64,000 nucleotides of DNA, taken from Cellulophaga sp. 20_2_10. Its GTDB lineage: Bacteria > Bacteroidota > Bacteroidia > Flavobacteriales > Flavobacteriaceae. The stretch lies in assembly GCF_023476645.1 (NCBI RefSeq), contig NZ_JAMCOJ010000002.1, positions 343,561 to 407,560 of the forward strand. The letters run 5' to 3'. Of the stretch, positions 1 to 64,000 are shown one piece after another; within the stretch, counting starts at the first letter, position 1, and the number at the start of each line of letters is the position of its first letter. A program made the position numbers and the translations under genes. Under the pieces are notes generated by a model. That model was not told where the DNA came from. It ran no database searches and saw nothing but the letters and a program-made list of their open reading frames with translations.

Positions 1-887
1 ATGTTATTGTCTGTAGATTTAGACATTTTTTTACCGTTTAGAGTAAGCATATTCGCGTGCAACCAATAGTTTACTGGTGCTGCACCGTTACTGGCTTGTG
101 CTTGTGCAATTTCGCATTCATGGTGTGGAAATTTTAAATCCATTCCGCCTCCGTGAATGTCAAAAGTTTCTCCTAAATATTTTGTGCTCATTGCAGTACA
201 CTCTAAGTGCCAACCAGGGAAGCCATCTCCCCAAGGAGAAGGCCAGCGCATAATATGCTCTGGTTCTGCTTTTTTCCAAAGTGCAAAATCTTGTGGATTT
301 CTCTTATCACTTTGTGCTGCCAACTCACGAGTATTAGCAATCATATCCTCTAGCTTTCTACCGCTTAATATACCATAGTCGTTTGTTTTGTTAAACTCAA
401 CTACATCAAAATATACGGAACCGTTAACCTCATAAGCAAATCCTTTTTCAATAATGTCCTTAATAATCTCTATTTGCTCTATAATGTGTCCTGTAGCTGT
501 AGGCTCTATGCTAGGGGGTAAAAAATTGAATTTTTGTAGTGTATTATGAAAATCTACGGTGTAGCGTTGTACTACTTCCATAGGTTCTATTTGTTCTAAA
601 CGTGCTTTTTTAGCAATTTTATCTTCACCTTCATCTGCATCATCAACTAAATGTCCGGCATCTGTAATGTTACGTACATAGCGTACTTTGTAGCCTAAAT
701 GCTTAAAGTATCTAAAAATCATATCAAAAGACATAAACGTACGGCAGTTGCCTAAGTGTACATTGCTGTAGACGGTAGGTCCACATACATACATACCAAT
801 ATGCCCGTCGTTTATAGGTTTAAACTCTTCTTTTTTTCCAGAAAGGGAATTGTAAACTTTTATTGTTTGATTTTTGTAAAGTTGCAT
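1..887 (-). CDS. cysS: Cysteinyl-tRNA synthetase (3' part missing at window edge)
   Basis: Charges tRNA-Cys with cysteine in the cytosol (class I aminoacyl-tRNA synthetase). Reading leftwards from the ATG at 885-887, the product begins [20 protein letters not shown]. It contains the HIGH-like signature ([15 protein letters not shown]), the region [12 protein letters not shown] with zinc-binding Cys, the [17 protein letters not shown] motif, and KMSKS just before the left edge. About 295 codons are present out of the usual 460-490, so the C-terminal anticodon-binding part lies outside. The start is 15 bases after the folE stop on the same strand, so folE and cysS are probably co-transcribed. 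Identification is secure. Confidence 0.97.
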
Positions 888-902
888 TTTAGATAAAAGT
901 AA

Positions 903-1583
903 TTAAAAGTTGGTGTCTAGCTTTATGTAGTCTAAGAATTCTTTACGAGTATTGTATTCTTTAAATTTACCACCATACTCTGCGGTAACCGTGCTACTTT
1001 GTATATCTCTAATACCTCTAGAGTTTACGCAAAGGTGTTTTGCGTCTATAACACAAGCTACATCTTCTGTTCCTAATACCTCTTGTAGTTCTCTAACAAT
1101 TTGTATGTTAAGTCTTTCTTGTACTTGCGGCCTTTTTGCGTAGTAATCCACAATACGGTTCATTTTTGATAAACCAACAACAGTTCCTTTAGATATGTAA
1201 GCAACGTGTGCAATACCAACTATAGGTAATAAATGGTGTTCGCAAGTAGAGTAAAGAGTAATGTTTTTCTCTACCAACATCTCTCCATATTTGTACTTGT
1301 TATCAAATGAAGAAGACTTTGGTTTTCTTTCCGGGTTTAAGCCTCCAAAGATATCTTTAACAAACATTTTAGCAACACGCTTAGGAGTATCATTTAAGCT
1401 GTCATCTGTTAAATCCATTCCTAAGGTCGTTAATATATCTCTAACGCTGGCCTGTATTTTTTCTATCTTTTGGTCATCATTAAGATCAAAAGCGTCTTCT
1501 CTTAAAGGGGTGTTTTCAGCTGCAGATAAATGGTCGTTATCCATATCTTCATCAAACCCTTCTATAGTGCTTCCTATTTTCAT
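903..1583 (-). CDS. folE: GTP cyclohydrolase I
   Basis: Converts GTP to 7,8-dihydroneopterin triphosphate, the first step of tetrahydrofolate/pterin synthesis. From the chosen ATG the product has 226 residues. The catalytic zinc ligands appear as Cys114 and His117 (STCEHHLLP) and Cys185 (AKHLCVNSRG), and the family motif VVGLSKMNRIVDYYAKRPQ lies between them. The reading frame stays open for 15 more codons upstream, but those encode a hydrophobic, non-conserved stretch. The start MKIGSTIEGFDED fits the family, whose N-termini are short and acidic, so I chose it. The N-terminal 35 residues are acidic and probably flexible. It lies directly upstream of cysS. Confidence 0.95.
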   Translation of the reverse strand: MKIGSTIEGFDEDMDNDHLSAAENTPLREDAFDLNDDQKIEKIQASVRDILTTLGMDLTDDSLNDTPKRVAKMFVKDIFGGLNPERKPKSSSFDNKYKYGEMLVEKNITLYSTCEHHLLPIVGIAHVAYISKGTVVGLSKMNRIVDYYAKRPQVQERLNIQIVRELQEVLGTEDVACVIDAKHLCVNSRGIRDIQSSTVTAEYGGKFKEYNTRKEFLDYIKLDTNF

Positions 1584-1718
1584 CAGCCTAAATTTTTTAG
1601 AAAAGCAAAGATATACATAATATGGCATTTAATATCATTGTTTAGGTGTTTGACAACATTAATTAGTGCTAAAGTTTGTTAAGGTTTAGTTTTACATACT
1701 TCAAACTTTTGTCTATTT

Positions 1719-3518
1719 ATGAAAAGGTTTTACGCAATAGCGTTTTTTTTATTTACGTTAGGGTTGCTATCTGTTCATGCGCAAGTATCTGCAGATTGTA
1801 GCACTGCTATACCTATTTGTAATAATACCCCAACTAATGGCGGTACAGATGGTTATGGGGTAGATGATTTTGGAGGAGCAGATAAAACGGGTTGTCTAGA
1901 GAAAACACTGTCTGGAGCAATAGAGTCTAACTCCGCTTGGTATAGATTTAAAACGGGTGAGGCAGGTGAATTAGGTTTTAATATAAGTTTTGATGTTGCA
2001 GAGGATTGGGATTTTGCTTTATATAAGGCAAGTGATTGTAGTAGTTTAGGTGATCCTGTGCGATGTAATTTTTTTGATAACGATGATGGTAATTCATTTA
2101 CGGGATTAGGAGAAGACCCAACTGGAGCAACTAATGTACAGTATGAAGATTGGTTAGATGTAGAAGCAGGTGAAGAGTATTACTTGTTACTAAATAATTT
2201 TAGTAATGTAAACTCTGGTTTTTCAATTCAGTTTTCGGGACAAATATTTATAGACTTTCCAAAGACAGCTTTAGACTGTTCTATTATTAGTAATTTATTA
2301 GGACCGCCAATTGCTGCTTGCGATGGCGATATTGTTAGATTAGATGCTACAACGCCAAATACAGCATCATATACTTGGTATAGGGATATTGGTTTTGGAT
2401 TTACAGAGATTTTAGGAGAAACTAATGCAACTATAGATGTTGCCACAGATGCTATGTATAGGGCAGAGGTTATTTCTATTGCGGCAGATGTTTTAATTAG
2501 TGATGTGCAAGTCGCTTTTTCAATTTCGCCAACAACTAGTATAGTTACAGCGGTTACTTTGTGTCAAGAAACACTTCCTTTTAATTTAGAATCTAAAAAT
2601 AATGAAGCTTTAGGTGTGCAGTCTGCAGACGATTTTATTATTAGCTACCATGCAACCCCAGTAGATGCGGTTAATAATACAGCTAGTTTGCCAATACAAT
2701 ACAGTCCTGATCCAGGAGTGCGGACTATTTATGTTAGAACAACATCAGTAAAAAATCCAAAATGTTTTGATGTTTCTGAAGAGTTTGACTTTACTGTAAT
2801 TGAAACACCAACTTCTACTGCAGCGACAGAAGTGTTTTTGTGTGAAGGAGCTACGTCTGAAACAATAGGAGAAACGAGTCCAAATGTAAATTATAGTTAT
2901 AGTTGGAGTAGTGGAGAAGTTACCCCAACAATAGAAGTGTTTTCTGCGGGTACGTATGTCTTAGATGTGATGTTTACTACTGCAGGTTTAACTTGCATAA
3001 ATACAGTGGAAATTTCTGTTGTAGTGGGGCAGACACCAACAATAGCTAATATTATTATAGAAGATTTTAATGCAAATAATAAGGTAACGGTAGAGACTGA
3101 TATTATTGGTGATTTTGAATATCAAATAGATGCTATGGCTGTGCAAGACAGCAATGTTTTTAGAGATGTTTCTGCTGGTGCGCATACGGTTTCTATTATT
3201 GATAAAAATGGTTGCGGTTTTGTGACCGAAGATATTGTTGTGGTTGGTTTTGATAATTATTTTACTCCAAACGGAGACGGTATAAATGATACTTGGCAGA
3301 TAAAAGGAATGTCTTCTTTGCAGGAGCCCGTTGTGTATATTTTTGACAGGTATGGTAAGTTGTTACAGCAGCTAAGCGGTAATCAAGGTTGGAACGGTAC
3401 TTACGGAGGTAAATTACTGCCAGAATCTGACTATTGGTTTAAATTAAGCTACACAAATACCACAGGAGATAAGGTATATGCAAAACATATAAGCAGTCAT
3501 TTTACCTTAAAACGATAA
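1719..3518 (+). CDS. Secreted protein with T9SS type B (gliding-motility) C-terminal sorting domain
   Basis: A 599-residue exported protein with a signal peptide ending near residue 21 (VHAQ). The N-terminal half has Cys pairs (DCSTAIPICNN, ASDCSSLG, VRCNFF) and the pattern SAWYRFKT...WDFALYK, typical of a jelly-roll-like domain found in flavobacterial T9SS cargo. An Ig/PKD-like middle follows. The last 85-90 residues hold the type B sorting domain, starting FTPNGDGINDTWQIKG and containing YIFDRYGKLL, WNGTYGGKLLPESDYWF and a final HFTLKR. This domain directs export by the type IX secretion system to the cell surface or medium. The cargo function is not recognisable. The next gene is a shorter paralogue with the same ends. 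Confidence 0.88.
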   Translation: MKRFYAIAFFLFTLGLLSVHAQVSADCSTAIPICNNTPTNGGTDGYGVDDFGGADKTGCLEKTLSGAIESNSAWYRFKTGEAGELGFNISFDVAEDWDFALYKASDCSSLGDPVRCNFFDNDDGNSFTGLGEDPTGATNVQYEDWLDVEAGEEYYLLLNNFSNVNSGFSIQFSGQIFIDFPKTALDCSIISNLLGPPIAACDGDIVRLDATTPNTASYTWYRDIGFGFTEILGETNATIDVATDAMYRAEVISIAADVLISDVQVAFSISPTTSIVTAVTLCQETLPFNLESKNNEALGVQSADDFIISYHATPVDAVNNTASLPIQYSPDPGVRTIYVRTTSVKNPKCFDVSEEFDFTVIETPTSTAATEVFLCEGATSETIGETSPNVNYSYSWSSGEVTPTIEVFSAGTYVLDVMFTTAGLTCINTVEISVVVGQTPTIANIIIEDFNANNKVTVETDIIGDFEYQIDAMAVQDSNVFRDVSAGAHTVSIIDKNGCGFVTEDIVVVGFDNYFTPNGDGINDTWQIKGMSSLQEPVVYIFDRYGKLLQQLSGNQGWNGTYGGKLLPESDYWFKLSYTNTTGDKVYAKHISSHFTLKR

Positions 3519-3645
3519 ATTTTTAACTTGAAGTCAAAAGGGTATTTCGTCGATTATGTAAAAAAATATTCGATGTAATGCAATAAATTTTATTACTTGA
3601 CGCTTATAATATGGTTATCTAACATTCCATATAGTAATAAATTTT

Positions 3646-5028
3646 ATGCGATTACAATATAAAATAGTAGTAGGATTTCTTTTTTTTACTCTAATTAGCA
3701 ACGCGCAGTTTACTCCAGATTGTAGATCGGCAATACCTGTTTGTGGTGATGCTCCTATTTTTGGTGTAGCAGATGGACGTGGAGATATAGACGATTTTGA
3801 TCCTGATGATATACGCCAAATTGGTTGTTTAGAAAAGGGAAGTAATAGTTCTGCTAATATAGAAAATAACACTGCTTGGTATGCGTTTAGAGCATTAGAA
3901 GATGGTAGTATTGGTTTTGATATTGAAGCCACAACGGATACGGCCGAGTGGGATTTTGCTATATTCGGACCAGATACAGACTGTGCAAGTATAAGTAGTG
4001 GTGATGCGGAACCTTTGCGATGTAATTACGAGGCTAATAATACATCTTTTACTGGTTTAGGCACAAATCCTGAATCCGGACAAGATGGCTTTGATTTTGT
4101 TAAAGGAAGTAAAAATACGTACGACGAGTTATTAGACATTGCGGCAGGTGAAATTTACTATATTCTAATAAATAATTACAATACTAATTTTGATGGAGAT
4201 CCAGAGACTTTTACTTTAACCTTTACTGGTGATGTAGATGCTTTAGATTGTACGTTTAGAGATGAATTTTTAGGTTTAGATATTGTGGGCTGCGAAGGTG
4301 ATCCAGATATTGTTTTAAATGCTTTTCGTTCTCCAGTTGGTCCAGACGTTGCTAGTGTAGTTTGGTCTGTAGATTATGAAGACGATGGAGTAATTGATAA
4401 TACCAATTTAGCAACAGGGACAGAATATACAGTTGCTAGTCCAAATTCAGGAAGATACTTTGTAGAGATTACAACAATTTCCGGGACTCCTACTACTGTT
4501 GTAGATGATGTTTTAATTTATTTTCATGCAGCACCAAATCTAGCTGATATAGAAATTACGGTTGTAGATTACTTGGTAGATAGAAACAAGATAGAAGTTC
4601 TTGTTAACGGTAATAGTGATTATGAGTACGCAATAAACGGAGGAGAATTTCAAGATGAAACACTTTTTCATGATGTGCCACCAGGACAAAACACATTAAT
4701 TGTAAGTGATAAAAATGGTTGCGGTATTACGGAGGAAATTCCTTTTTTAGTAATAGGATACCCAAAGTTTTTTACACCTAATGGAGATGGTTTTCATGAC
4801 GGTTGGAATGTCCTAGGAATTGAAGAATTGGTAGATGCAAGAGTTTATATTTATGATAGGTATGGGAAGTTATTAAAGCAGATAGCTGCTGGCGCAACTT
4901 GGAATGGTACTTTTAATGGTAAAAATATGCCAGAATCTGATTATTGGTTTCGTATGGAATATGCAGAACCAGAAGATGGTGTTATTGTAGCTAAGACATT
5001 GCAAAATCATTTTACTTTAAAAAGATAG
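3646..5028 (+). CDS. Secreted protein with T9SS type B sorting domain, paralogue of the preceding gene
   Basis: A 460-residue exported protein with a signal peptide (MRLQYKIVVGFLFFTLISNAQ). Its N-terminal domain matches the upstream protein motif by motif (DCRSAIPVCGD, TAWYAFRA, EWDFAIFGPD, LRCNYEANNTSFTGLGTNP, GEIYYILINNY). The C-terminal sorting domain is nearly the same (FTPNGDGFHDGWNVLG, YIYDRYGKLLKQ, ESDYWFRMEY, HFTLKR). It lacks about 140 residues of the central Ig-like region of its neighbour. The pair therefore looks like a tandem duplication followed by loss or gain of a middle domain. The gene ends just before a strong bidirectional terminator. The role is unknown beyond surface export by T9SS. 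Confidence 0.87.
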   Translation: MRLQYKIVVGFLFFTLISNAQFTPDCRSAIPVCGDAPIFGVADGRGDIDDFDPDDIRQIGCLEKGSNSSANIENNTAWYAFRALEDGSIGFDIEATTDTAEWDFAIFGPDTDCASISSGDAEPLRCNYEANNTSFTGLGTNPESGQDGFDFVKGSKNTYDELLDIAAGEIYYILINNYNTNFDGDPETFTLTFTGDVDALDCTFRDEFLGLDIVGCEGDPDIVLNAFRSPVGPDVASVVWSVDYEDDGVIDNTNLATGTEYTVASPNSGRYFVEITTISGTPTTVVDDVLIYFHAAPNLADIEITVVDYLVDRNKIEVLVNGNSDYEYAINGGEFQDETLFHDVPPGQNTLIVSDKNGCGITEEIPFLVIGYPKFFTPNGDGFHDGWNVLGIEELVDARVYIYDRYGKLLKQIAAGATWNGTFNGKNMPESDYWFRMEYAEPEDGVIVAKTLQNHFTLKR

Positions 5029-5067
5029 GTGAGTTAGGAAAAGCAATTAGAAAAAAATAAAATAACT

Positions 5068-5099
5068 AAAAAAGGCTATCCAATTGGATAGCCTTTTTT
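5068..5099. terminator. Bidirectional rho-independent terminator
   Basis: A perfect hairpin (AAAAAAGGCTATCC, loop AATT, GGATAGCCTTTTTT) sits between two convergent genes. With A and T runs on both sides it can stop transcription from either direction. Confidence 0.9.
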
Positions 5100-5120
5100 A
5101 GTTATTGTTGAAATTATTAC

Positions 5121-6620
5121 TTAAAAGTTTACGGTGTAGCCTACAGTAATATTTGTGTTTATATTGTTTATAAATGCAGGTGTATTTAAGCCAGCGTTAA
5201 ATAATTGCTTGTTAACATCTTGTTCTGCTCTGTTGTATGCCAAATCTATTCTGCTTGGGCCAAAAGAATATCCAAATCCTAAAGAGAAGCCATTTAAATC
5301 TCCAATAGTTTCTTCGTCTAGGTAGGGACTTTGTTCGTATCTGTAACCTGCTCTAAGGCTTATGTCTTCGATTCTGTACTCGCCGCCTAATCTTAATGTA
5401 GATACAGCTCCTAATTCGTTAGAGATATCTTCATTAGCACTTGCAAAACCAGAGTCACTTGTTGGTCTTATTTCTGCATTACTCATATCTTGATAACCGT
5501 AGTCTAAGCTTAATAATCCAGATTTCCCAAAAATTACAGCCAAACTACCAGTAGCTTTACTTGGGGTTTTAATTTTGTATTCTTCATATAAGTTTACAAT
5601 ATTAAAATTGATAAAACTGATGTCGGAGTTAGCTAAGTCTGAAGAAATACGTTGTGCTGTATCATCAGTTAACCTGTACCAAGTAGGAGATTCATAACTT
5701 GCTCCAATTCTTACAAATTCGTTTACTTTAGCAATTGCTCCTAAGGCAAAAGAAAATCCGTTACCCTCTGTGTGTAAATAATTATCAAAAGTAGTTCTAG
5801 AAATAGGAGATCCAGTAGTGTAGCCTGTTTCTGTAAACTCAGTGTACTTATCGTAATTTACACTATGAAAATTTATAGATGCCCCCAGATATAAATTATC
5901 TTGGTATTGTGTTGCAAAATCTAAGATAAATTTACTGTTGTAGCCAGTTGTATTTTCTACATAATTTTGGTCTACTGTTGTGTAATTAGCATTTCTAACA
6001 TAAGAATTATTATTGTCATTGTTGCTTACAGGGTTTATGATACCTCCTTCAATTCCTAAAAATGCTTGTTGATCTCTAAACCCCAAAGAATTTCCAATAT
6101 CTAAATAAGCTTCTTCTAGGTATTCGCCACTTCTTAGTTTTAAAGGTCCATAAGGGGTTCCGTCTGCATAACTTAAAAAATATTGGTCTATACCTTGATT
6201 GCTGTTTCCTGAAATAGCAAAATTATTATCAAAATTCTGTACCAAATCATAGTTGGCAGCAATAGCAATTTTTTTCCAGTTAGAGTTGTTAGCTTTAAAA
6301 ACCATAACACCACCAACTTGATTGATCTCTAAATAATTTTCCTTAGATTCTCTATTGGTCCCAAAATAATTAGAACTGTTATTTTTGTTGTAGTTAGATA
6401 GGGTCGCAGAAAACAAGTGATTGTTAAAAACTGCAGCACCAGCAGGGTTAGTGTTAAGAGCAGATAAATCTCCGCCCAAAGCTCCAAAAGCACCACTCAT
6501 TCCTTGGTAACGCGCTGTTCCTTGTGTATTTTGCTGACTATATAACAATGCGTCATTTATATTTTGAGCAGTAGCCATAGAGCATACCAAGCCAAACGCT
6601 AAGACGATGTAATTTTTCAT
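5121..6620 (-). CDS. OmpP1/FadL-family outer membrane transport protein
   Basis: A 499-residue beta-barrel protein of the FadL/TodX type, probably taking up hydrophobic compounds across the outer membrane. The signal peptide ends after MATAQ. The mature N-terminus (NINDALLYSQQNTQGTARYQ) and the following GMSGAFGALGGDLSALNTNPAG are the classical FadL-type motif, in which NPAG(A) marks the family. The rest alternates aromatic and polar strands and ends in a barrel-closing strand, ITVGYTVNF, with terminal Phe. Flavobacterial relatives are often loosely annotated as hemin receptors, but nothing here indicates heme. It stands between a terminator and a lipoprotein gene on the same strand, 41 bases away. 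Confidence 0.82.
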   Translation of the reverse strand: MKNYIVLAFGLVCSMATAQNINDALLYSQQNTQGTARYQGMSGAFGALGGDLSALNTNPAGAAVFNNHLFSATLSNYNKNNSSNYFGTNRESKENYLEINQVGGVMVFKANNSNWKKIAIAANYDLVQNFDNNFAISGNSNQGIDQYFLSYADGTPYGPLKLRSGEYLEEAYLDIGNSLGFRDQQAFLGIEGGIINPVSNNDNNNSYVRNANYTTVDQNYVENTTGYNSKFILDFATQYQDNLYLGASINFHSVNYDKYTEFTETGYTTGSPISRTTFDNYLHTEGNGFSFALGAIAKVNEFVRIGASYESPTWYRLTDDTAQRISSDLANSDISFINFNIVNLYEEYKIKTPSKATGSLAVIFGKSGLLSLDYGYQDMSNAEIRPTSDSGFASANEDISNELGAVSTLRLGGEYRIEDISLRAGYRYEQSPYLDEETIGDLNGFSLGFGYSFGPSRIDLAYNRAEQDVNKQLFNAGLNTPAFINNINTNITVGYTVNF

Positions 6621-6661
6621 CCTTTTGAGTTTTTAGTTATTTTTTATTGAAAATTTATAGT

Positions 6662-7885
6662 TTATCCTCTACCTCCAGATGATCTGCCAGAAGACCTACT
6701 ACTAGAAGATGATCTTCCGCTCGATGATGATCTACTACTAGATGAAGAAGACCTGCTGCCTGCAGATGATGATCTAGAAGAAGAATTACTACTCCTTGTA
6801 GTCGTTGTTCCAGAGCTTCTTGTGCTAGTTCCAGTGCTTCTAGATGATGATGGTCTAGTGTATGTAGAGTTGGATCTAGATGTGTTAGATGTTCTGTATG
6901 TTGGTCTAGTGCTGCTAGAGTTGCTGCGACTGTATGTAGCGCCTCTGTTAGCAGTAGTAGATGTGCCTCTATTATATGTGTTGCTTCTAGATGTACTGTA
7001 TCTAGGTTGTGTTCTTGTACTGCGGCTAGTTCTGTAAGTTCTGTTGCGGTCTATACCATCTGCGCTAACATTAGATCGGTTACTGTATGTTCCTGAATTT
7101 CTGTAGCTTGTATTACTTCTAGAAGATATTGCAGACTTCCCTGATCTGTAACCAACATTAGATCTAGATGTACTTGTATTTAAATTAGATCTGGTAGAGC
7201 GTGCATATGTATTTCTATTGTTTGCATAAATAACATTATCATAGCGACCTCTTCTGCTATTGTTGTAAGCGTAAGAGTTTCTGCCGTAGTTATTATAGTA
7301 TCTATTACCGTAGTAAGGGTTGTAGTGTCTTCTATTGTAATAATTATTTCCCCATCCGTAGCTGTAACCAAATCCACCCCAACCAAAGTTGTTGTATCCT
7401 CTGTATCCCCAGTTGTTCCATCCCCAAGGACTTCTCCATGAGTTGTAATACCCGTAGTTTCCATACCCGTAACCCCATGAATCATAAAAACCACCGTAAT
7501 TATTCCATCCGTTGTCGTGTATGTTAATGCTTATTTGTGTTGGGTTATCTCCCCATCCAGGATTTCCGTTGTAATTATTTGCAACATTATCATCTTGTAC
7601 ATCTGTATCACTATAATATTCGTCTACATCTGTAAAAACCTCACCGTCTAGAATGGCACCATACTCAGTAGCCTGTTGGCCAAAGTAATCTTGGTACTCA
7701 TTAGCTTCGTTGTTTGGTGCAACTGCAGCTTCTGTAACTTGTTGTCTAGTGCCGGTAGAATAAATACCGTCATTATCGTAATAAGAAGCTTCTTGGTAAG
7801 AACCACAAGAAACGATTAATGAGCCTACTAATAGACTAAAAGCAACTTTTTTAATTTTCTGAATGGATTGGGAATGTATCATCAT
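6662..7885 (-). CDS. Low-complexity Tyr/Gly/Trp/Asn- and Ser/Arg-rich lipoprotein
   Basis: A 407-residue predicted lipoprotein: after a hydrophobic stretch the lipobox is LIVSC, giving a mature N-terminus CGSYQEASYYDNDGIYSTGT. Three compositional zones follow. Residues up to about 115 are acidic. Residues of about 115-215 are extremely rich in Trp, Tyr, Gly and Asn (for example YDSWGYGYGNYGYYNSW). The C-terminal 190 residues are almost only Ser, Arg, Thr, Asn and Tyr, ending in Ser/Arg runs and GGRG. No enzymatic domain is visible. The gene lies divergently upstream of proS. A structural, adhesive or cell-surface role is possible but not shown. Confidence 0.8.
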   Translation of the reverse strand: MMIHSQSIQKIKKVAFSLLVGSLIVSCGSYQEASYYDNDGIYSTGTRQQVTEAAVAPNNEANEYQDYFGQQATEYGAILDGEVFTDVDEYYSDTDVQDDNVANNYNGNPGWGDNPTQISINIHDNGWNNYGGFYDSWGYGYGNYGYYNSWRSPWGWNNWGYRGYNNFGWGGFGYSYGWGNNYYNRRHYNPYYGNRYYNNYGRNSYAYNNSRRGRYDNVIYANNRNTYARSTRSNLNTSTSRSNVGYRSGKSAISSRSNTSYRNSGTYSNRSNVSADGIDRNRTYRTSRSTRTQPRYSTSRSNTYNRGTSTTANRGATYSRSNSSSTRPTYRTSNTSRSNSTYTRPSSSRSTGTSTRSSGTTTTRSSNSSSRSSSAGSRSSSSSSRSSSSGRSSSSSRSSGRSSGGRG

Positions 7886-7983
7886 ATTAAATTTAATTGT
7901 TGTACAATGTAAAAATAGTTAGTTTTGTCGAACTAATACTTTTTAATTGATAAAAACACAATATTTGTGCCAAACTACTAATA

Positions 7984-9462
7984 ATGAGCAAGAAGTTAAC
8001 TAAAAGAGACGAAGATTATTCCAAATGGTATAATGAATTGGTTGTAAAAGCAGATCTTGCAGAAAATTCAGCAGTGCGTGGTTGTATGGTTATTAAACCT
8101 TATGGTTATGCAATATGGGAGAAGATGCAAGCCGAGTTGGATAGGATGTTTAAGGAAACAGGACATGAGAATGCCTATTTTCCTCTATTTGTACCTAAAA
8201 GCTTGTTTGAAGCTGAAGAGAAAAATGCAGAAGGCTTCGCAAAAGAGTGCGCGGTAGTTACGCACTATAGACTTCAAAACGATCCGGATAAACCAGGTAA
8301 ATTAAGAGTAGACCCTAATGCTAAATTAGAGGAAGAGCTAGTGGTGCGCCCTACTAGTGAAGCTATTATCTGGAATACATACAAAGGATGGATACAATCT
8401 TACAGAGATTTACCATTATTAATTAACCAATGGGCTAACGTAGTGCGTTGGGAAATGCGTACGCGCTTATTTTTGCGTACAGCAGAATTTTTATGGCAAG
8501 AAGGGCATACGGCACATGCAACAGAGCAAGAAGCAATAACGGAGGCAGAGCTAATGATGAATGTTTATGCTGAATTTACAGAAACGTTTATGGCTATGCC
8601 GGTTATAAAAGGTATTAAAACAGCTAGTGAGCGTTTTGCAGGAGCAGTAGAGACATATTGTATAGAAGCATTAATGCAAGATGGTAAAGCTTTACAAGCG
8701 GGTACATCTCACTTTTTAGGTCAAAATTTTGCAAAAGCTTTTGATGTAAAGTTTGCAACTAAAGAAGGGAAACAAGAGCATGTATGGGCAACTTCTTGGG
8801 GAGTGTCTACTCGTTTAATGGGGGCTTTGGTAATGACGCATAGTGATGATAATGGTTTGGTGTTACCTCCAAAATTAGCGCCAATACAAGTTGTTATTGT
8901 ACCTATTTATAAAGGAGATGAGCAATTAGATGCTATTTCTGAAAGAGTAAATCCATTAGTAAAAGAATTAAAAGCTAAAGGGATTTCTGTTAAGTATGAT
9001 AATAGAGATACACACAAACCAGGATTTAAGTTTAATGAGTACGAGCTTAAAGGTGTTCCTGTACGTATTGCAATAGGAAAAAGAGATCTAGAGAACGGAA
9101 CTTATGAAGTTGCTCGTAGAGACACTTTAGAGAAGCAAATTGTTGCTGCGGATGATGTTGTTGCTAAAATTGAATTTTTGTTAGAAGATATTCAGCAAAA
9201 TATTTATAAAAAAGCAATAGATCATAGAGCATCTCATATGACAGAAGTAAACTCTTATGAAGAGTTTAAAGATGTTTTAGAAAACAAAGGTGGATTTATA
9301 TCTGCGCATTGGGATGGTACAGAAGAGACTGAGGAAAAGATTAAAAACGATACAAAAGCTACTATTAGATGTATTCCTATAGATGCAAAAGAGGAAAATG
9401 GAAGCTGTATGGTAACGGGTAAGCCCTCTAAACACAGGGTGTTGTTCGCTAAAGCATATTAA
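7984..9462 (+). CDS. proS: Prolyl-tRNA synthetase, archaeal/eukaryotic type
   Basis: Attaches proline to tRNA-Pro. The 492-residue length without the bacterial editing insertion, and the start [20 protein letters not shown], identify the short archaeal/eukaryotic-type (type 3) enzyme, which is usual in Bacteroidota. Class II motifs are visible: [20 protein letters not shown], the motif 2 region [28 protein letters not shown], and [13 protein letters not shown]. An anticodon-binding domain follows ([12 protein letters not shown]...[27 protein letters not shown]). The C-terminal domain ends in [10 protein letters not shown], and the terminal Tyr is typical. The tRNA-Glu genes follow directly. 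Confidence 0.97.
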
Positions 9463-9487
9463 TTTTTAAAAAAAATTGACTTAGGTA

Positions 9488-9517
9488 TTGCAATAATTAA
9501 AAATAGTTGTATTTTTG
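9488..9517 (+). promoter_or_regulatory. Bacteroidota-type promoter of the first tRNA-Glu gene
   Basis: The -33 TTG at 9488-9490 and the -7 box TATTTTTG at 9510-9517 match the Bacteroidota consensus TTG / TAnnTTTG with a 19-bp spacer. The -7 box lies 25 bases before the tRNA. Confidence 0.65.
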
Positions 9518-9542
9518 CATCCGCAATACGCAAAAAGTTAAT

Positions 9543-9614
9543 GGTCCGTTCGTCTAGGGGTTAGGACGCCAGGTTTTCATCCTGGTAACAGGGGTTCGAT
9601 TCCCCTACGGACTA
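9543..9614 (+). tRNA. tRNA-Glu (anticodon TTC)
   Basis: A cloverleaf can be drawn by eye. The acceptor stem GGTCCGT pairs with ACGGACT, the first pair being G-U. The anticodon stem CCAGG/CCTGG closes the loop TTTTCAT with anticodon TTC, and the T arm is GGGGTTCGATTCCCC. The discriminator base is A, and CCA is not encoded. Seventy-two bases. Confidence 0.97.
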
Positions 9615-9694
9615 CAAGTATTTTAAGTAAATATAGTTTTGTAGTTACATAAAGTTTTCTTTATTTTGCAAACCACTATACAAATAGTAATAAT

Positions 9695-9766
9695 GGTCCG
9701 TTCGTCTAGGGGTTAGGACGCCAGGTTTTCATCCTGGTAACAGGGGTTCGATTCCCCTACGGACTA
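9695..9766 (+). tRNA. tRNA-Glu (anticodon TTC), second identical copy
   Basis: Identical over all 72 bases to the copy 80 bases upstream, with the same acceptor, anticodon and T arms. The spacer between the copies has an imperfect promoter-like pair (TTTG at 9638-9641 and TATTTTG at 9662-9668). The second copy may therefore have its own promoter or may be read from the first. Confidence 0.97.
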
Positions 9767-9812
9767 CAATTTTTGGGTGAAAGCTCGTTAAAAACATAAT
9801 AACAAAAATAAA

Positions 9813-10064
9813 ATGGCAAATCACAAGTCAGCATTAAAAAGAATAAGAAGAAACGAAGCAGCACGTGTACGTAACAAGTACCAGCACAAAACAATGCGTA
9901 ATGCATTGAGAAAATTACGTGCTGAGGAAGATAAAAAATCTGCCGAAACTATGTTGCCTACAGTTATTAGTATGTTAGATAGGTTAGCTAAACGTAATAT
10001 TATACACGCTAATAAGGCTTCTAACCTAAAAAGTAAATTAACTAAACAAATAGCAGCTTTATAG
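9813..10064 (+). CDS. rpsT: 30S ribosomal protein S20
   Basis: A component of the small ribosomal subunit that binds 16S rRNA. The 83-residue product starts [22 protein letters not shown], the hallmark of S20, and is rich in Lys, Arg and Ala throughout, with predicted long helices. Length is typical. A strong terminator follows 25 bases after the stop. It lies 46 bases behind the tandem tRNA-Glu genes and may share their transcript. Confidence 0.97.
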
Positions 10065-10089
10065 GTTGTAGTTTTTTAGTAATCATATT

Positions 10090-10118
10090 AAAAAGCGCTC
10101 TTTTTTAGAGCGCTTTTT
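10090..10118 (+). terminator. Rho-independent terminator after rpsT
   Basis: Hairpin AAAAAGCGCTC, loop TTTTTTA, GAGCGCTTTTT. It has T runs on both strands, so it could also stop leftward transcription coming through the neighbouring pseudogene. Confidence 0.9.
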
Positions 10119-10133
10119 GTGTTTTATTCTTTT

Positions 10134-10790
10134 TTAGTTCCTCTTTATTTTAATAATGCCATAATTTATACACCTATATATTATTGGTATTAGACTGAAG
10201 TGTAAACTTCCACTTCGTTCAAAACTATCTTTCCTTTTATTAAGCTCATAAGGTAGGTTAGTCTTATGCGTAAATAGCCTGCGCTAAAAAATATGTAATC
10301 CATAGCTTTGTCAAAACAACATGTTTTTAATTGATTCTTTTCTATTTTGATGTTAACTTATTTGGTTTAAGTAACTAGGTATGGTAGTTAAAAGTATGGC
10401 GCTAACAGTTATACATGTTATTGTTTGACTTGTGCTCGTAACATTTTGAGGAAAAATGTTTAAAATACTTATTAAGTAAAATATGACCGTAGCTGTTTTC
10501 TGTAAATTTTGTTTTTAATGTAGTGTTTTTATAAGTTTAAGAATTTTATAAAAAACACAATAGTATATATGTTATAAATAAAGATATTGTAGATAGATGG
10601 CGGTAATGGGTAGGCTTAAAAAGTCAGGATAGTATTTACAAGTCCTCCTGGAGCTTCTTTAGATTAGGTGTAAACAATTAAAATGAGGTATTGCTTTAAT
10701 TGTATATTGTAGTACTTGTTGTGCCTGTATAGTGCAATTACAAATGTTGAGCTGTAAAAAAATGAATGTGCTAATTGATCAATATTACAT
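10134..10790 (-). pseudogene. Decayed tandem copy of the adjacent membrane-protein gene
   Basis: This apparently empty stretch of over 650 bases is a degraded paralogue of the intact gene immediately upstream (10799-11485), in the same orientation. Translating the minus strand in shifting frames gives pieces that align in order: SFFYSS...ALYRHNKYY with SFIIFSSYS...ALWRYPKYY; YYNIQLKQYLILIVYT with YYDTELKYYPALIAYT; IYNIFIYNIYTIVFF with NNYNIVIYNIYNIVFF; FYLISILNIFPQNV with LFISLSIINIFTQNI; YLNQIS then HQNRKE with YLNQIDWHQNKKE; SLHFSLIPIIYRC with ALHLSLAPIMYLC. I count at least five in-frame stops (one at about 10529-10531) and at least three frame changes. No start codon is left. The alignment covers the whole length, so this is a full tandem duplicate, not a fragment. 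Confidence 0.85.
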
Positions 10791-10798
10791 TTATAAAT

Positions 10799-11485
10799 TT
10801 ATCCCTTAACTAATTTTCGTCTCATTTTTAGAAAGCCGATAATAAAGCAGAGATACATTATTGGAGCCAAGGATAAGTGTAATGCTCTAATTAATAAATA
10901 ACTCTCTTGGTTTTGTATTATTCTGTAGTGATAAGCTAATTTTATGGGCATATATCCGGAGTAAAAAATAAGTAACCCCCAGCTTAGCCAAAACAGGAAA
11001 TTTTTAGTGGGCTCTTTTTTGTTTTGATGCCAGTCTATTTGATTTAGGTAATTTAAGATTATGATAACTAGAATTGTACCTCCCGTTATATAGGTTAAAA
11101 TTTGGCCCTCTTTAAGTATGTTTTGTGTAAAAATATTTATAATGCTCAGAGAAATAAAAAGTACTATTCCAACTGTTATAAGTTTTTTGTGAATTTTGTT
11201 TACTGTAAATTGTTTGTATAAATTAAAAAAGTACAAGAAAAACACAATATTGTAAATGTTGTAGATAACGATGTTGTAGTTATTGTAAAAATTGGATATA
11301 GGTAGGGTAAAAGCATCTGGATACTTCATGAAAAATGCACCTAAAATCTCTGTAAATAGGGTATATGCAATTAGTGCAGGGTAATACTTTAACTCCGTGT
11401 CATAATATTTAGGGTATCGCCAAAGTGCTAGAATCAGGGTGATGCTATATGAGGAAAATATAATAAATGAAATCCATGTTGGCAT
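10799..11485 (-). CDS. Multi-pass membrane protein of unknown function
   Basis: A 228-residue very hydrophobic protein, rich in Ile, Leu, Tyr and Asn, with about six or seven predicted membrane helices separated by short loops (for example near residues 3-22, 37-52, 72-92, 103-120, 130-147, 163-180 and 200-218). It ends in a basic tail, MRRKLVKG. I recognise no family motif. It is downstream of a lipoprotein gene on the same strand, separated by a probable terminator. A decayed tandem copy follows directly, so the family duplicated locally and one copy has been lost. Confidence 0.75.
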   Translation of the reverse strand: MPTWISFIIFSSYSITLILALWRYPKYYDTELKYYPALIAYTLFTEILGAFFMKYPDAFTLPISNFYNNYNIVIYNIYNIVFFLYFFNLYKQFTVNKIHKKLITVGIVLFISLSIINIFTQNILKEGQILTYITGGTILVIIILNYLNQIDWHQNKKEPTKNFLFWLSWGLLIFYSGYMPIKLAYHYRIIQNQESYLLIRALHLSLAPIMYLCFIIGFLKMRRKLVKG

Positions 11486-11509
11486 AAATTTGGTTTAAAA
11501 ATAAAACAA

Positions 11510-11532
11510 CCTCAAAAAGAATAATTTTGAGG
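11510..11532 (-). terminator. Rho-independent terminator after the lipoprotein gene
   Basis: Stem CCTCAAAA / TTTTGAGG with a 7-base loop. Read leftwards it is followed by TTGTTTTAT, fitting an end of transcription for the lipoprotein gene just upstream. Confidence 0.6.
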
Positions 11533-11546
11533 CTGTTTTAGTGTTT

Positions 11547-12188
11547 TTATTCTTGATAAGGAGGAGGAACCATATGAGTTTCGTTCAGAATTAAACTCTG
11601 TTCATCATCGTCATTAAAAAATGAAATTTTAGGAAAAAACGAAGCCTCTTTTGTAGTGGTTTGTTTAAACGGTTTTATGATAAAATTATCTTTTAAAAGC
11701 TTTGGTTTATAGGTCTTGCCATCTCTAACTACAGAAAAAGCATAATCTTTACCGTCTACAATAGTTGTAGGTGCTATAAAAAATGTGTTCTGTTTAGGGT
11801 ATTTGTATTCTTCATTGTTTGGATAATTAGCTAGGTAAAAGCGTACATTGCTAATTTTTACATTTGCCTTTTTCGCTTCTTGTTCTATAAAAGAAATATA
11901 GTTTTTCAGGGTTTCAAGGTCATAGTAACCATATCTAGCAACATCAAAAGTTGTACTTGGGTCTAATTTGTCTTCGTATTCTTGTATTAGTGGTGCTCTT
12001 CTTTCGGAATACGCATCAAAAAGTACCTGTGCTTTTTTTGTGCTAATTAGTTGAGCGGGTGGTTTAACTTCTTTTTTAGGTTCTGGTAGTTCTTCGTGTA
12101 CTTTTTTTTGTTCATTACAGCTACTGGTAATTATAAGTAGTGATACTGATAAAATAAAGTAAAATGCATTTTTTTTGGTGGTTATCAT
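11547..12188 (-). CDS. Lipoprotein of unknown function
   Basis: A 213-residue predicted lipoprotein: MITTKKNAFYFILSVSLLII is followed by the lipobox TSSC and a charged, Pro-rich linker (NEQKKVHEELPEPKKEVKPPAQ). The mature domain contains YGYYDLETLKNYISFIEQEA, then VRFYLANYPNN and NTFFIAPTTIVDGKDYAFSV. This alternating pattern suggests a compact alpha/beta domain. I do not recognise the family. It is transcribed toward the membrane protein gene and away from rho, with probable terminators on both sides, so it is likely monocistronic. Confidence 0.75.
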   Translation of the reverse strand: MITTKKNAFYFILSVSLLIITSSCNEQKKVHEELPEPKKEVKPPAQLISTKKAQVLFDAYSERRAPLIQEYEDKLDPSTTFDVARYGYYDLETLKNYISFIEQEAKKANVKISNVRFYLANYPNNEEYKYPKQNTFFIAPTTIVDGKDYAFSVVRDGKTYKPKLLKDNFIIKPFKQTTTKEASFFPKISFFNDDDEQSLILNETHMVPPPYQE

Positions 12189-12254
12189 AACTAAAGAATT
12201 TTACGGTCGCATAAATATAGTCACTTTTTTGTACTAAGCTAAAAATCAGTAAAT

Positions 12255-12292
12255 AAAAAAATCCTGCTAAAATTAATTAGCAGGATTTTTTT
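12255..12292. terminator. Rho-independent terminator downstream of rho
   Basis: Stem AATCCTGCTAA / TTAGCAGGATT with a short loop, flanked by A and T runs. It lies 20 bases after the rho stop and is likely to end rho transcription. Confidence 0.88.
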
Positions 12293-12312
12293 ATAAGTAT
12301 TGGAAGTATTTA

Positions 12313-13989
12313 TTACTGATTCATTGTTAGTAAAAACTCTTCGTTGTTTTTAGTTTGTTTAATACGTTGTTCTATAAACTCCATAGCTTCTACTGGGTTC
12401 ATATCTGCAAGGTATTTACGTAAGATCCACATACGTTGTATAGTTGCTTCATCTAGTAGCAAGTCATCTCTACGTGTACTAGAAGATGTAAGGTCAATTG
12501 CTGGGAATATTCTACGGTTAGCAATCTTACGATCTAATTGTAGTTCCATGTTACCTGTACCTTTAAACTCTTCAAAGATTACTTCATCCATTTTAGAACC
12601 AGTCTCTGTTAAAGCAGTTGCAATAATAGATAAAGAACCACCGCCTTCTATGTTACGTGCAGCTCCAAAGAAACGTTTTGGTTTGTGTAACGCATTAGCA
12701 TCTACACCACCACTTAATACTTTTCCAGATGGAGGTTGTACAGTGTTGTATGCACGTGCTAAACGTGTAATAGAATCTAATAAGATTACTACATCATGGC
12801 CACATTCTACCAATCTTTTTGCTTTTTCTAAAACAATATTTGCAACTCGTACGTGTTCTGTTGGTTCTTTGTCAAAAGTAGAAGCAACAACTTCTCCACG
12901 AACATTACGTTGCATATCTGTAACCTCTTCTGGTCGTTCATCAATTAATAATATAATTTGATAAACTTCAGGATGATTTGCTGCTATGCCGTTTGCAATG
13001 TCTTTAAGTAGCATTGTTTTACCTGACTTAGGCTGAGAAACAATCATACCACGCTGACCTTTTCCAATAGGAGAGAATAAATCGATTATTCTTGTTGATA
13101 TTGTACCTTGTCTACCTGATAAATTGAATTTTTCTTGAGGAAATAATGGTGTTAAATGTTCAAAAGAAACACGATCACGTACTACTTGTGGGTCTATGCC
13201 ATTAATTTTGTTTACTTTAATAAGAGGAAAATATTTTTCACCTTCTTTAGGCGGACGGATATTTCCTAATACTGTATCACCAGTTTTTAATCCAAATAAT
13301 CTAATTTGAGATTGTGATACATATATGTCATCAGGAGAAGAAAGGTAATTGTAATCAGACGATCTTAAGAAACCGTAACCGTCTTGCATAATGTCTAAAA
13401 CACCTTCACTAGCAATAATACTGTCAAACTCAAACTCTGGTTCTCTGTATCTGTTTTTTAAATCCTTGTCAAAATTGCTTTTGTCTCTAGGAGTTTTTTG
13501 GTGCTGTGGTTTTTTAGGCGGATTTTTATGCTGATTACTAGTTTTTTGCCCTTGTTGCGGATTGTTATTCTTGTGTATTGGTTTTTTCTCCGGAGCAGCA
13601 GCTACTTTATCTGGTTTAGCTTCTGGTGCTTTATTTACAATTGGAGCTTTTTTAGCAACAGCTTGTTTTTTTTGTACTTCTTCAGGAGCAGTGGTAGGTT
13701 CCTCTTTAACTCTTGGTTTTGGTTTTTCTCTTAAAACGCGTTCTCTTTTTACAGGACGTGGTTTAGGTTTGTCTGAAGGTTTAACTGTAGCCGCAGGTGC
13801 TTGTTCTTTTAGTTTAGGTTCTTTTATAACAACTTCTTCTACCGCTTTAGGGTTTGCTGCTTGAACGTCTAGAATTTGGTATACCAAGTCTAGTTTTTTT
13901 AATGTTTTAAACTTAGGAACATTTAAACCTTTTGCAATATCCTGTAACTCAGGAAGCTTTTTTGCTTTTAAATCGGAAATCTCAAACAT
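12313..13989 (-). CDS. rho: Transcription termination factor Rho with disordered N-terminal insert
   Basis: RNA-dependent ATPase/helicase that terminates transcription. The product has 558 residues against about 420 in Escherichia coli. Order: Rho N-terminal helical domain (1-45); a Lys/Pro/Gln/Ala-rich low-complexity insert (about 50-180); RNA-binding cold-shock-like domain (about 185-265, with [18 protein letters not shown]); ATPase domain with the P-loop near 320 (QPKSGKT), [28 protein letters not shown] and the R-loop/Q-loop region [21 protein letters not shown]. Catalytic motifs are intact. Long inserts in Rho are known in Bacteroidota. In the Bacteroides protein the disordered part has been linked to condensate formation. 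Here that would be inference. Confidence 0.97.
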
Positions 13990-14184
13990 GTAATGTTGAA
14001 TAAGTTATACTTTTTTGAAAAAATATGTAATAATGAAGTGTGTAATTTGGGTACTTATTTGGACTTGAAAGTCCCTGTCGGTAAGCGATATTACTAATAT
14101 TATATGACAATATTACAAATTATTTTTAATATTTCATTGATAAATCTTAAAAAGACGCTATTTTTGTCAGAAGAAAAAAGAAAT

Positions 14185-14595
14185 ATGATTCAGAGAGTAC
14201 AAACTGTGTTTTTATTAATAGTTGCTATACTAGCAGCTATGCTTCCTTTTTTTGCAAGTTTATGGACATTAGAGGACGGTACAGTTGTTTTTGCCAAAAA
14301 TGAGATGTATATTTCCATCGCATTTTATGTTTCGGCAGCATTGGCCTTTATTGCCATTTTACTGTTTAAAAATAGAAAAAATCAATTTGTTGTAAACAGG
14401 TTGAATATGATATGTAATCTTTTTATACTAGGATTTTTCGTTTCCAGATCGCTAAACTTATCCGGAGGAACTATTGTTTCTGAGAAGGGTATTGGGATGT
14501 TGATTCCACTATTTTCTATCGTATTTTTAGTGCTAGCCAATAGGTTCATTAAAAAGGATGAAGATCTTGTAAAATCTGTTGATCGTTTGCGTTAA
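14185..14595 (+). CDS. DUF4293 family membrane protein
   Basis: A small membrane protein of 136 residues beginning MIQRVQTVFLLIVAILAAML, the typical start of the DUF4293 family found widely in Bacteroidota next to rho. Four predicted membrane helices cover most of the protein, and the C-terminus is charged (RFIKKDEDLVKSVDRLR). The frame is open 27 codons farther upstream, but the ATG at 14185 follows a purine-rich stretch (GAAGAAAAAAGAAAT) and matches the conserved family start. The function is unknown. It diverges from rho across about 195 bases. Confidence 0.87.
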   Translation: MIQRVQTVFLLIVAILAAMLPFFASLWTLEDGTVVFAKNEMYISIAFYVSAALAFIAILLFKNRKNQFVVNRLNMICNLFILGFFVSRSLNLSGGTIVSEKGIGMLIPLFSIVFLVLANRFIKKDEDLVKSVDRLR

Positions 14596-14624
14596 ACCTA
14601 ACATCTTAGTTATATTAGTGCGTT

Positions 14625-14651
14625 AAACCCGGGGTTGTTCCCGGGTTTTTT
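14625..14651 (+). terminator. Rho-independent terminator after the DUF4293 gene
   Basis: Stem AAACCCGGG / CCCGGGTTT with a six-base loop, followed by a T run. It ends rightward transcription and lies just before the convergent small gene. Confidence 0.9.
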
Positions 14652-14655
14652 AATT

Positions 14656-14865
14656 TTAAGATGCTACGTCTTCGCTTTCAGTTAAAACAACTTCTCCATT
14701 TTCAGGGTCAAAATAAATAACAACCGTAGATTCTATATTTTCATTTGCTAGTTTAGATGAAAATTTATAAGTCCATATATCAGTAATACCTCCTTTTGTT
14801 GGTGTACCAAAAAGTTTAAGTATTTCGCTTTTACTTTTTCCTTCTAGGTTAATTTGGTCAATCAT
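14656..14865 (-). CDS. Small BamE/OmlA-like domain protein
   Basis: A 69-residue protein without a signal peptide. The pattern GKSKSEILKLFGTPTKGG followed by DIWTYKF and VVIYFDPENGEV resembles the short SmpA/OmlA/BamE fold, in which a helix ending in GxP precedes a small beta sheet. Without an export signal it is unlikely to be a true BamE subunit. It stands alone between DUF4293 (convergent) and an AraC regulator. The coding assignment is supported by regular composition and the family-like motif; the role is unknown. Confidence 0.65.
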   Translation of the reverse strand: MIDQINLEGKSKSEILKLFGTPTKGGITDIWTYKFSSKLANENIESTVVIYFDPENGEVVLTESEDVAS

Positions 14866-14950
14866 AAATAGGTTTACTTTGGTTTGTGAAGTAAATTTAT
14901 TTAATCCTATCCTTAAAAAGGTATCTAAATCAAACTATAATATATTCATA

Positions 14951-15784
14951 TCAAAGGGTTACAGTTCTAAATTCTAAAGGAGACTTACCTGTGTTTGTTT
15001 TAAAAAACTTGCTAAAATTATTAGGGTACTTAAACCCTAGACAAAATGCAATTTCAGAAATGTTTAAATCTGTATTGTAGAGCATATTTTCTGCTTCAAC
15101 AATAATTTTTTCTTTTATGTGTGTGGATGTGGACTTCCCTGTTGTACTTTTTACAGAGTCGTTTAAATGGTTTATATGTACAGATAAAAATGTGGAGAAA
15201 TCATTAGGTGTTTTTAAGGTAATTGTCTTGTTTGCATCTCTTATAGGAAACTGTCTGTTTAATTGCTCTATAAATAAAGAGGTGATTCTACTGGCTGCAC
15301 ATTTTGGAGAATTAGTATTAAAATCAGGGTCTATTTTAAGTGCTTCATGTAATATAAGGCTAATGTAGTTACTTACTACCGCTTCTTTATTTTTGTAACT
15401 GCTGTTTAATTCTTCTTCAATTTTTAGGTATAAACTAGTTATATGTTTTTCTTGATCAGAATTTAAATAAAAAATATTATTTGCACCAACCTTAAGCAAT
15501 GGGTTGTTTTTCTCTAAATCAGTAGTGTTAGTTGCTAAAAAAGTAGGGTTAAATAAGCAAGAATAACCAATTTGTTTTTTAGAAATAGGTTCCCAGTTAT
15601 ATACCAATAAAGGATTTGTAAATACAAGTGCTGTTTTATCTATTGTTATAGATTTATTAGGATAATGTAATATGCTTTTTGGGTGTATAATGCAGACTTT
15701 ATAAAAATGTTTGTTAGTATATAAGTCGGGATTAGATCTGTATGTCTCTAAATCTACGACAGTAACATTGGGGCTATTACTCAT
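14951..15784 (-). CDS. AraC-family transcriptional regulator
   Basis: A 277-residue regulator. The C-terminal 100 residues carry the two helix-turn-helix units of the AraC/XylS family: HIKEKIIVEAENMLYNTDLN, then ISEIAFCLGFKYPNNFSKFF and KTNTGKSPLEFR. The N-terminal 160 residues are a cupin-like sensing region, as in flavobacterial relatives (NKHFYKVCIIHPKSILHY). No obvious target gene is adjacent: the neighbours are a small BamE-like gene and a phosphodiesterase. Signal and regulon cannot be inferred. Confidence 0.9.
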   Translation of the reverse strand: MSNSPNVTVVDLETYRSNPDLYTNKHFYKVCIIHPKSILHYPNKSITIDKTALVFTNPLLVYNWEPISKKQIGYSCLFNPTFLATNTTDLEKNNPLLKVGANNIFYLNSDQEKHITSLYLKIEEELNSSYKNKEAVVSNYISLILHEALKIDPDFNTNSPKCAASRITSLFIEQLNRQFPIRDANKTITLKTPNDFSTFLSVHINHLNDSVKSTTGKSTSTHIKEKIIVEAENMLYNTDLNISEIAFCLGFKYPNNFSKFFKTNTGKSPLEFRTVTL

Positions 15785-15955
15785 AAATTAGGGCAAATTA
15801 ATGGTTTAGTTTTTTTAAAAATTATTTTTTAATAACTTTTTCCATTGTAAATATAATAAAACCAAAATAAAGCAAAGAGGCCTTTTTTTTAATATAATTA
15901 GCACTATTTTAACATATTCATCTTTTTATTTATTGGTAAATAGCTTTTTTGTTAA

Positions 15956-16450
15956 TTATTTTTTACCAATTTCTATTACTTCTAAGTCTTTTATATCACC
16001 ACCGTCTATTGTAAAGCGCAACATTGTACGTACTTGATGAAAACCATGCTTGCCACAAGCACCAGGGTTCATATGTAATAGGTTCAGCTTTTTATCATAC
16101 ATTACCTTTAGTATGTGAGAATGTCCGCTTATAAATATTTTAGGAGAATTTTTCTTTATTTCTTCGCGTATGCGTACGTTATACTTATCTGGATAGCCAC
16201 CAATATGGGTAATCCAAACAGGGACTTTTTCGCAAGTAAATTTATTATCTAACGGAAACTCTAATCTAGCTTTATCATCGTCAATATTACCATATACAGC
16301 TCTTAATGGTTTTAGCTCCTTTATTTTATCAGTAACGTCTAAACTACCAATATCTCCTGCATGCCAGACTTCATCAGCTTGCTTAACATATTTTAAAATT
16401 GTATCGTCTATATGGCTGTGCGTATCAGACAGTAATAAAATTTTTGTCAT
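15956..16450 (-). CDS. YfcE/MJ0936-family metallophosphoesterase
   Basis: A 164-residue single-domain calcineurin-like phosphoesterase. The dinuclear metal-binding motifs are complete: LLSDTHSH near residue 7, the WHAGDIG block near 31, GNID near 55, an ITHIGG block and GHSH near 110. These match the small YfcE-type phosphodiesterases active on phosphodiester bonds in vitro. The physiological substrate is not known. The gene diverges from truA. Confidence 0.9.
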   Translation of the reverse strand: MTKILLLSDTHSHIDDTILKYVKQADEVWHAGDIGSLDVTDKIKELKPLRAVYGNIDDDKARLEFPLDNKFTCEKVPVWITHIGGYPDKYNVRIREEIKKNSPKIFISGHSHILKVMYDKKLNLLHMNPGACGKHGFHQVRTMLRFTIDGGDIKDLEVIEIGKK

Positions 16451-16544
16451 TCTAAATAATCGGTTTTAAAAAAGTAGTGTTGTAATGTAATCTAAAATTA
16501 AAGTAATACCCACAACGGCCTGCTAAAATCTTACTTATATTAAG

Positions 16545-16552
16545 TATCTTTG
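16545..16552 (+). promoter_or_regulatory. Candidate -7 promoter box for truA
   Basis: TATCTTTG matches the Bacteroidota -7 consensus TAnnTTTG, 25 bases before the truA start. No good TTG is seen at the -33 distance, so support is only partial. Confidence 0.35.
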
Positions 16553-16577
16553 TGGTTTACAAAAATAGGTATTCAAT

Positions 16578-17333
16578 TTGAGATATTTTGTAACATTTTC
16601 ATACTTTGGAGCAGCATACCACGGATGGCAGATACAGCCAAACGCAATAACTGTACAAGAAGAACTAGAAAAAGCATTTAGCACGCTTTTAAGAGAGAAA
16701 ATTTCTTTAATGGGAGCAGGTAGAACAGATGCAGGTGTACACGCCAAGCAAATGTATGCACACTTTGACGTTGCAACTATAGCTAATGAAGAAGATTTAG
16801 TGCGTAGATTAAATTCTTTTTTGCCAGATGATATTGCTGTTCAAGATATAATTAGTGTGCCTGAAGATGCACATGCAAGATTTAATGCTACAGAGCGTAC
16901 CTACGAATATTGGGTTACACAACACAAAAACCCTTTTACAATACCAACAACTTACTATGTAAAGCAAGAACTAAGCATAGATAAGATGAATCGGGCAGCA
17001 GCTTTACTTTTAGGACGCCAAGATTTTGAGTGTTTTTCTAAATCTAAAACAGATGTTAAAACCTATTACTGTAATGTTAAAAAAGCAGTATGGGAGCAAA
17101 AAGAAGATAAATTTGTATTTACTATAACTGCAGATCGGTTTTTACGTAATATGGTAAGAGCCATTGTAGGTACATTATTAGATGTAGGTACTGGTAAAAT
17201 AACAGTAGATCATATGCTCACTGTTATTTCTAGTAAAAGTAGGGCAGAGGCAGGTACGTCTGTACCAGCCAAAGCATTATATTTAACTCAGGTTTTGTAC
17301 CCAGAAAATATTATTAAAAAAACGAATGGCTAA
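16578..17333 (+). CDS. truA: tRNA pseudouridine(38-40) synthase
   Basis: Isomerises uridines 38-40 in the tRNA anticodon stem to pseudouridine. The product begins RYFVTFSYFGAAYHGWQIQP, the conserved TruA N-terminus. The catalytic Asp51 lies in MGAGRTDAGVHAKQ. Later conserved blocks include RFNATERTYEYWV and FLRNMVRAIVGTLLDVGTGK. The start is a TTG at 16578: there is no ATG in frame between the upstream region and the conserved first residues, so TTG initiation is the only reading that keeps the domain whole. Length is 251 residues, as usual. It overlaps the next gene by 8 bases. Confidence 0.95.
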   Translation: MRYFVTFSYFGAAYHGWQIQPNAITVQEELEKAFSTLLREKISLMGAGRTDAGVHAKQMYAHFDVATIANEEDLVRRLNSFLPDDIAVQDIISVPEDAHARFNATERTYEYWVTQHKNPFTIPTTYYVKQELSIDKMNRAAALLLGRQDFECFSKSKTDVKTYYCNVKKAVWEQKEDKFVFTITADRFLRNMVRAIVGTLLDVGTGKITVDHMLTVISSKSRAEAGTSVPAKALYLTQVLYPENIIKKTNG

Positions 17334-19104
17334 AAAAGCAGAAAAAGATACAGGAAAAGCGTTTGACTATACATTGTTAAAACGGTTATTACAGTTTATT
17401 AAACCTTATAAAATTACCTTTTACGGAGTTGTTTTAGCGGCAATATTATTATCTGTATTTGCCATTTTAAGTCCGGTGTTATTACGCCAAGTTGTGAATA
17501 CGGCTTTAGAAAATAAAGATCAATCATTATTATTAAACCTTATCGTTTTAATGATGGTTGTGTTGGTTTTTGAAGTTGTTAGTCAGCTTGCTTTTGTATA
17601 CTATGCCAACTGGTTGGGAGAATCTGTTATTAAAGATATAAGAATAAAACTATTTAAGCATATGCTTAGTTTTAAGATGAAATATTACGATAATTCATCT
17701 GTAGGTTTATTGGTAACACGTGCTGTTACAGACATACAACGTATAGGAGAAATCTTTAGTCAAGGTTTTTTTATGATTGTATCTGATCTTCTTAAAATGG
17801 TTGTTGTTGCTGGTGTTATGCTTTTTTATAGTTGGAAGTTGGCTTTAATTGTGTTTGCTATTATGCCAATTATATTATATGCTACAAAAGTTTTTCAGAA
17901 AGCAATGAAAGGTGCTTTTATAGATGTAAGAGGGCAAGTGTCTAACCTAAATACATTTGTGCAAGAGCGTATCACGGGGATGAAAATTGTTCAGTTATTT
18001 AACAGAGAAAAAATAGAGCAAGAAAAGTTTAGAATAATTAACGAGAAACACCAAAATGCGTGGTTAAAAACGGTTTGGTATAACTCTATCTTTTTTCCGA
18101 TAGCAGAAATTGTTTCTTCTGTTGCCATAGGTTTAATTGTTTGGTATGGTGGTTTACGCGTTGTACTAAATAATAATGTAGATGAGTTAGGTACTATTTT
18201 TATGTTTATACAATTATCACAAATGTTGTTTAGGCCATTACGCCAAATAGCAGATAAGTTTAATGTATTGCAAATGGGAATGGTTGCAGCAAATAGAGTG
18301 TTTGCTATTTTAGACAGAGAAGATACAATTACTAATGAAGGATCTTTTGAGAAACCTTCTATAAAAGGAGATATTTCTTTTAAAAATGTACATTTTGGAT
18401 ATGTAGAAGGAGAAGAGGTATTACACGGAATTTCTTTTGATGTTAAAGCCGGTGAAACAGTTGCTATTGTTGGTGCAACTGGTGCAGGTAAGTCCACTAT
18501 TATTAATTTATTAAATCGTTTTTACGAAATAAATTCAGGTCAAATTTTGGTAGATGGCGTGGATATTAAAGATTATAAACTAGCATCTTTAAGAGAGAAA
18601 ATAGCCATTGTTTTGCAAGATGTATTTTTATTTGCGGATACTATAGAGAACAATATTTCTTTAAAAAATGAAGATATTACCTTAGAAACCATAACCCAAG
18701 CAGCACAAGAAATATCTGTGCATGATTTTATTACTAGTCTGCCTAATAGTTACCAATACAATGTAAAAGAACGTGGCTCTATGTTATCTAGCGGACAAAG
18801 ACAGCTACTAGCTTTTTTACGAGCTTATGTGAGTAAGCCTAGTATTTTAATTTTAGACGAGGCAACATCTTCTGTAGATACATATTCTGAGCAATTAATA
18901 CAGAAAGCAACAGAAAAAATAACGCAAGGCAGAACATCTATAGTTATAGCGCACCGTTTAGCAACTATTAAAAAAGCAGACAAGATTATTGTTATGGATG
19001 CTGGTGCTATAATAGAAAGCGGTACACATAAAGAACTTCTTAAAAAAGGTGGTTACTACAAGAGCTTATACCAAGCACAATTTTTAGCAGAAGACGTAGC
19101 TTAG
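17326..19104 (+). CDS. ABC transporter, fused permease and ATPase (MsbA-like exporter)
   Basis: A 592-residue half-transporter acting as a homodimer or heterodimer in the inner membrane. The N-terminal 320 residues hold six membrane helices of the type I exporter fold. The ATPase domain has Walker A GATGAGKS (about 383-390), the signature LSSGQRQ (about 487), Walker B ILILDEATS (about 507) and the switch His (IVIAHRLATI). The substrate is not determined. MsbA-like lipid flipping is possible, but flavobacteria have several similar genes. It overlaps truA by 8 bases, so the two are translationally coupled. Its stop is one base from the convergent DUF3667 gene stop. Confidence 0.93.
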   Translation: MAKKAEKDTGKAFDYTLLKRLLQFIKPYKITFYGVVLAAILLSVFAILSPVLLRQVVNTALENKDQSLLLNLIVLMMVVLVFEVVSQLAFVYYANWLGESVIKDIRIKLFKHMLSFKMKYYDNSSVGLLVTRAVTDIQRIGEIFSQGFFMIVSDLLKMVVVAGVMLFYSWKLALIVFAIMPIILYATKVFQKAMKGAFIDVRGQVSNLNTFVQERITGMKIVQLFNREKIEQEKFRIINEKHQNAWLKTVWYNSIFFPIAEIVSSVAIGLIVWYGGLRVVLNNNVDELGTIFMFIQLSQMLFRPLRQIADKFNVLQMGMVAANRVFAILDREDTITNEGSFEKPSIKGDISFKNVHFGYVEGEEVLHGISFDVKAGETVAIVGATGAGKSTIINLLNRFYEINSGQILVDGVDIKDYKLASLREKIAIVLQDVFLFADTIENNISLKNEDITLETITQAAQEISVHDFITSLPNSYQYNVKERGSMLSSGQRQLLAFLRAYVSKPSILILDEATSSVDTYSEQLIQKATEKITQGRTSIVIAHRLATIKKADKIIVMDAGAIIESGTHKELLKKGGYYKSLYQAQFLAEDVA

Positions 19105-19105
19105 A

Positions 19106-19885
19106 TTATTTTGGAGGGACAAAATCCGCAGGGTTTAAACTTCCAGTTGCAAAACCCGCTATCATTAAAAAAATTATAAGTCCCACAAATATTGTAAAAA
19201 ATACACCTGTAAATAAAACAGATTTATAAACTATTTGCCAAGCAGAATACTTATTTAATCGCTGTTGTACATATATAAAATACAATATTAAAAATAGGGT
19301 TAATGTTAGGCTATAGTTTGAGTATGATTCTGGGAAGTAGGCAATTATAAGCATACTTGTAAAAAAAGATAGAATACTCCATTGTGCTAGACTGTAAATT
19401 ACACTAACTGTGTATTCTGCTAATAGGTGTTTTCTTTTATTCAAAGTAATAAGGCCTGCAATTAAAAAAATTGGTATGTAACTTATAAAAAGCAGGGAAG
19501 AGTAATCATATATTACATTTGTCATTTTTTTAGTAAACTCAGGATTCATTCCTTGGTCAAAAGCGTCAAGCTCCATTTCAAAATTAAAAACCTTACGCAT
19601 AAAAAACATTAAGAAACCAGCTAACATTAAAGCAATACCAAAATAGCTAATAGGGTTTAAATACTTTCTTCTTGTACCGTTTACATAACCATTTATAACA
19701 ACATCTGGTTTTGTAAATAAATGTAAAAAAGTGCGTAAAAAAGTATTGTCTAAGTTAAAGTAACGTTCTGTAATATCGCTGAGTAAGTTTTTAATAGTAA
19801 GCCTATTTCTAATCACTTTTGCACCACAATCTGGACAAAAAGAATAATCTGTTTGTAGATTATTTGCACAATTTTTACAATTCAT
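19106..19885 (-). CDS. DUF3667 family zinc-ribbon membrane protein
   Basis: A 259-residue protein with an N-terminal zinc ribbon (CKNC, then CPDC, residues 3-21) followed by LTIKNLLSDITERYFNLDN, typical of DUF3667. It then has about five membrane helices (around 80-105, 120-145, 155-180, 190-208 and 222-248). The ribbon presumably faces the cytoplasm. The function is unknown. It is separated by one base from the cdaA gene stop on the same strand, suggesting co-transcription behind folP and cdaA. Confidence 0.85.
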   Translation of the reverse strand: MNCKNCANNLQTDYSFCPDCGAKVIRNRLTIKNLLSDITERYFNLDNTFLRTFLHLFTKPDVVINGYVNGTRRKYLNPISYFGIALMLAGFLMFFMRKVFNFEMELDAFDQGMNPEFTKKMTNVIYDYSSLLFISYIPIFLIAGLITLNKRKHLLAEYTVSVIYSLAQWSILSFFTSMLIIAYFPESYSNYSLTLTLFLILYFIYVQQRLNKYSAWQIVYKSVLFTGVFFTIFVGLIIFLMIAGFATGSLNPADFVPPK

Positions 19886-19886
19886 T

Positions 19887-20675
19887 TTAGGATATTAAGT
19901 CTTCTTTTATAAGGCTGACAAGTTCGGCTAAATCTTTGTAAAGTACAAACTCGCCGTTTTTTATATAAGAAATAGCGCCAGTTTCTTCACTAACAACAAG
20001 AGCCAAACTATCTGTTTTTTCTGTAATACCAACGGCTGCTCTATGTCTTAATCCAAAACGCAAAGGTATTGTACGCTCTTGTGAGACAGGTAAAATAACT
20101 CTAGTGGCAACAATAGTATTGTTTACTAGTACAGCAGCACCATCATGTAAAGGACTGTTTTTATAAAAAATACTTTCTAAAATAGGTTGTGTAACCTCAA
20201 TATTCATTTTATCCCCAGAACTTTTTACAAAGTCTAAGGAGTTGGTGCGTTCTAAAACTAATAAAGCTCCAGTTTTAGTTTTGCCCATCTTATCGCAAGC
20301 AGTTACAATAGCTTCTACATTGGTGTCAGAAGTCATAGCCTCTTGCTTTAAAAACTTAAAGTGTTTTATAAAGTTTCGCTTATTCGCAAAATTGGTAGAT
20401 CCTATCATTAATAAAAACTTACGCAGTTCTTGCTGAAAAACAATGATAAGGGCAATTAAACCAATGTTCATAAAGCCACCAACCATACTGCTTATCATTT
20501 TCATATCTAGCAATTCGGTAAGTTTCCAAAGTGCCCATACAATAACAATACCTATAAAAATATTTATGGCAACGGAACCACGTACTAGTTTATAAATGTA
20601 ATACAGTAGTACAGCCACTAAAATAATGTCTATAACATCTGTTATTTTAAAATCAAGAAAATTTAGAAAATCCAA
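19887..20675 (-). CDS. cdaA: Membrane diadenylate cyclase (CdaA type)
   Basis: Makes cyclic di-AMP from two ATP. The 262-residue product has three N-terminal membrane helices (about 12-30, 36-52 and 66-84) and then a DisA_N/DAC domain with both signature motifs: DGA at 178-180 (SPLHDGAAVLV) and RHR at 210-212 (GLRHRAAVGI). Length and layout match CdaA/DacA. No phosphodiesterase for c-di-AMP is in this window. It follows folP by 51 bases on the same strand, an arrangement common in Bacteroidota. Confidence 0.95.
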   Translation of the reverse strand: MDFLNFLDFKITDVIDIILVAVLLYYIYKLVRGSVAINIFIGIVIVWALWKLTELLDMKMISSMVGGFMNIGLIALIIVFQQELRKFLLMIGSTNFANKRNFIKHFKFLKQEAMTSDTNVEAIVTACDKMGKTKTGALLVLERTNSLDFVKSSGDKMNIEVTQPILESIFYKNSPLHDGAAVLVNNTIVATRVILPVSQERTIPLRFGLRHRAAVGITEKTDSLALVVSEETGAISYIKNGEFVLYKDLAELVSLIKEDLIS

Positions 20676-20726
20676 GTATGACGGGTTTTTGTAAAATTAT
20701 AAAAAAAATGAAGAATCAAATTATAT

Positions 20727-21557
20727 CTATTCATTAAACTTTAAAGCATTGGTTAACGTAACACATTCAACAGCTTCTTTAACATCGTGTACGCGTAAAA
20801 TACCTGCTCCGTTTATTAAAGCAATAGTGTTTAATGACGTTGTACCATTTAAAGCATTTGTAGCAGTAGTGTCCAATGTTTTATAAATCATAGATTTTCT
20901 GCTTAACCCTACTAATATAGGTACATCTATACTTTTAAATAGATTTAAATTTTGTAAAAGGGTAAAATTTTGTGCTGTTGTTTTAGCAAAGCCAAAACCA
21001 GGATCAATCACTATATCTACAATGCCTAAAGCTCTTGCCTTAGCAATTTTTTCAGCAAAATACTGCATCACCTCTAGAGTTACATCTGTATATTCAGTTT
21101 GTTGTTGCATTGTTGCAGGTGTGCCGCGCATATGCATCATTATATAAGGAACTTTATATGCTGCAATAACTCTCATCATCTCATCATCTAAACCACCAGC
21201 CGAAATATCATTAATTAGTGCAGCGCCATTTTCTAAACAGGCTTTTGCAACGGCACTTCTAAAGGTATCAATAGAAAGTAGAATGGTAGGGAACTCTTTA
21301 ATTAACAGTTTTACAATTGGTACAATACGACTAATTTCTTCTTCAACAGATATATTTGTTGCATTTGGTCTAGAGCTATATGCACCAACGTCTATAAAAG
21401 TTGCGCCGTCTTTAAGCATTTTGTCAACTTGTAATAATATAGATTTTTCATCTTTATAGCTTCCACCATCATAAAAAGAATCTGGTGTAAGATTTAAAAT
21501 GCCCATTACTTTAGGCGTAGATAAGTCTATTAAATTTCCGTTGCAATTAATTGTCAT
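20727..21557 (-). CDS. folP: Dihydropteroate synthase
   Basis: Condenses 6-hydroxymethyl-7,8-dihydropterin pyrophosphate with p-aminobenzoate in folate synthesis. The 276-residue product shows all signatures: MGILNLTPDSFYDGG (residues 18-32), SIDTFRSAVAKACLENGAAL, INDISAGG, MHMRGTPATMQQ, IDPGFGFAKT, VGLSRKSM and LRVHDVKEAV. Length is typical. It is the second folate-pathway gene in the window (folE lies near 1 kb) but far from it. It heads the folP-cdaA-DUF3667 minus-strand group. Confidence 0.97.
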   Translation of the reverse strand: MTINCNGNLIDLSTPKVMGILNLTPDSFYDGGSYKDEKSILLQVDKMLKDGATFIDVGAYSSRPNATNISVEEEISRIVPIVKLLIKEFPTILLSIDTFRSAVAKACLENGAALINDISAGGLDDEMMRVIAAYKVPYIMMHMRGTPATMQQQTEYTDVTLEVMQYFAEKIAKARALGIVDIVIDPGFGFAKTTAQNFTLLQNLNLFKSIDVPILVGLSRKSMIYKTLDTTATNALNGTTSLNTIALINGAGILRVHDVKEAVECVTLTNALKFNE

Positions 21558-21618
21558 ACTGTTTGTTAAATTGATTTTCTATAACTCATAAAAAATAAAT
21601 GATTTAAGATAAAACCCT

Positions 21619-21626
21619 TACTTTTG
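21619..21626 (+). promoter_or_regulatory. Candidate -7 promoter box for the DUF1599 gene
   Basis: TACTTTTG matches TAnnTTTG and lies 48 bases before the DUF1599 start, in the intergenic region divergent from folP. No clear -33 TTG is seen. Confidence 0.35.
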
Positions 21627-21673
21627 AATAGTTCAAAATTTTAAGCGAAATTTACACAAATTAGACAAGATAA

Positions 21674-22210
21674 ATGCAGAATACATCAGAACAATATGAT
21701 GCGGTTATAAAAGAATGCCGTGAGCTGTTTCAGAAAAAAATGAAAGATTACGGTAGTGCTTGGCGCATTTTACGTTTACCATCTTTAACAGACCAGATTT
21801 ACATTAAAGCACAACGTATACGCGGATTGCAAGAAAATGATGTTAGAAAGGTAGATGAGGGAGAAAAATCTGAATTTATAGGTATTATAAACTATGCCAT
21901 TATGGCCTTGGTGCAAATTGAAAAAGGTATTGTGGAACAACCAGATTTAGATGTTACTGCAGCTGTAGAATTGTACAATAAACATATTACTATTACTAAA
22001 ACACTAATGGAAAACAAGAACCACGATTATGGTGAGGCTTGGAGAGAAATGCGTGTTAGCTCTTTAACAGATCTTATTTTGCAAAAGTTACTACGTGTTA
22101 AGCAAATAGAGGATAATAAAGGTAAAACTTTAGTGAGTGAAGGTATAGATGCTAACTACCAGGATATTATTAATTATTCGGTTTTTGCATTAATTCACTT
22201 AAACGAGTAA
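21674..22210 (+). CDS. DUF1599 protein (two tandem DUF1599 repeats)
   Basis: A 178-residue soluble protein built of two related repeats. Residues 8-90 contain AVIKECRELFQKKMKDYGSAW, then RLPSLTDQIYIKAQRI. Residues 98-178 contain LYNKHITITKTLMENKNHDYG and RVSSLTDLILQKLLRVKQIE. Each half also ends with an II-NYA/S block (FIGIINYAIMALVQIE and YQDIINYSVFALIHLNE). This is the known DUF1599 architecture, conserved beside folP in Bacteroidota. The biochemical role is unknown. It begins a plus-strand run leading to clpS. Confidence 0.9.
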   Translation: MQNTSEQYDAVIKECRELFQKKMKDYGSAWRILRLPSLTDQIYIKAQRIRGLQENDVRKVDEGEKSEFIGIINYAIMALVQIEKGIVEQPDLDVTAAVELYNKHITITKTLMENKNHDYGEAWREMRVSSLTDLILQKLLRVKQIEDNKGKTLVSEGIDANYQDIINYSVFALIHLNE

Positions 22211-22282
22211 AAATTATAAGTAAAAGTTAAAAGCTACGGTAACGTTCTTTTAAGTAGTATTTTTTCAATTTTATATTATTTT

Positions 22283-23377
22283 ATGAAATATATAGTAGGT
22301 ATAAGTAGGGTTTTTGTCGGTATATTATTTATCATAAGTGGTCTTATAAAACTTAACGATCCGGTTGGTTTTTCGTTTAAACTAGAAGAATATTTTAGTG
22401 TTGGGGTATTAAATATGCCAGTTTTTGAGCCTCACGCTTTATCAATTTCTATAGTAGTTGTAATAGTAGAGGTATTACTTGGAATTATGCTCTTAGTTGG
22501 GTACAGACCAAAATTTACGGTTTATAGTTTACTAGGAATGATTGTCTTTTTTACTTTTTTAACTTTCTATTCTTTCTATTTTAATAAAGTAACAGATTGT
22601 GGTTGTTTTGGAGATGCTATAAAACTTACTCCTTTTCAGTCTTTTATTAAAGATGTAATACTACTATTTTATATTCTACTTCTATTTTTTGGGCTTAAGC
22701 ATATAAAACCTCTTTTTAACTTTACTATTAGAAGAGGTATTGTTTTATTGACATTGCTTGGTTGCGTTCTTTTTGCAAACTACGTACTAAACCATTTACC
22801 TGTTAAAGATTTTAGACCTTATAAAATTGGTGCTAATATAGCAGAAGGTATGTCTGTACCAGAAGGTGCGCCAGAGCCTATTTTTGATTATGAATGGAAA
22901 TTTAATGTAAACGGAGAAGAAAAAATATACGTTACTCAAGGAGATTACCCAACTGTAGATGGCGAGTATGTAAGTGTAGAAACTACAGAAGTACAAAAAG
23001 GGTACGAACCACCTATTCACGATTTTACAATAGAACAACAAGGAGAGAATTTTGCAGAATCTTTATTGCAAGAAGATAAGTTGGTTATGGTAATTGCGTA
23101 TGACTTGGCAAAGAGTGATTATGATGCTTTTACGGCAATTAAGACAGTTACAGATAAAGCAATAGCTAAAGGATATAAAGTAATTGGTATGTCTGCTTCT
23201 AATGATGAATTGTCTGGTCAAGTTATAGAAAAATACAATCTAGATTTTAGTTTTTACTTTACAGATGAAACAGCTTTAAAAACAATTGTACGTTCTAACC
23301 CTGCTGTTTTAGTATTAGAAAAAGGTACAATTAAACAAAAAGCACACTACAATGATGTAGATGATTTAAAATTTTAA
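22283..23377 (+). CDS. DoxX-like membrane protein with thioredoxin-like C-terminal part (BT_3928 type)
   Basis: A 364-residue protein. The N-terminal 150 residues are a DoxX/MauE-like four-helix membrane domain (VGILFIISGLIKLNDPVGFS; a TDCGCFGD motif near residue 110; helices around 8-25, 52-70, 78-98 and 120-140), and a further helix lies near 152-170. The remainder is extracytoplasmic. Its C-terminal 120 residues (LVMVIAYDLAKSDYDAFTAI, KGYKVIGMSAS) resemble a redoxin fold without a CxxC motif. The family is conserved in Bacteroidota; its role is unknown, and electron transfer or redox partnering is a guess from DoxX/MauE relatives. It is one base from the next gene. Confidence 0.83.
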   Translation: MKYIVGISRVFVGILFIISGLIKLNDPVGFSFKLEEYFSVGVLNMPVFEPHALSISIVVVIVEVLLGIMLLVGYRPKFTVYSLLGMIVFFTFLTFYSFYFNKVTDCGCFGDAIKLTPFQSFIKDVILLFYILLLFFGLKHIKPLFNFTIRRGIVLLTLLGCVLFANYVLNHLPVKDFRPYKIGANIAEGMSVPEGAPEPIFDYEWKFNVNGEEKIYVTQGDYPTVDGEYVSVETTEVQKGYEPPIHDFTIEQQGENFAESLLQEDKLVMVIAYDLAKSDYDAFTAIKTVTDKAIAKGYKVIGMSASNDELSGQVIEKYNLDFSFYFTDETALKTIVRSNPAVLVLEKGTIKQKAHYNDVDDLKF

Positions 23378-23378
23378 A

Positions 23379-23810
23379 ATGCTTTTTAAAAGCCGAAAAG
23401 ACACTTTGTTTAGAAGTATAGTGTTTACTATTGCAGTATTGCTCTGTTTTATACTTTATATATCCATATTAGGAAATACAGCAATTACAGAAAGTATTGT
23501 AAGTGTTGTTGTAACCAGCTTGGTTTTATGTTTTTTATTGTGGGTATTTTACGGAACAAGCTACAAACTAACTTCTACTACATTAAGGTATAAAAGCGGT
23601 CCAATAAAGGGCAATATTCCTATAGCAGAAATACATCAAATTATAAAAGGAAAAACACTTTGGGTTGGTCTTAAACCTGCCACTGCTAGCAAAGGTTTAA
23701 TTGTAAAATACAATAAGTTTAGTGAGCTTTATATTAGCCCAGAAACCAATGATAGTTTTATTGCAGAAATTTTAAAACACAACAGCTCCATAGAAATTAT
23801 TACAGTATAA
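23379..23810 (+). CDS. PH-like domain membrane protein
   Basis: A 143-residue protein with two membrane helices (about 12-32 and 38-58) followed by a small beta-rich domain (YKLTSTTLRYKSGPIKGNIP, then IAEIHQIIKGK and LIVKYNKFSELYISPE). This pattern is characteristic of the short bacterial PH-like proteins (bPH type). The function is unknown. It is tightly packed, with one base to the preceding gene and two bases to the next, so it belongs to the same operon. Confidence 0.8.
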   Translation: MLFKSRKDTLFRSIVFTIAVLLCFILYISILGNTAITESIVSVVVTSLVLCFLLWVFYGTSYKLTSTTLRYKSGPIKGNIPIAEIHQIIKGKTLWVGLKPATASKGLIVKYNKFSELYISPETNDSFIAEILKHNSSIEIITV

Positions 23811-23812
23811 AA

Positions 23813-24322
23813 ATGAAGAATTTAGTAAGTACAACGCCAGAAATAAAAGAGTTACAACCTAAAGTTTTGGTAGGTGTAAAAAAAGAAGTTTCTGTACTTA
23901 CTATGGATAATGTTGCCCACTGGAAAAGCTTTATGGCTAGGAGAGAAGAGGTAGTTAACCATATAAGAGGCGAGTATTATTCGGTTCAAGAATACGGAGA
24001 TTTATATTCTTTTTCAAATTTTAATCCTGCTGCAAAATTCAAGAAATGGGCAGCTGTAGCTGTGTTAGAGCTACAAGATACTCCGGATGGTATGGATGTG
24101 TTAGAGCTTCAAAGTGGACTGTACGCTGTGTTTATACACAAGGGAATGGCTAAAGACTTCTCGAGCACTTTTCAGTATATTTTTTCTGAATGGATGCCTA
24201 ATTCTATTTATGAACTAGATAATAGACCACATTTTGAGTTTTTAGATGAAAGATACTTAGGACCTACAAATTCAAAATCTGAAGAAGAAGTTTGGATTCC
24301 AATAAAAAGTAAAAATCTTTAA
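23813..24322 (+). CDS. GyrI-like/effector-binding domain protein
   Basis: A 169-residue soluble protein resembling the stand-alone GyrI/AraC effector-binding (SOUL-like) fold. It begins with TTPEIKELQPKVLVGVKKEV. It then has KFKKWAAVAVLEL and GLYAVFIHKGMAKDFSSTFQ, the hallmark strand-helix around the ligand pocket, and YELDNRPHFEFLDERYLG. It has no DNA-binding domain. Ligand and partner are unknown. It follows the PH-like gene by two bases and ends the compact operon before tpiA. Confidence 0.82.
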   Translation: MKNLVSTTPEIKELQPKVLVGVKKEVSVLTMDNVAHWKSFMARREEVVNHIRGEYYSVQEYGDLYSFSNFNPAAKFKKWAAVAVLELQDTPDGMDVLELQSGLYAVFIHKGMAKDFSSTFQYIFSEWMPNSIYELDNRPHFEFLDERYLGPTNSKSEEEVWIPIKSKNL

Positions 24323-24411
24323 ATATTTATCATCTTAAGGCTCTTTTTTTAAGGATTAGGTAGTTATTTGTTACTAATACTAAATGATTAAGTGATACAA
24401 ATATTATGTGT

Positions 24412-24419
24412 TATCTTTG
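24412..24419 (+). promoter_or_regulatory. Candidate -7 promoter box for tpiA
   Basis: TATCTTTG fits TAnnTTTG, 39 bases before the tpiA start, in the only sizeable gap of this plus-strand gene run. The -33 element is not evident. Confidence 0.35.
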
Positions 24420-24458
24420 ATATCTTAGATTGATATTTAACGCATAAAAACACATAAA

Positions 24459-25208
24459 ATGAGATCAAAAATAGTTGCAGGTAACTGGAAAATGAACAAG
24501 ACTTTAACGGAAACTAATGCCTTATTAGCAGAGCTAGCAGGTAAATTGCCAGATACAGATGCAGAAGTAATGGTGGCACCTACGTTTGTTAATTTAGCAG
24601 CAGCAGTACAAGATGTAAATTCTTCTACAATACAAGTAATTGCGCAAAATATGCACTTTGCAGAAAATGGTGCTTATACAGGAGAAATATCTGCAGATAT
24701 GTTATTAGACATAGGTGTAGATACTGTAATTATTGGTCACTCTGAGCGTAGAGCTTATTTTGGTGAAACAGATGAGATTTTAGCTAAAAAAGTAATTACA
24801 GCTTTAGAAAAGAATTTACGCGTTGTTTTCTGTTTTGGTGAAGAGTTAGAGGATCGTAAATCTGACAATCATTTTAACTTAGTAGCATCTCAATTAAAAA
24901 ACGGACTTTTTAAACTAAAGCCAGAAGCTTGGTCTAAAATAGTTTTAGCTTACGAGCCTGTTTGGGCTATTGGTACAGGTGAAACTGCATCTCCAGAACA
25001 AGCGCAAGAAATGCACGCTTTTATTAGAAAAACTATTGCTAACGAGTATACAACAGTAATAGCTGAAGCTGTATCTATTTTATACGGTGGTAGTGTAAAA
25101 CCTGCAAACGCTAAAGAAATTTTCTCTAAAGTAGATGTAGATGGTGGCCTTATTGGTGGTGCAGCATTAAAAGCAGACGATTTTATTGCTATAATAGAAG
25201 CAATATAA
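24459..25208 (+). CDS. tpiA: Triosephosphate isomerase
   Basis: Interconverts dihydroxyacetone phosphate and glyceraldehyde 3-phosphate. The 249-residue product has all catalytic residues: Lys11 (AGNWKMNKT), His94 (IIGHSERRAYF) and Glu166 (LAYEPVWAIGTG), plus the phosphate-gripping YGGSVKPAN and GGLIGGAAL near the end. Length is typical. Followed by prmA and clpS on the same strand, a common flavobacterial order. Confidence 0.98.
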   Translation: MRSKIVAGNWKMNKTLTETNALLAELAGKLPDTDAEVMVAPTFVNLAAAVQDVNSSTIQVIAQNMHFAENGAYTGEISADMLLDIGVDTVIIGHSERRAYFGETDEILAKKVITALEKNLRVVFCFGEELEDRKSDNHFNLVASQLKNGLFKLKPEAWSKIVLAYEPVWAIGTGETASPEQAQEMHAFIRKTIANEYTTVIAEAVSILYGGSVKPANAKEIFSKVDVDGGLIGGAALKADDFIAIIEAI

Positions 25209-25257
25209 TAGTACCTTTGTATTTCTAAAAAAACAAGTTTACAGATACAAGTACACA

Positions 25258-26094
25258 ATGGCAGATCTAATCTATATAGAATACAATTTTACAGTTGCAC
25301 CATTGCAACCAGCATCGGACATTTTAATTGCGCAATTGGGCGAAATTGGGTTTGATAGTTTTGTAGAAAATGAAGAAGGCGTACAAGCATATATTTTAAA
25401 AGATCTTTGGAAAGAAGATAGTGTAAAAGATGTGCAAATATTAACGAATGAAAACTTTAATATTAGTTATAACTTTAAGGAAATTGAGCAACAAAACTGG
25501 AACTCTGAGTGGGAAAAAAACTTTGAGAAAATTGTAGTAGAAGATATCTGTACTGTACGTGCACCTTTTCATGAAAAACCAAATACAGAGTTTGATATTG
25601 TTATAGAACCAAAAATGAGTTTTGGTACTGGACATCATGAAACTACGCATATGATGTTGCAGCATATTTTAGAACATGATTTTAAAGGAAAATCTGTTTT
25701 AGATATGGGTAGCGGAACAGGTGTTTTAGCAATTTTGGCAGCAATGAAAAATGCAAGCTCTATTGATGCAATAGATATAGATAACTGGTGTTATTTAAAT
25801 GCTGTAGAAAATAAGGAACGTAACAATTGCAATCAAATCAATGTTTTTGAGGGCGATGTTAGCTTGTTAAAAGACCAGAAATACAATATTATTATCGCGA
25901 ATATAAATCGTAATATATTACTAGCAGACATACCAGCGTATGCTAAACGTTTAACTGAAGATGGTATTTTATTTTTAAGCGGATTTTATAAAGAAGACAT
26001 CCCTGTAATTACTGAAAAATGTAGTGAAGCAGGATTGAAGTTTGAAAAAAACTTAGAAAAAAATAATTGGGTTGCTGTAAAATATGTATTTTAG
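25258..26094 (+). CDS. prmA: Ribosomal protein L11 methyltransferase
   Basis: SAM-dependent methylation of ribosomal protein L11. The 278-residue product has the N-terminal substrate-recognition domain (about 1-85). The catalytic domain contains MSFGTGHHETTHMML and SAM-binding motif I LDMGSGTGVLAILAAM (about 145-160), then DIDNWCYLNAVENKERN and IIIANINRNIL, in which the post-motif NINRN replaces the common NPP-like NILA(N). Typical for Bacteroidota PrmA. It follows tpiA by 49 bases and precedes clpS by 22. Confidence 0.95.
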   Translation: MADLIYIEYNFTVAPLQPASDILIAQLGEIGFDSFVENEEGVQAYILKDLWKEDSVKDVQILTNENFNISYNFKEIEQQNWNSEWEKNFEKIVVEDICTVRAPFHEKPNTEFDIVIEPKMSFGTGHHETTHMMLQHILEHDFKGKSVLDMGSGTGVLAILAAMKNASSIDAIDIDNWCYLNAVENKERNNCNQINVFEGDVSLLKDQKYNIIIANINRNILLADIPAYAKRLTEDGILFLSGFYKEDIPVITEKCSEAGLKFEKNLEKNNWVAVKYVF

Positions 26095-26116
26095 ATAGAA
26101 TAAATGTTAGAGGGTT

Positions 26117-26392
26117 ATGAGTAATCAGGAAAAATATTTAGAAGAACTATTAGTAGAAGAAGAGGTAGCAAACAACAATGAGATAGTATTATTTAATGAT
26201 GATGTAAATACATTTGATCATGTTATAGATACTTTAGTTGCTGCTTGCGACCACACACCTTTACAGGCAGAGCAATGTGCTTTTTTAGTGCATTACAAAG
26301 GTAAATGCACTGTAAAAACAGGTGATTATAAAGATTTAGAACCAAGATGTAGCAAACTATTACAAGCAGGCTTAAGTGCAGAGATAGTTTAA
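26117..26392 (+). CDS. clpS: ATP-dependent Clp protease adaptor ClpS
   Basis: Delivers N-degron substrates to ClpAP. The 91-residue protein has a flexible acidic N-terminus (EELLVEEEVANNNE) and the core motif VLFNDDVNTFDHVIDTLVAAC, including the NDDxxT residues that bind the N-terminal residue of the substrate. The helix QAEQCAFLVHYKGKCTVKTG follows. Its 3' end overlaps the stop of the convergent c-type cytochrome gene by four bases, leaving no room for a terminator. Confidence 0.95.
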   Translation: MSNQEKYLEELLVEEEVANNNEIVLFNDDVNTFDHVIDTLVAACDHTPLQAEQCAFLVHYKGKCTVKTGDYKDLEPRCSKLLQAGLSAEIV

Positions 26393-28449
26393 TTAATAAG
26401 AATTTCATCTACAAAAACCCAGCTTTGACCTCCAGGATTTGGATGCCAAACTGGGTTTTTTGTTATGTTTTCAACTTCAATTTTCACATATTTAACTTCA
26501 GTTTCTTCAAAAGTAATATCGTAAAAGGCAATAGCATCGTCTACATACTTTTTTGGAATAGGTAATTTTATAGATTTAAGTAACTTAAAGTCTTTGTTGT
26601 TGTTAGAGACCCAAACTTTATAGCCTATTGGATGAAAAATCCAGCTGGTAGGTTTTGTTAATGAGCCAATAGAAACAGTGCTTATTTTTTTAGGTTCATT
26701 AAAAGCAATAGTTGTATTTAGGTTTTCTCCTTGATAAGCAAGCCAAGCTCCATCTTGAAAATTTACAGTCCCCCTTTTTAAATCTTTTAGGGTGTTTGCA
26801 CCATCACCTCTATAATTTTCATGCGGTTTTTTTTGTAACCAAATAGAATCTAAAAGCAATCCGCTTTTTTTAATATTAGCGGTTACTACATCACTTTGAA
26901 CCCAATCTTTTTTGTATGCAAAAAACTTAACTGTTTTGGATTCTTTAATACGAATAGGTGAGGTATATTTTATTGCGGTGGTATCTGGCTCTGTGCCATC
27001 GGTTGTGTAAAATATAGTAGCACTCTTAAAAACGTGTTCTAATTGTAAATCTAGTTTGTCATTGAAAAAATCTGATGCATCTACTATGTATGGGTTGTTT
27101 AGTACAGCATTATTAAAAAGTGTATCTGCTAAATGCTTTGTAATAAGGTTTGGTTTTTCCTTTTTTAAACGAGCTAATTCGGTATTTGTTATAGCTGTTT
27201 GGTACAAGTATAGTTTTTTTAGATTCTTTAGTTTTTTAATGTATTTAAAAGCATCACTTTTAACAGCAGTACCATATAAATTTAAAGATTCTAGTAAGTT
27301 TAACTTATCAATATCTTTTAAAGCAGCAGAAGTAATTTTAGTTTTTTGTAATTGTAGTTTTAAAAGGTTTTTAAATTTAGGTAAAGCACTAGCTAAATCA
27401 TCGTTAAAATTAGTGTATGCTAAATTTAACTCAATAATGTTTTCTGCGTGTTCGTTTAAATATTTAAAATCTTTAGATGTTATATTTTTCTTGCTGGCTA
27501 ATGTTACAATTAGTAACGGGCTCTTTTCGGCTAAAGGTGTAACGCTATAACCATTTGCATTCATTTTAGAAATCCACTCTAGGGGTACAATTTCTGCTGT
27601 TGCAGTTAATTTCCCTAATGCTGTGGTGTCTTTTTCTAGTGTTTTTAAAATAGATTTTGTTTGTGGACTTACATCAGTTTCTTCAACTGTACAATCAAAA
27701 CAATTGTTATTTTTTATCCACCATTTTAATAAACTAATTTCTTCTGAGGTAAGTTGTACTTTTCCTTTAGGTGGCATATGTAATTTATCGTCTAAAGGCA
27801 AATGTAATCTTGTTATAAGTGAGGCAGCTTCTCCATTAACGGAGTCCAAAATGCTGCCGTTTTCTCCACCAGCTATAATAGATATCTTAGAAGTAAGTAG
27901 TAATTCTCCTTTGGCTTTATTTGGATTGTGGCAGCTTACACATTTAGAGTCGAGAATAGGTTGCACAATGTCTTTATATGCATTAGCTTTATTTATATCT
28001 ACTATTGCAAGTTCAGTTACGGCGTGTTGCTTAAAAAGAAAATCATCTCCATGAGTCATATTTCCTCCTAGGTGACCTGTAAGGCCCAGCAAACCAAGTG
28101 TAATAATAAACAACGGAACATATATTTTTTTGCACCAATTATGTGGCAATGTTCTTAGAATAAAAAGTAAAATACTACAAACGGTTAACCCCACAGCCAT
28201 CCATTTATGTCTAGATAAAGCAACCTCATCATAACCACCATTGTCTCCTAAAAGCCAACCTGTACCTAAAGAAAGTAAGGCGGTAAAAGCGGTTAAACCT
28301 AAGGCTAGTTTGGCAATATCTGTTTGTTCAGATTTTTTAATTTTTAGATAAATCTCTAAAATAAAAGCAAAGGTTAGTATCCCAATTGGTAGGTGTACAA
28401 ACAATGGGTGTAAATTTCCTATCTGGATTGTTAAAAGGTGTATCTGCAT
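26389..28449 (-). CDS. Membrane c-type cytochrome: DUF2231, planctomycete-type cytochrome c, LRR, chitobiase-like and discoidin-like modules
   Basis: A 686-residue multidomain protein. Residues 1-130 form a DUF2231-type membrane domain with about five helices (IGNLHPLFVHLPIGILTFAF). A planctomycete-type cytochrome c domain follows, with one heme site CVSCH at 170-174 and a probable axial Met in KLHMPPKGK near 225. Leucine-rich segments come next (about 320-445: LNLAYTNF, LLKLQLQKTKI, LESLNLYGTAV). A chitobiase/hexosaminidase C-terminal-like module (about 450-530: IFYTTDGTEPDTTAIKYTSP) precedes a discoidin-like module ending GGQSWVFVDEILIN. Last gene of the PSD1 operon. It is probably anchored in the inner membrane with its modules outside the cytoplasm. 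Substrate unknown; the last two modules recur in the GH20 enzyme of this window. Confidence 0.82.
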   Translation of the reverse strand: MQIHLLTIQIGNLHPLFVHLPIGILTFAFILEIYLKIKKSEQTDIAKLALGLTAFTALLSLGTGWLLGDNGGYDEVALSRHKWMAVGLTVCSILLFILRTLPHNWCKKIYVPLFIITLGLLGLTGHLGGNMTHGDDFLFKQHAVTELAIVDINKANAYKDIVQPILDSKCVSCHNPNKAKGELLLTSKISIIAGGENGSILDSVNGEAASLITRLHLPLDDKLHMPPKGKVQLTSEEISLLKWWIKNNNCFDCTVEETDVSPQTKSILKTLEKDTTALGKLTATAEIVPLEWISKMNANGYSVTPLAEKSPLLIVTLASKKNITSKDFKYLNEHAENIIELNLAYTNFNDDLASALPKFKNLLKLQLQKTKITSAALKDIDKLNLLESLNLYGTAVKSDAFKYIKKLKNLKKLYLYQTAITNTELARLKKEKPNLITKHLADTLFNNAVLNNPYIVDASDFFNDKLDLQLEHVFKSATIFYTTDGTEPDTTAIKYTSPIRIKESKTVKFFAYKKDWVQSDVVTANIKKSGLLLDSIWLQKKPHENYRGDGANTLKDLKRGTVNFQDGAWLAYQGENLNTTIAFNEPKKISTVSIGSLTKPTSWIFHPIGYKVWVSNNNKDFKLLKSIKLPIPKKYVDDAIAFYDITFEETEVKYVKIEVENITKNPVWHPNPGGQSWVFVDEILIN

Positions 28450-29255
28450 TATTCTACAATAATTTCGTCAATAAAAAACCAAGGCGTACTATTAGCTCCG
28501 GGATGCCAAGCGGGAATTTTGTCTAAACTTTTAATTGTAATAGTAAAAGAAGAATAAGTGTTGGCTGTCACAGGAACGTTTATAAAATCTATGGTTGGAC
28601 TTTCTTTTGTTTGTGAGCTAGCATTTTTGTTATTATAATTACCAATTACCTTAGAGTTACTATATATAAAGATTTCTTCTGGTGCAAATATCCAATCTCC
28701 TTGTGCAGTAAGTGTATGTAGTGTAATAGTAGAAAGTGAAAGTTCTTTTTCTAAATCTATTTTAATAGTTACTTCATTAGTATTAAAACCTAGCCACGTA
28801 TTATTTTTTTTAAATTGAATTGTTCCACTTTTAAGATCGGTAAGACTACTAGGGCCATTGGCAGGGTAACTAGCACTAGGCATAGGATTAATTGTTACCG
28901 TGGCATTAGAAATAGAATGTTTTACTTTTTTTAATTGAATTTTTATAGCTTCACTTTCTTTAAAATCTGGATGGTAAGCCTTTGCTTTTAAGAGTGAGGA
29001 TTTATCCACCTTTAAGGGAGATGTAATTAATTTAGAGTTGCTAGTAACGCTACTAGTATCTGTAGTATACCTTAGCTCTGTATTGGCTATTGCGGTTCTA
29101 AAGTTAATAGTAGCATAGTTTTTAAAAAATATAGAATCTACGGTGAAATTTGGGGAAACTACCTTGATATCTTTTGTTTGGGTAAAGCTTGTTCTTTTAC
29201 TTTCAATACAAGAAAAAAACAATACAATAACCATTACGTATACTATGTTTTTCAT
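28449..29255 (-). CDS. Lipoprotein with chitobiase-like and discoidin-like modules
   Basis: A 268-residue predicted lipoprotein (lipobox LFFSC, mature start CIESKRTSF). It consists only of two modules. The first (about 30-120: ANTELRYTTDTSSVTSNSKL, LLKAKAYHPDFKESEAIKIQL) matches the chitobiase C-terminal type. The second (about 125-268) is discoidin-like, with GPSSLTDLKSGTIQFKKNNT, LSLSTITLHTL and the end IPAWHPGANSTPWFFIDEII. Both match the C-terminus of the next operon gene and of the GH20 enzyme. A glycan-binding surface protein is the likely role. It overlaps the downstream gene by one base. Confidence 0.8.
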   Translation of the reverse strand: MKNIVYVMVIVLFFSCIESKRTSFTQTKDIKVVSPNFTVDSIFFKNYATINFRTAIANTELRYTTDTSSVTSNSKLITSPLKVDKSSLLKAKAYHPDFKESEAIKIQLKKVKHSISNATVTINPMPSASYPANGPSSLTDLKSGTIQFKKNNTWLGFNTNEVTIKIDLEKELSLSTITLHTLTAQGDWIFAPEEIFIYSNSKVIGNYNNKNASSQTKESPTIDFINVPVTANTYSSFTITIKSLDKIPAWHPGANSTPWFFIDEIIVE

Positions 29256-29273
29256 AGATTAATTGATTGCAAT

Positions 29274-30311
29274 TTATACTCTAGTTAATTTTATAGGATA
29301 CGTTTTTCCAGAGCTCCATTGCGCTACATAAAGATTTTCATCGGTATCTATACAAACGTCATGCGGATTCTTAAAAACTTTTAAAGCCTGTTGCATAGGT
29401 TGTAAAATGCCGTCTTTGCTGTAAATAGGCTCTGTACCTCCTGGAGCAGACACTAATTTATTTTCTTTATTTAAGATGGATACAAAACCTGTATTCATAG
29501 CTCCTTCTCCAGACCAAATAGTAGCGGTATAAATATTTTCTTTATGTATTACAGGTCTGCATACAAAAGCCCCCGGTAAATGTATGGTACTTATATATTC
29601 GCCCTGCATACTAAAGCGTTTAAACTTGTTTTCCATACGGTCTGTAATAAGTAGTGTAGGCGCTGCATTTGCACGTGTGTCTATAGTAATACCGTGTGCG
29701 TTACCAAACAAATGATCTTCTTTGCCTTTACCTCCAAAAACGTTTAGTAAGTGGCCTTTTTCATTGTAATGAAGAATGTGCTGTGCTCCGTAGCCGTCTG
29801 TAATATAAACATCTCCGTTAGCAGCAACAGCAGTTTCTGTAGGTATATATTCTTCTTTATTCTTATATTTTCCAGCAGTTTCAGGGAATTTAAATATTTG
29901 AACCACCTTACCATCTATAGTTGTTTTAATTACTTCATGTCTATTGTTATCTGCTATGTATAAAAAATCTTCTCCGTTTTCTACATTTAACGTTAGTCCG
30001 TGTGCACCTGGAAATTCTGTGCCCCAAACCTCAATTAAATTGCCAGATTTGTCATAAACAATAACATTATTTTTAATGTGATCTGTTAGTAGAATAATTC
30101 TGCCTTTAGAATCTTGTACCATTTCGTGACAATTTTCTACAGGGTAAAAATTAGCATTTAGTGCACCCCAATTTAGATCAATTTTGTATTTAAAATCGCC
30201 GTGACCAATTATTGCATCTTTGTAAGGATGCATAGCATGTAATGCGGGAGTACAGAAAAGTAGTCCAGCGCTAGCTAAACTAGTATTTTGTATAAAGTTT
30301 CTTCTGTTCAT
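29274..30311 (-). CDS. Exported NHL-repeat beta-propeller protein
   Basis: A 345-residue protein beginning MNRRNFIQNTSLASAGLLFC. The twin Arg followed by a hydrophobic stretch suggests Tat export. The body contains NHL-type blades (for example NCHEMVQDSKGRIILLTDH, GAHGLTLNVENGEDFLYIAD, LFGNAHGITIDTRAN and NPHDVCIDTDENLYVAQWSS), consistent with a six-bladed propeller. It is in the middle of the PSD1/DUF1501 operon, 18 and 30 bases from its neighbours. Such propellers commonly bind glycans or act as lyase/peptidyl-alpha-hydroxyglycine lyase-like folds, but no specific activity can be assigned. Confidence 0.82.
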   Translation of the reverse strand: MNRRNFIQNTSLASAGLLFCTPALHAMHPYKDAIIGHGDFKYKIDLNWGALNANFYPVENCHEMVQDSKGRIILLTDHIKNNVIVYDKSGNLIEVWGTEFPGAHGLTLNVENGEDFLYIADNNRHEVIKTTIDGKVVQIFKFPETAGKYKNKEEYIPTETAVAANGDVYITDGYGAQHILHYNEKGHLLNVFGGKGKEDHLFGNAHGITIDTRANAAPTLLITDRMENKFKRFSMQGEYISTIHLPGAFVCRPVIHKENIYTATIWSGEGAMNTGFVSILNKENKLVSAPGGTEPIYSKDGILQPMQQALKVFKNPHDVCIDTDENLYVAQWSSGKTYPIKLTRV

Positions 30312-30341
30312 AAGTGGTTTAGAATGGCTGATTGGTTTTGG

Positions 30342-31835
30342 TTAGGATAATATGTCTTTTATAACATTACCTTCTACATCTGTTAATCTAAATCTACGTC
30401 CTTGGTATTTGTAGGTTAGTTTTTTATGGTCTATACCAAGAAGATGCATCATTGTTGCTTGAAAATCGTGTACATGTACTGGGTTTTTTACAATGTTGTA
30501 CCCAAAGTCATCTGTTTCTCCGTAGCTAATTCCTGGCTTAATACCGCCACCGGCCATCCACATCGTAAAACTTCTCGGGTGGTGATCCCTTCCGTAGTTA
30601 TCCTCAGTTAGTATACCTTGGGAGTAGTTGGTTCTTCCAAACTCGCCACCCCAAACAATAAGTGTATCTTCTAATAAACCACGTTGCTTTAAATCAGCAA
30701 CAAGAGCAGCAGATGCCTGATCTACGTCTTTAGCTTGTTTTTTAATTGCTCCAGGTAAATTGTCATGCTGATCCCAGCCCATATGGTAGAGTTGTATAAA
30801 ACGAACATCTTTTTCTGCTAACTTTCTAGCTAGTAAACAGTTTGCAGCAAAGGTGCCCGGTATTTTAGCATCGGAACCATACATTTTATAAATATAATCT
30901 GGCTCATTATCTATATTCATAACATCTGGGACAGAAGTTTGCATTCTGTATGCCATCTCATATTGTGCAATTCTGCTTTGTATTTCTGGATCTCCAAATT
31001 CTGTGTATTGCTTATCATTTAAAGAGGCTAATTTATCTAAAACTGCACGTTTAGTCTCTTTTGTAGTTCCTTTAGGATCGTTTAAATATAAAACAGGATC
31101 TTTTGCAGCTCTAAATTGAACACCTTGGTGCAATGAATTTAAAAACCCATTACCCCATAATCTTGTATATAGTGGCTGACCTTGTGGTCTACCGGTACCT
31201 CTTGATAACAGGACAGTAAAAGCAGGCAAATTATCGTTTTCACTACCAATACCATAACTTAACCAAGAACCTATACTAGGCCTGCCAGGTTGTTGCGATC
31301 CTGTTTGAAAAAAAGTAACAGCAGGATCGTGGTTTATAGCTTCTGTATGCATAGATTTTACAATACATAAGTCATCTACCATTTTTGCCGTGTAGGGTAA
31401 TAAGTCACTTATCCAAGTGCCATTTTTTCCGTATTGTTTAAAATCGAATTGAGAACCTACCAAAGGAAATTTATCTTGCCCAGAAGTCATTCCTGTTAAA
31501 CGTTGACCGTTTCTTATAGACTCTGGTAAATCTTCACCCCTGCGTAAATTTAAAAGAGGTTTATAATCAAACAACTCTAACTGAGAAGGGCCACCACTCT
31601 GAAACAAATAAATAACTCTTTTAACTTTTGCAGGATGATGCAAGGTATTTAATGCTCCTTTAGAGCCTGCTATTGTGTTAGAAGGCGAAAGTACCCCGTT
31701 TGGACTCTTATTAAAATAACTATAGCCCATTAAGGATGCTAAAGCAGTACCACCAAGACCTAAAGCTGTTTTTCCTAAGAAAGCCCTACGATTTAAAATT
31801 AGCGATCGCTCTTCTAAAATTTTCTTCTCACTCAT
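30342..31835 (-). CDS. DUF1501 protein with Tat signal
   Basis: A 497-residue member of DUF1501, a sulfatase/alkaline-phosphatase-like fold of unknown activity that is abundant in Planctomycetes. The N-terminus ILNRRAFLGKTALGLGGTAL is a Tat signal. Family motifs include RVIYLFQSGGPSQLELFDYK, SMHTEAINHDPAVTFFQTG, LYHMGWDQHDN, LIVWGGEFGRTNYS and GRDHHPRSFTMWMAGGGIK, with His and Asp residues in the positions that bind metals in related phosphatases. It follows the PSD1 gene by two bases, the classical PSD1-DUF1501 pair. Substrate unknown. Confidence 0.9.
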   Translation of the reverse strand: MSEKKILEERSLILNRRAFLGKTALGLGGTALASLMGYSYFNKSPNGVLSPSNTIAGSKGALNTLHHPAKVKRVIYLFQSGGPSQLELFDYKPLLNLRRGEDLPESIRNGQRLTGMTSGQDKFPLVGSQFDFKQYGKNGTWISDLLPYTAKMVDDLCIVKSMHTEAINHDPAVTFFQTGSQQPGRPSIGSWLSYGIGSENDNLPAFTVLLSRGTGRPQGQPLYTRLWGNGFLNSLHQGVQFRAAKDPVLYLNDPKGTTKETKRAVLDKLASLNDKQYTEFGDPEIQSRIAQYEMAYRMQTSVPDVMNIDNEPDYIYKMYGSDAKIPGTFAANCLLARKLAEKDVRFIQLYHMGWDQHDNLPGAIKKQAKDVDQASAALVADLKQRGLLEDTLIVWGGEFGRTNYSQGILTEDNYGRDHHPRSFTMWMAGGGIKPGISYGETDDFGYNIVKNPVHVHDFQATMMHLLGIDHKKLTYKYQGRRFRLTDVEGNVIKDILS

Positions 31836-31837
31836 AA

Positions 31838-34201
31838 CTATCCTTTTGTTATAGTTTCATCTAGATTTAAAATGGTATGCGCTGTTAAAGACAATGCGGC
31901 TAACTTTTCTGATGAAATTGCAGTATCTACTTTGTAAGAACCAATAGATAAGTATTCGTCTACCTTAATTTCATTGCTACTTATTCTGTTAAGCATATCG
32001 TTGTAATGGTTGCTAAGCTCTGTAATTTCGGTTTCGTCTGGTAACCTAGATGTTGCCGATTCAAAAATGTAAACTATTTGTTTTGTTAGGTCTTGGTTCG
32101 TTGTTATTGCATTACTTGCTAATACCCTAGCAGCTTCTATAAGTTGCGGATCGTTTAAAAGAACCAATGCTTGTAGCGGAGTATTTGTTTCTTGTCTTTT
32201 TACAGAACATAAATCTCTAGATGCAGCATCAAAAGTTATCATACTAGGTGGTGGTACCGTTCTTTTCCAGAAGGTGTATAAACTTTTTCTGTACAAATCT
32301 TTGCCTTCACTTAAAATATAAGAAGATGTACTACCGCCACCGCCACCAGTCGTTTCTTCCCAAATACCATCTGGTTGGTAAGGTTTTACACTTGGACCAC
32401 CAACTTCTGTATTTAATAACCCACTAACAAAAAGTGCTTGGTCTCTTATCATTTCGGCAGATAATCGTAATCTTGGTGCGCGAGAAAGCCATTTGTTGGG
32501 CGGGTCTTTTTCTAAATTTTCTTTTGATATAACTGTACTCTGTTGGTAGGTTTGGGACATAGCTATAGATTTAAGAATGTCTTTAGTGTCCCAGCCACTG
32601 TTTCTAAACTTAAGGGCTAAATAATCTAATAATTCTGGGTGAGAAGGCAGCGCTCCTTGATTGCCAAAATCATAAGAACTAGCAACTATGCCTGTGCCAA
32701 ACATACGTTGCCAAAAACGATTTACAGCAACTCTAGCAGTTAATGGGTTGTCTTTATGAAACAACCACTTAGCTAGTCCTAATCGGTTTTTTTCAAATTC
32801 TTCAGGAAATTTTAATATAGTTTCTGGAGTATCTGGATATACTTTTTCTCCGTGTTGGTCGTAAGCCCCTCTATTAAGTATATATGCTTGCCTTGGCGTC
32901 TCCATTTCTTGCATTACCATTACAGGAATTTCTTTAGCTTCAGATTTTTCTAACCGGACAAAATTTAGAACGTCACTTTTTTCTTTTTCTGTAATAGTTA
33001 TGTACGGTTTAGGAATTACACCAGCACCACCATTAACTAGTCCGTCTTCATCTATATTATTAAAAAAGCTAAAAAAAGAGAAGTGTGCTTTTTGACTTAT
33101 TGGATCGTATTTGTGGTCGTGGCAACGTGCACACTCTAAGGTTAATCCTAAAAAAGCCGTACCAAAAGTTGTAATACGATCTTCTACATATTCTACTCTG
33201 TATTCTTCAGGAATTACACCACCTTCATAAGTAATCTTATGGTTGCGATTAAAACCTGTAGCTAAAATTTGTTCTAAAGATGCGTTTGGTACTAAATCTC
33301 CTGCTAGTTGATCTGTTACAAACTCGTTGTACGCCATGTTATTTTTAAAAGCGTGAATAACCCAATCTCTCCAAGGCCACATTGTACGTTCAAAATCGTC
33401 TTGGTAACCGTGAGTATCTGCATAGCGAGCAATATCCATCCATTCGGCTGCCATATTCTCTGCATAATCTTGAGAAGAAAGTAAATTGTCTATTACTTTT
33501 TCATAGGCATTAGAAGATGAGTCTTTTAAAAATTGATGTATTGCTTTTGGCGATGGAGGTAAGCCAGTTAAATCGAAATAGACTCTTCTGATTAATTTTT
33601 CTTTAGATGCTTTTTTAGAAGGTTTTAGATTATTTTCTTCTAGTTTTTGATAAATAAAATTATCTATTTCATTGTTGCCCCAATCTTCTTTTTTCTCAGG
33701 AACAGTTTGTTCTACAGGGGGTATAAAAGCCCAGTGATCTTTATATTCGGCACCTTGCTCTACCCATTTTTTTAGTATCGCTTTTTCGTAATTGGTAAGA
33801 ATTAAGTTCGATTCTAGAGGAGGCATAATAACACCTGGATCTTCAGAGTAAATGCGGTTTATCATTCCGCTTTTTTCAATATTGCCAGGAACTATGGCAA
33901 AATGATCCATTTTTTCACCTAAAGCTTTATAGGCTTCTTCTGGCGATACCATAGAAAAGTTACCTTCTACAGCATTTTTATCTGGTCCGTGACATATAAA
34001 ACACCTATCTGATATTATTGGTTTTACGTGGAAGGTAAAGTCAATTTTATCAGGAATAGCAATTTCACCATTTTCAGCAATTGCTACTTCAGAATATTTG
34101 TTATCTGTTTTACAGCTTACCATACTAATGGTAAATAAAATAGCAAGCGCTATTTTTAGCAGAGACTTTTTAGCTAATAGAAACCAGTTCTTTTTTATCA
34201 T
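31838..34201 (-). CDS. PSD1-type c-type cytochrome lipoprotein (DUF1549/DUF1553)
   Basis: A 787-residue predicted lipoprotein (lipobox SMVSC, Cys30). An N-terminal planctomycete-type cytochrome c domain has heme motif CFICH (67-71) and a likely Met ligand in VIMPPLE. It is followed by DUF1549 (about 175-375; YFDLTGLPPSP, WMDIARYADTHGYQ, QLAGDLVPNA), containing a second CxxCH, CARCH at 357-361. DUF1553 (about 480-740; NPLTARVAVNRFWQRMFG, LPSHPELLDYLA, SRDLCSVKRQETNTPLQALV) follows. First gene of a five-gene operon. The family is found in Planctomycetes, Verrucomicrobia and marine Bacteroidota. Redox or catalytic activity is unproven. Confidence 0.92.
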   Translation of the reverse strand: MIKKNWFLLAKKSLLKIALAILFTISMVSCKTDNKYSEVAIAENGEIAIPDKIDFTFHVKPIISDRCFICHGPDKNAVEGNFSMVSPEEAYKALGEKMDHFAIVPGNIEKSGMINRIYSEDPGVIMPPLESNLILTNYEKAILKKWVEQGAEYKDHWAFIPPVEQTVPEKKEDWGNNEIDNFIYQKLEENNLKPSKKASKEKLIRRVYFDLTGLPPSPKAIHQFLKDSSSNAYEKVIDNLLSSQDYAENMAAEWMDIARYADTHGYQDDFERTMWPWRDWVIHAFKNNMAYNEFVTDQLAGDLVPNASLEQILATGFNRNHKITYEGGVIPEEYRVEYVEDRITTFGTAFLGLTLECARCHDHKYDPISQKAHFSFFSFFNNIDEDGLVNGGAGVIPKPYITITEKEKSDVLNFVRLEKSEAKEIPVMVMQEMETPRQAYILNRGAYDQHGEKVYPDTPETILKFPEEFEKNRLGLAKWLFHKDNPLTARVAVNRFWQRMFGTGIVASSYDFGNQGALPSHPELLDYLALKFRNSGWDTKDILKSIAMSQTYQQSTVISKENLEKDPPNKWLSRAPRLRLSAEMIRDQALFVSGLLNTEVGGPSVKPYQPDGIWEETTGGGGGSTSSYILSEGKDLYRKSLYTFWKRTVPPPSMITFDAASRDLCSVKRQETNTPLQALVLLNDPQLIEAARVLASNAITTNQDLTKQIVYIFESATSRLPDETEITELSNHYNDMLNRISSNEIKVDEYLSIGSYKVDTAISSEKLAALSLTAHTILNLDETITKG

Positions 34202-34356
34202 ACCTTAATAAAATAAGCATTTATACAGGTACTAAATATTAGTATTATAAAATGGATTTACAATAAATATCGACGAATAACAAATGATAATAGCTTAATA
34301 TGATTAAAAAACTAAGCTTCTGTTCTTTTTTTAAGTACTAAAATGCTGTTTTAATA

Positions 34357-35073
34357 TTAAGCATTTCCTAATAGGGTTTCTTTTACATCATTAATATAAC
34401 TACGACCAATAGTATAGCGTATACCTCCAATTTCTAAACTGTTACCTTCTATTGTATCTACTTTACAGATAGATATTGTATACGACCTGTGTATTCTTAT
34501 AAATTTATCGCTAGGTAACTCCTCTGTAAAACTGCTTAAAGTTCTGTGAATTATGTATTTGTCTGATTTTGTTTTTATGCGGATGTAATCTTTTAAACTT
34601 TCAATTACCAAAATGTCTTCTAAAAATATCTTTTGTAATTTCTTTTTATCAATCTTTATAAAAATACTAGGATTTTCTGCAGTATTACTTGTGCTAACAG
34701 GAGTTGTGCTGCTTTGTTTAAGCTTAATAATACGTTGTACCGACTGTAAAAATCTAGGGAAAGGAATTGGTTTTACTAAGTAGTCTATAGCTTGTAACTC
34801 GTAACTGGTTAATGCATATTCTTCATGTGCAGTAGTCATTACAACCATAGGGACAGATTGTAGATTTTTTAAAAAATCTAAACCATCTAAAATGGGCATA
34901 TTAATATCTAAAAAAATGATGTCTACAGTGTTCTTCTGAACAAAAGTGGTTGCAGCAACAGCGTTAGAAAAGGTTTCTATTAATTCTAATTCTTGTACTT
35001 GAGAAACATAATTTTTTAAAACATTAATAGCAAGCGGCTCATCATCTATAATTATGGTTCGTAATTTAATCAT
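34357..35073 (-). CDS. LytTR-family response regulator
   Basis: A 238-residue response regulator. The receiver domain has acidic residues IIIDDEP, phospho-acceptor Asp56 (FLDINMP), Thr in MTTAHEEYA and Lys in LVKPI. The C-terminal LytTR DNA-binding domain (about 135-235) contains EDILVIESLKDYIRIKT, the DKFIRIHRSYTISI block and TIGRSY. The start overlaps the upstream kinase stop by four bases, so they form an operon. The target genes are not shown. The PSD1 operon lies downstream and the GH operon is divergent. Confidence 0.93.
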   Translation of the reverse strand: MIKLRTIIIDDEPLAINVLKNYVSQVQELELIETFSNAVAATTFVQKNTVDIIFLDINMPILDGLDFLKNLQSVPMVVMTTAHEEYALTSYELQAIDYLVKPIPFPRFLQSVQRIIKLKQSSTTPVSTSNTAENPSIFIKIDKKKLQKIFLEDILVIESLKDYIRIKTKSDKYIIHRTLSSFTEELPSDKFIRIHRSYTISICKVDTIEGNSLEIGGIRYTIGRSYINDVKETLLGNA

Positions 35074-36155
35074 ACTTTAAGTTTTAGAATTACATTAAAC
35101 ATTTTCTCTTTTTCATAAATAGATAAGTGGTAGTCTTCTTTTTTGTAACCCAATTCCAGTCGTTTTTTTAAATTGCTTAGTCCAATACCACCACTTCTAA
35201 TAGGTATTAAACTTTCTGGACTATGTACGGGGATAGTATTAGATACTTTAAAATGTAAAAAGTCTTCACTTACTTGTACATCTATATCTATAATCATATC
35301 TCCAATGTTCTTGCTAGCACCGTGTTTAAAGCAATTTTCTATAACAGGTATTAATAACATCGGCGAAATACGTTTTCCTTCTAGGTCTCCTGAAATACTA
35401 AAATTTATGTTTAAAGATTCATCAAAACGTAAACGCTCTAAGTCTAAGTAGTTTTGTATACAGTCTAATTCACTTTTAAGATCTTGTTTATTTTTTTTGG
35501 TTGCGTACAATAAGTAACGCATTAATTCAGATAGCTTTAAAATTACTTCGGGAGCTCTATCAGACTTTTCTAAGGTTAAAGAATACACATTATTAAGTGT
35601 GTTAAAAAAGAAATGAGGCGATACTTGCGAACGTAAAAAACGCAATTCTGTACTTAATTGTCTTTTTTCTAATTCGTGTAGTTTACTATGTTCTTTTAGC
35701 CAATCTATAGTAAGTTTTATAGCGGCAACAAAAGAAGAAACATAAAGCTCGCCAACCATCATAGTTGTAGCGTAGTTTATACTTAATCCCTCTAATTCTT
35801 CAGGGCCTTCTGGCCAAACATTGGGACCAATAAAATAATATGTTGCATAGTATTTTACGAATAGCATTACAAGTAGTGTGGCAATTACAGAAATGGTATA
35901 ACTAAAGTACTTTTTTTTGAAAACGAACTTTGGCATTAAGTAATAGACATTAAAGTATGCAATTGCCATATGTATTGGAAAACCAATAAGATTCATATGA
36001 AAAGAAAGCATAAAATCTTGGTGAATATTACTATACCTTAAACTGTTAAATATAAAGTAGATACACCAGAAAGTAATGTGGTGTTTGTAGTTAATATCAA
36101 AACCTTTAGAGGAGTTGTGATCAATAAAAGAGTCTACATTATTATTTATGTTCAT
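35070..36155 (-). CDS. LytS/YehU-type sensor histidine kinase
   Basis: A 361-residue sensor. Four membrane helices lie in the first 150 residues with no large periplasmic domain. A His_kinase domain follows with the phospho-acceptor region LRFLRSQVSPHFFFNTLNNV (His about 190), an N-box-like LIPVIENCFKHGASKN, and GGIGLSNLKKRLEL as the ATP lid region. This is the kinase type that pairs with LytTR regulators, as here. It starts divergently from the glycan-degradation operon across about 250 bases. Confidence 0.92.
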   Translation of the reverse strand: MNINNNVDSFIDHNSSKGFDINYKHHITFWCIYFIFNSLRYSNIHQDFMLSFHMNLIGFPIHMAIAYFNVYYLMPKFVFKKKYFSYTISVIATLLVMLFVKYYATYYFIGPNVWPEGPEELEGLSINYATTMMVGELYVSSFVAAIKLTIDWLKEHSKLHELEKRQLSTELRFLRSQVSPHFFFNTLNNVYSLTLEKSDRAPEVILKLSELMRYLLYATKKNKQDLKSELDCIQNYLDLERLRFDESLNINFSISGDLEGKRISPMLLIPVIENCFKHGASKNIGDMIIDIDVQVSEDFLHFKVSNTIPVHSPESLIPIRSGGIGLSNLKKRLELGYKKEDYHLSIYEKEKMFNVILKLKV

Positions 36156-36403
36156 TTATTTGGTTTCGTTGTTTTTGTCTCTACTATTTTATCGTTTAGC
36201 ATTTGCCTGTCGTTATTGGTCTAAAATTATTTTCAGTATAAATAAAAAAAAGAATATTTATAAAGAGTTGTTGTACAGTATAAAACTAGATAGCCCTGCT
36301 TTGTACTATATGCAGAATAGGACGCGTGAAAAGTATAAAAAATAATTTAATTAACAACTAAATTATAATAAGGTTAAAATAAAGTTACCAATAATATAAG
36401 ATT

Positions 36404-37465
36404 ATGAGTGTAGATACTTCTGTAAAAACCAAACAAAAAATAGCTGTTTTTCTTTTTTTATTATACCTAGGTTGTGCTGCTGCGGCTGCCCAAGAAATGC
36501 CAAAAAAATATACAGCTTTTAAAGTGTTAGATAGTCTAACTGTAGATGGTTTAGATACAGAGGAATCTTGGAAAAATGCAGAGTGGTCAGATATTTTTAT
36601 AGATATTGAAGGAGATAAAAAAGCAAATTATACCACAAGAGTTAAAATGCTTTGGGATGCAAAATACCTGTATTTTTTCACAAAATTAGAAGAGCCTCAT
36701 ATTTGGGGAGATATAACAAAAAGGGATGCTGTAATTTTTCATAACAACGATTTTGAAATCTTCATAGACCCTAAAGGCACCACTCATAATTATATGGAAT
36801 TAGAGGTAAATGTGTTAAATACCGTTTGGGATTTGTTGCTTACAAAAACCTATAGTCAAGGTGGTGCCGCTATAAATAATTGGGATATAAACGGATTAAA
36901 ATCTGCCGTACATGTAAACGGAACTTTAAATAATAGTTCTGATACAGATAAAAGCTGGACAGTTGAAATTGCTATTCCTTGGGCAGCTATGTTAGAACCT
37001 TCTAATTTAAAAACAATACCTGTAAATGATTTTTGGCGTATAAATTTTTCGCGAGTGCAATGGCAGCATACTATTACAGATGGTACGTATGCAAAAAAGA
37101 AAGATGCTAATGGTAAAGCACTACCAGAGTACAATTGGGTTTGGTCTCCGCAAGGTGTAATTAATATGCATAAGCCTAATAAATGGGGTTATGTTTATTT
37201 TTCTGATGAGGTGGATGGATCTCTACCAGAATGGAATATTCCAAAAGACGAACATCTTAAATGGTATTTGTATGATGTTTTTTTAAACTTTGTAGATCAT
37301 AAGGATGAAAAATTAATACAACCTAAAAAGGTATTAGGTGCACTAATAAAACCTACGTTAGAAAAGCATACAACAGGATTTAATATTTGGGTAAAGAGTC
37401 CATTTACAAATAAAATACTAGCAATTAAAGAAGATGGTAAATTTAGTAGTTATGAAGCAGAATAA
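36404..37465 (+). CDS. Exported CBM9-like carbohydrate-binding protein
   Basis: A 353-residue secreted protein: the signal peptide runs to about residue 30 (LGCAAAAAQ). The mature part is a CBM9-like domain (about 40-240): FKVLDSLTVDGLDTEESWKN, TRVKMLWDAKYLYFFTKLEE, NNDFEIFIDPKGTTHNYMEL, WTVEIAIPWAAM, FWRINFSRVQW. The C-terminal 100 residues are an uncharacterised extension with Trp-rich patches. Such proteins occur in polysaccharide utilisation loci, presumably binding sugars at the cell surface or in the periplasm. First gene of the operon, overlapping the next gene. Confidence 0.85.
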   Translation: MSVDTSVKTKQKIAVFLFLLYLGCAAAAAQEMPKKYTAFKVLDSLTVDGLDTEESWKNAEWSDIFIDIEGDKKANYTTRVKMLWDAKYLYFFTKLEEPHIWGDITKRDAVIFHNNDFEIFIDPKGTTHNYMELEVNVLNTVWDLLLTKTYSQGGAAINNWDINGLKSAVHVNGTLNNSSDTDKSWTVEIAIPWAAMLEPSNLKTIPVNDFWRINFSRVQWQHTITDGTYAKKKDANGKALPEYNWVWSPQGVINMHKPNKWGYVYFSDEVDGSLPEWNIPKDEHLKWYLYDVFLNFVDHKDEKLIQPKKVLGALIKPTLEKHTTGFNIWVKSPFTNKILAIKEDGKFSSYEAE

Positions 37466-38576
37466 GATATTTTTACAGGTAGTAGTGGGTTTTTTAGCCG
37501 TGATATTGTTGTTTTCTTGTGAAGAGAAAAAATCCAAAGAAACAGTGGCTCCAGTGGCTAATGCTACTACAGATAGTTTTACATTTTGGACGTGGACATC
37601 TGCGAATGCAGAAAAAGAAGATGCTGCATACCAACAAGAGTTTGCTAAATATAACGCAAACGGAATTACAGATGTTTTAATTAATACAGGTACAGACCCT
37701 AAGTTATTAAGTAGAATTACGCCTATAGCAAAAAAAGAGGGTTTAAATGTACACGCGTGGATGTTTACAGTTAACAGACCAGGAGATGCAATTGCAGAAC
37801 AACACCCAGATTGGTACGCAGTTAGTAGAGATGGTAAATCTTGTTTTGATGAGCCACCGTATGTGGGTTATTACAAATGGTTGTGTCCTACTAGAAAAGA
37901 ATCTAAAGCACATATTTTAAGTTTGGTAGAAGGTTTAGCAAAAGTAGAAGGTGTAGCAAGTGTACATTTAGATTATATTCGTTATTCAGATATTTTTTTA
38001 CCTATTGGCTTATTACCAAAATATAATTTAAAACAAGAGGTAGAGTTACCTGAATTCGATTTTTGTTACTGTGATGTATGTGTAGCTGAGTTTGAAAAGG
38101 GGCACCATAAAAACCCTAGAGATTCAGAAAATCCTGCTATAGATATGGAGTGGAAACAGTTTCGATTAAATAAAGTAAAAGCTATTGTAGACGAAGCTTA
38201 TGAAATTGCCCATAATAACAATAAACTATTAACTGCAGCAGTATTTCCTTACCCAGAAATGGCAGATCATATGGTGCGTCAACGCTGGGATAAATGGAAC
38301 GTAGATAAAGTATTACCAATGATTTATCACAATTTTTACAATGAAGAAATAGATTGGATTGGTTATGCTACAGGAGAGGGAGTAAAAGATCTTAAAAATT
38401 CTAAAACCGAATTACATACAGGTATTTATGTGCCTGATATGTCGGTTTCTGATCTAGAAAAAGCAATTCTATTAGCAAAAGATAATGGCGCAAAAGGAGT
38501 TTCTATCTTTGATGGTAATGCACTTACAGATGAACAATTTAAAGTGATAAAAAGACTTAGTCAAGAACTAAATTAA
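37452..38576 (+). CDS. Family 10-like (GHL10/DUF187-type) putative glycoside hydrolase lipoprotein
   Basis: A 374-residue predicted lipoprotein (MKQNKIFLQVVV..., lipobox LLFSC). The catalytic-like TIM-barrel shows the GHL10 pattern: DSFTFWTWTSANAEKEDAAY, then KKEGLNVHAWMFTVNRPG, ASVHLDYIRYSDIF (the conserved DYIRY block) and WNVDKVLPMIYHNFYNEEID. An unusual CYCDVC cysteine cluster lies near residue 210. An ATG six codons upstream is possible, but the second ATG gives a cleaner lipoprotein signal. It overlaps the CBM9-like gene by 14 bases. Activity on glycans is inferred from family and context. Confidence 0.83.
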   Translation: MKQNKIFLQVVVGFLAVILLFSCEEKKSKETVAPVANATTDSFTFWTWTSANAEKEDAAYQQEFAKYNANGITDVLINTGTDPKLLSRITPIAKKEGLNVHAWMFTVNRPGDAIAEQHPDWYAVSRDGKSCFDEPPYVGYYKWLCPTRKESKAHILSLVEGLAKVEGVASVHLDYIRYSDIFLPIGLLPKYNLKQEVELPEFDFCYCDVCVAEFEKGHHKNPRDSENPAIDMEWKQFRLNKVKAIVDEAYEIAHNNNKLLTAAVFPYPEMADHMVRQRWDKWNVDKVLPMIYHNFYNEEIDWIGYATGEGVKDLKNSKTELHTGIYVPDMSVSDLEKAILLAKDNGAKGVSIFDGNALTDEQFKVIKRLSQELN

Positions 38577-38588
38577 TTGTTGCAATTT

Positions 38589-40913
38589 ATGAAGCACTCT
38601 AAATACATATTAGCCTTTTTATTGTTAGTAGCTGCTTTTGGTTGTGAAAATAAAGAAGAAAAAATATTTACAAAAGAGGATATAAATATAATTCCTAAAC
38701 CACTATTTACAAAGCTAAACACCGGTAGTTTTAGGTTTACGAATGCCACCAAATTAGTTGCAGAAACAAAAGAACAACAAAATTTATTGCGCTCTTTTTC
38801 TATTAAATTGGAGAAAGTCTCTGGCATAAAAACAGAAGTTGTTTCTACAGTACCCACAAGTAATTATATTCAGTTTGTGGTAGATACTACTTTAAAAGAA
38901 GAGGAGTATAACCTGGCAATAAAAACAAATACAATAGTTGTAAAAGCAAATGCATATTCAGGTTTTGTTTATGGTCTAGAAACTATTAAACAACTACTTC
39001 CTGTAACTATAGAAAGTGCTACGTTGGTACAAGAAGATTGGGTTGTTCCTAATCTAGAAATTAGAGATACTCCTCGTTTTAAATGGCGTGGTTTAATGTT
39101 AGATGTTTCTCGTCATTTCTTTGAGGTAGATTATATTAAAAAAACCTTAGACCGTATGGCAATGCTAAAAATGAATACTTTTCATTGGCATTTGGTAGAC
39201 GATCAAGGCTGGCGTATAGAAATAAAAAAATATCCAAAACTTACAGAAGTGGGTGGTTTTAGAGTAGACCAAGAAGATAAGCCTTGGAACGCTAGACCTA
39301 ACGCTTCTTTAGGAACAGAAGCTGCTTACGGTGGTTTTTATACCCAAGAACAAATAAAAGAAGTTGTTGCTTATGCAGCAGAAAGAGGTATTACGGTAGT
39401 TCCAGAAATAGAAATGCCTGCTCATGTTAGTAGTGCAATAGCAGCGTATCCAGAATTTTCTTGTTTTGCTAAACCTATTGTGGTTCCGTCTGGTGGTGTT
39501 TGGCCAATAACGGATATTTACTGCGCTGGAAAAGAAGAAACGTTTACTTTTATAGAGGATGTTTTAACAGAGGTGATGAATTTGTTTCCGTCTAAATATA
39601 TACACGCTGGCGGAGATGAAGCTACTAAAACCAATTGGAAAACCTGTCCGCATTGTGCAGCTAGAATACAGGCAGAAGGTTTAACAAACGTAGAAGAGTT
39701 GCAAAGCTATTTTATTAAAAGAATAGAAGGTTTTATAAGTTCTAAAGACCGAGTTTTAATTGGTTGGGACGAGATTTTAGAAGGAGGTTTGGCACCTGGA
39801 GCAACGGTGATGAGTTGGCGAGGTGTAAAAGGAGGTTTAGAAGCATCTGCAGAAGGGCATGATGTTGTAATGACTCCAGGAACACATTGTTATTTTGATC
39901 ATTACCAAGGAGACCAAGATAAAGAACCTCTTGCTTTTGGTGGGTATACACCTTTACGTAAAGTGTATAATTTTGATCCTGTAGTAGAGGGTATGTCTGT
40001 TGCACAAGAAAAGCACGTGTTAGGCGGACAAGCTAATCTATGGGCAGAGTATTTGCCAACAGAAGAGCAGTCCGAGTATATGATTTTTCCTAGACTAGCA
40101 GCTATGTCAGAAGCTGTATGGAGTTCAAAGGAAAATAAGGATTGGACAAATTTTTCAGGCCGCGTAAAAGAGTTGTTTAAGCGTTACGATGTAATGGGGG
40201 TTAATTATGCTAAAAGTGCTTATCAAATTACAACAGATACTAAAATTGATGTAAAAACGGGAATTTTAACCATTGCTTTAAAAAATGAATTTCCTAATTC
40301 TGATATTAGATATTCTATAGATGGTAGTGCTGTTCATCAATCTTCATTTCAATATAAAAAACCTATTACGTTAACTGCTTCAACAAAGATAAAAGCAGCA
40401 ATGTTTGAAAACGGAAAAAAAGTAGGCCCGGTTTTAGAGAAAGAAATTAACTACCATAAAGCTACTGCTAAGGAGGTTGTTTACAAAGAGGAGTATCATA
40501 AAAGTTACCAAGGAGCAAAAGAAGTGGGATTGGTAAATGTGCTGCGAGGTTCTAAAAATTTCCACGACGGTCAATGGCAAGGCTGGTTAGGTAACAATAT
40601 GGAAGTGGTTATAGATTTAGAGAAAGAAACCGAATTTTCTAAAATGACTTTAGGTACATTAGAAAATCAAGGTTCTGGTATTTATTTTCCAATAAAAGTT
40701 GAAGTGTTTACATCTAAACATAGAAAAAAGTTTACCAAAGTAGGAGAGATTAGTAGAGCATTTAAAATCAATGGAAAATCAGAATTAAAAGATTTTACAA
40801 TAGATTTTGATCAAACAAAAGCAAGGTATATCAAAGTAGTAGCAACGAACTTAAGCCGTCCGCCAACAGGAGGAGGAGCTTGGTTGTTTGTAGATGAAAT
40901 TGTTGTAGAATAA
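38589..40913 (+). CDS. GH20 beta-N-acetylhexosaminidase lipoprotein
   Basis: Removes terminal beta-linked GlcNAc or GalNAc. From the ATG at 38589 the product has 774 residues, with lipobox AAFGC (Cys19). Order: GH20b-type N-terminal domain (about 35-160); GH20 barrel (about 163-530) with FHWHLVDDQGWRIEIKKYP (from 198) and the catalytic pair Asp343-Glu344 in HAGGDEAT; chitobiase C-terminal-like module (about 550-620: IRYSIDGSAVHQSSFQYKKP); and discoidin-like module (about 630-774: LRGSKNFHDGQWQGWLGNN, ending GGGAWLFVDEIVVE). It lies in the same operon as a GH92 mannosidase, which suggests action on N-glycan-like substrates. Confidence 0.94.
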   Translation: MKHSKYILAFLLLVAAFGCENKEEKIFTKEDINIIPKPLFTKLNTGSFRFTNATKLVAETKEQQNLLRSFSIKLEKVSGIKTEVVSTVPTSNYIQFVVDTTLKEEEYNLAIKTNTIVVKANAYSGFVYGLETIKQLLPVTIESATLVQEDWVVPNLEIRDTPRFKWRGLMLDVSRHFFEVDYIKKTLDRMAMLKMNTFHWHLVDDQGWRIEIKKYPKLTEVGGFRVDQEDKPWNARPNASLGTEAAYGGFYTQEQIKEVVAYAAERGITVVPEIEMPAHVSSAIAAYPEFSCFAKPIVVPSGGVWPITDIYCAGKEETFTFIEDVLTEVMNLFPSKYIHAGGDEATKTNWKTCPHCAARIQAEGLTNVEELQSYFIKRIEGFISSKDRVLIGWDEILEGGLAPGATVMSWRGVKGGLEASAEGHDVVMTPGTHCYFDHYQGDQDKEPLAFGGYTPLRKVYNFDPVVEGMSVAQEKHVLGGQANLWAEYLPTEEQSEYMIFPRLAAMSEAVWSSKENKDWTNFSGRVKELFKRYDVMGVNYAKSAYQITTDTKIDVKTGILTIALKNEFPNSDIRYSIDGSAVHQSSFQYKKPITLTASTKIKAAMFENGKKVGPVLEKEINYHKATAKEVVYKEEYHKSYQGAKEVGLVNVLRGSKNFHDGQWQGWLGNNMEVVIDLEKETEFSKMTLGTLENQGSGIYFPIKVEVFTSKHRKKFTKVGEISRAFKINGKSELKDFTIDFDQTKARYIKVVATNLSRPPTGGGAWLFVDEIVVE

Positions 40914-40923
40914 ATAGATAAAT

Positions 40924-43131
40924 ATGAGATTTAAAATTTTAAGTATTTTTTTGGTTGCAGTTGCATTTGTTTATGCGCAAGAGCCTGTAGATTATGTAAA
41001 TCCGTTTATTGGCACTTCTAATTTTGGAGCAACAAACCCTGGAGCTATTGCACCAAGAGGTATGGCAAGTGTATCTCCTTTTAATGTAGCTGTAGAGAAA
41101 GATGCTGGTTGGTTGTCTAACCCCTATGTAAAACAAAATACCTTTTTAACAGGTTTTACTCACGTTAACTTAAGTGGTGTTGGTTGTCCAGATTTGGGAG
41201 TAATATTAACAATGCCTACAACAGGAGTACTTAAAACAAACCATATGGACTATGGAACTACATATACAGATGAGGTTTCTAGAGCAGGTTACTATTCGGT
41301 TAACTTATCAAAATACAACATTAAAACAGAACTTACTGCAACAACAAGAGTAGGTGTTTCTAGATATAGTTTTCCTGCAGGAGAATCTAATATACTTGTA
41401 AACCTTGGATTGGGTTTAACCAATGAGCAAGGTGCTATGGTAAAAGTAGTTTCTAATACAGAGATTGAGGGGATGCGTACTGTTGGTTCTTTTTGTTACA
41501 ATAGCCCAGAACACGCTTATCCGGTATATTTTGTTGCTAAATTCTCTAAACCAGCCGAAGAATTTGGTGCCTGGAAAAAACCTAGAAAATACAATGGTGT
41601 AGAAGCGCAATGGATGACTTATAATGGTAAAACCAGACTTATGAAGGGGTATACTAAAGAGGTTGTTGGCGATAGTATTGGTGCATATATGCGTTACAAT
41701 TTTAAGCAAAAAACGAGTGTTGAGGTTAAAATAGGGGTTTCTTATGTGAGTATAGAAAACGCTAGAGAAAATCTAGAAAAAGAAACAGCAACTAAAAGTT
41801 TTGAGGACATATACTCGGAGACAAAAGCAGCTTGGAACAAGAATTTATCAACGGTGGAAGTAGAAGGTGGTACAACCGATGATAAAACAATATTTTACAC
41901 AGCATTGTATCATACACAAATACACCCAAATACGTTAAACGATTTTAATGGGGACTATCCAGAAATTGCAACTGGTAAAATTGGAAATACAAAAGGAACT
42001 AGATATACTGTTTTTTCACTTTGGGATACCTACAGAAATTACCATCCGTTAATGAGCACCTTGTACCCAGCACAACAATCTAATATGGTTAATAGTATGC
42101 TGTCTATGTATAAAGAGAATGGTTGGTTGCCTAAATGGGAGTTAAACTCAACCGAAACTTTTACAATGGTTGGTGACCCTGCACCTGTAGTTATCGCAGA
42201 TACCTATTTACGTGGTATTACAGATTTTAATGTTGATGAGGCATATGCTGCAATGGTAAAAGGAGCAACTCAGCTAAATAATAATCCGTTGCGACCAGGA
42301 ATTAAGGAATATTGGAAAAATGGATATTTAAGTGTTGACGGAGGCGGAGAAGGACCTGTTTCTTCAACCGAAGAATATAACATATCTGACTTTGCAATAG
42401 CACAATTAGCAAAGGCATTGGGTAAAAAAGACGATTATAAAAAGTTCTATAATCAGTCTTTATCATACAGAAAATTGTTTGATAAAAAACTTAAACTAAT
42501 GCGACCAAAAAATAGTGATGGTACTTGGTACACACCCTTTGATCCATACAAAGGAGCTAATTTTGAAAAAAATGTTGGGTATATAGAAGGTAACGCTTGG
42601 CAATATGCTTTTATGGTACCGCATGATATAAAGGGATTAATGAAATTAATGGGAGGTAAAAAACAATTTGTATCTCATTTAGATTATATTTTTGAGAATA
42701 ACCAGTTTGATATGGCTAACGAGCCAGACATAGCATATCCCTTTTTATACAACTACAGTAAAGGAGACGAGTGGAAAACGCAACAACGTGTACAACAATT
42801 AATAAAAACATATTTTACAAATACACCAGCAGGTTTACCAGGTAATGATGATACAGGTACTATGTCTGCTTGGTTGGTATATGCAATGATGGGTATATAT
42901 CCTGTTAGTCCGGCTACACCAATTTATACTATTTCTACGCCAAGGTTTACATCTATGACCCTTCATTTAGATACTACCTATTACAAAAATGAAAAGTTGG
43001 TTATAAAAAGAACAGGAGATTTAGACGGAAAAATAAAGTCCATTACATTAAATAATAAAGCTGTACAAGGTTACTTTATTAGTCATCAAGACTTATTAAA
43101 CGGTACTGTTTTAGAAATAAATATGGATTAA
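40924..43131 (+). CDS. GH92 alpha-mannosidase
   Basis: An exo-acting calcium-dependent alpha-mannosidase, probably periplasmic or surface-exposed. The 735-residue product has a cleavable signal (VAFVYAQ). Early motifs are VDYVNPFIGTSNFGATNPGA and FLTGFTHVNLSGVGCPDLG. The catalytic barrel shows YTVFSLWDTYRNYHPL, NGWLPKWELNSTETFTMVGD, IEGNAWQYAFMVPHD (the region of the general acid Glu) and GLPGNDDTGTMSAWLVYAMM (the region of the base Asp residues). Length is typical. Ten bases downstream of the GH20 gene. Linkage preference cannot be read with confidence. Confidence 0.95.
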   Translation: MRFKILSIFLVAVAFVYAQEPVDYVNPFIGTSNFGATNPGAIAPRGMASVSPFNVAVEKDAGWLSNPYVKQNTFLTGFTHVNLSGVGCPDLGVILTMPTTGVLKTNHMDYGTTYTDEVSRAGYYSVNLSKYNIKTELTATTRVGVSRYSFPAGESNILVNLGLGLTNEQGAMVKVVSNTEIEGMRTVGSFCYNSPEHAYPVYFVAKFSKPAEEFGAWKKPRKYNGVEAQWMTYNGKTRLMKGYTKEVVGDSIGAYMRYNFKQKTSVEVKIGVSYVSIENARENLEKETATKSFEDIYSETKAAWNKNLSTVEVEGGTTDDKTIFYTALYHTQIHPNTLNDFNGDYPEIATGKIGNTKGTRYTVFSLWDTYRNYHPLMSTLYPAQQSNMVNSMLSMYKENGWLPKWELNSTETFTMVGDPAPVVIADTYLRGITDFNVDEAYAAMVKGATQLNNNPLRPGIKEYWKNGYLSVDGGGEGPVSSTEEYNISDFAIAQLAKALGKKDDYKKFYNQSLSYRKLFDKKLKLMRPKNSDGTWYTPFDPYKGANFEKNVGYIEGNAWQYAFMVPHDIKGLMKLMGGKKQFVSHLDYIFENNQFDMANEPDIAYPFLYNYSKGDEWKTQQRVQQLIKTYFTNTPAGLPGNDDTGTMSAWLVYAMMGIYPVSPATPIYTISTPRFTSMTLHLDTTYYKNEKLVIKRTGDLDGKIKSITLNNKAVQGYFISHQDLLNGTVLEINMD

Positions 43132-43392
43132 GAGTACTTTTTTTAACAAGTTTTTTCCTTTGTAATCTTCTAATTATCTAGTAGTTGTAAGGTTTTGTGC
43201 TTGTTTGGTTTAACATAAGATAGCAAGTATTAAGCAAATGGTTAACGCTTATTCCTTTTTTGTACCTCTTTTTAATGTCGCTTAGCTTTTCCACAAAGTT
43301 GTTAGTCGAATTAATTTCTGTCTTTAACATGAATAGGCAAAATTTAATCATTAATTAACTAAAACTAACGTAACAATTAAACTCAATTAAGT

Positions 43393-46300
43393 ATGCAAAG
43401 AAAAACTCATTACTTACTATTGTTTGTGCTGTTTCTCCTTACCACTGGTATGGTAGCACAGAGCAAGACTGTAACCGGTACGGTTACAGATGAATCTGGG
43501 ATGCCTCTCTTGGGGGTTAATGTATTAGAGAAAGGAACTTCTAACGGTACATCTACAGATTTTGATGGAAAATATACTATAACTGTTGCAGATGAATCTT
43601 CTGTTTTAGAATTTACATCTATTGGTTATACGCTTAAAACTTCTTTTGTAACAGGTAAAACTACTGTAAATGTTACAATGGCTGAGGATGCAGAACAATT
43701 AGGCGAAGTTGTTGTAACGGCTTTAGGTATTAAAAAGGAAGCAAAAGCACTAGGATATTCATTAACAGAAGTTGGTGGAGACGAATTATCTAATGTAAAA
43801 CAAGTTAGTGCAATTAACTCTTTACAGGGTAAAGTAGCTGGTGTAAACATTACACAAAACTCTACAGGTGCAGCAGGTTCTAGTAGAGTAATTATTCGTG
43901 GTAATAGTACATTAACGGGTAATAACCAGCCACTATACGTAGTAGATGGTATTCCTATTGGTAATGATAACAATGGATCATCTGGCACATACGGAGGTAG
44001 TGACGGTGGTGATGGTATCTCTAGTATTAATCCAGATGATATAGCTACTGTAAGTGTGTTAAAAGGTGGTGCAGCAGCAGCTCTTTACGGATCTAGAGCA
44101 GGTAATGGTGTTATTATTATAACAACAAAAAATGGTTCTCAGAAAAAAGGATTAGGAGTAGAAATAAGTAGTTCTGTTACTTTTGATGAGGTAGATACTT
44201 CTTTAACAGATTTTCAAACTACATACGGACAAGGAACTAGAGGTAGAGTACCATCTAACCAGTCTGAAGCTTTTGATTTAGGTTTATCTTCTTGGGGTCC
44301 AAAATTAGATGGCTCTAGTGTTGTACAGTGGGATGGTGTAGAAAGACCTTATTCTTATGCAGGTGATAATAGAGAGCATTTTTATAGAACAGGTACTACG
44401 TTTATTAATACAATTGCAATAACTAGTGGTTCTGAAAATATGAGTTACAGACTTTCTGTATCTGATCTTGATAATGAAGATATTGTTCCTAATTCAGGAA
44501 TTAACAGAAAATCTTTTTCTTTAAACACAAGTGCAGTATTAGCAGATAAATTAACGAGTCAGGTTAACGTAAAATACATAGTAGAAAATGCAACTAATAG
44601 ACCAAGATTATCTGATGCTCCTGGTAATGCAAACTATTCTGTAGCATTACTTTCTCCTAACATAGATGTACGTGATATGAATCCGGGTGCAAATCCAGAT
44701 GGATCTGAAAGAGGATATTCTGCAAACATATACTCTCAAAACCCATACTACGCAGCTTATAACTTTAGCAATGAAGATTCTAAAAATAGAATTATAGCTT
44801 CTACTTCTCTACGTTACGAGATTTTAGATTGGTTATATGCTTCTACTCGTGTTGGTGTAGATCATTATACAAGAAAAGCAACTAATGTAGAACCTTGGGG
44901 AACAGCTTATAAAGTTTTAGGAGGTATGACAGAGACTGAGGGAAGATATACTCAGATTGATGCAGATGTAATGTTAGGTGTAAATAAAGCTATTACAGAT
45001 AAATTTACCATAGATGGTTTATTAGGTGCAAACTCGAACCATATTAAAACTGAAAATTTATATTTAGGAGGAGACAATTTTGTTGTTCCTGGTTTTGAAG
45101 ATATTTCTAATTTAAGAGATCAGTCTAGAAGTAGAGACTACCAAGAGAGAAAAATTTCTGGTATTTATGGTTCTCTAGGTTTTGCTTATGATAAATGGGC
45201 TTACTTAACATTTACAGGGAGAAACGATTGGTTTTCTACATTATCTTACCCTGGTAAAACAACACCAAATAACGAATTTTACTTCTCTGTAAATTCTAGT
45301 ATTATTTTATCTGATGTTTTAGAGTTACCAAGCTTTATAGATTTCTTAAAAATTAGAGGTGGTTATTCTGGTGTAGCTGGTGGTGGAGATTCTGCCTATC
45401 AATTATCTCCAACATATCAAATATTTGGACAAGGACATCAAGGGCAAACATTAGGTAGAATTAACGGTAGTTCAGTTCCTAACGCAGATTTAGTTCCTTG
45501 GGAAAAGGATGAAACTGAAATTGGTTTAGATCTTAGACTTTTTGGTAGTAGATTATCTTTAGATGTTGCTTATTATCAAAATGAAACAACAAAAGATATT
45601 GTAAATATTTCTACATCTGTATTCTCTGGTTACGATAGTGCTACGGCAAATATTGGTAGCTTAGAAAATAAAGGTATAGAGTTTTTAATATCTGGAACAC
45701 CAATAAAAACTGAGGATTTTAGTTGGAACACAAGCTTTAATGGAGCTTATAATAAAAGTGAAGTTACTGCAACTAATGATGACGGAAATCCTATTAGTTT
45801 AGATGAGCCAAGAACACAAAATGCTAGAATTACGCATATTGTAGGTGAGCCTTACGGTTCAATCGTAGGTGTATCTTATAATAGAGATGATACAGGTAAT
45901 ATTATTTACGATATAGATTCTGATGGTGTGCCAATTGCACAAGAAGGTGAACGTAAAATATTAGGAGAAGGTGTGCCACCATTAACTTTAGGATGGAGTA
46001 ACACATTTAGATACAAAGATTTTAATCTTGGATTTTTAATAGATGGTAAATTTGGTGGGCAGATATTGTCTGGTACTAATGCATTAGGCTATAGTACAGG
46101 TTTACATAAAACAACTTTAGAAGGAAGAGAAAATGGATTAGAAGTTTCAGGGATAGATGGAGATACAGCTTTGCCATTTACAACAACAGTTGCTCCAGAA
46201 GATTTGCAAACATACTACGGAAGAGTTAGTCGTATTGCAGAAGAGTTTGTTGAGGATTCAGATTACATAAAATTTAGAGAACTTAGTATTGGTTACACTT

Positions 46301-46500
46301 TACCAGAAGCAATGTTAGAAAAGACATTTATTAATAGTGTAAGCGTTTCTTTAATTGCAAGAAACTTATTCTACATTTCAAGAAGTATAGATAATGTAGA
46401 CCCAGAAAGTACATATAATGTAGGTAACTCACAAGGGTTAGAATATTTTGGTGTACCATCAACTAGAAACTATGGTTTTAGTCTAAATGTAAAATTTTAA
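43393..46500 (+). CDS. SusC/RagA-family TonB-dependent outer membrane transporter
   Basis: Imports oligosaccharides across the outer membrane together with the SusD lipoprotein encoded next. The 1035-residue product has a signal peptide (TTGMVAQ), a carboxypeptidase-regulatory-like domain (SKTVTGTVTDESGMPLLGVN, about 24-100), and a TonB-box/plug region (GEVVVTALGIKKEAKALGYS, then SLQGKVAGVNITQNSTGAAG). A 22-strand-type barrel follows to a C-terminal Phe (FSLNVKF). It sits 261 bases after the GH92 gene, a gap that may carry its own promoter, and 4 bases before susD. Confidence 0.96.
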   Translation: MQRKTHYLLLFVLFLLTTGMVAQSKTVTGTVTDESGMPLLGVNVLEKGTSNGTSTDFDGKYTITVADESSVLEFTSIGYTLKTSFVTGKTTVNVTMAEDAEQLGEVVVTALGIKKEAKALGYSLTEVGGDELSNVKQVSAINSLQGKVAGVNITQNSTGAAGSSRVIIRGNSTLTGNNQPLYVVDGIPIGNDNNGSSGTYGGSDGGDGISSINPDDIATVSVLKGGAAAALYGSRAGNGVIIITTKNGSQKKGLGVEISSSVTFDEVDTSLTDFQTTYGQGTRGRVPSNQSEAFDLGLSSWGPKLDGSSVVQWDGVERPYSYAGDNREHFYRTGTTFINTIAITSGSENMSYRLSVSDLDNEDIVPNSGINRKSFSLNTSAVLADKLTSQVNVKYIVENATNRPRLSDAPGNANYSVALLSPNIDVRDMNPGANPDGSERGYSANIYSQNPYYAAYNFSNEDSKNRIIASTSLRYEILDWLYASTRVGVDHYTRKATNVEPWGTAYKVLGGMTETEGRYTQIDADVMLGVNKAITDKFTIDGLLGANSNHIKTENLYLGGDNFVVPGFEDISNLRDQSRSRDYQERKISGIYGSLGFAYDKWAYLTFTGRNDWFSTLSYPGKTTPNNEFYFSVNSSIILSDVLELPSFIDFLKIRGGYSGVAGGGDSAYQLSPTYQIFGQGHQGQTLGRINGSSVPNADLVPWEKDETEIGLDLRLFGSRLSLDVAYYQNETTKDIVNISTSVFSGYDSATANIGSLENKGIEFLISGTPIKTEDFSWNTSFNGAYNKSEVTATNDDGNPISLDEPRTQNARITHIVGEPYGSIVGVSYNRDDTGNIIYDIDSDGVPIAQEGERKILGEGVPPLTLGWSNTFRYKDFNLGFLIDGKFGGQILSGTNALGYSTGLHKTTLEGRENGLEVSGIDGDTALPFTTTVAPEDLQTYYGRVSRIAEEFVEDSDYIKFRELSIGYTLPEAMLEKTFINSVSVSLIARNLFYISRSIDNVDPESTYNVGNSQGLEYFGVPSTRNYGFSLNVKF

Positions 46501-46504
46501 GAAC

Positions 46505-47989
46505 ATGAGAAAAATATTATTTATATTATCATTTGTATTAGTTCTTGGAGCCTGTGATAAGGGTTTTGAAGAGTTAAACGTGAACCCTACTGCACCAAAT
46601 CAGGTGCCAGTTACAACCAAATTTAGCGCAGCACAGTTGTATACTTCTGGTGAGCGTTATGAAAACTGGAGAGCAAATTTAATTTACTCTTCTACAATGA
46701 TGCAACATTTGTCTACTACCGCTGGTTACTGGTCAGGAGATAAGTATACGTGGAATAAAGGGTATGCTTCTTCTATGATAGACCGTATTTACGGCAATGC
46801 TATTAAAACTGTAGAAGATATGCTTGTTCAATTAGATGAAGAAGAGCAGCCAGAAGAAATGAAAGCTATTACTAGAATAATGAGAGTTTTTATTTACCAC
46901 AGATTAACAGATTTGTATGGTGATGTTCCTTACTCAGAAGCTGGTAAAGCTGTTATTACTGGTAACTTAACTCCTAAATATGACAAGCAAAGCGATATTT
47001 ATGCAGATATGTTAAAAGAATTAGAAGAATCTGTAGCCGCTTTAGGTTCTGGAACTTCTGGTTTTGGAGATGCAGATTTAATGTTTCAAGGAGACCAGGC
47101 TAAATGGAAAAGATTTGGTAATTCTATGATGCTTAGATTAGGTCTACGTTTAATAAAAGTAGATGCTAGTGCTTCTGAGGCTTGGGTAACTAAAGCTATA
47201 ACAGGTGGTGTCATGGAGTCTAATGCAGATATTGCTTACATACAGCATACTGTTGGACCAGAAGGGATTAATAAAAATGGTAATGGAGAAGCTTTTTCAG
47301 CGGATAGTAATCCTCGTATGAGTAAGACTTTTGTAGACTTTTTACAAGACGATCCTAGATTGCCAATTTTAGCTGCTCGTAGAAGTGATGGTAGTACTGC
47401 TATTGCAGATCTTAAAGGTTTACCTAATGGTTTAGATAGTCAGTTATTAGAAGAAGCAACAGGAGAATTAGATACAGATTTGTATGCAGAACCTAATAGA
47501 AGTATTATTACTGGTGAAGGTGCTCCAATGTTTTACCAAACATATGCAGAGGTAGAATTTATGTTAGCAGAAGCAGCAGAGCGTTGGGGCTTAGCTGGTG
47601 GTGATGCAGAGGTACATTACAATGCAGGTGTAAGAGCAGCAATGAAAATGTTATCAATTTATGGTGATGATGCTATTATTGCAGATGCAGACATAGATAC
47701 ATATTTAACTAATAACCCGTTTGATGCAGCTAATGCTATAGAGCAGATTAATACACAGTATTGGGCTGCCACTTTCTTAAATGAATATGAAGCTTTCGCA
47801 AACTGGAGAAGAGTAGGTTTTCCTAATTTAACACCAACAAATTACCCAGGTAATGAAACAGGTGGAACCATACCAAGAAGACTTACATATGCAACTAGCG
47901 AACAAAGTAATAACCCAGAGAACTATGCAGCAGCAATAGCTTCTCAAGGACCAGATGTACTTACAACAAGAGTATGGTGGGATAAATAA
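46505..47989 (+). CDS. SusD/RagB-like outer membrane lipoprotein (SusD-like_2 type)
   Basis: A 494-residue glycan-binding lid of the SusCD importer. The lipobox is VLGAC (Cys17), followed by DKGFEELNVNPTAPNQVP, the characteristic start of the SusD-like_2 subfamily. TPR-like helices and typical blocks follow: MRVFIYHRLTDLYGDVPYSE, QGDQAKWKRFGNSMMLRLGL, MFYQTYAEVEFMLAEAAERW and ANWRRVGFPNL. It is translated four bases after SusC and is followed by a strong terminator, so the SusCD transcript ends here. Confidence 0.95.
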   Translation: MRKILFILSFVLVLGACDKGFEELNVNPTAPNQVPVTTKFSAAQLYTSGERYENWRANLIYSSTMMQHLSTTAGYWSGDKYTWNKGYASSMIDRIYGNAIKTVEDMLVQLDEEEQPEEMKAITRIMRVFIYHRLTDLYGDVPYSEAGKAVITGNLTPKYDKQSDIYADMLKELEESVAALGSGTSGFGDADLMFQGDQAKWKRFGNSMMLRLGLRLIKVDASASEAWVTKAITGGVMESNADIAYIQHTVGPEGINKNGNGEAFSADSNPRMSKTFVDFLQDDPRLPILAARRSDGSTAIADLKGLPNGLDSQLLEEATGELDTDLYAEPNRSIITGEGAPMFYQTYAEVEFMLAEAAERWGLAGGDAEVHYNAGVRAAMKMLSIYGDDAIIADADIDTYLTNNPFDAANAIEQINTQYWAATFLNEYEAFANWRRVGFPNLTPTNYPGNETGGTIPRRLTYATSEQSNNPENYAAAIASQGPDVLTTRVWWDK

Positions 47990-48016
47990 TTTTTTAGTGT
48001 AATTATTTAGTTTTTT

Positions 48017-48049
48017 AAAAGAGGAGGGAATTATTCCTCCTCTTTTTTT
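48017..48049 (+). terminator. Rho-independent terminator after susD
   Basis: Stem GAGGAGG(G)AA / TTCCTCCTC with one bulged base, A-run in front and a T run behind. It separates the SusCD unit from the second GH92 gene. Confidence 0.9.
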
Positions 48050-48124
48050 AGTTACAATAAGAGCGCAAATAGCCTTAAATTAGTAAAATATTTCCTATTC
48101 AAAATAGTGTAACAATCTCAAAAA

Positions 48125-50428
48125 ATGAAATTAACAAAAATACTTTTTCCCCTAATTGTACTTGTAAACACAGCCATATTTGCTCAAAGTAAATCGGCAA
48201 TATCTTATGTAGATTATGTAAACCCATTGGTAGGTTCAGATTCTGAGTTTGCTTTATCTAACGGTAATACGTACCCAGCAATTGCTACGCCTTGGGGAAT
48301 GAACTTTTGGACACCCCAAACAGGTAAAATGGGAGACGGCTGGGGATATACCTATGATGCTTTAAAACTTAGAGGTTTTAAACAAACGCATCAACCAAGT
48401 CCGTGGATCAATGATTATGCTGCTTTTTCCTTGTTTCCGGAAACAGGAAAATTAAAAATTAATGAAGATGATAGGGCTTCTTGGTATTCGCATAAATCAG
48501 AAATTAGTAAACCGCATTACTATAGCGCGTATTTGGCAGATTATGATGTAACTACAGAAATTACACCAACCGAAAGAGGAGCACAGTTTAGGTTTACATT
48601 TCCGGAGTCTAAAAAATCTCATATTCTTGTAGATGGTTTTTTTAAAGGGTCTATGGTAAAAATAATACCAGAAGAGCGTAAAATTATTGGCTATTGTAGA
48701 AATAATAGTGGTGGTGTGCCAGATAATTTTCACAATTACTTTGTCTTAGTTTTTGATAAAGATTTTGATGAGGTTCTAACGTGGAAAAAAGAAAAAGAAG
48801 GTAAAGAACAAACATCTTCTAGCAAAGAAGCAGAAGGCTATCACGTTGGTGCTGCAATTAGTTTTTCTACAAAAGATGGCGAGCAGGTTACGGCAAAAGT
48901 GGCATCGTCTTTTATAAGTTTAGAGCAAGCAGAGATCAACTTAAAAAGAGAAATTGGTAGTGATAGTTTTGATCGGACTAAAGAGAAAGCTGCAACTGCA
49001 TGGAATAAAGAATTAGGACGTATGGAGGTAGCTGGTGGTACTGTAGAACAATACAGAACATTTTATACAGCTTTGTATCGTGTGTTATTATTCCCTAGAA
49101 AATTTTATGAGTTAAATGCTGCAGACGAAATAGTACATTATAGTCCTTACAATGGTAAAGTTTTACCTGGTTATATGTTTACAGATAATGGCTTTTGGGA
49201 TACGTTTAGAGCTGTTTTTCCATTCTTTACTATCATGTATCCAGATTACTTAAGTAATGTAATGCAAGGCCTAGTAAATACATATAACGAAAGTGGTTGG
49301 TTGCCAGAATGGGCAAGTCCAGGACATAGAGATTGTATGATAGGGTCTAACTCTGCCATAAATATTACAGATGCATATTTAAGAGGTATTAGAGGTTTTG
49401 ATATTGAGACCTTGTATGAGGCCGTTGTTAAAAACTCAACAAGTAAAGGACCTGTTAATTCTGTAGGTCGTTTTGGAGCTGAATTTTATAATGATTTGGG
49501 CTATGTTCCTTATGATGTTGGCGTAAACGAAAATGCTGCACGTACATTAGAGTATGCATATGCAGATTGGAGTATAGCAGAATTAGGAGAAGCTTTAGGA
49601 AAACCTAAAAAAGAGGTAAAATTGTTTAGAGAACGTTCTTTAAATTATAAAAATGTATTTGACCCTAAAATTGGTTTTATGCGTGGTAAAAATAAAGATG
49701 GTTCTTGGGCAACTACATACACGCCAGATAAATGGGGGGATGCTTTTACAGAAGGTGCTGCGTGGCATTGGACGTGGTGTGTTTTTCACGATCCGTTAGG
49801 GTTAGCAGATGACTTTGGTGGTGTAGACAAAATGCGTTCTAGATTAGACGATGTTTTTACAACAGCACCAACTTTTAACGATTCTTATTACGGACAACAA
49901 ATACATGAAATTACAGAAATGTTAGTTGCAGATATGGGGCAATATGCACACGGAAACCAACCCATACAACACGCAATTTATTTGTATAATTGGTTAGAGC
50001 AACCTTGGAAAACGCAAATGCACACACGTAATGTAATGGATAAATTATATTCTTCTGCACCAGATGGTTTGTGTGGTGATGAGGATAACGGACAAACATC
50101 TGCTTGGTACGTATTTTCTGCAGTTGGTTTTTACCCTGTAACCCCAGGAACGGGTGAATATGCTCTGGGTAGTCCTTTGTTTAAAAGTATAAAAATGCAT
50201 TTAAGAAATGGTAAAACTTTTACAGTAAACGCAGCAGAGAATACTAAAGAGAATATTTATATTGATGCAGTACAGAAAAACGGAAGTAGTTATGCTAAAA
50301 ACTATATTACGTTTGATGATATTATGGATGGTACAACATACGATTTTAGTATGAAAAATGTGCCAAATAAGAGTAGAGGTACAGCTAAAGAAGCTAAGCC
50401 ATACTCTATGTCAGTTACTAAAAAATAG
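48125..50428 (+). CDS. GH92 alpha-mannosidase-like enzyme, second copy
   Basis: A 767-residue exported GH92 protein (signal VNTAIFAQ). Motifs are in the usual order: VDYVNPLVGSDSEFALSNGN, LKLRGFKQTHQPSPWINDYA, MFTDNGFWDTFRAVFPFF, SGWLPEWASPGHRDCMIGSN, TEGAAWHWTWCVFHD and GLCGDEDNGQTSAWYVFSAV. It is only distantly similar to the copy upstream of SusC. The block that reads GNDDTG there is GDEDNG here, and WQY becomes WHW, so the two enzymes probably differ in linkage preference. It lies after a terminator, so it needs its own promoter. It is the last gene of the locus. Confidence 0.93.
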   Translation: MKLTKILFPLIVLVNTAIFAQSKSAISYVDYVNPLVGSDSEFALSNGNTYPAIATPWGMNFWTPQTGKMGDGWGYTYDALKLRGFKQTHQPSPWINDYAAFSLFPETGKLKINEDDRASWYSHKSEISKPHYYSAYLADYDVTTEITPTERGAQFRFTFPESKKSHILVDGFFKGSMVKIIPEERKIIGYCRNNSGGVPDNFHNYFVLVFDKDFDEVLTWKKEKEGKEQTSSSKEAEGYHVGAAISFSTKDGEQVTAKVASSFISLEQAEINLKREIGSDSFDRTKEKAATAWNKELGRMEVAGGTVEQYRTFYTALYRVLLFPRKFYELNAADEIVHYSPYNGKVLPGYMFTDNGFWDTFRAVFPFFTIMYPDYLSNVMQGLVNTYNESGWLPEWASPGHRDCMIGSNSAINITDAYLRGIRGFDIETLYEAVVKNSTSKGPVNSVGRFGAEFYNDLGYVPYDVGVNENAARTLEYAYADWSIAELGEALGKPKKEVKLFRERSLNYKNVFDPKIGFMRGKNKDGSWATTYTPDKWGDAFTEGAAWHWTWCVFHDPLGLADDFGGVDKMRSRLDDVFTTAPTFNDSYYGQQIHEITEMLVADMGQYAHGNQPIQHAIYLYNWLEQPWKTQMHTRNVMDKLYSSAPDGLCGDEDNGQTSAWYVFSAVGFYPVTPGTGEYALGSPLFKSIKMHLRNGKTFTVNAAENTKENIYIDAVQKNGSSYAKNYITFDDIMDGTTYDFSMKNVPNKSRGTAKEAKPYSMSVTKK

Positions 50429-50456
50429 GTTATAATTTTAAGAACTGGGTTATGTT

Positions 50457-51731
50457 TTAGTCAAGCGTAACCCAAGTTCCTAAATGAGCCTTATTGCTTA
50501 ATGTATACCCTACTTTGTATGCATTCTCTGTTATTTCTATAATTTTCCCAGGTGCAGGTATAATGTTATTTTTTAAAAGTAATGTATTGTAGATTGCTAG
50601 ATCTTTAGCAGAAATTACCTTTCCATTTTTTTTAATATTGGTGCCGTTAATTTCTAAAAGAAACTTCTCTTTTAAGGAAGATATATATCCTTTTTCTTTT
50701 AAGTTTTTTAAGAAATTAGTTAAGCTGGCATTGGCATTAAGAACTACAATGTTAGAATTTGTTTTGTAAAACGAGAAAGTATTGTTTTTGGTAATATTAT
50801 ATTTTGCTAAAATATTTTTATACTTCGCAATTTGGTTGTTATTTAGTTTAGTACCATTAATATATACTCCACTATGGTCTGCATTGCAAGCAATGTCATC
50901 CTTAGATGTTATTATACGGTCACTTAAAAGAGCAGATACTAGCTCTTTTTGCGCAGTAGGCCAGGTATAATTGTTGGCGTTTTGTGTAGTACTACTTAAA
51001 AATGTTTTATCACTATTTAATAGCGTTTTTAAAGGTGCACTAATGGCACCTTTATGACTAGCTTCTGTACTAATATTTGCAGCCTTTTCTGCTAAGCGTT
51101 TTGCTTCTTCTGCAATATGCATAGCATCTTCTTGGTAGCTTTTTAAGTTTGCTTGCTCTATACGTTTTGCCTCTTGTTGTATTCTGGTAGCTTCACGTTG
51201 CATTCTTTCTGCATCTCTAAGTAACTTATCAGCTTCACGCTGTAATTCTTCTGCTTCACGCTTTGTATCACTATTGCCAGTAATTGCTGTTTTTAAAGTT
51301 TTTCCTAGGGCTTCAAATTTATGAATTAGCGTAGCAGAAGCAACGTTTTTATCTAAGAATATTGTTAATTTTTTTGAGGTGAATTCTACATTGTAAACTT
51401 CATTATCATCGGCATTAGAAATCCAAGTATAAGAGTTTCCAGACTTTACCATTTTTTTAGATTCTAATTCATTTTTTAAGATGGATAAAAGGTCTGTATA
51501 TCTTTTACTAGGAAATTTTGCTTTAAACTTATAGCTCCTATTTGTATTGCTAATGGCTATAGATACGTTGCCACTATAATCATCACTATTTGTGCTAGAG
51601 TAAGAAACCGTACTAGAGCTTGTTGTGTGTGTTACTGGTGGTGCTGGAGGTGTGGGTACTGTTTGCCCTAAAGCATTATGTATTGTAAAAAATAAGGCTA
51701 TTTGTATTGCTACTATTGTTACTGTTTTCAT
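50457..51731 (-). CDS. Exported coiled-coil protein of unknown function
   Basis: A 424-residue protein with a signal peptide (ALFFTIHNALGQ) and a Pro/Ser/Thr linker. Residues of about 50-150 form a beta-rich domain (VSIAISNTNRSYKFKAKFPS). Residues 155-225 are a strongly charged heptad coiled coil (REAEELQREADKLLRDAERM and QREATRIQQEAKRIEQ). A C-terminal domain has two similar halves (GVYINGTKLNNNQIAKYKNIL and EINGTNIKKNGKVISAKDLA). I do not recognise it. It is 49 bases downstream of the OmpR-type regulator on the same strand, so it may be part of that signalling operon. Confidence 0.75.
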   Translation of the reverse strand: MKTVTIVAIQIALFFTIHNALGQTVPTPPAPPVTHTTSSSTVSYSSTNSDDYSGNVSIAISNTNRSYKFKAKFPSKRYTDLLSILKNELESKKMVKSGNSYTWISNADDNEVYNVEFTSKKLTIFLDKNVASATLIHKFEALGKTLKTAITGNSDTKREAEELQREADKLLRDAERMQREATRIQQEAKRIEQANLKSYQEDAMHIAEEAKRLAEKAANISTEASHKGAISAPLKTLLNSDKTFLSSTTQNANNYTWPTAQKELVSALLSDRIITSKDDIACNADHSGVYINGTKLNNNQIAKYKNILAKYNITKNNTFSFYKTNSNIVVLNANASLTNFLKNLKEKGYISSLKEKFLLEINGTNIKKNGKVISAKDLAIYNTLLLKNNIIPAPGKIIEITENAYKVGYTLSNKAHLGTWVTLD

Positions 51732-51780
51732 AAGTTTTTGTTTTTAGTTTCTGCTTAATGCAGAAGTTTGTGACTACATT

Positions 51781-52491
51781 TTACTCCTTAATTTTAAATG
51801 TTAGACCAACACCACGCGCACTCTCTATAGAGATGTTGTTGTCTTCTTTAAAATATTTACGGAGTCTACTAATAAAAACATCCATACTGCGACCAGAGAA
51901 AAAATCGTCTGTACCCCAAACAGCAGTAAGCAGATCATCTCTTTTTACCATTTGGTTTTTATGTTCAAAAAAATAGGCTATTAACTGTGCTTCTTTTTCT
52001 GTAAGTCGTTGTGTGGTGTTGTTAAAAAGTAATTGGTAATTAACAGGGTTAAAAACATAGGCGCCTATGTTGTAACTACTGTTGCTTTTTGATTGATGAA
52101 TGTTTTTTTGTGTTCTTTTTAATATATTTTTTAATCGTAGTATTAGTATATCTGCTTCAAAGGGTTTTACGATATAATCGTCCGCTCCAAGCTTTAAGCC
52201 TTTGATCTTATCTTCTTTCATTTTTTTGGCAGTTAAAAAAACAAAAGGAGTTTCTGGACTGTTGTTTATTATTTTTTCGGCTAAGGTAAAACCATCCATT
52301 TTTGGCATCATAACATCAAAAACACAAATGTCAAAAGGGTTGTTGTTGCTTGCTTCTTTTGTAAAAAAGTCTAACGCTTCTTTTCCATCTTTAGCCCAGG
52401 TAACCGCAAAATCGTGAATTTCTAAGTATTGCTTTAAAATACTTCCAAAATCAAAATCGTCCTCGGCTAATAAAACAGTTGTGTTTTGCAT
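51781..52491 (-). CDS. OmpR/PhoB-family response regulator
   Basis: A 236-residue regulator. The receiver domain has LLAEDDFDFG, phospho-acceptor Asp59 (CVFDVMMPKMDGF), Thr/Lys switch residues (FLTAKK, VKPF). The winged-helix DNA-binding domain (about 140-235) contains LTEKEAQLIAYFFEHKNQMV, DDLLTAVWGTDDFFSGRSMD and VFISRLRKYF. Its start overlaps the kinase stop by one base (TAATG arrangement). Regulators of this family bind direct repeats spaced by one helical turn, and such repeats lie upstream of this operon and of the divergent gene. Confidence 0.94.
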   Translation of the reverse strand: MQNTTVLLAEDDFDFGSILKQYLEIHDFAVTWAKDGKEALDFFTKEASNNNPFDICVFDVMMPKMDGFTLAEKIINNSPETPFVFLTAKKMKEDKIKGLKLGADDYIVKPFEADILILRLKNILKRTQKNIHQSKSNSSYNIGAYVFNPVNYQLLFNNTTQRLTEKEAQLIAYFFEHKNQMVKRDDLLTAVWGTDDFFSGRSMDVFISRLRKYFKEDNNISIESARGVGLTFKIKE

Positions 52492-53882
52492 TAGTTTATA
52501 GGTGTTTTAATGGTAAATGTTGTTCCTTTATGTAATTGGCTCTCTATTGTAATAGTACCATTGTGGGCATTTATTATTTGTTTTGTATAATAGAGTCCTA
52601 GTCCTAATCCTTTTACATTGTGTAAGTTACCCTCTGTAACTCTATAAAATTTATCAAAAATTAAAGTTTGTTTTTTTTCTGATATTCCAATGCCATTATC
52701 GCTAATTTTAATACAATACTCACCATTTTTATGCTCTGTTTTTATACTGATTTCTATAGATTCTGTGCCATATTTTACTGCATTTTCTAAAATATTGAGC
52801 AATGCTGTTGTAAAATGAAACTTATCTATACGCAACAAAACTTCTGGAGTACAAACTTTGTTTACAATGGTAACATCTTGTTGCTGTACAGATAGTTTAA
52901 AATCTTCGATTAAATTTTTAAAATATTCGTTATCTATAACTTGTTCTCTGTTTAAAACAATTTCTTCAGCGCTAAGACTATTGGTCATTACCTGGTCTAT
53001 TAGTTTTTGCAAACGTTCATTTTGCCTGTCTACAATATTAAGTGTGCTATTAAAAATTGCTTCGTTATTCTTAATTTCTGATTTTTTTAAACTTTTAGAA
53101 GCAATACTTAATGTTGCTAATGGCGTTTTTAACTCGTGCGTAATGTTGTTTATAAAGTCGGTCTTAATCGCTGTTATTTTTTTCTGTGTTATTAGGTTTT
53201 TTATAGAGTAATATAAAAGACCAATAACTATTAAAAATAAGAGCACGGAGGCAAAGAGTAAAAATGCCATTCTTTTATATACAATGCTTTTCCACTCTTT
53301 AATTACTATTTTATTTTCCGATTTAACCTCTAGATCAAATGTGTTTATTTTTATTTCACCTTCAATTTTTTCTACAAACTCTTGTTCAGAAAACCATTTG
53401 GCATTATTTATTGTTGTGGCATTTTTACCATCAAACTTTTCCCCAAATAATCTAGATTGATTTTTGCTTGCCGAAAATATAGTGTCGTTTTCAATTTTAT
53501 CTAAAAGAACAACGCTGGTTAAATTCATTTTAAAATTTACGTCATACCCTAAATTAACTTTTTTTAATTCTTCTTTAAATATTCTTTTAAACTCGGTATT
53601 TAAACTGTCACTCTTTTCATTAGATCTACTTATAATTTCGGCTTTAGAGATGCGATTGTTTTTATAATCTGCTATGTTATTTTTTAAATCGTCTCCCCAA
53701 ATATTATATAAAGAATCTAGTTTAGGGTTGTCATCTATAATAGAAATAACATCTGTTGTCTCGTTAATAAATGCCTTCTTTTTTAGTTGATAGGTATTGT
53801 TTATTAGGTATGCCTGTATAGAGGATAACGCTACTAAAACGAGTATAGCTGTACTTATTAATATGGTTGTTTTGTTTTTCAT
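52491..53882 (-). CDS. Sensor histidine kinase (HisKA type)
   Basis: A 463-residue membrane sensor from the ATG at 53880-53882. Ten earlier in-frame codons exist but begin with an unlikely basic/Cys stretch. One helix lies near residues 6-26, then a periplasmic domain of about 180 residues, then a second helix near 210-230. The kinase core has the phospho-acceptor His in NNITHELKTPLATLSIASKS (about 250), the N box NILENAVKYG, ISDNGIGISE and GLGLGLYYTKQIINAHNG. It is co-transcribed with the regulator and is first in the operon. The signal is unknown. Confidence 0.92.
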   Translation of the reverse strand: MKNKTTILISTAILVLVALSSIQAYLINNTYQLKKKAFINETTDVISIIDDNPKLDSLYNIWGDDLKNNIADYKNNRISKAEIISRSNEKSDSLNTEFKRIFKEELKKVNLGYDVNFKMNLTSVVLLDKIENDTIFSASKNQSRLFGEKFDGKNATTINNAKWFSEQEFVEKIEGEIKINTFDLEVKSENKIVIKEWKSIVYKRMAFLLFASVLLFLIVIGLLYYSIKNLITQKKITAIKTDFINNITHELKTPLATLSIASKSLKKSEIKNNEAIFNSTLNIVDRQNERLQKLIDQVMTNSLSAEEIVLNREQVIDNEYFKNLIEDFKLSVQQQDVTIVNKVCTPEVLLRIDKFHFTTALLNILENAVKYGTESIEISIKTEHKNGEYCIKISDNGIGISEKKQTLIFDKFYRVTEGNLHNVKGLGLGLYYTKQIINAHNGTITIESQLHKGTTFTIKTPIN

Positions 53883-53900
53883 TGGTTTTTTTCTGCACCT

Positions 53901-53908
53901 CAAAAGTA
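53901..53908 (-). promoter_or_regulatory. Candidate -7 promoter box of the histidine kinase operon
   Basis: Read on the minus strand, TACTTTTG matches TAnnTTTG. It lies 18 bases before the kinase start. The TTAACC boxes and dyads at 53935-53967 lie just upstream of it. Confidence 0.4.
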
Positions 53909-53945
53909 CCAATAAACCTAGATTAAGTAATACAAACGGAAGCCG

Positions 53946-53962
53946 TTAACCCTTCATTAACG
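53946..53962. promoter_or_regulatory. Direct repeat TTAACC/TTAACG spaced 11 bp (kinase-proximal cluster)
   Basis: TTAACC at 53946-53951 and TTAACG at 53957-53962 start exactly 11 bp apart. The second unit is also half of a perfect 12-bp palindrome ATTAACGTTAAT. This layout fits an OmpR-family regulator site, possibly autoregulatory. Confidence 0.5.
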
Positions 53963-54041
53963 TTAATATATGCTGTGTTTACCGTGTTTATAGGTCTTTT
54001 CCTTTTTTGTTAATTATTTAAAGCATCTAGTGGTCTTTGCA

Positions 54042-54069
54042 TTAACCGCCCTTTAACCTTGGGTTAACC
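54042..54069. promoter_or_regulatory. Three direct TTAACC repeats at 11-bp phasing upstream of the DUF5916 gene
   Basis: TTAACC occurs at 54042, 54053 and 54064, each start 11 bp from the last, so all lie on one face of the helix. The last unit sits 21 bases before CACATTTG (54091-54098), a near match to the Bacteroidota -7 box. It therefore occupies the usual -33 region. Probable binding site of the divergently encoded OmpR-type regulator. Confidence 0.6.
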
Positions 54070-54124
54070 AACTTATTAGTAGAACAACCTCACATTTGCC
54101 GCATCAATAAAAAAACAATCAATT

Positions 54125-56554
54125 ATGAAACTATCAAATAAATACAAAATGTATAAGTTACTCGTCTTTTGTGTATTAAGCCTTATGCTGTATAAGGTAT
54201 CTGCTCAAAAAAGTATTACAATACACAAAGTTAGCGAACCTATAAAGATTGATGGAGAAGTAACAGAGTCTATTTGGGAACAACACTTAGAGACCGGTAA
54301 TTTTATACAAACATTGCCAGAGTCTGGTAAACCATCTAGGCAACATACTGATATTGCTATTTTGTTTGATGATGCTTATTTATATGTTCTAGGTGTTTTA
54401 CACGTTGTAAATAAAGAAGCAATAAGTAGCCAGTTAACCGCAAGAGACAATACTGGTAATGCGGATGTTTTTGGAGTACAAATAGATCCTTTTGGAGAGG
54501 CAAGAGAGGGTTACGATTTTTCTGTTACGGCAGCAGGAGTACAATCAGACCAAAAAATAACGGCAACCGATTCTTATTCTAACTATAACGTAGTTTGGCA
54601 AAGTAGCGTAAAATTATATGATGATAAATGGATTGTAGAAATGAAAATACCTTTTAATAGTATTCGGTTTCCTAAGGAGGGTTTAAGCAATTTTAAAATA
54701 AATTTTCAGCGTATAACAAATGGTTTAAACGAGGATTCTTATTGGAATCCTATACGGTTAGATGTAGATGGATATTTAAATCAGCTTGGAAATTTAAAGG
54801 GATTAAATGCGATAGCGCCACCACTTAATTTATCTTTTAACCCGTTTATATCTGTTGTAACCGAAAAGAGTCCTGTTGGAGATAAAAAGACAACATTTAA
54901 TGGGGGTTTAGATTTAAAGTACGTACACAAAAATGCATATACATTAGATGTTTCTCTTATTCCAGATTTTAGTCAGGCTCCATCAGACGATCAAATTTTT
55001 AATTTATCTCCGTTTGAAGTGAAATTTAATGAGAACAGGCAGTTTTTTGTAGAAGGAACAGAGATTTTTGACAAGGGCGGATACTTGTACACACGTAGAA
55101 TAGGAGGTAGCCCAATCTATAAGGATATTATTAAAAAGACTGATGAAGAAGAGATTACAGAAAACCCGGCAACCTCCAATATCGTAAACTTAATTAAGTT
55201 TACAGGTAAATCTAAAAACGGATTATCTATTGGTATTTTAAACGGAATAACAGCGAAAAGTGAAGCTCTTTTAAAAAATTCAACAACCCATAGCTCTAGA
55301 AAATTTGAAACAAACCCATTAAGCAATTATAATGCTATTGTTTTAGATAAAACACTAAAAAACAACTCTTCTTTAACTTTTATAAATAATTCCGTTCTAC
55401 GTAGCGGTTCTGCATATGATGCTAATTTAACGGCGCTTTTATACAGATATTACAATAAAGATAGAACGTACTCTATGTACTTTAAGAAGGCACTTTCTCA
55501 AAAGTATTTTACTGTTGAAGAAGACCAATTTGGACACGAATATTATGGGTATGCAGGCAAAGTAAGCGGTAAATGGACAGGTGGTGTGTCTGTTAAATTA
55601 GTAGATGATAAATTTGATTCTAATGACTTTGGGTATTTGTCTAGAAATAATGAGCTACGCTTTAAAGGCGATTTACGATATACAAACAACAACCCAGAAA
55701 AAACTTTTTCTAGATACCAACTTTTTCTAGACCACCAACAAGTGTATTACCACAGTTTAATGCAGCAAGAACAAACCTACTACAAGTTGGGAAGCTATGG
55801 GGTTTTTAAAAAGAATAATCATACTGCTTTTGCGGAGTTTACATACTTACCCAAAGGGCGTAATTTTTATGAAGCTCGTACTAAAGACAGATATTTTAAT
55901 ATGCCTGCACAGACAGAGACTTTTTTGGAATACCAAACAAACGGTAATAAAGCACTTTCTTTATCTGGGTATATGGTCTTGGTTAAATATTTTAATTCTA
56001 ATGAGTTTACTAATGCATTTATAGCAGGTTATGGCTTGCGAGCGCGAGTTGGTCAGCATTTTTCATTATATTTTAGTCAGGGTTTAGAAGATAAGCCAAA
56101 CGGAGTGGGTTTTTTAACAAAGCAAGATAATAGTATTGTTTTTGGTCGTAGAAAAGTAAAAGAGTTAAGTAATGCAATTACATTAAATTACGCCGTAAAT
56201 TCTAAACTAAATGTAAATATGCGTTTGCGTCATTATTGGATAACGGTAGATTATAAAGATCAATTTTCATTAAAAGAAAATGGAGATTTTACAACTAATA
56301 ATTTTGCAATACATCCAGATGATTACGATGATAATTTTAATCAGTTTAATATAGATTTTATATCTAAATGGCAGTTTGCCCCAGCCAGCGAAATTAGCTT
56401 AGCCTGTAAGTTAGGATCCAATTATTACAGCACAGATGTAAACTCTGGCTATAGTGCCAACCTTAAAAAGGTTTTAGAAGAGAAAAATAGTACTACGATA
56501 TCTTTAAAAATGACATACTTTTTAGATGCTAATATTTTTAAAAAGAGGAGTTAA
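54125..56554 (+). CDS. DUF5916 outer membrane protein with CBM9-like N-terminal domain
   Basis: An 809-residue exported protein (signal to KVSAQ; an internal ATG eight codons in is an alternative start). Residues of about 28-230 form a CBM9-like domain (ITIHKVSEPIKIDGEVTESI, WIVEMKIPFNSIRFPKE). The remainder is a DUF5916 beta barrel with the hallmark VKFNENRQFFVEGTEIFDKG near residue 305 and many alternating aromatic strands. Members are common in Bacteroidota and of unknown function. Divergent from a two-component system and preceded by phased TTAACC boxes, so it is the likely target of that system. Its end overlaps the convergent tetR-type gene by four bases. Confidence 0.87.
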   Translation: MKLSNKYKMYKLLVFCVLSLMLYKVSAQKSITIHKVSEPIKIDGEVTESIWEQHLETGNFIQTLPESGKPSRQHTDIAILFDDAYLYVLGVLHVVNKEAISSQLTARDNTGNADVFGVQIDPFGEAREGYDFSVTAAGVQSDQKITATDSYSNYNVVWQSSVKLYDDKWIVEMKIPFNSIRFPKEGLSNFKINFQRITNGLNEDSYWNPIRLDVDGYLNQLGNLKGLNAIAPPLNLSFNPFISVVTEKSPVGDKKTTFNGGLDLKYVHKNAYTLDVSLIPDFSQAPSDDQIFNLSPFEVKFNENRQFFVEGTEIFDKGGYLYTRRIGGSPIYKDIIKKTDEEEITENPATSNIVNLIKFTGKSKNGLSIGILNGITAKSEALLKNSTTHSSRKFETNPLSNYNAIVLDKTLKNNSSLTFINNSVLRSGSAYDANLTALLYRYYNKDRTYSMYFKKALSQKYFTVEEDQFGHEYYGYAGKVSGKWTGGVSVKLVDDKFDSNDFGYLSRNNELRFKGDLRYTNNNPEKTFSRYQLFLDHQQVYYHSLMQQEQTYYKLGSYGVFKKNNHTAFAEFTYLPKGRNFYEARTKDRYFNMPAQTETFLEYQTNGNKALSLSGYMVLVKYFNSNEFTNAFIAGYGLRARVGQHFSLYFSQGLEDKPNGVGFLTKQDNSIVFGRRKVKELSNAITLNYAVNSKLNVNMRLRHYWITVDYKDQFSLKENGDFTTNNFAIHPDDYDDNFNQFNIDFISKWQFAPASEISLACKLGSNYYSTDVNSGYSANLKKVLEEKNSTTISLKMTYFLDANIFKKRS

Positions 56555-57144
56555 TTGTAATAAGAATTAGAATATTGACTTGTTGTTATTCCTTTTAAAT
56601 TATGTACAATAAGATGGTGTAGAATTGTATTAAGATCATAGATCGTAAAAAGATGATCTACTGTAAATGCAATAGATTCTATTCTTAAAAAATAGAGTTC
56701 TGTAACTAATTTGAGATTTACATTGTTACGTATATTGCCTTCTTCTTTTGCTTTTTTTAGCAAATCTAAAATAGTAACGTATGCTAGTTCTATTCTAAAA
56801 TTATCGAAAATAGTATACGCATCAGGATAATATTTTTTTAGGTCAAAAATAAAAGAGGGTTTAAAGTATCTAAGATACTCTAACCCTCTTTTGTATATTA
56901 ATATAATAGTAAGTATAGCGTCTTTTTTATTATCCGCTACAATATTTTTAATGTCTACTTTGTATTCATCGATTAAAAACTCTAAACTATTTTCTACTAA
57001 AGTTTCTTTATTTTTAAAATGTAGATAAATTGTTTTTTTAGATATCCCTAGAATTTTTGCTAATTCATCTAAAGTTAAACGCTTGCTACCAAATTTTATA
57101 AAGTTGGTAATTGCACATTTTAAAAGTTCCTTTTTAGTAATCAT
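56551..57144 (-). CDS. TetR-family transcriptional regulator
   Basis: A 197-residue repressor-type protein. The N-terminal helix-turn-helix is typical: RLTLDELAKILGISKKTIYL then HFKNKETLVENSLEFL (residues 20-55). The C-terminal ligand-binding domain is all helical. It is the last gene of the RND efflux operon, nine bases after the outer membrane component. It probably senses a ligand connected with the pump. A second regulator (GbsR/MarR type) starts the same operon. Confidence 0.92.
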   Translation of the reverse strand: MITKKELLKCAITNFIKFGSKRLTLDELAKILGISKKTIYLHFKNKETLVENSLEFLIDEYKVDIKNIVADNKKDAILTIILIYKRGLEYLRYFKPSFIFDLKKYYPDAYTIFDNFRIELAYVTILDLLKKAKEEGNIRNNVNLKLVTELYFLRIESIAFTVDHLFTIYDLNTILHHLIVHNLKGITTSQYSNSYYN

Positions 57145-57153
57145 TACTGTTTT

Positions 57154-58569
57154 TTATCTCCAGCCACCGCCAAGTGCTTCATATAAATTTACAATACTTG
57201 TTAGTTGCTGTAACTTACTGTCTATAATACTAAGCTCTGCATTTAAAGCACTCTCTCTAGCTGTTAATAAATCTAGGTAGTTTGCGTACCCATTTTTAAG
57301 TAACTCCTCAGAATTAAGCTCTGCCCTACGTAAAGCTTCAACTTGTTTTTGTCTGTATTCGTACTTTTCAGTTTCGGCATTATAGGTATATAAAGCATTA
57401 GAAACTTCAGAACCGGCAACTAGTAAAGTCTTTTTAAATTGTAGTAAAGACTGTTCTTGTTGTGCTAAAGCAACTTCTTTTTGTGTTCTTAGCTTACGCT
57501 GATTAAAAAGAGGTTGTGTTAAGCCACCGATGATATTTGCGAAAAGCGAATTAGCATCTATTAACTGGTCTAACTCTAAACTCTGAAAACCTCCAGAAGC
57601 CGTTAGTGTTAATGATGGATAAAAACTACTTCTAGCAACATTAGTAAGTTCAAAAGACTGAATTAATCCATACTCAGCAGCCATTACATCTGGTCTGTTG
57701 CTAAGTAAGGTAGAAGGTACACCAACAGTTAAATCTGTTGCTATATCTTGTACATCTAAACTAGTTCTTTTAAAATTTTGTGGTGCTTTACCCAATAAAA
57801 TACTAAGTGTATTTTCAGTTTTAAAAATAGCAGTTTCTAAATCTACTTTTAAAGCTCTAGCACTGTTGTATTGTGCTATATTCTGGTCTACTGCAACTTG
57901 CGTTACGTTACCAGCATCTTTTAAAGCTTTTATAGTTTCTACGCTACTTTCTCTTGTTTCAATAGTCTTTTTTGTAACAGCCAATTGAGCATCTAAAGCC
58001 AATAAGTTATAGTACGTATTTGCGATACTAGAAATAAGTTGCGTTTTTACTGCTTGATGTCCAGAAACACTTTGCATATAAGCAGCTTGTGTAGCTCTTT
58101 TGTTACTTCTTATTTTACCCCAAATATCTGCTTCCCAAGATAGGTTAGCTGTAATATCATATTGGTCTAAACTACCATTAAAGAAAGATCCAAACTGACT
58201 ATTTTTAGAAAGCTCTTGGTGTGTTAATTTAGCACCAACATCTAAAGTAGGGAGGTAACCAGCCTTGCCTTGTTTAGCATAAGCTTCTGCAGCAGCTAAT
58301 TGTTGTATTGCAATTCTAATGTCTAAATTGCTTTGCAATCCTTCATTAATATACTGCTCTAAATAATTGTCAGTAAAAATTGTTTTCCAAGACACATTTG
58401 CCATAGATATACTATCTGTAGGCAAATTGTCTGTTCTGTATAAGGCTTCAGTTTCTTTAAACTCAGTCCTTTCATAATCCTTAGCAACAAAACAACTTTG
58501 TAGTGTAAATGCAACAACTACGACAAGTGCTGTTTTGCTAATAAATTTATATTTCGTTGTAGATTTCAT
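57154..58569 (-). CDS. Outer membrane efflux lipoprotein (TolC/NodT family)
   Basis: Outer membrane channel of a tripartite RND pump. The 471-residue product is a lipoprotein (lipobox LQSC, mature CFVAKDYERTEFKETEALYR). It has two outer-membrane-factor repeats: LNIRIAIQQLAAAEAY-like segments (SNLDIRIAIQQLAAAEAYAK, residues of about 85-105), LSWEADIWGKIRSNKRATQA, then the second repeat LLSNRPDVMAAEYGLIQSFE and a coiled coil ending NAELSIIDSKLQQLTSIVNL. It ends YEALGGGWR, a typical NodT-family terminus. It is five bases downstream of the pump gene. Confidence 0.95.
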   Translation of the reverse strand: MKSTTKYKFISKTALVVVVAFTLQSCFVAKDYERTEFKETEALYRTDNLPTDSISMANVSWKTIFTDNYLEQYINEGLQSNLDIRIAIQQLAAAEAYAKQGKAGYLPTLDVGAKLTHQELSKNSQFGSFFNGSLDQYDITANLSWEADIWGKIRSNKRATQAAYMQSVSGHQAVKTQLISSIANTYYNLLALDAQLAVTKKTIETRESSVETIKALKDAGNVTQVAVDQNIAQYNSARALKVDLETAIFKTENTLSILLGKAPQNFKRTSLDVQDIATDLTVGVPSTLLSNRPDVMAAEYGLIQSFELTNVARSSFYPSLTLTASGGFQSLELDQLIDANSLFANIIGGLTQPLFNQRKLRTQKEVALAQQEQSLLQFKKTLLVAGSEVSNALYTYNAETEKYEYRQKQVEALRRAELNSEELLKNGYANYLDLLTARESALNAELSIIDSKLQQLTSIVNLYEALGGGWR

Positions 58570-58574
58570 AATTC

Positions 58575-61500
58575 TTATTCTTCTGTAGTTTGAACTGCTG
58601 GTTTACCTGAAACTTTTTCTTGCAACCATTGAAATAAAATAAACAGTATTGGAATAACAAATACACCTAATATGGTACCTATTAACATACCACCTGCTGC
58701 ACCGGTACCAATAGAGTTGTTCCCTTCTGCACCAACACCTTTTGCTAATGCTAATGGCATTAAACCTAAGATAAAAGCAAATGAGGTCATTAATATTGGT
58801 CTTAAACGAGATTTAGCACCATCTATAGCAGCATCTACAATAGATTCTCCTGCTTTTCTACGCTGCAGAGCAAACTCTACAATTAATATGGCATTTTTGG
58901 CGAGTAGACCAATAAGCATAATTAGGGCAATTTGAAAATAGATGTTATTTTCTAGTCCTAAGAATTTAGTACTAATATAAGCTCCAAATACACCAAATGG
59001 TAATGATAGTACTACTGCAAATGGTAACAAGTAACTCTCGTACTGTGCACTTAATAAAAAGTAAACAAATAAGATACTTAGTATAAATATAAACGTAGTT
59101 TGACTACCAGCATTTACTTCTTCACGTGTTAAACCAGAATAAGCAACTGTATAATTACTAGGTAATTTAGCAACCTCTTCTTCTATAATTCTAATAGCAT
59201 CACCAGTACTAAAACCATCGTTTGTAGCTCCTGTTATTTTTGTAGAATTAAATAAGTTAAAACGAGTTACAGATTGTGGCCCATAAACACGCTCTAAGTT
59301 TACAAATTGTGTAATAGGCGTCATTTCACCCGCATCTGTTCTAACATACATGCTGTTTAAATCTTCAATAGTCGCTCTATCTTCTGGTAATGCTTGTATG
59401 TAAACTCTAAACTGTTTACCAAATCTAGAGAAATCCGATGCATACACACCACCAATATAACCTTGTAAAGTAGAGAAGATACTGCTAACAGATACTCCTT
59501 TTTCTTTAGCTAATGGTACATTTATATCCATCTCATACTGTGGGTAACTCGTATTAAATGAAGATTGTGCATACTTAATTTCTGGGTGAGACATTAAAGC
59601 CATTGCAAACTCTTTGTTTGTTTTGTCTAATTCTGTAAACTCACCTCCAAATTTATCTAATAAATTCACTTCAAAACCAGCAGAGTTACCAAAACCACGT
59701 ATACTTGGTGGAGAGAAGAAAATAATATTTGCTTCTGGCATTGTGGATACCACGCCAAATAACTTACCTGTTATGGCTTGTACAGATGTAGAAGGATCTT
59801 CACGCTCTGTCCAATCTTTTAATTTAATAATACCAAAACCGTAGTTTGTACCAGCACCACTAATTAAACTTCGACCTTTAATAAAGTTAACACCAGCTAT
59901 ACCTTCTATACCGTTTATTTTAGAGTATAAATCTCTAGAAACAGCATCAGTTCTATCTAAAGAAGAACCAGCAGGCAATTCAATATTTGCAAATATAATA
60001 CCTCTATCTTCATCTGGCACAAAACCTGTTGGTGTTGTTTGTGAAGCCCAGTAGATACCTACACCTGCAATTATTAATAATATTACAGATATAAATTTCT
60101 TCTTATATAAAAAATGAAGTGATTTACCATACCTGTCTATGGTAGCATTAAAACCACGGTTAAACAAAGTGTAAAAACGCTTTAAAGGACTTTTTCCTTT
60201 CAGCTCCTCATCATGCTTATGTTCTTTTAATAATAGTGCACATAAAGCCGGACTTAATGTTAAGGCGTTTACTGCAGAAATTAAAATGGCAATAATTAAT
60301 GTAACACCAAACTGCTCATAAAATACACCAGTAGGACCTGTAATAAAGGTTACAGGAATAAATACAGCAGCCATTACTAATGTAATAGATATAATAGCAC
60401 CTGAAATTTCGTTCATTGCTATAAGCGTAGCTTTTTTAGGGTTTTTAACTCCCTCATCCATTTTAGCATGGACGGCTTCTACCACCACAATGGCATCATC
60501 TACCACAATACCAATGGCCAGTACTAATGCAAATAAAGTTAATAGGTTAATAGAATACCCAAAAACATTTAAGAAAAAGAATGTACCAATAATAGATACC
60601 GGAACAGCAATTGCAGGTATTAACGTTGATCTAAAATCTTGTAAAAAGATAAATACAACTAAGAATACTAGCAAAAAGGCTTCAATAAGCGTACTAATTA
60701 CTTTTTCTATAGATGCGTTTAAGAATAAACTTGTATCATAAGGAACAAAAATACTTAAGCCTTCTGGTAAGTCTGCCTCAACAGATGCTAATGTAGTTTT
60801 AATATTCTCAATAATTTCTTGAGCGTTAGAACCTTTTGTTTGGAAAATCCCCATAAAAACAGCAGGATTTCCTAAACTCATAGCGTTAGAAGAGTAAGAT
60901 TGTGCATCTAGCTCAATTGTAGCAACATCATTTAAACGTAAAAATTCTCCGTTACCTAATGCTTTAATTATAATGTCTCCATATTGTTTTTGCTCTTTAA
61001 AACGGCCACTATATGTTAATGTGTAAGTAAATGCTTCACCGTTGTTTTCTCCTAAAGAACCAGCGGCTGCTTCTAAGTTTTGTTCTGCTAATGCAGCAGA
61101 TATATCTGATGGTATTAAGTTGTATGCAGCTAATTTTTCTGGTTTTAACCAAATACGCATTGCATAATCTTGTTGAGAAAATACAGATACATCACCAACA
61201 CCACTAATACGTTGCATTGCTGGTATAACGTTTATCTTTAGGTAATTCTGAATAAATGTAGCGTCATAATCTTCATTCTCAGAATACATAGATATAAACA
61301 TTAAAGCACTAGTTTCTTGCTTTTGTGTAGTTACACCTGTTTGTATTACTTCTTGTGGTAATAAAGGATTTGCTCTTGCAACACGGTTTTGTACGTTTAC
61401 AGCAGCAATATCTGCATCTATTTCCTGATTAAAATAAACTGTAATTTCTGCAGTACCGTTATTAGATGCTGTAGAGGTAATATAACTCATACCTTCTACA

Positions 61501-61712
61501 CCGTTAATTTGCTCCTCTATTGGGATAATAACACTTTCTAATACAGTTTCTGCATTGGCTCCTGTGTATGATGCCGACACCTTAATTGTTGGTGGCGCAA
61601 TATCTGGGTATTCTTCTATTGGTAAGCTTGTTATACTTATAACACCAAGCACAACAATGATAATAGAAATTACTGTTGAAAGAACGGGTCTTTCAATAAA
61701 TGTTTTTAACAT
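58575..61712 (-). CDS. RND multidrug efflux pump, HAE1 (AcrB-like) family
   Basis: Inner-membrane proton-driven drug exporter. The 1045-residue length and the start MLKTFIERPVLSTVISIIIV are typical. Periplasmic signatures include SLPIEEYPDIAPPTIKVSAS, then IEEQINGVEGMSYITSTAS and DADIAAVNVQNRVARANPLL. The proton-relay Asp pair lies in LVLAIGIVVDDAIVVVEAVH near residue 407. Transmembrane helix 10-12 motifs include AKNAILIVEFALQRRKAGES and GAEGNNSIGTGAAGGMLIGT. Full length with no damage. It is flanked by its adaptor and outer-membrane genes in one operon. Confidence 0.97.
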   Translation of the reverse strand: MLKTFIERPVLSTVISIIIVVLGVISITSLPIEEYPDIAPPTIKVSASYTGANAETVLESVIIPIEEQINGVEGMSYITSTASNNGTAEITVYFNQEIDADIAAVNVQNRVARANPLLPQEVIQTGVTTQKQETSALMFISMYSENEDYDATFIQNYLKINVIPAMQRISGVGDVSVFSQQDYAMRIWLKPEKLAAYNLIPSDISAALAEQNLEAAAGSLGENNGEAFTYTLTYSGRFKEQKQYGDIIIKALGNGEFLRLNDVATIELDAQSYSSNAMSLGNPAVFMGIFQTKGSNAQEIIENIKTTLASVEADLPEGLSIFVPYDTSLFLNASIEKVISTLIEAFLLVFLVVFIFLQDFRSTLIPAIAVPVSIIGTFFFLNVFGYSINLLTLFALVLAIGIVVDDAIVVVEAVHAKMDEGVKNPKKATLIAMNEISGAIISITLVMAAVFIPVTFITGPTGVFYEQFGVTLIIAILISAVNALTLSPALCALLLKEHKHDEELKGKSPLKRFYTLFNRGFNATIDRYGKSLHFLYKKKFISVILLIIAGVGIYWASQTTPTGFVPDEDRGIIFANIELPAGSSLDRTDAVSRDLYSKINGIEGIAGVNFIKGRSLISGAGTNYGFGIIKLKDWTEREDPSTSVQAITGKLFGVVSTMPEANIIFFSPPSIRGFGNSAGFEVNLLDKFGGEFTELDKTNKEFAMALMSHPEIKYAQSSFNTSYPQYEMDINVPLAKEKGVSVSSIFSTLQGYIGGVYASDFSRFGKQFRVYIQALPEDRATIEDLNSMYVRTDAGEMTPITQFVNLERVYGPQSVTRFNLFNSTKITGATNDGFSTGDAIRIIEEEVAKLPSNYTVAYSGLTREEVNAGSQTTFIFILSILFVYFLLSAQYESYLLPFAVVLSLPFGVFGAYISTKFLGLENNIYFQIALIMLIGLLAKNAILIVEFALQRRKAGESIVDAAIDGAKSRLRPILMTSFAFILGLMPLALAKGVGAEGNNSIGTGAAGGMLIGTILGVFVIPILFILFQWLQEKVSGKPAVQTTEE

Positions 61713-61732
61713 AACTAAATTAGTTTAGGTTT

Positions 61733-62863
61733 TTAGTTTTTAAATAATGTAGCTATAGGTTTAATAGCATCATCAAAAGAAGTTTCTTGTGGAGCTATTT
61801 CCATACCGGTTTTTAACTTGCCAACACCATTTGTAACAATTTTATCTTTAGCATTTATACCAGATTCTACAACATATAAATTAGCTACAGAAGCTTTCAC
61901 TTTAATAATAGACGTAGTTACTTTGTTATCTTCACCTACTTTAAAAACCATAATGTTACCTTGTTGCTCGTACGTAGCTTGTTGTGGTACAACTGTTACG
62001 TTTTCAAAAACAAGAGGAATTTGTATTTTACCACTGTTACCATTAGTTACCAAAAGGTTAGGGTTGTTAAATACTGCTCTTAAACTTACAGTACCCGTCT
62101 TTGGGTTAACTTGACCTGTACTGGTTTGTATTTTTCCTTTTTCAGAATATGTACTACCGTTCGCTAATATTAAGTTTACTGCAGGATAATTGGCTAATTT
62201 CTCTTTCAAAGTTTTACCTTCTGCTTTCTCTAAAAAGTCTAAATATTGAGTTTCATTTAAGCTAAAGAATGCATATACTTTACTAATATCACTAACAGTT
62301 GTAAGAGGAGTAGGGTCACTAGGGCTAATTAATGTACCTTCTCTAAAGTTAATTGCACCAACATAACCATTTACAGGACTTTTAATTGTTGCATAGCCAA
62401 TATTTGCACTTACACTGCTGTAATTAGCTTTTGCTTGTGCTAAATTTGCCTTTGCAGTCTCTAGCTGTACTGCACTAATAATGTTTTTTTCTACAAGAGG
62501 CACTAATTTATCTACCTCTACTTGGGCTACATTAATACGTGCTTTTGCCGCACCAGCATCCTGACTTAAAGATTGTGTTTCTAGTCTAAATAAAACTTGA
62601 CCTTTACGTACCTTTTGCCCTTCGTCTACTAATACACTTTTAATGTATCCAGATGTTTTAGCTCTAACATCACTATTTACAATACCTTCTATAGTTGTTG
62701 GGTATTCTGTGTAACCTGTTACCGTTTTTGGTTGTAATTCTGCAACAGGAAAAGGTGCAGGTGGTGCCTGTGGAGCTTGCTGTTCTTGCTTGCTTCCACA
62801 ACTTACAATGACAAGGAATACTGCCATTGGTATTAAAATTCTACTAATAGTTCTCTTTTTCAT
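61733..62863 (-). CDS. RND efflux periplasmic adaptor (membrane fusion protein)
   Basis: A 376-residue lipoprotein (lipobox VIVSC, mature CGSKQEQQAP with Pro/Gln-rich linker) linking the RND pump to the outer membrane channel. It shows the lipoyl/biotinyl half-motifs VNSDVRAKTSGYIKSVLVDE and GQKVRKGQVLFRLE. A short alpha hairpin follows (LSQDAGAAKARINVAQVEVD, AVQLETAKANLAQAKANYSS), then NGYVGAINFREGTLISPSDP and a beta-barrel with VSLRAVFNNPNLLVTNG. Typical MexA/AcrA family. It is 12 bases behind the GbsR/MarR-type regulator gene and 20 before the pump gene. Confidence 0.95.
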   Translation of the reverse strand: MKKRTISRILIPMAVFLVIVSCGSKQEQQAPQAPPAPFPVAELQPKTVTGYTEYPTTIEGIVNSDVRAKTSGYIKSVLVDEGQKVRKGQVLFRLETQSLSQDAGAAKARINVAQVEVDKLVPLVEKNIISAVQLETAKANLAQAKANYSSVSANIGYATIKSPVNGYVGAINFREGTLISPSDPTPLTTVSDISKVYAFFSLNETQYLDFLEKAEGKTLKEKLANYPAVNLILANGSTYSEKGKIQTSTGQVNPKTGTVSLRAVFNNPNLLVTNGNSGKIQIPLVFENVTVVPQQATYEQQGNIMVFKVGEDNKVTTSIIKVKASVANLYVVESGINAKDKIVTNGVGKLKTGMEIAPQETSFDDAIKPIATLFKN

Positions 62864-62875
62864 CTTGCTTTATTT

Positions 62876-63367
62876 TTATAGGTTAATGTTGTCTATGTCT
62901 AGTTTTGATATAGACGTAATTGCTTGGTTTAAAAATTGTATGTAATTGTTATGAAATGTTAAATCGAATTTTTCCTCTTCTAATGTTGTTTCTATATTAT
63001 TAATTTCTTTTTTATAACTTCTAACTTCTTCATGTAGTTCTTTTTCTATTTCCCATTTATGAATCATTGTGCTTATATGATTCTTAATTTTGTTGGTCGT
63101 AATTACATAATATTTTTTACGATCACCTGTTTTGGTAAAATATTCTATCTCTTTTAAATCTGATAAGTAATTTAAATGTGTAGAGATGGTACTTTTACTT
63201 GCACACAATACTGAAACTAAATCTTCAAATGTTGTTCCTATTTTTCCGGTAAGGATTATATAAGCTAAAATTCTTGATGCAACGGGAGCATATCCATTAT
63301 TTGCTTCTATATGTACTCCTAACTTTTCTATTAATGCACTTTTTTTTGTACAAATGTTTTTTTCCAT
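62876..63367 (-). CDS. GbsR/MarR-type transcriptional regulator
   Basis: A 163-residue winged-helix regulator: residues of about 20-90 carry GYAPVASRILAYIILTGKIG and FEDLVSVLCASKSTISTHLN followed by FTKTGDRKKYYVIT (the wing). The C-terminal half is a charged helical dimerisation region (EVRSYKKEINNIETTLEEEK). The arrangement matches the GbsR-like family found before RND operons in Bacteroidota. First gene of the efflux operon. A dyad overlapping the promoter just upstream is a likely operator. Confidence 0.87.
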   Translation of the reverse strand: MEKNICTKKSALIEKLGVHIEANNGYAPVASRILAYIILTGKIGTTFEDLVSVLCASKSTISTHLNYLSDLKEIEYFTKTGDRKKYYVITTNKIKNHISTMIHKWEIEKELHEEVRSYKKEINNIETTLEEEKFDLTFHNNYIQFLNQAITSISKLDIDNINL

Positions 63368-63430
63368 TTGTTATATGTTTAATATTTATATTCTTTAGTA
63401 AAATCTCTTTTTGTGTAAAAAAAGAAAGTG

Positions 63431-63438
63431 CAAATATA
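63431..63438 (-). promoter_or_regulatory. Promoter -7 box of the efflux operon
   Basis: Minus-strand TATATTTG is an exact match to TAnnTTTG and would give a leader of roughly 57 bases to the regulator start at 63367. No exact TTG is seen at -33; TTCG (in GTTCGG) occupies that place. Confidence 0.5.
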
Positions 63439-63444
63439 TAGTTG

Positions 63445-63462
63445 GTTCGGTGAGTACCGAAC
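63445..63462. promoter_or_regulatory. Dyad GTTCGGT-N4-ACCGAAC, probable operator of the efflux operon
   Basis: A perfect 7+4+7 inverted repeat lies between the -7 box and the -33 position of the operon promoter. A regulator bound here would block RNA polymerase. The GbsR/MarR-type gene at the start of the operon or the TetR gene at its end are the candidates. Confidence 0.6.
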
Positions 63463-63619
63463 TAATCGAAGTTAATTAATTGTTAAAGCAATTATTATAA
63501 TTAAATTAATAACAATCAAGGTGTTATGTTGGTTATTTGCTTAATTAAAGCATTTTTTTATACTAATTTAGCGACTTAAATAACGCTTGTTTTTTTAATT
63601 ATGAACTACTGTATATGAC
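63463..63619. other. AT-rich intergenic stretch without recognisable gene
   Basis: Part of a 404-base gap between the efflux operon and the next SusD gene. I see only AT-rich DNA here. The octamer AGCGACTT near 63570 recurs in the right arm of the hairpin that follows. No open frame or RNA family is recognisable. Confidence 0.5.
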
Positions 63620-63666
63620 AAAAAAGTCGCTTAAAAGAATGCTATTATTCTTTTAAGCGACTTTTT
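63620..63666. terminator. Long perfect hairpin, probable bidirectional terminator
   Basis: About 20 paired bases (AAAAAGTCGCTTAAAAGAAT with ATTCTTTTAAGCGACTTTTT) around a six-base loop. It has A and T runs on both flanks and lies downstream of the SusD gene on the right, behind a first terminator. Confidence 0.75.
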
Positions 63667-63696
63667 ATAAAGATGATTAGAACTTGGTGTAAAAAA

Positions 63697-63736
63697 AAGA
63701 TACGATAATTTAAGAAATCTTAAATTACCGTATCAA
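63697..63736 (-). terminator. Rho-independent terminator of the right-edge SusD gene
   Basis: Read leftwards: GATACGGTAATTTAAG, short loop, CTTAAATTATCGTATC (one mismatch), then a run of eight T. It starts about 36 bases after the SusD stop. Confidence 0.85.
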
Positions 63737-63771
63737 TTCAACTAAAAATCTAACTACTATATTTTAAGAAT

Positions 63772-64000
63772 TAATAACCAGCATTTTGATCTGCTTGTGT
63801 TAATTCTGAATTTTTTTCAATTTCTGTTTCCGGAATAGGGAACAAGTCATTTTTAGCAGTATAACCTGTGCCAGCTAATTCTGTTGCAGCTTTACCCCAA
63901 CGTACTAAATCCCAGAAACGTTGTCCTTCATGAGCTAATTCTAAAAACTTTTCGTTTACAATGGCTTCAAATAAATCGTCACCAGCTAAAGATGCATCTA
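63772..64000 (-). CDS. SusD/RagB family protein, C-terminal end only
   Basis: The last 75 residues of a SusD-type outer membrane lipoprotein whose start lies beyond the right edge. The minus-strand translation includes LFEAIVNEKFLELAHEGQRF then WDLVRWGKAATELAG and the end KNDLFPIPETEIEKNSELTQ, followed by ADQNAGY and a stop. The ERxxELAxEGxRxWDLxRWG block and IPxxEIxxNxxLxQNxGY tail are the standard SusD C-terminus. The sequence indicates the classic SusD subfamily, unlike the SusD-like_2 protein at 46.5 kb, so a second glycan-uptake locus begins here. Confidence 0.95.

Follow-up and report, generated by a model that had tools for sequence, protein, structure and literature searches.

The window, a stretch of 64,000 nucleotides from Cellulophaga sp. 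20_2_10, contains a redox operon on the reverse strand and a glycan locus on the forward strand (Table 1). All genes named in an earlier note on this DNA were found where it had placed them. The GH20 frame starts at TTG as listed, and an ATG four codons downstream seems to be the more natural start.

Table 1. Features of the redox operon and the adjoining glycan locus, with positions in the window. CTD, common C-terminal module pair.
Feature	Position	Strand	Basis or detail
Membrane cytochrome, 686 aa	26389..28449	-	Pfam: DUF2231 12-132, PSCyt1 haem domain 170-229, Fn3_assoc/CHB_HEX_C_1 462-525
Cytochrome, further regions: LRR, discoidin-like C-terminus			LRR and F5_F8 below Pfam cut-offs
Cytochrome CTD	26392..27114	-	profile match E 1.1e-81 (G000:C12:369952-370674)
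Cytochrome haem c motif CVSCH	27928..27942	-	sequence, conserved
Lipoprotein, 268 aa	28449..29255	-	signal peptide and CTD, nothing else
Lipoprotein CTD	28452..29234	-	profile match E 1.1e-76
NHL/6-bladed beta-propeller protein	29274..30311	-	Pfam NHL E 6e-10; Tat-like N-terminus NRRNFIQ
DUF1501 protein	30342..31835	-	Pfam PF07394 E 9e-157; Tat-like N-terminus
PSCyt1-PSCyt2(DUF1549)-PSD1(DUF1553) dihaem lipoprotein, short form	31838..34201	-	Pfam; lipoprotein by reading
PSD1 protein haem c motif 1, CFICH	33989..34003	-	
PSD1 protein haem c motif 2, CARCH	33119..33133	-	
LytTR response regulator	34357..35073	-	reading of translation; upstream of PSD1, same strand
Histidine kinase, partner of LytTR regulator	35070..36155	-	reading of translation
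CBM9_1-like protein	36404..37465	+	Pfam PF06452 E 4e-11
GHL10 lipoprotein, putative glycosidase	37434..38576	+	Pfam PF02638 E 2e-9
GH20 beta-N-acetylhexosaminidase, BT0459 type, with CTD	38577..40913	+	Pfam PF00728 E 1e-123
GH20 CTD	40209..40910	+	profile match E 1.3e-58
GH92 alpha-mannosidase family	40924..43131	+	Pfam; TIGR01180
SusC-like TonB-dependent transporter	43393..46500	+	reading of translation; homologues in relatives
SusD-like lipoprotein	46505..47989	+	reading of translation; homologues in relatives
Second GH92	48125..50428	+	Pfam

The redox operon and its predicted haem proteins

The proposed placement of the cytochrome and the lipoprotein in one operon with PSD1 and DUF1501 proteins was confirmed, with a tight spacing of the genes: 2 bp separate PSD1 from DUF1501, 30 bp DUF1501 from the NHL gene, and 18 bp the latter from the lipoprotein gene, which overlaps the cytochrome gene by 1 bp. 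DUF1501 proteins are usual neighbours of PSCyt/PSD proteins, and PSD1 and DUF1501 proteins are abundant in Planctomycetes and Verrucomicrobia. PSD1 and DUF1501 labels were present in 56/56 full-flank loci of the module-bearing cytochrome, a count that, like the HisK/LytTR, RRxF-motif, WH-loop, swap and flank-label counts below, includes the same genome twice in places (C. fucicola as G005 and L072, Wocania arenilitoris as G023 and L114, G309 as L131). HisK and LytTR labels were both found in 11 of the 29 full-flank Flavobacteriaceae loci.

PSCyt1, PSCyt2, and PSD1 are united in one protein (Pfam; PF07635 2.9e-13, PF07583 7.7e-86, PF07587 2.1e-100), whose CxxCH motifs at residues 67-71 and 357-361 were invariant in 47 aligned sequences. 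In the cytochrome, the histidines 14, 19, 81, 126, and 133, the CxxCH at 170-174, and Met225 each occurred in 91 or more of the 93 module-bearing homologues and in all 18 module-less ones. Binding of haem c by both proteins is predicted from the conserved CxxCH motifs. An RRxF-type motif was present in 41/51 homologues of the NHL protein and in 74/76 homologues of the DUF1501 protein, which is also weakly akin to the phosphodiesterase/sulfatase superfamily (both Pfam matches below cut-off). The cytochrome looks like a protein of the inner membrane, so that docking, if it occurs, would take place in the periplasm and involve imported fragments, which narrows the extracytoplasmic glycan docking that had been proposed.

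The C-terminal module pair and its carriers

The earlier note had claimed that the cytochrome, the lipoprotein, and the GH20 enzyme end in the same module pair, and blastp, Pfam, and profile searches all confirmed this homology. Among the window proteins, blastp aligned cytochrome residues 466-686 with GH20 residues 564-778 (E 2e-22), cytochrome 449-685 with lipoprotein 32-267 (E 1e-20 to 4e-21), and lipoprotein 49-268 with GH20 565-778 (E 7e-15 to 2e-14), at pairwise identities of the three modules of 24-26%. Fn3_assoc (PF13287) and CHB_HEX_C_1 (PF13290) were above the Pfam cut-off in all three proteins. F5_F8_type_C (PF00754) passed its cut-off of 28.2 bits in GH20 only (32.6 bits); the cytochrome reached 18.5 bits, and for the lipoprotein Pfam reported no match. 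Since the lipoprotein as modelled by AlphaFold2 (pLDDT 94.5) matches discoidin/CBM32-type chains in its C-terminal region, we read these low scores as divergence; the predicted structure has the discoidin beta-sandwich fold of CBM32/F5_F8 type C domains. The discoidin pattern that had been given, L-DL-RGT/SxxFxDGxW, is loose in the lipoprotein, which reads LTDLKSGTIQFKKNNTW without the 'DG' and ends in WFFIDEIIVE.

The closest solved structure to the module pair is the C-terminus of BT0459 (PDB 6q63), a GH20 of the gut bacterium Bacteroides thetaiotaomicron that acts on N-glycan antennae, and the window GH20 matches it across residues 74-777 (E 1.4e-163), which comprise the catalytic domain and the C-terminal pair. 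BT0459 is a hydrolase, whereas here its C-terminal pair is also found on a cytochrome and on a stand-alone lipoprotein. The whole genome holds exactly three such modules, all of them in the window (profile search, E<=1e-3). In 2/17 congeners (G003 and G017), the module is part of a 785-786-aa frame and there was no cytochrome match.

Across 148 Bacteroidota genomes, 51 of the 72 classified module carriers were GH20 (23), GH92 (18), or GH163 (10) proteins, the last family being DUF4838 (PMC9870897). The others were cytochromes (7), lipoproteins (2), GH29 (2), GH38 (1), GH2 (1), a phosphodiesterase (1), and other or unassigned proteins (7); G164:C37, G153:C47, Fn3_assoc-only matches, and the three modules of the own genome are excluded from this count. 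Flank and carrier labels came from phmmer with 31 query proteins, and the first labels of relatives' loci from window proteins only. Of the ten unlabelled carriers other than lipoproteins, all but L235 were scanned with Pfam; L228, L231, and L236, which were among those scanned, and L235 had no assigned catalytic domain. A module widespread in unrelated operons had been named as evidence against the earlier idea. As the module is confined mostly to GH20, GH92, and GH163 carriers, its distribution does not refute that idea.

A WH loop was kept in 91/94 cytochrome, 50/50 lipoprotein, and 27/27 GH92 modules, and in just 12/42 GH20 modules; the module of the window GH20 has none. Its conservation may be a hint of glycan binding, but only a hint. 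In the module tree, the cytochrome and lipoprotein modules group apart from the hydrolase modules, and the three window modules fall into separate groups. The modules thus cluster by carrier, so that the sharing is old, and it is by itself no proof of a common ligand; the ligands of the cytochrome and lipoprotein modules may differ from those of the hydrolase modules. The earlier inference from the shared module to one glycan for the cytochrome system and GH20 was therefore not supported in that form, given these separate groups and the frequent lack of the WH loop in GH20 modules, including that of the window.

Genomic association and the proposed glycan

Among 149 Flavobacteriaceae, GH163 was present in 6/13 genomes with the module-bearing cytochrome versus 5/136 others (p 5e-5), and GH92 in 12/13 versus 70/136 (p 0.004), where these p values and the one for linkage ignore shared ancestry and duplicate loci. 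The 23 genomes with module-less cytochromes only showed no enrichment (GH163 2/23, GH92 13/23). The genome searches scored a part of the first candidates in each genome (e.g., 7 of 27 or 17 of 36) and may have missed module-less cytochromes or weaker modules. Among the matches listed, a GH92 or GH163 gene lay within 30 kb of at least 6 of 13 module-bearing and at least 1 of 66 module-less cytochromes (p 4e-5), a lower bound in both groups; the nearer GH92 of the window itself is outside the GH92 matches listed. G018:C12, G290:C14, G019:C12 (other C-terminus), two partial cytochromes, and DUF2231 proteins of about 945 aa are in neither list. In Wocania (G023), PSD1, DUF1501, and the cytochrome are embedded in a locus that also has GH18, PNGase F, GH163 with module, GH20 with module, GH92, and GH29, and in L112, L113, L115, L121-L123, L130, and L131 the operon is flanked by GH92 plus GH20, GH29, and/or Asparaginase_2 labels. 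Outside Flavobacteriaceae, GH20, GH92, GH163, PNGase F, GHL10, or CBM9-like neighbours occurred in just 4/27 full-flank loci; in L137, a biotin carboxylase is directly upstream of the operon. The proposed association with glycan enzymes is supported for the module-bearing operons of Flavobacteriaceae, and far less so elsewhere.

A complementary pattern in the two haem proteins is new here. When the cytochrome carried the module, PSD1 was short (80/81), and when it did not, PSD1 was long (15/16); the two exceptions were L099, a 1068-aa and perhaps fused frame with no LytTR frame, and L060, whose sequence is incomplete. A third exception, outside these counts, is G304 (L251), with a module-less cytochrome and a short PSD1 at 22 kb from a GH92 gene. 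Of three long PSD1 proteins scanned with Pfam, one had Laminin_G_3 (LamG), one a sub-threshold CBM_6 insert, and one no recognised insert.

With GH20 and two GH92 (Pfam) and SusCD (by reading), the window has the GH92/GH20/SusCD content of Bacteroidota N-glycan utilisation loci, which comprise GH18, GH20, GH92, GH163, and PNGase; in the Wocania relative the set is complete and encloses the operon. Unlike such loci, the own genome gave no match for GH18, GH85, GH163 (controls silent, yet 11/149 relatives positive), or PNGase F-C (control genomes silent too), and therefore no N-glycan-releasing enzyme was identified here. By its content the locus resembles N-glycan loci, yet we do not classify it as one. 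The 'amino-sugar glycan' of the earlier note is better worded as a mannose/HexNAc N-glycan-type glycan, and the surroundings of the operon in some loci suggest a sulfated or GAG-like glycan.

A possible periplasmic glycan redox system

The analysis shows that the modules are homologous, which proteins carry them, that module-bearing operons and glycan genes are associated in Flavobacteriaceae genomes, and that haem motifs and histidines are conserved; every catalytic element of the following scheme we infer. The comparison of relatives suggests that the electron-transfer proteins may help to process sugar chains trimmed by a nearby enzyme. Our preferred, still tentative reading is that the operon is a variant of the PSD1/DUF1501-type redox operon of Bacteroidota with a BT0459-type Fn3_assoc-discoidin module on cytochrome and lipoprotein, and that it acts in the periplasm on imported mannose/HexNAc-rich N-glycan-type oligosaccharides trimmed by the adjoining SusCD/GH20/GH92 locus. 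Judged by the protein families, SusCD would import fragments and GH92 and GH20 would cut them. The modules of lipoprotein and cytochrome, whose fold is predicted and whose binding is putative, would keep the fragments close to PSD1 and DUF1501, and there the dihaem PSD1 protein, together with DUF1501 and the NHL propeller, would oxidise them or remove a substituent oxidatively. The c-haem of the cytochrome (conserved CxxCH, Met225) would take up the electrons, which would go on to the DUF2231 membrane domain of the same protein, with its five near-invariant histidines, and to the quinone pool, or would travel in the other direction.

The module could instead be an assembly domain and not a lectin, the discoidin domains of lipoprotein and cytochrome joining the redox complex or tying it to the hydrolases, so that glycan chemistry would not be implied; we regard this as unlikely. 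We give equally little credence to a free-standing general redox system that inherited the module vertically, in which the adjacency to GH20/GH92 in Flavobacteriaceae reflects neighbourhood history or HisK/LytTR co-regulation and not a common substrate. The 23/27 full-flank loci outside Flavobacteriaceae without GH20/GH92-type neighbours agree with such a system, as does the grouping of the modules of each carrier in the tree, but in several genera the operon lies between glycosidase genes in one orientation (L114, L121, L131; L253-L255; some genomes twice), and enrichment and linkage are above those of the module-less sister operons.

It seems more improbable still that the operon acts on a different polymer of amino sugars or mannose, such as a sulfated/GAG-like glycan or marine mannan, broken down with the help of sulfatases. 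Sulfatase labels near the operon in 9/37 Flavobacteriaceae and 7/43 other loci would fit, as would a sulfatase label on the gene that immediately follows the cytochrome gene in several loci (L075, L077, L079), the Rhabdobacter operon (L118) between heparinase II/III-like lyases with a SASA esterase and sulfatases, the module on two sulfatase-labelled proteins (L096, also by Pfam, and L106), the missing GH18, GH85, and GH163 matches, and three sulfatase-labelled frames of the own genome about 23-31 kb past the window end (L264). Against this, 0/20 Pfam-scanned window proteins reached the sulfatase cut-off, C. fucicola L072 has no sulfatase label, and the window GH20 and GH92 point to HexNAc and mannose.

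The designation of the proposed glycan redox or capture system as 'undescribed' was too strong, since He et al. 2017 (PMC5615132) already report some PSCyt proteins with carbohydrate-binding modules and propose a role in carbohydrate metabolism. As in the Planctomycetes and Verrucomicrobia proteins described by He et al., PSCyt and PSD are combined, the haem motifs are of c type, and conserved families of unknown genes adjoin; unlike there, the glycan-type module is carried by a DUF2231-PSCyt1-LRR membrane cytochrome and by a lipoprotein of its own, the PSD1 protein is of the short form, and the operon, in a member of Bacteroidota, borders a GH20/GH92 SusCD locus. In the accessible parts of the open-licence PMC literature, we came across no N-glycan utilisation locus described with a cytochrome operon. 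The alpha subunit of hydrazine synthase (5c2v) showed no further resemblance, and its Z was so low that the match could reflect a common arrangement.

More broadly, it is possible, though rather doubtful, that PSD1/DUF1501 cytochrome operons form a general class of glycan oxidoreductases of the periplasm, in which the electron-transfer core is fixed and the glycan-binding modules can be exchanged, either LamG/CBM6-like inserts in PSD1 or, on cytochrome and lipoprotein, the BT0459-type pair, and that the window version is aimed at mannose/HexNAc N-glycan-type oligosaccharides. The genus has cultured members, with Cellulophaga fucicola DSM 24786 as the closest named relative, and the operon beside a definable glycan locus offers concrete substrates, while the stand-alone 268-aa putative binding protein is a small protein fit for testing. 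If glycan oxidation holds true, glycan-utilisation loci, at present regarded as chiefly hydrolytic, would gain a redox branch, and with general glycan oxidoreductases of N-glycan-type target, N-glycan breakdown in marine Flavobacteriaceae would be partly oxidative.

Operon, adjoining locus and the N-glycan question

By gene coordinates and Pfam, the PSD1/DUF1501 genes form a single tight operon on the minus strand, divergent from a locus with GH20 and GH92 genes. The closest named relative is Cellulophaga fucicola, with 94% identity of the cytochrome (among the best 80 of 547 relatives).

Gene order and coordinates of the operon and its neighbors
Feature	Position	Strand	Basis
PSCyt1-PSCyt2-PSD1 dihaem lipoprotein (predicted), DUF1501, NHL propeller, 268-aa lipoprotein (predicted), 686-aa membrane cytochrome	34201-26389	-	coordinates, Pfam
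Histidine kinase/LytTR pair, upstream of the operon	36155-34357	- (same strand)	reading of translation
CBM9-like protein, GHL10, GH20, GH92, SusC and SusD (by reading of translation), second GH92	from 36404	divergent to operon	coordinates, Pfam

The earlier note had proposed that the cytochrome operon acts on, or docks to, the same amino-sugar glycan as GH20 and GH92. This interpretation is supported in part. The window locus itself is N-glycan-like by its GH20/GH92 content, yet it is not classed as an N-glycan locus, because searches of its own genome gave no matches to GH18, GH85, or GH163. About 16-31 kb past the downstream end of the window lie three frames with a sulfatase label and a regulator of HTCS type (L264, G000:C12:423999-443998), perhaps another glycan locus.

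Carriers and history of the module

The observation that the cytochrome, the 268-aa lipoprotein, and the GH20 share their C-terminal modules (Fn3_assoc/CHB_HEX_C_1 plus a discoidin-like fold) was correct, and the sharing is more specific than claimed. A profile search found module matches in 58 of 148 Bacteroidota genomes. From fetched stretches around matches that include the discoidin part, 72 carriers were classified, nine unlabelled ones by Pfam: GH20 (23), GH92 (18), GH163/DUF4838 (10), PSCyt cytochrome (7), lipoprotein (2), GH29 (2), GH38, GH2, and phosphodiesterase (1 each), and seven of other kinds, three with a weak GH42 match and four with no assigned catalytic domain. As the 49 rows of the query profile were mostly lipoprotein and cytochrome, with four GH20 and two sulfatase rows, the hydrolase majority was not built in. 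Two Saprospiraceae loci have a module-bearing frame of equal length; in one of them (L088:8771-10714; the other is L091:8771-10714), the fusion partner is a BNR (sialidase-like) propeller. Another short protein in the Muricauda myxillae locus also matches Fn3_assoc in part (L107:22083-22811).

In a tree of 165 modules, grouping followed the carrier, with 17 changes in total compared to 102 in shuffles (cytochromes 3, lipoproteins 3, GH92 3, GH163 5, GH20 6). As the modules group by carrier, their sharing within the window is old. The WH loop preceding the final W-x-F-x-DE is kept in 91/94 cytochrome, 50/50 lipoprotein, and 27/27 GH92 modules, in 7/12 GH163 modules, and in only 12/42 GH20 modules.

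Genomic setting of the module-bearing cytochrome

Among the 17 congeners searched, the module-bearing cytochrome occurs in four, all with GH20 and GH92 beside it, and two others have the module in a 785-786-aa frame without cytochrome. Across Flavobacteriaceae (149 genomes, one per genus), 13 genomes have it. GH163 is found in 6 of these 13 versus 5 of the 136 others and GH92 in 12/13 versus 70/136, and 6/13 module-bearing versus 1/66 module-less cytochromes, among those listed, lie within 30 kb of a listed GH92 or GH163. The tests on these counts assume that genera are independent of one another, which is only partly true.

Full flanks are available for 56 of the 80 named loci, which are the best 80 of 547 relatives; all 56 contain PSD1 and DUF1501, 38 NHL, 32 the module lipoprotein, 17 GH92, and 10 GH20. 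By a stricter score, with kinship assigned by hand according to record titles, a GH20, GH92, GH163, PNGase F, GHL10, or CBM9-like neighbor lies within about 10 kb in 20 of 29 Flavobacteriaceae-type loci versus only 4 of 27 others. CBM9-like and/or GHL10 genes (36404-38576 in the window) recur near the operon in 10 of the 29 full-flank Flavobacteriaceae loci, and these loci may have in GHL10 an enzyme that is as yet uncharacterised.

The PSD1, DUF1501, and cytochrome genes of Wocania arenilitoris (G023) are placed between a module-carrying GH20 and GH92, with no NHL or module lipoprotein among the labelled genes of the operon; the same locus also has GH18, PNGase F, a module-carrying GH163, GH29, a GH123-type protein, and galactarate/altronate dehydratase. 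The dehydratase and an SDR lie within this N-glycan locus (L041:10785-13218), and a metabolism of oxidised sugars would be in keeping with an oxidative step. Elsewhere (L042:4543-9005, genome G021), the module-bearing cytochrome adjoins a sulfatase and Asparaginase_2, and PSD1/DUF1501 labels are absent from the 20-kb stretch. In Rhabdobacter roseus (L118:3986-18915), two heparinase II/III-like lyases flank the operon, and an SASA esterase and sulfatases are also present; this setting suggests that the substrate in this lineage is GAG-like.

Module alternation and the proposed redox chain

Module-less cytochromes have about 460 aa and occur in sister operons with a longer PSD1 protein. Among 99 cytochrome-PSD1 pairs, 80 of 81 with the module had a short PSD1 and 15 of 16 without it a long one; two cytochromes with another C-terminus also had a short PSD1. 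Pfam scans of three long PSD1 proteins found one Laminin_G_3, one sub-threshold CBM_6 (23.8 of 28.9 bits), and no recognised insert in the third. One long-PSD1 locus (L052) neighbors a Tat-type GFO_IDH_MocA protein, GH29, and a SusC-like gene. An exception to the alternation (G304:C6:180000-219999; L251, L252) lies about 22 kb from GH92 genes: its PSD1 is short and its cytochrome lacks the module. In the simplest reading, which is our own, each operon would have one putative glycan-binding place, either on PSD1 or on cytochrome plus lipoprotein.

PSD1 has two invariant CxxCH motifs (47 sequences). The cytochrome has one CxxCH, with Met225 conserved, and in its DUF2231 membrane domain five histidines are nearly invariant (111 homologues). 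These residues fit a putative electron chain made up of the PSD1 dihaem, cytochrome c, membrane haem b, and quinone. The predicted PSD1 model had no convincing match among solved structures. With an RRxF-type motif at the N-terminus of 74/76 DUF1501 and 41/51 NHL homologues, both look like Tat-exported proteins, and PSD1 and the 268-aa protein, by reading, look like lipoproteins; the machine is therefore probably periplasmic and would meet imported fragments. He et al. (2017; PMC5615132) argued along similar lines for PSCyt proteins.

The redox system is of the PSD1/DUF1501 kind, in a new variant. A carbohydrate link for PSCyt domains was already proposed in 2017 by He et al. (PMC5615132); new here are the BT0459-type module on the cytochrome (after the N-glycan-active GH20 of Bacteroides thetaiotaomicron), the position of the operon inside N-glycan-type loci in Flavobacteriaceae, and the way in which the putative binding modules alternate.
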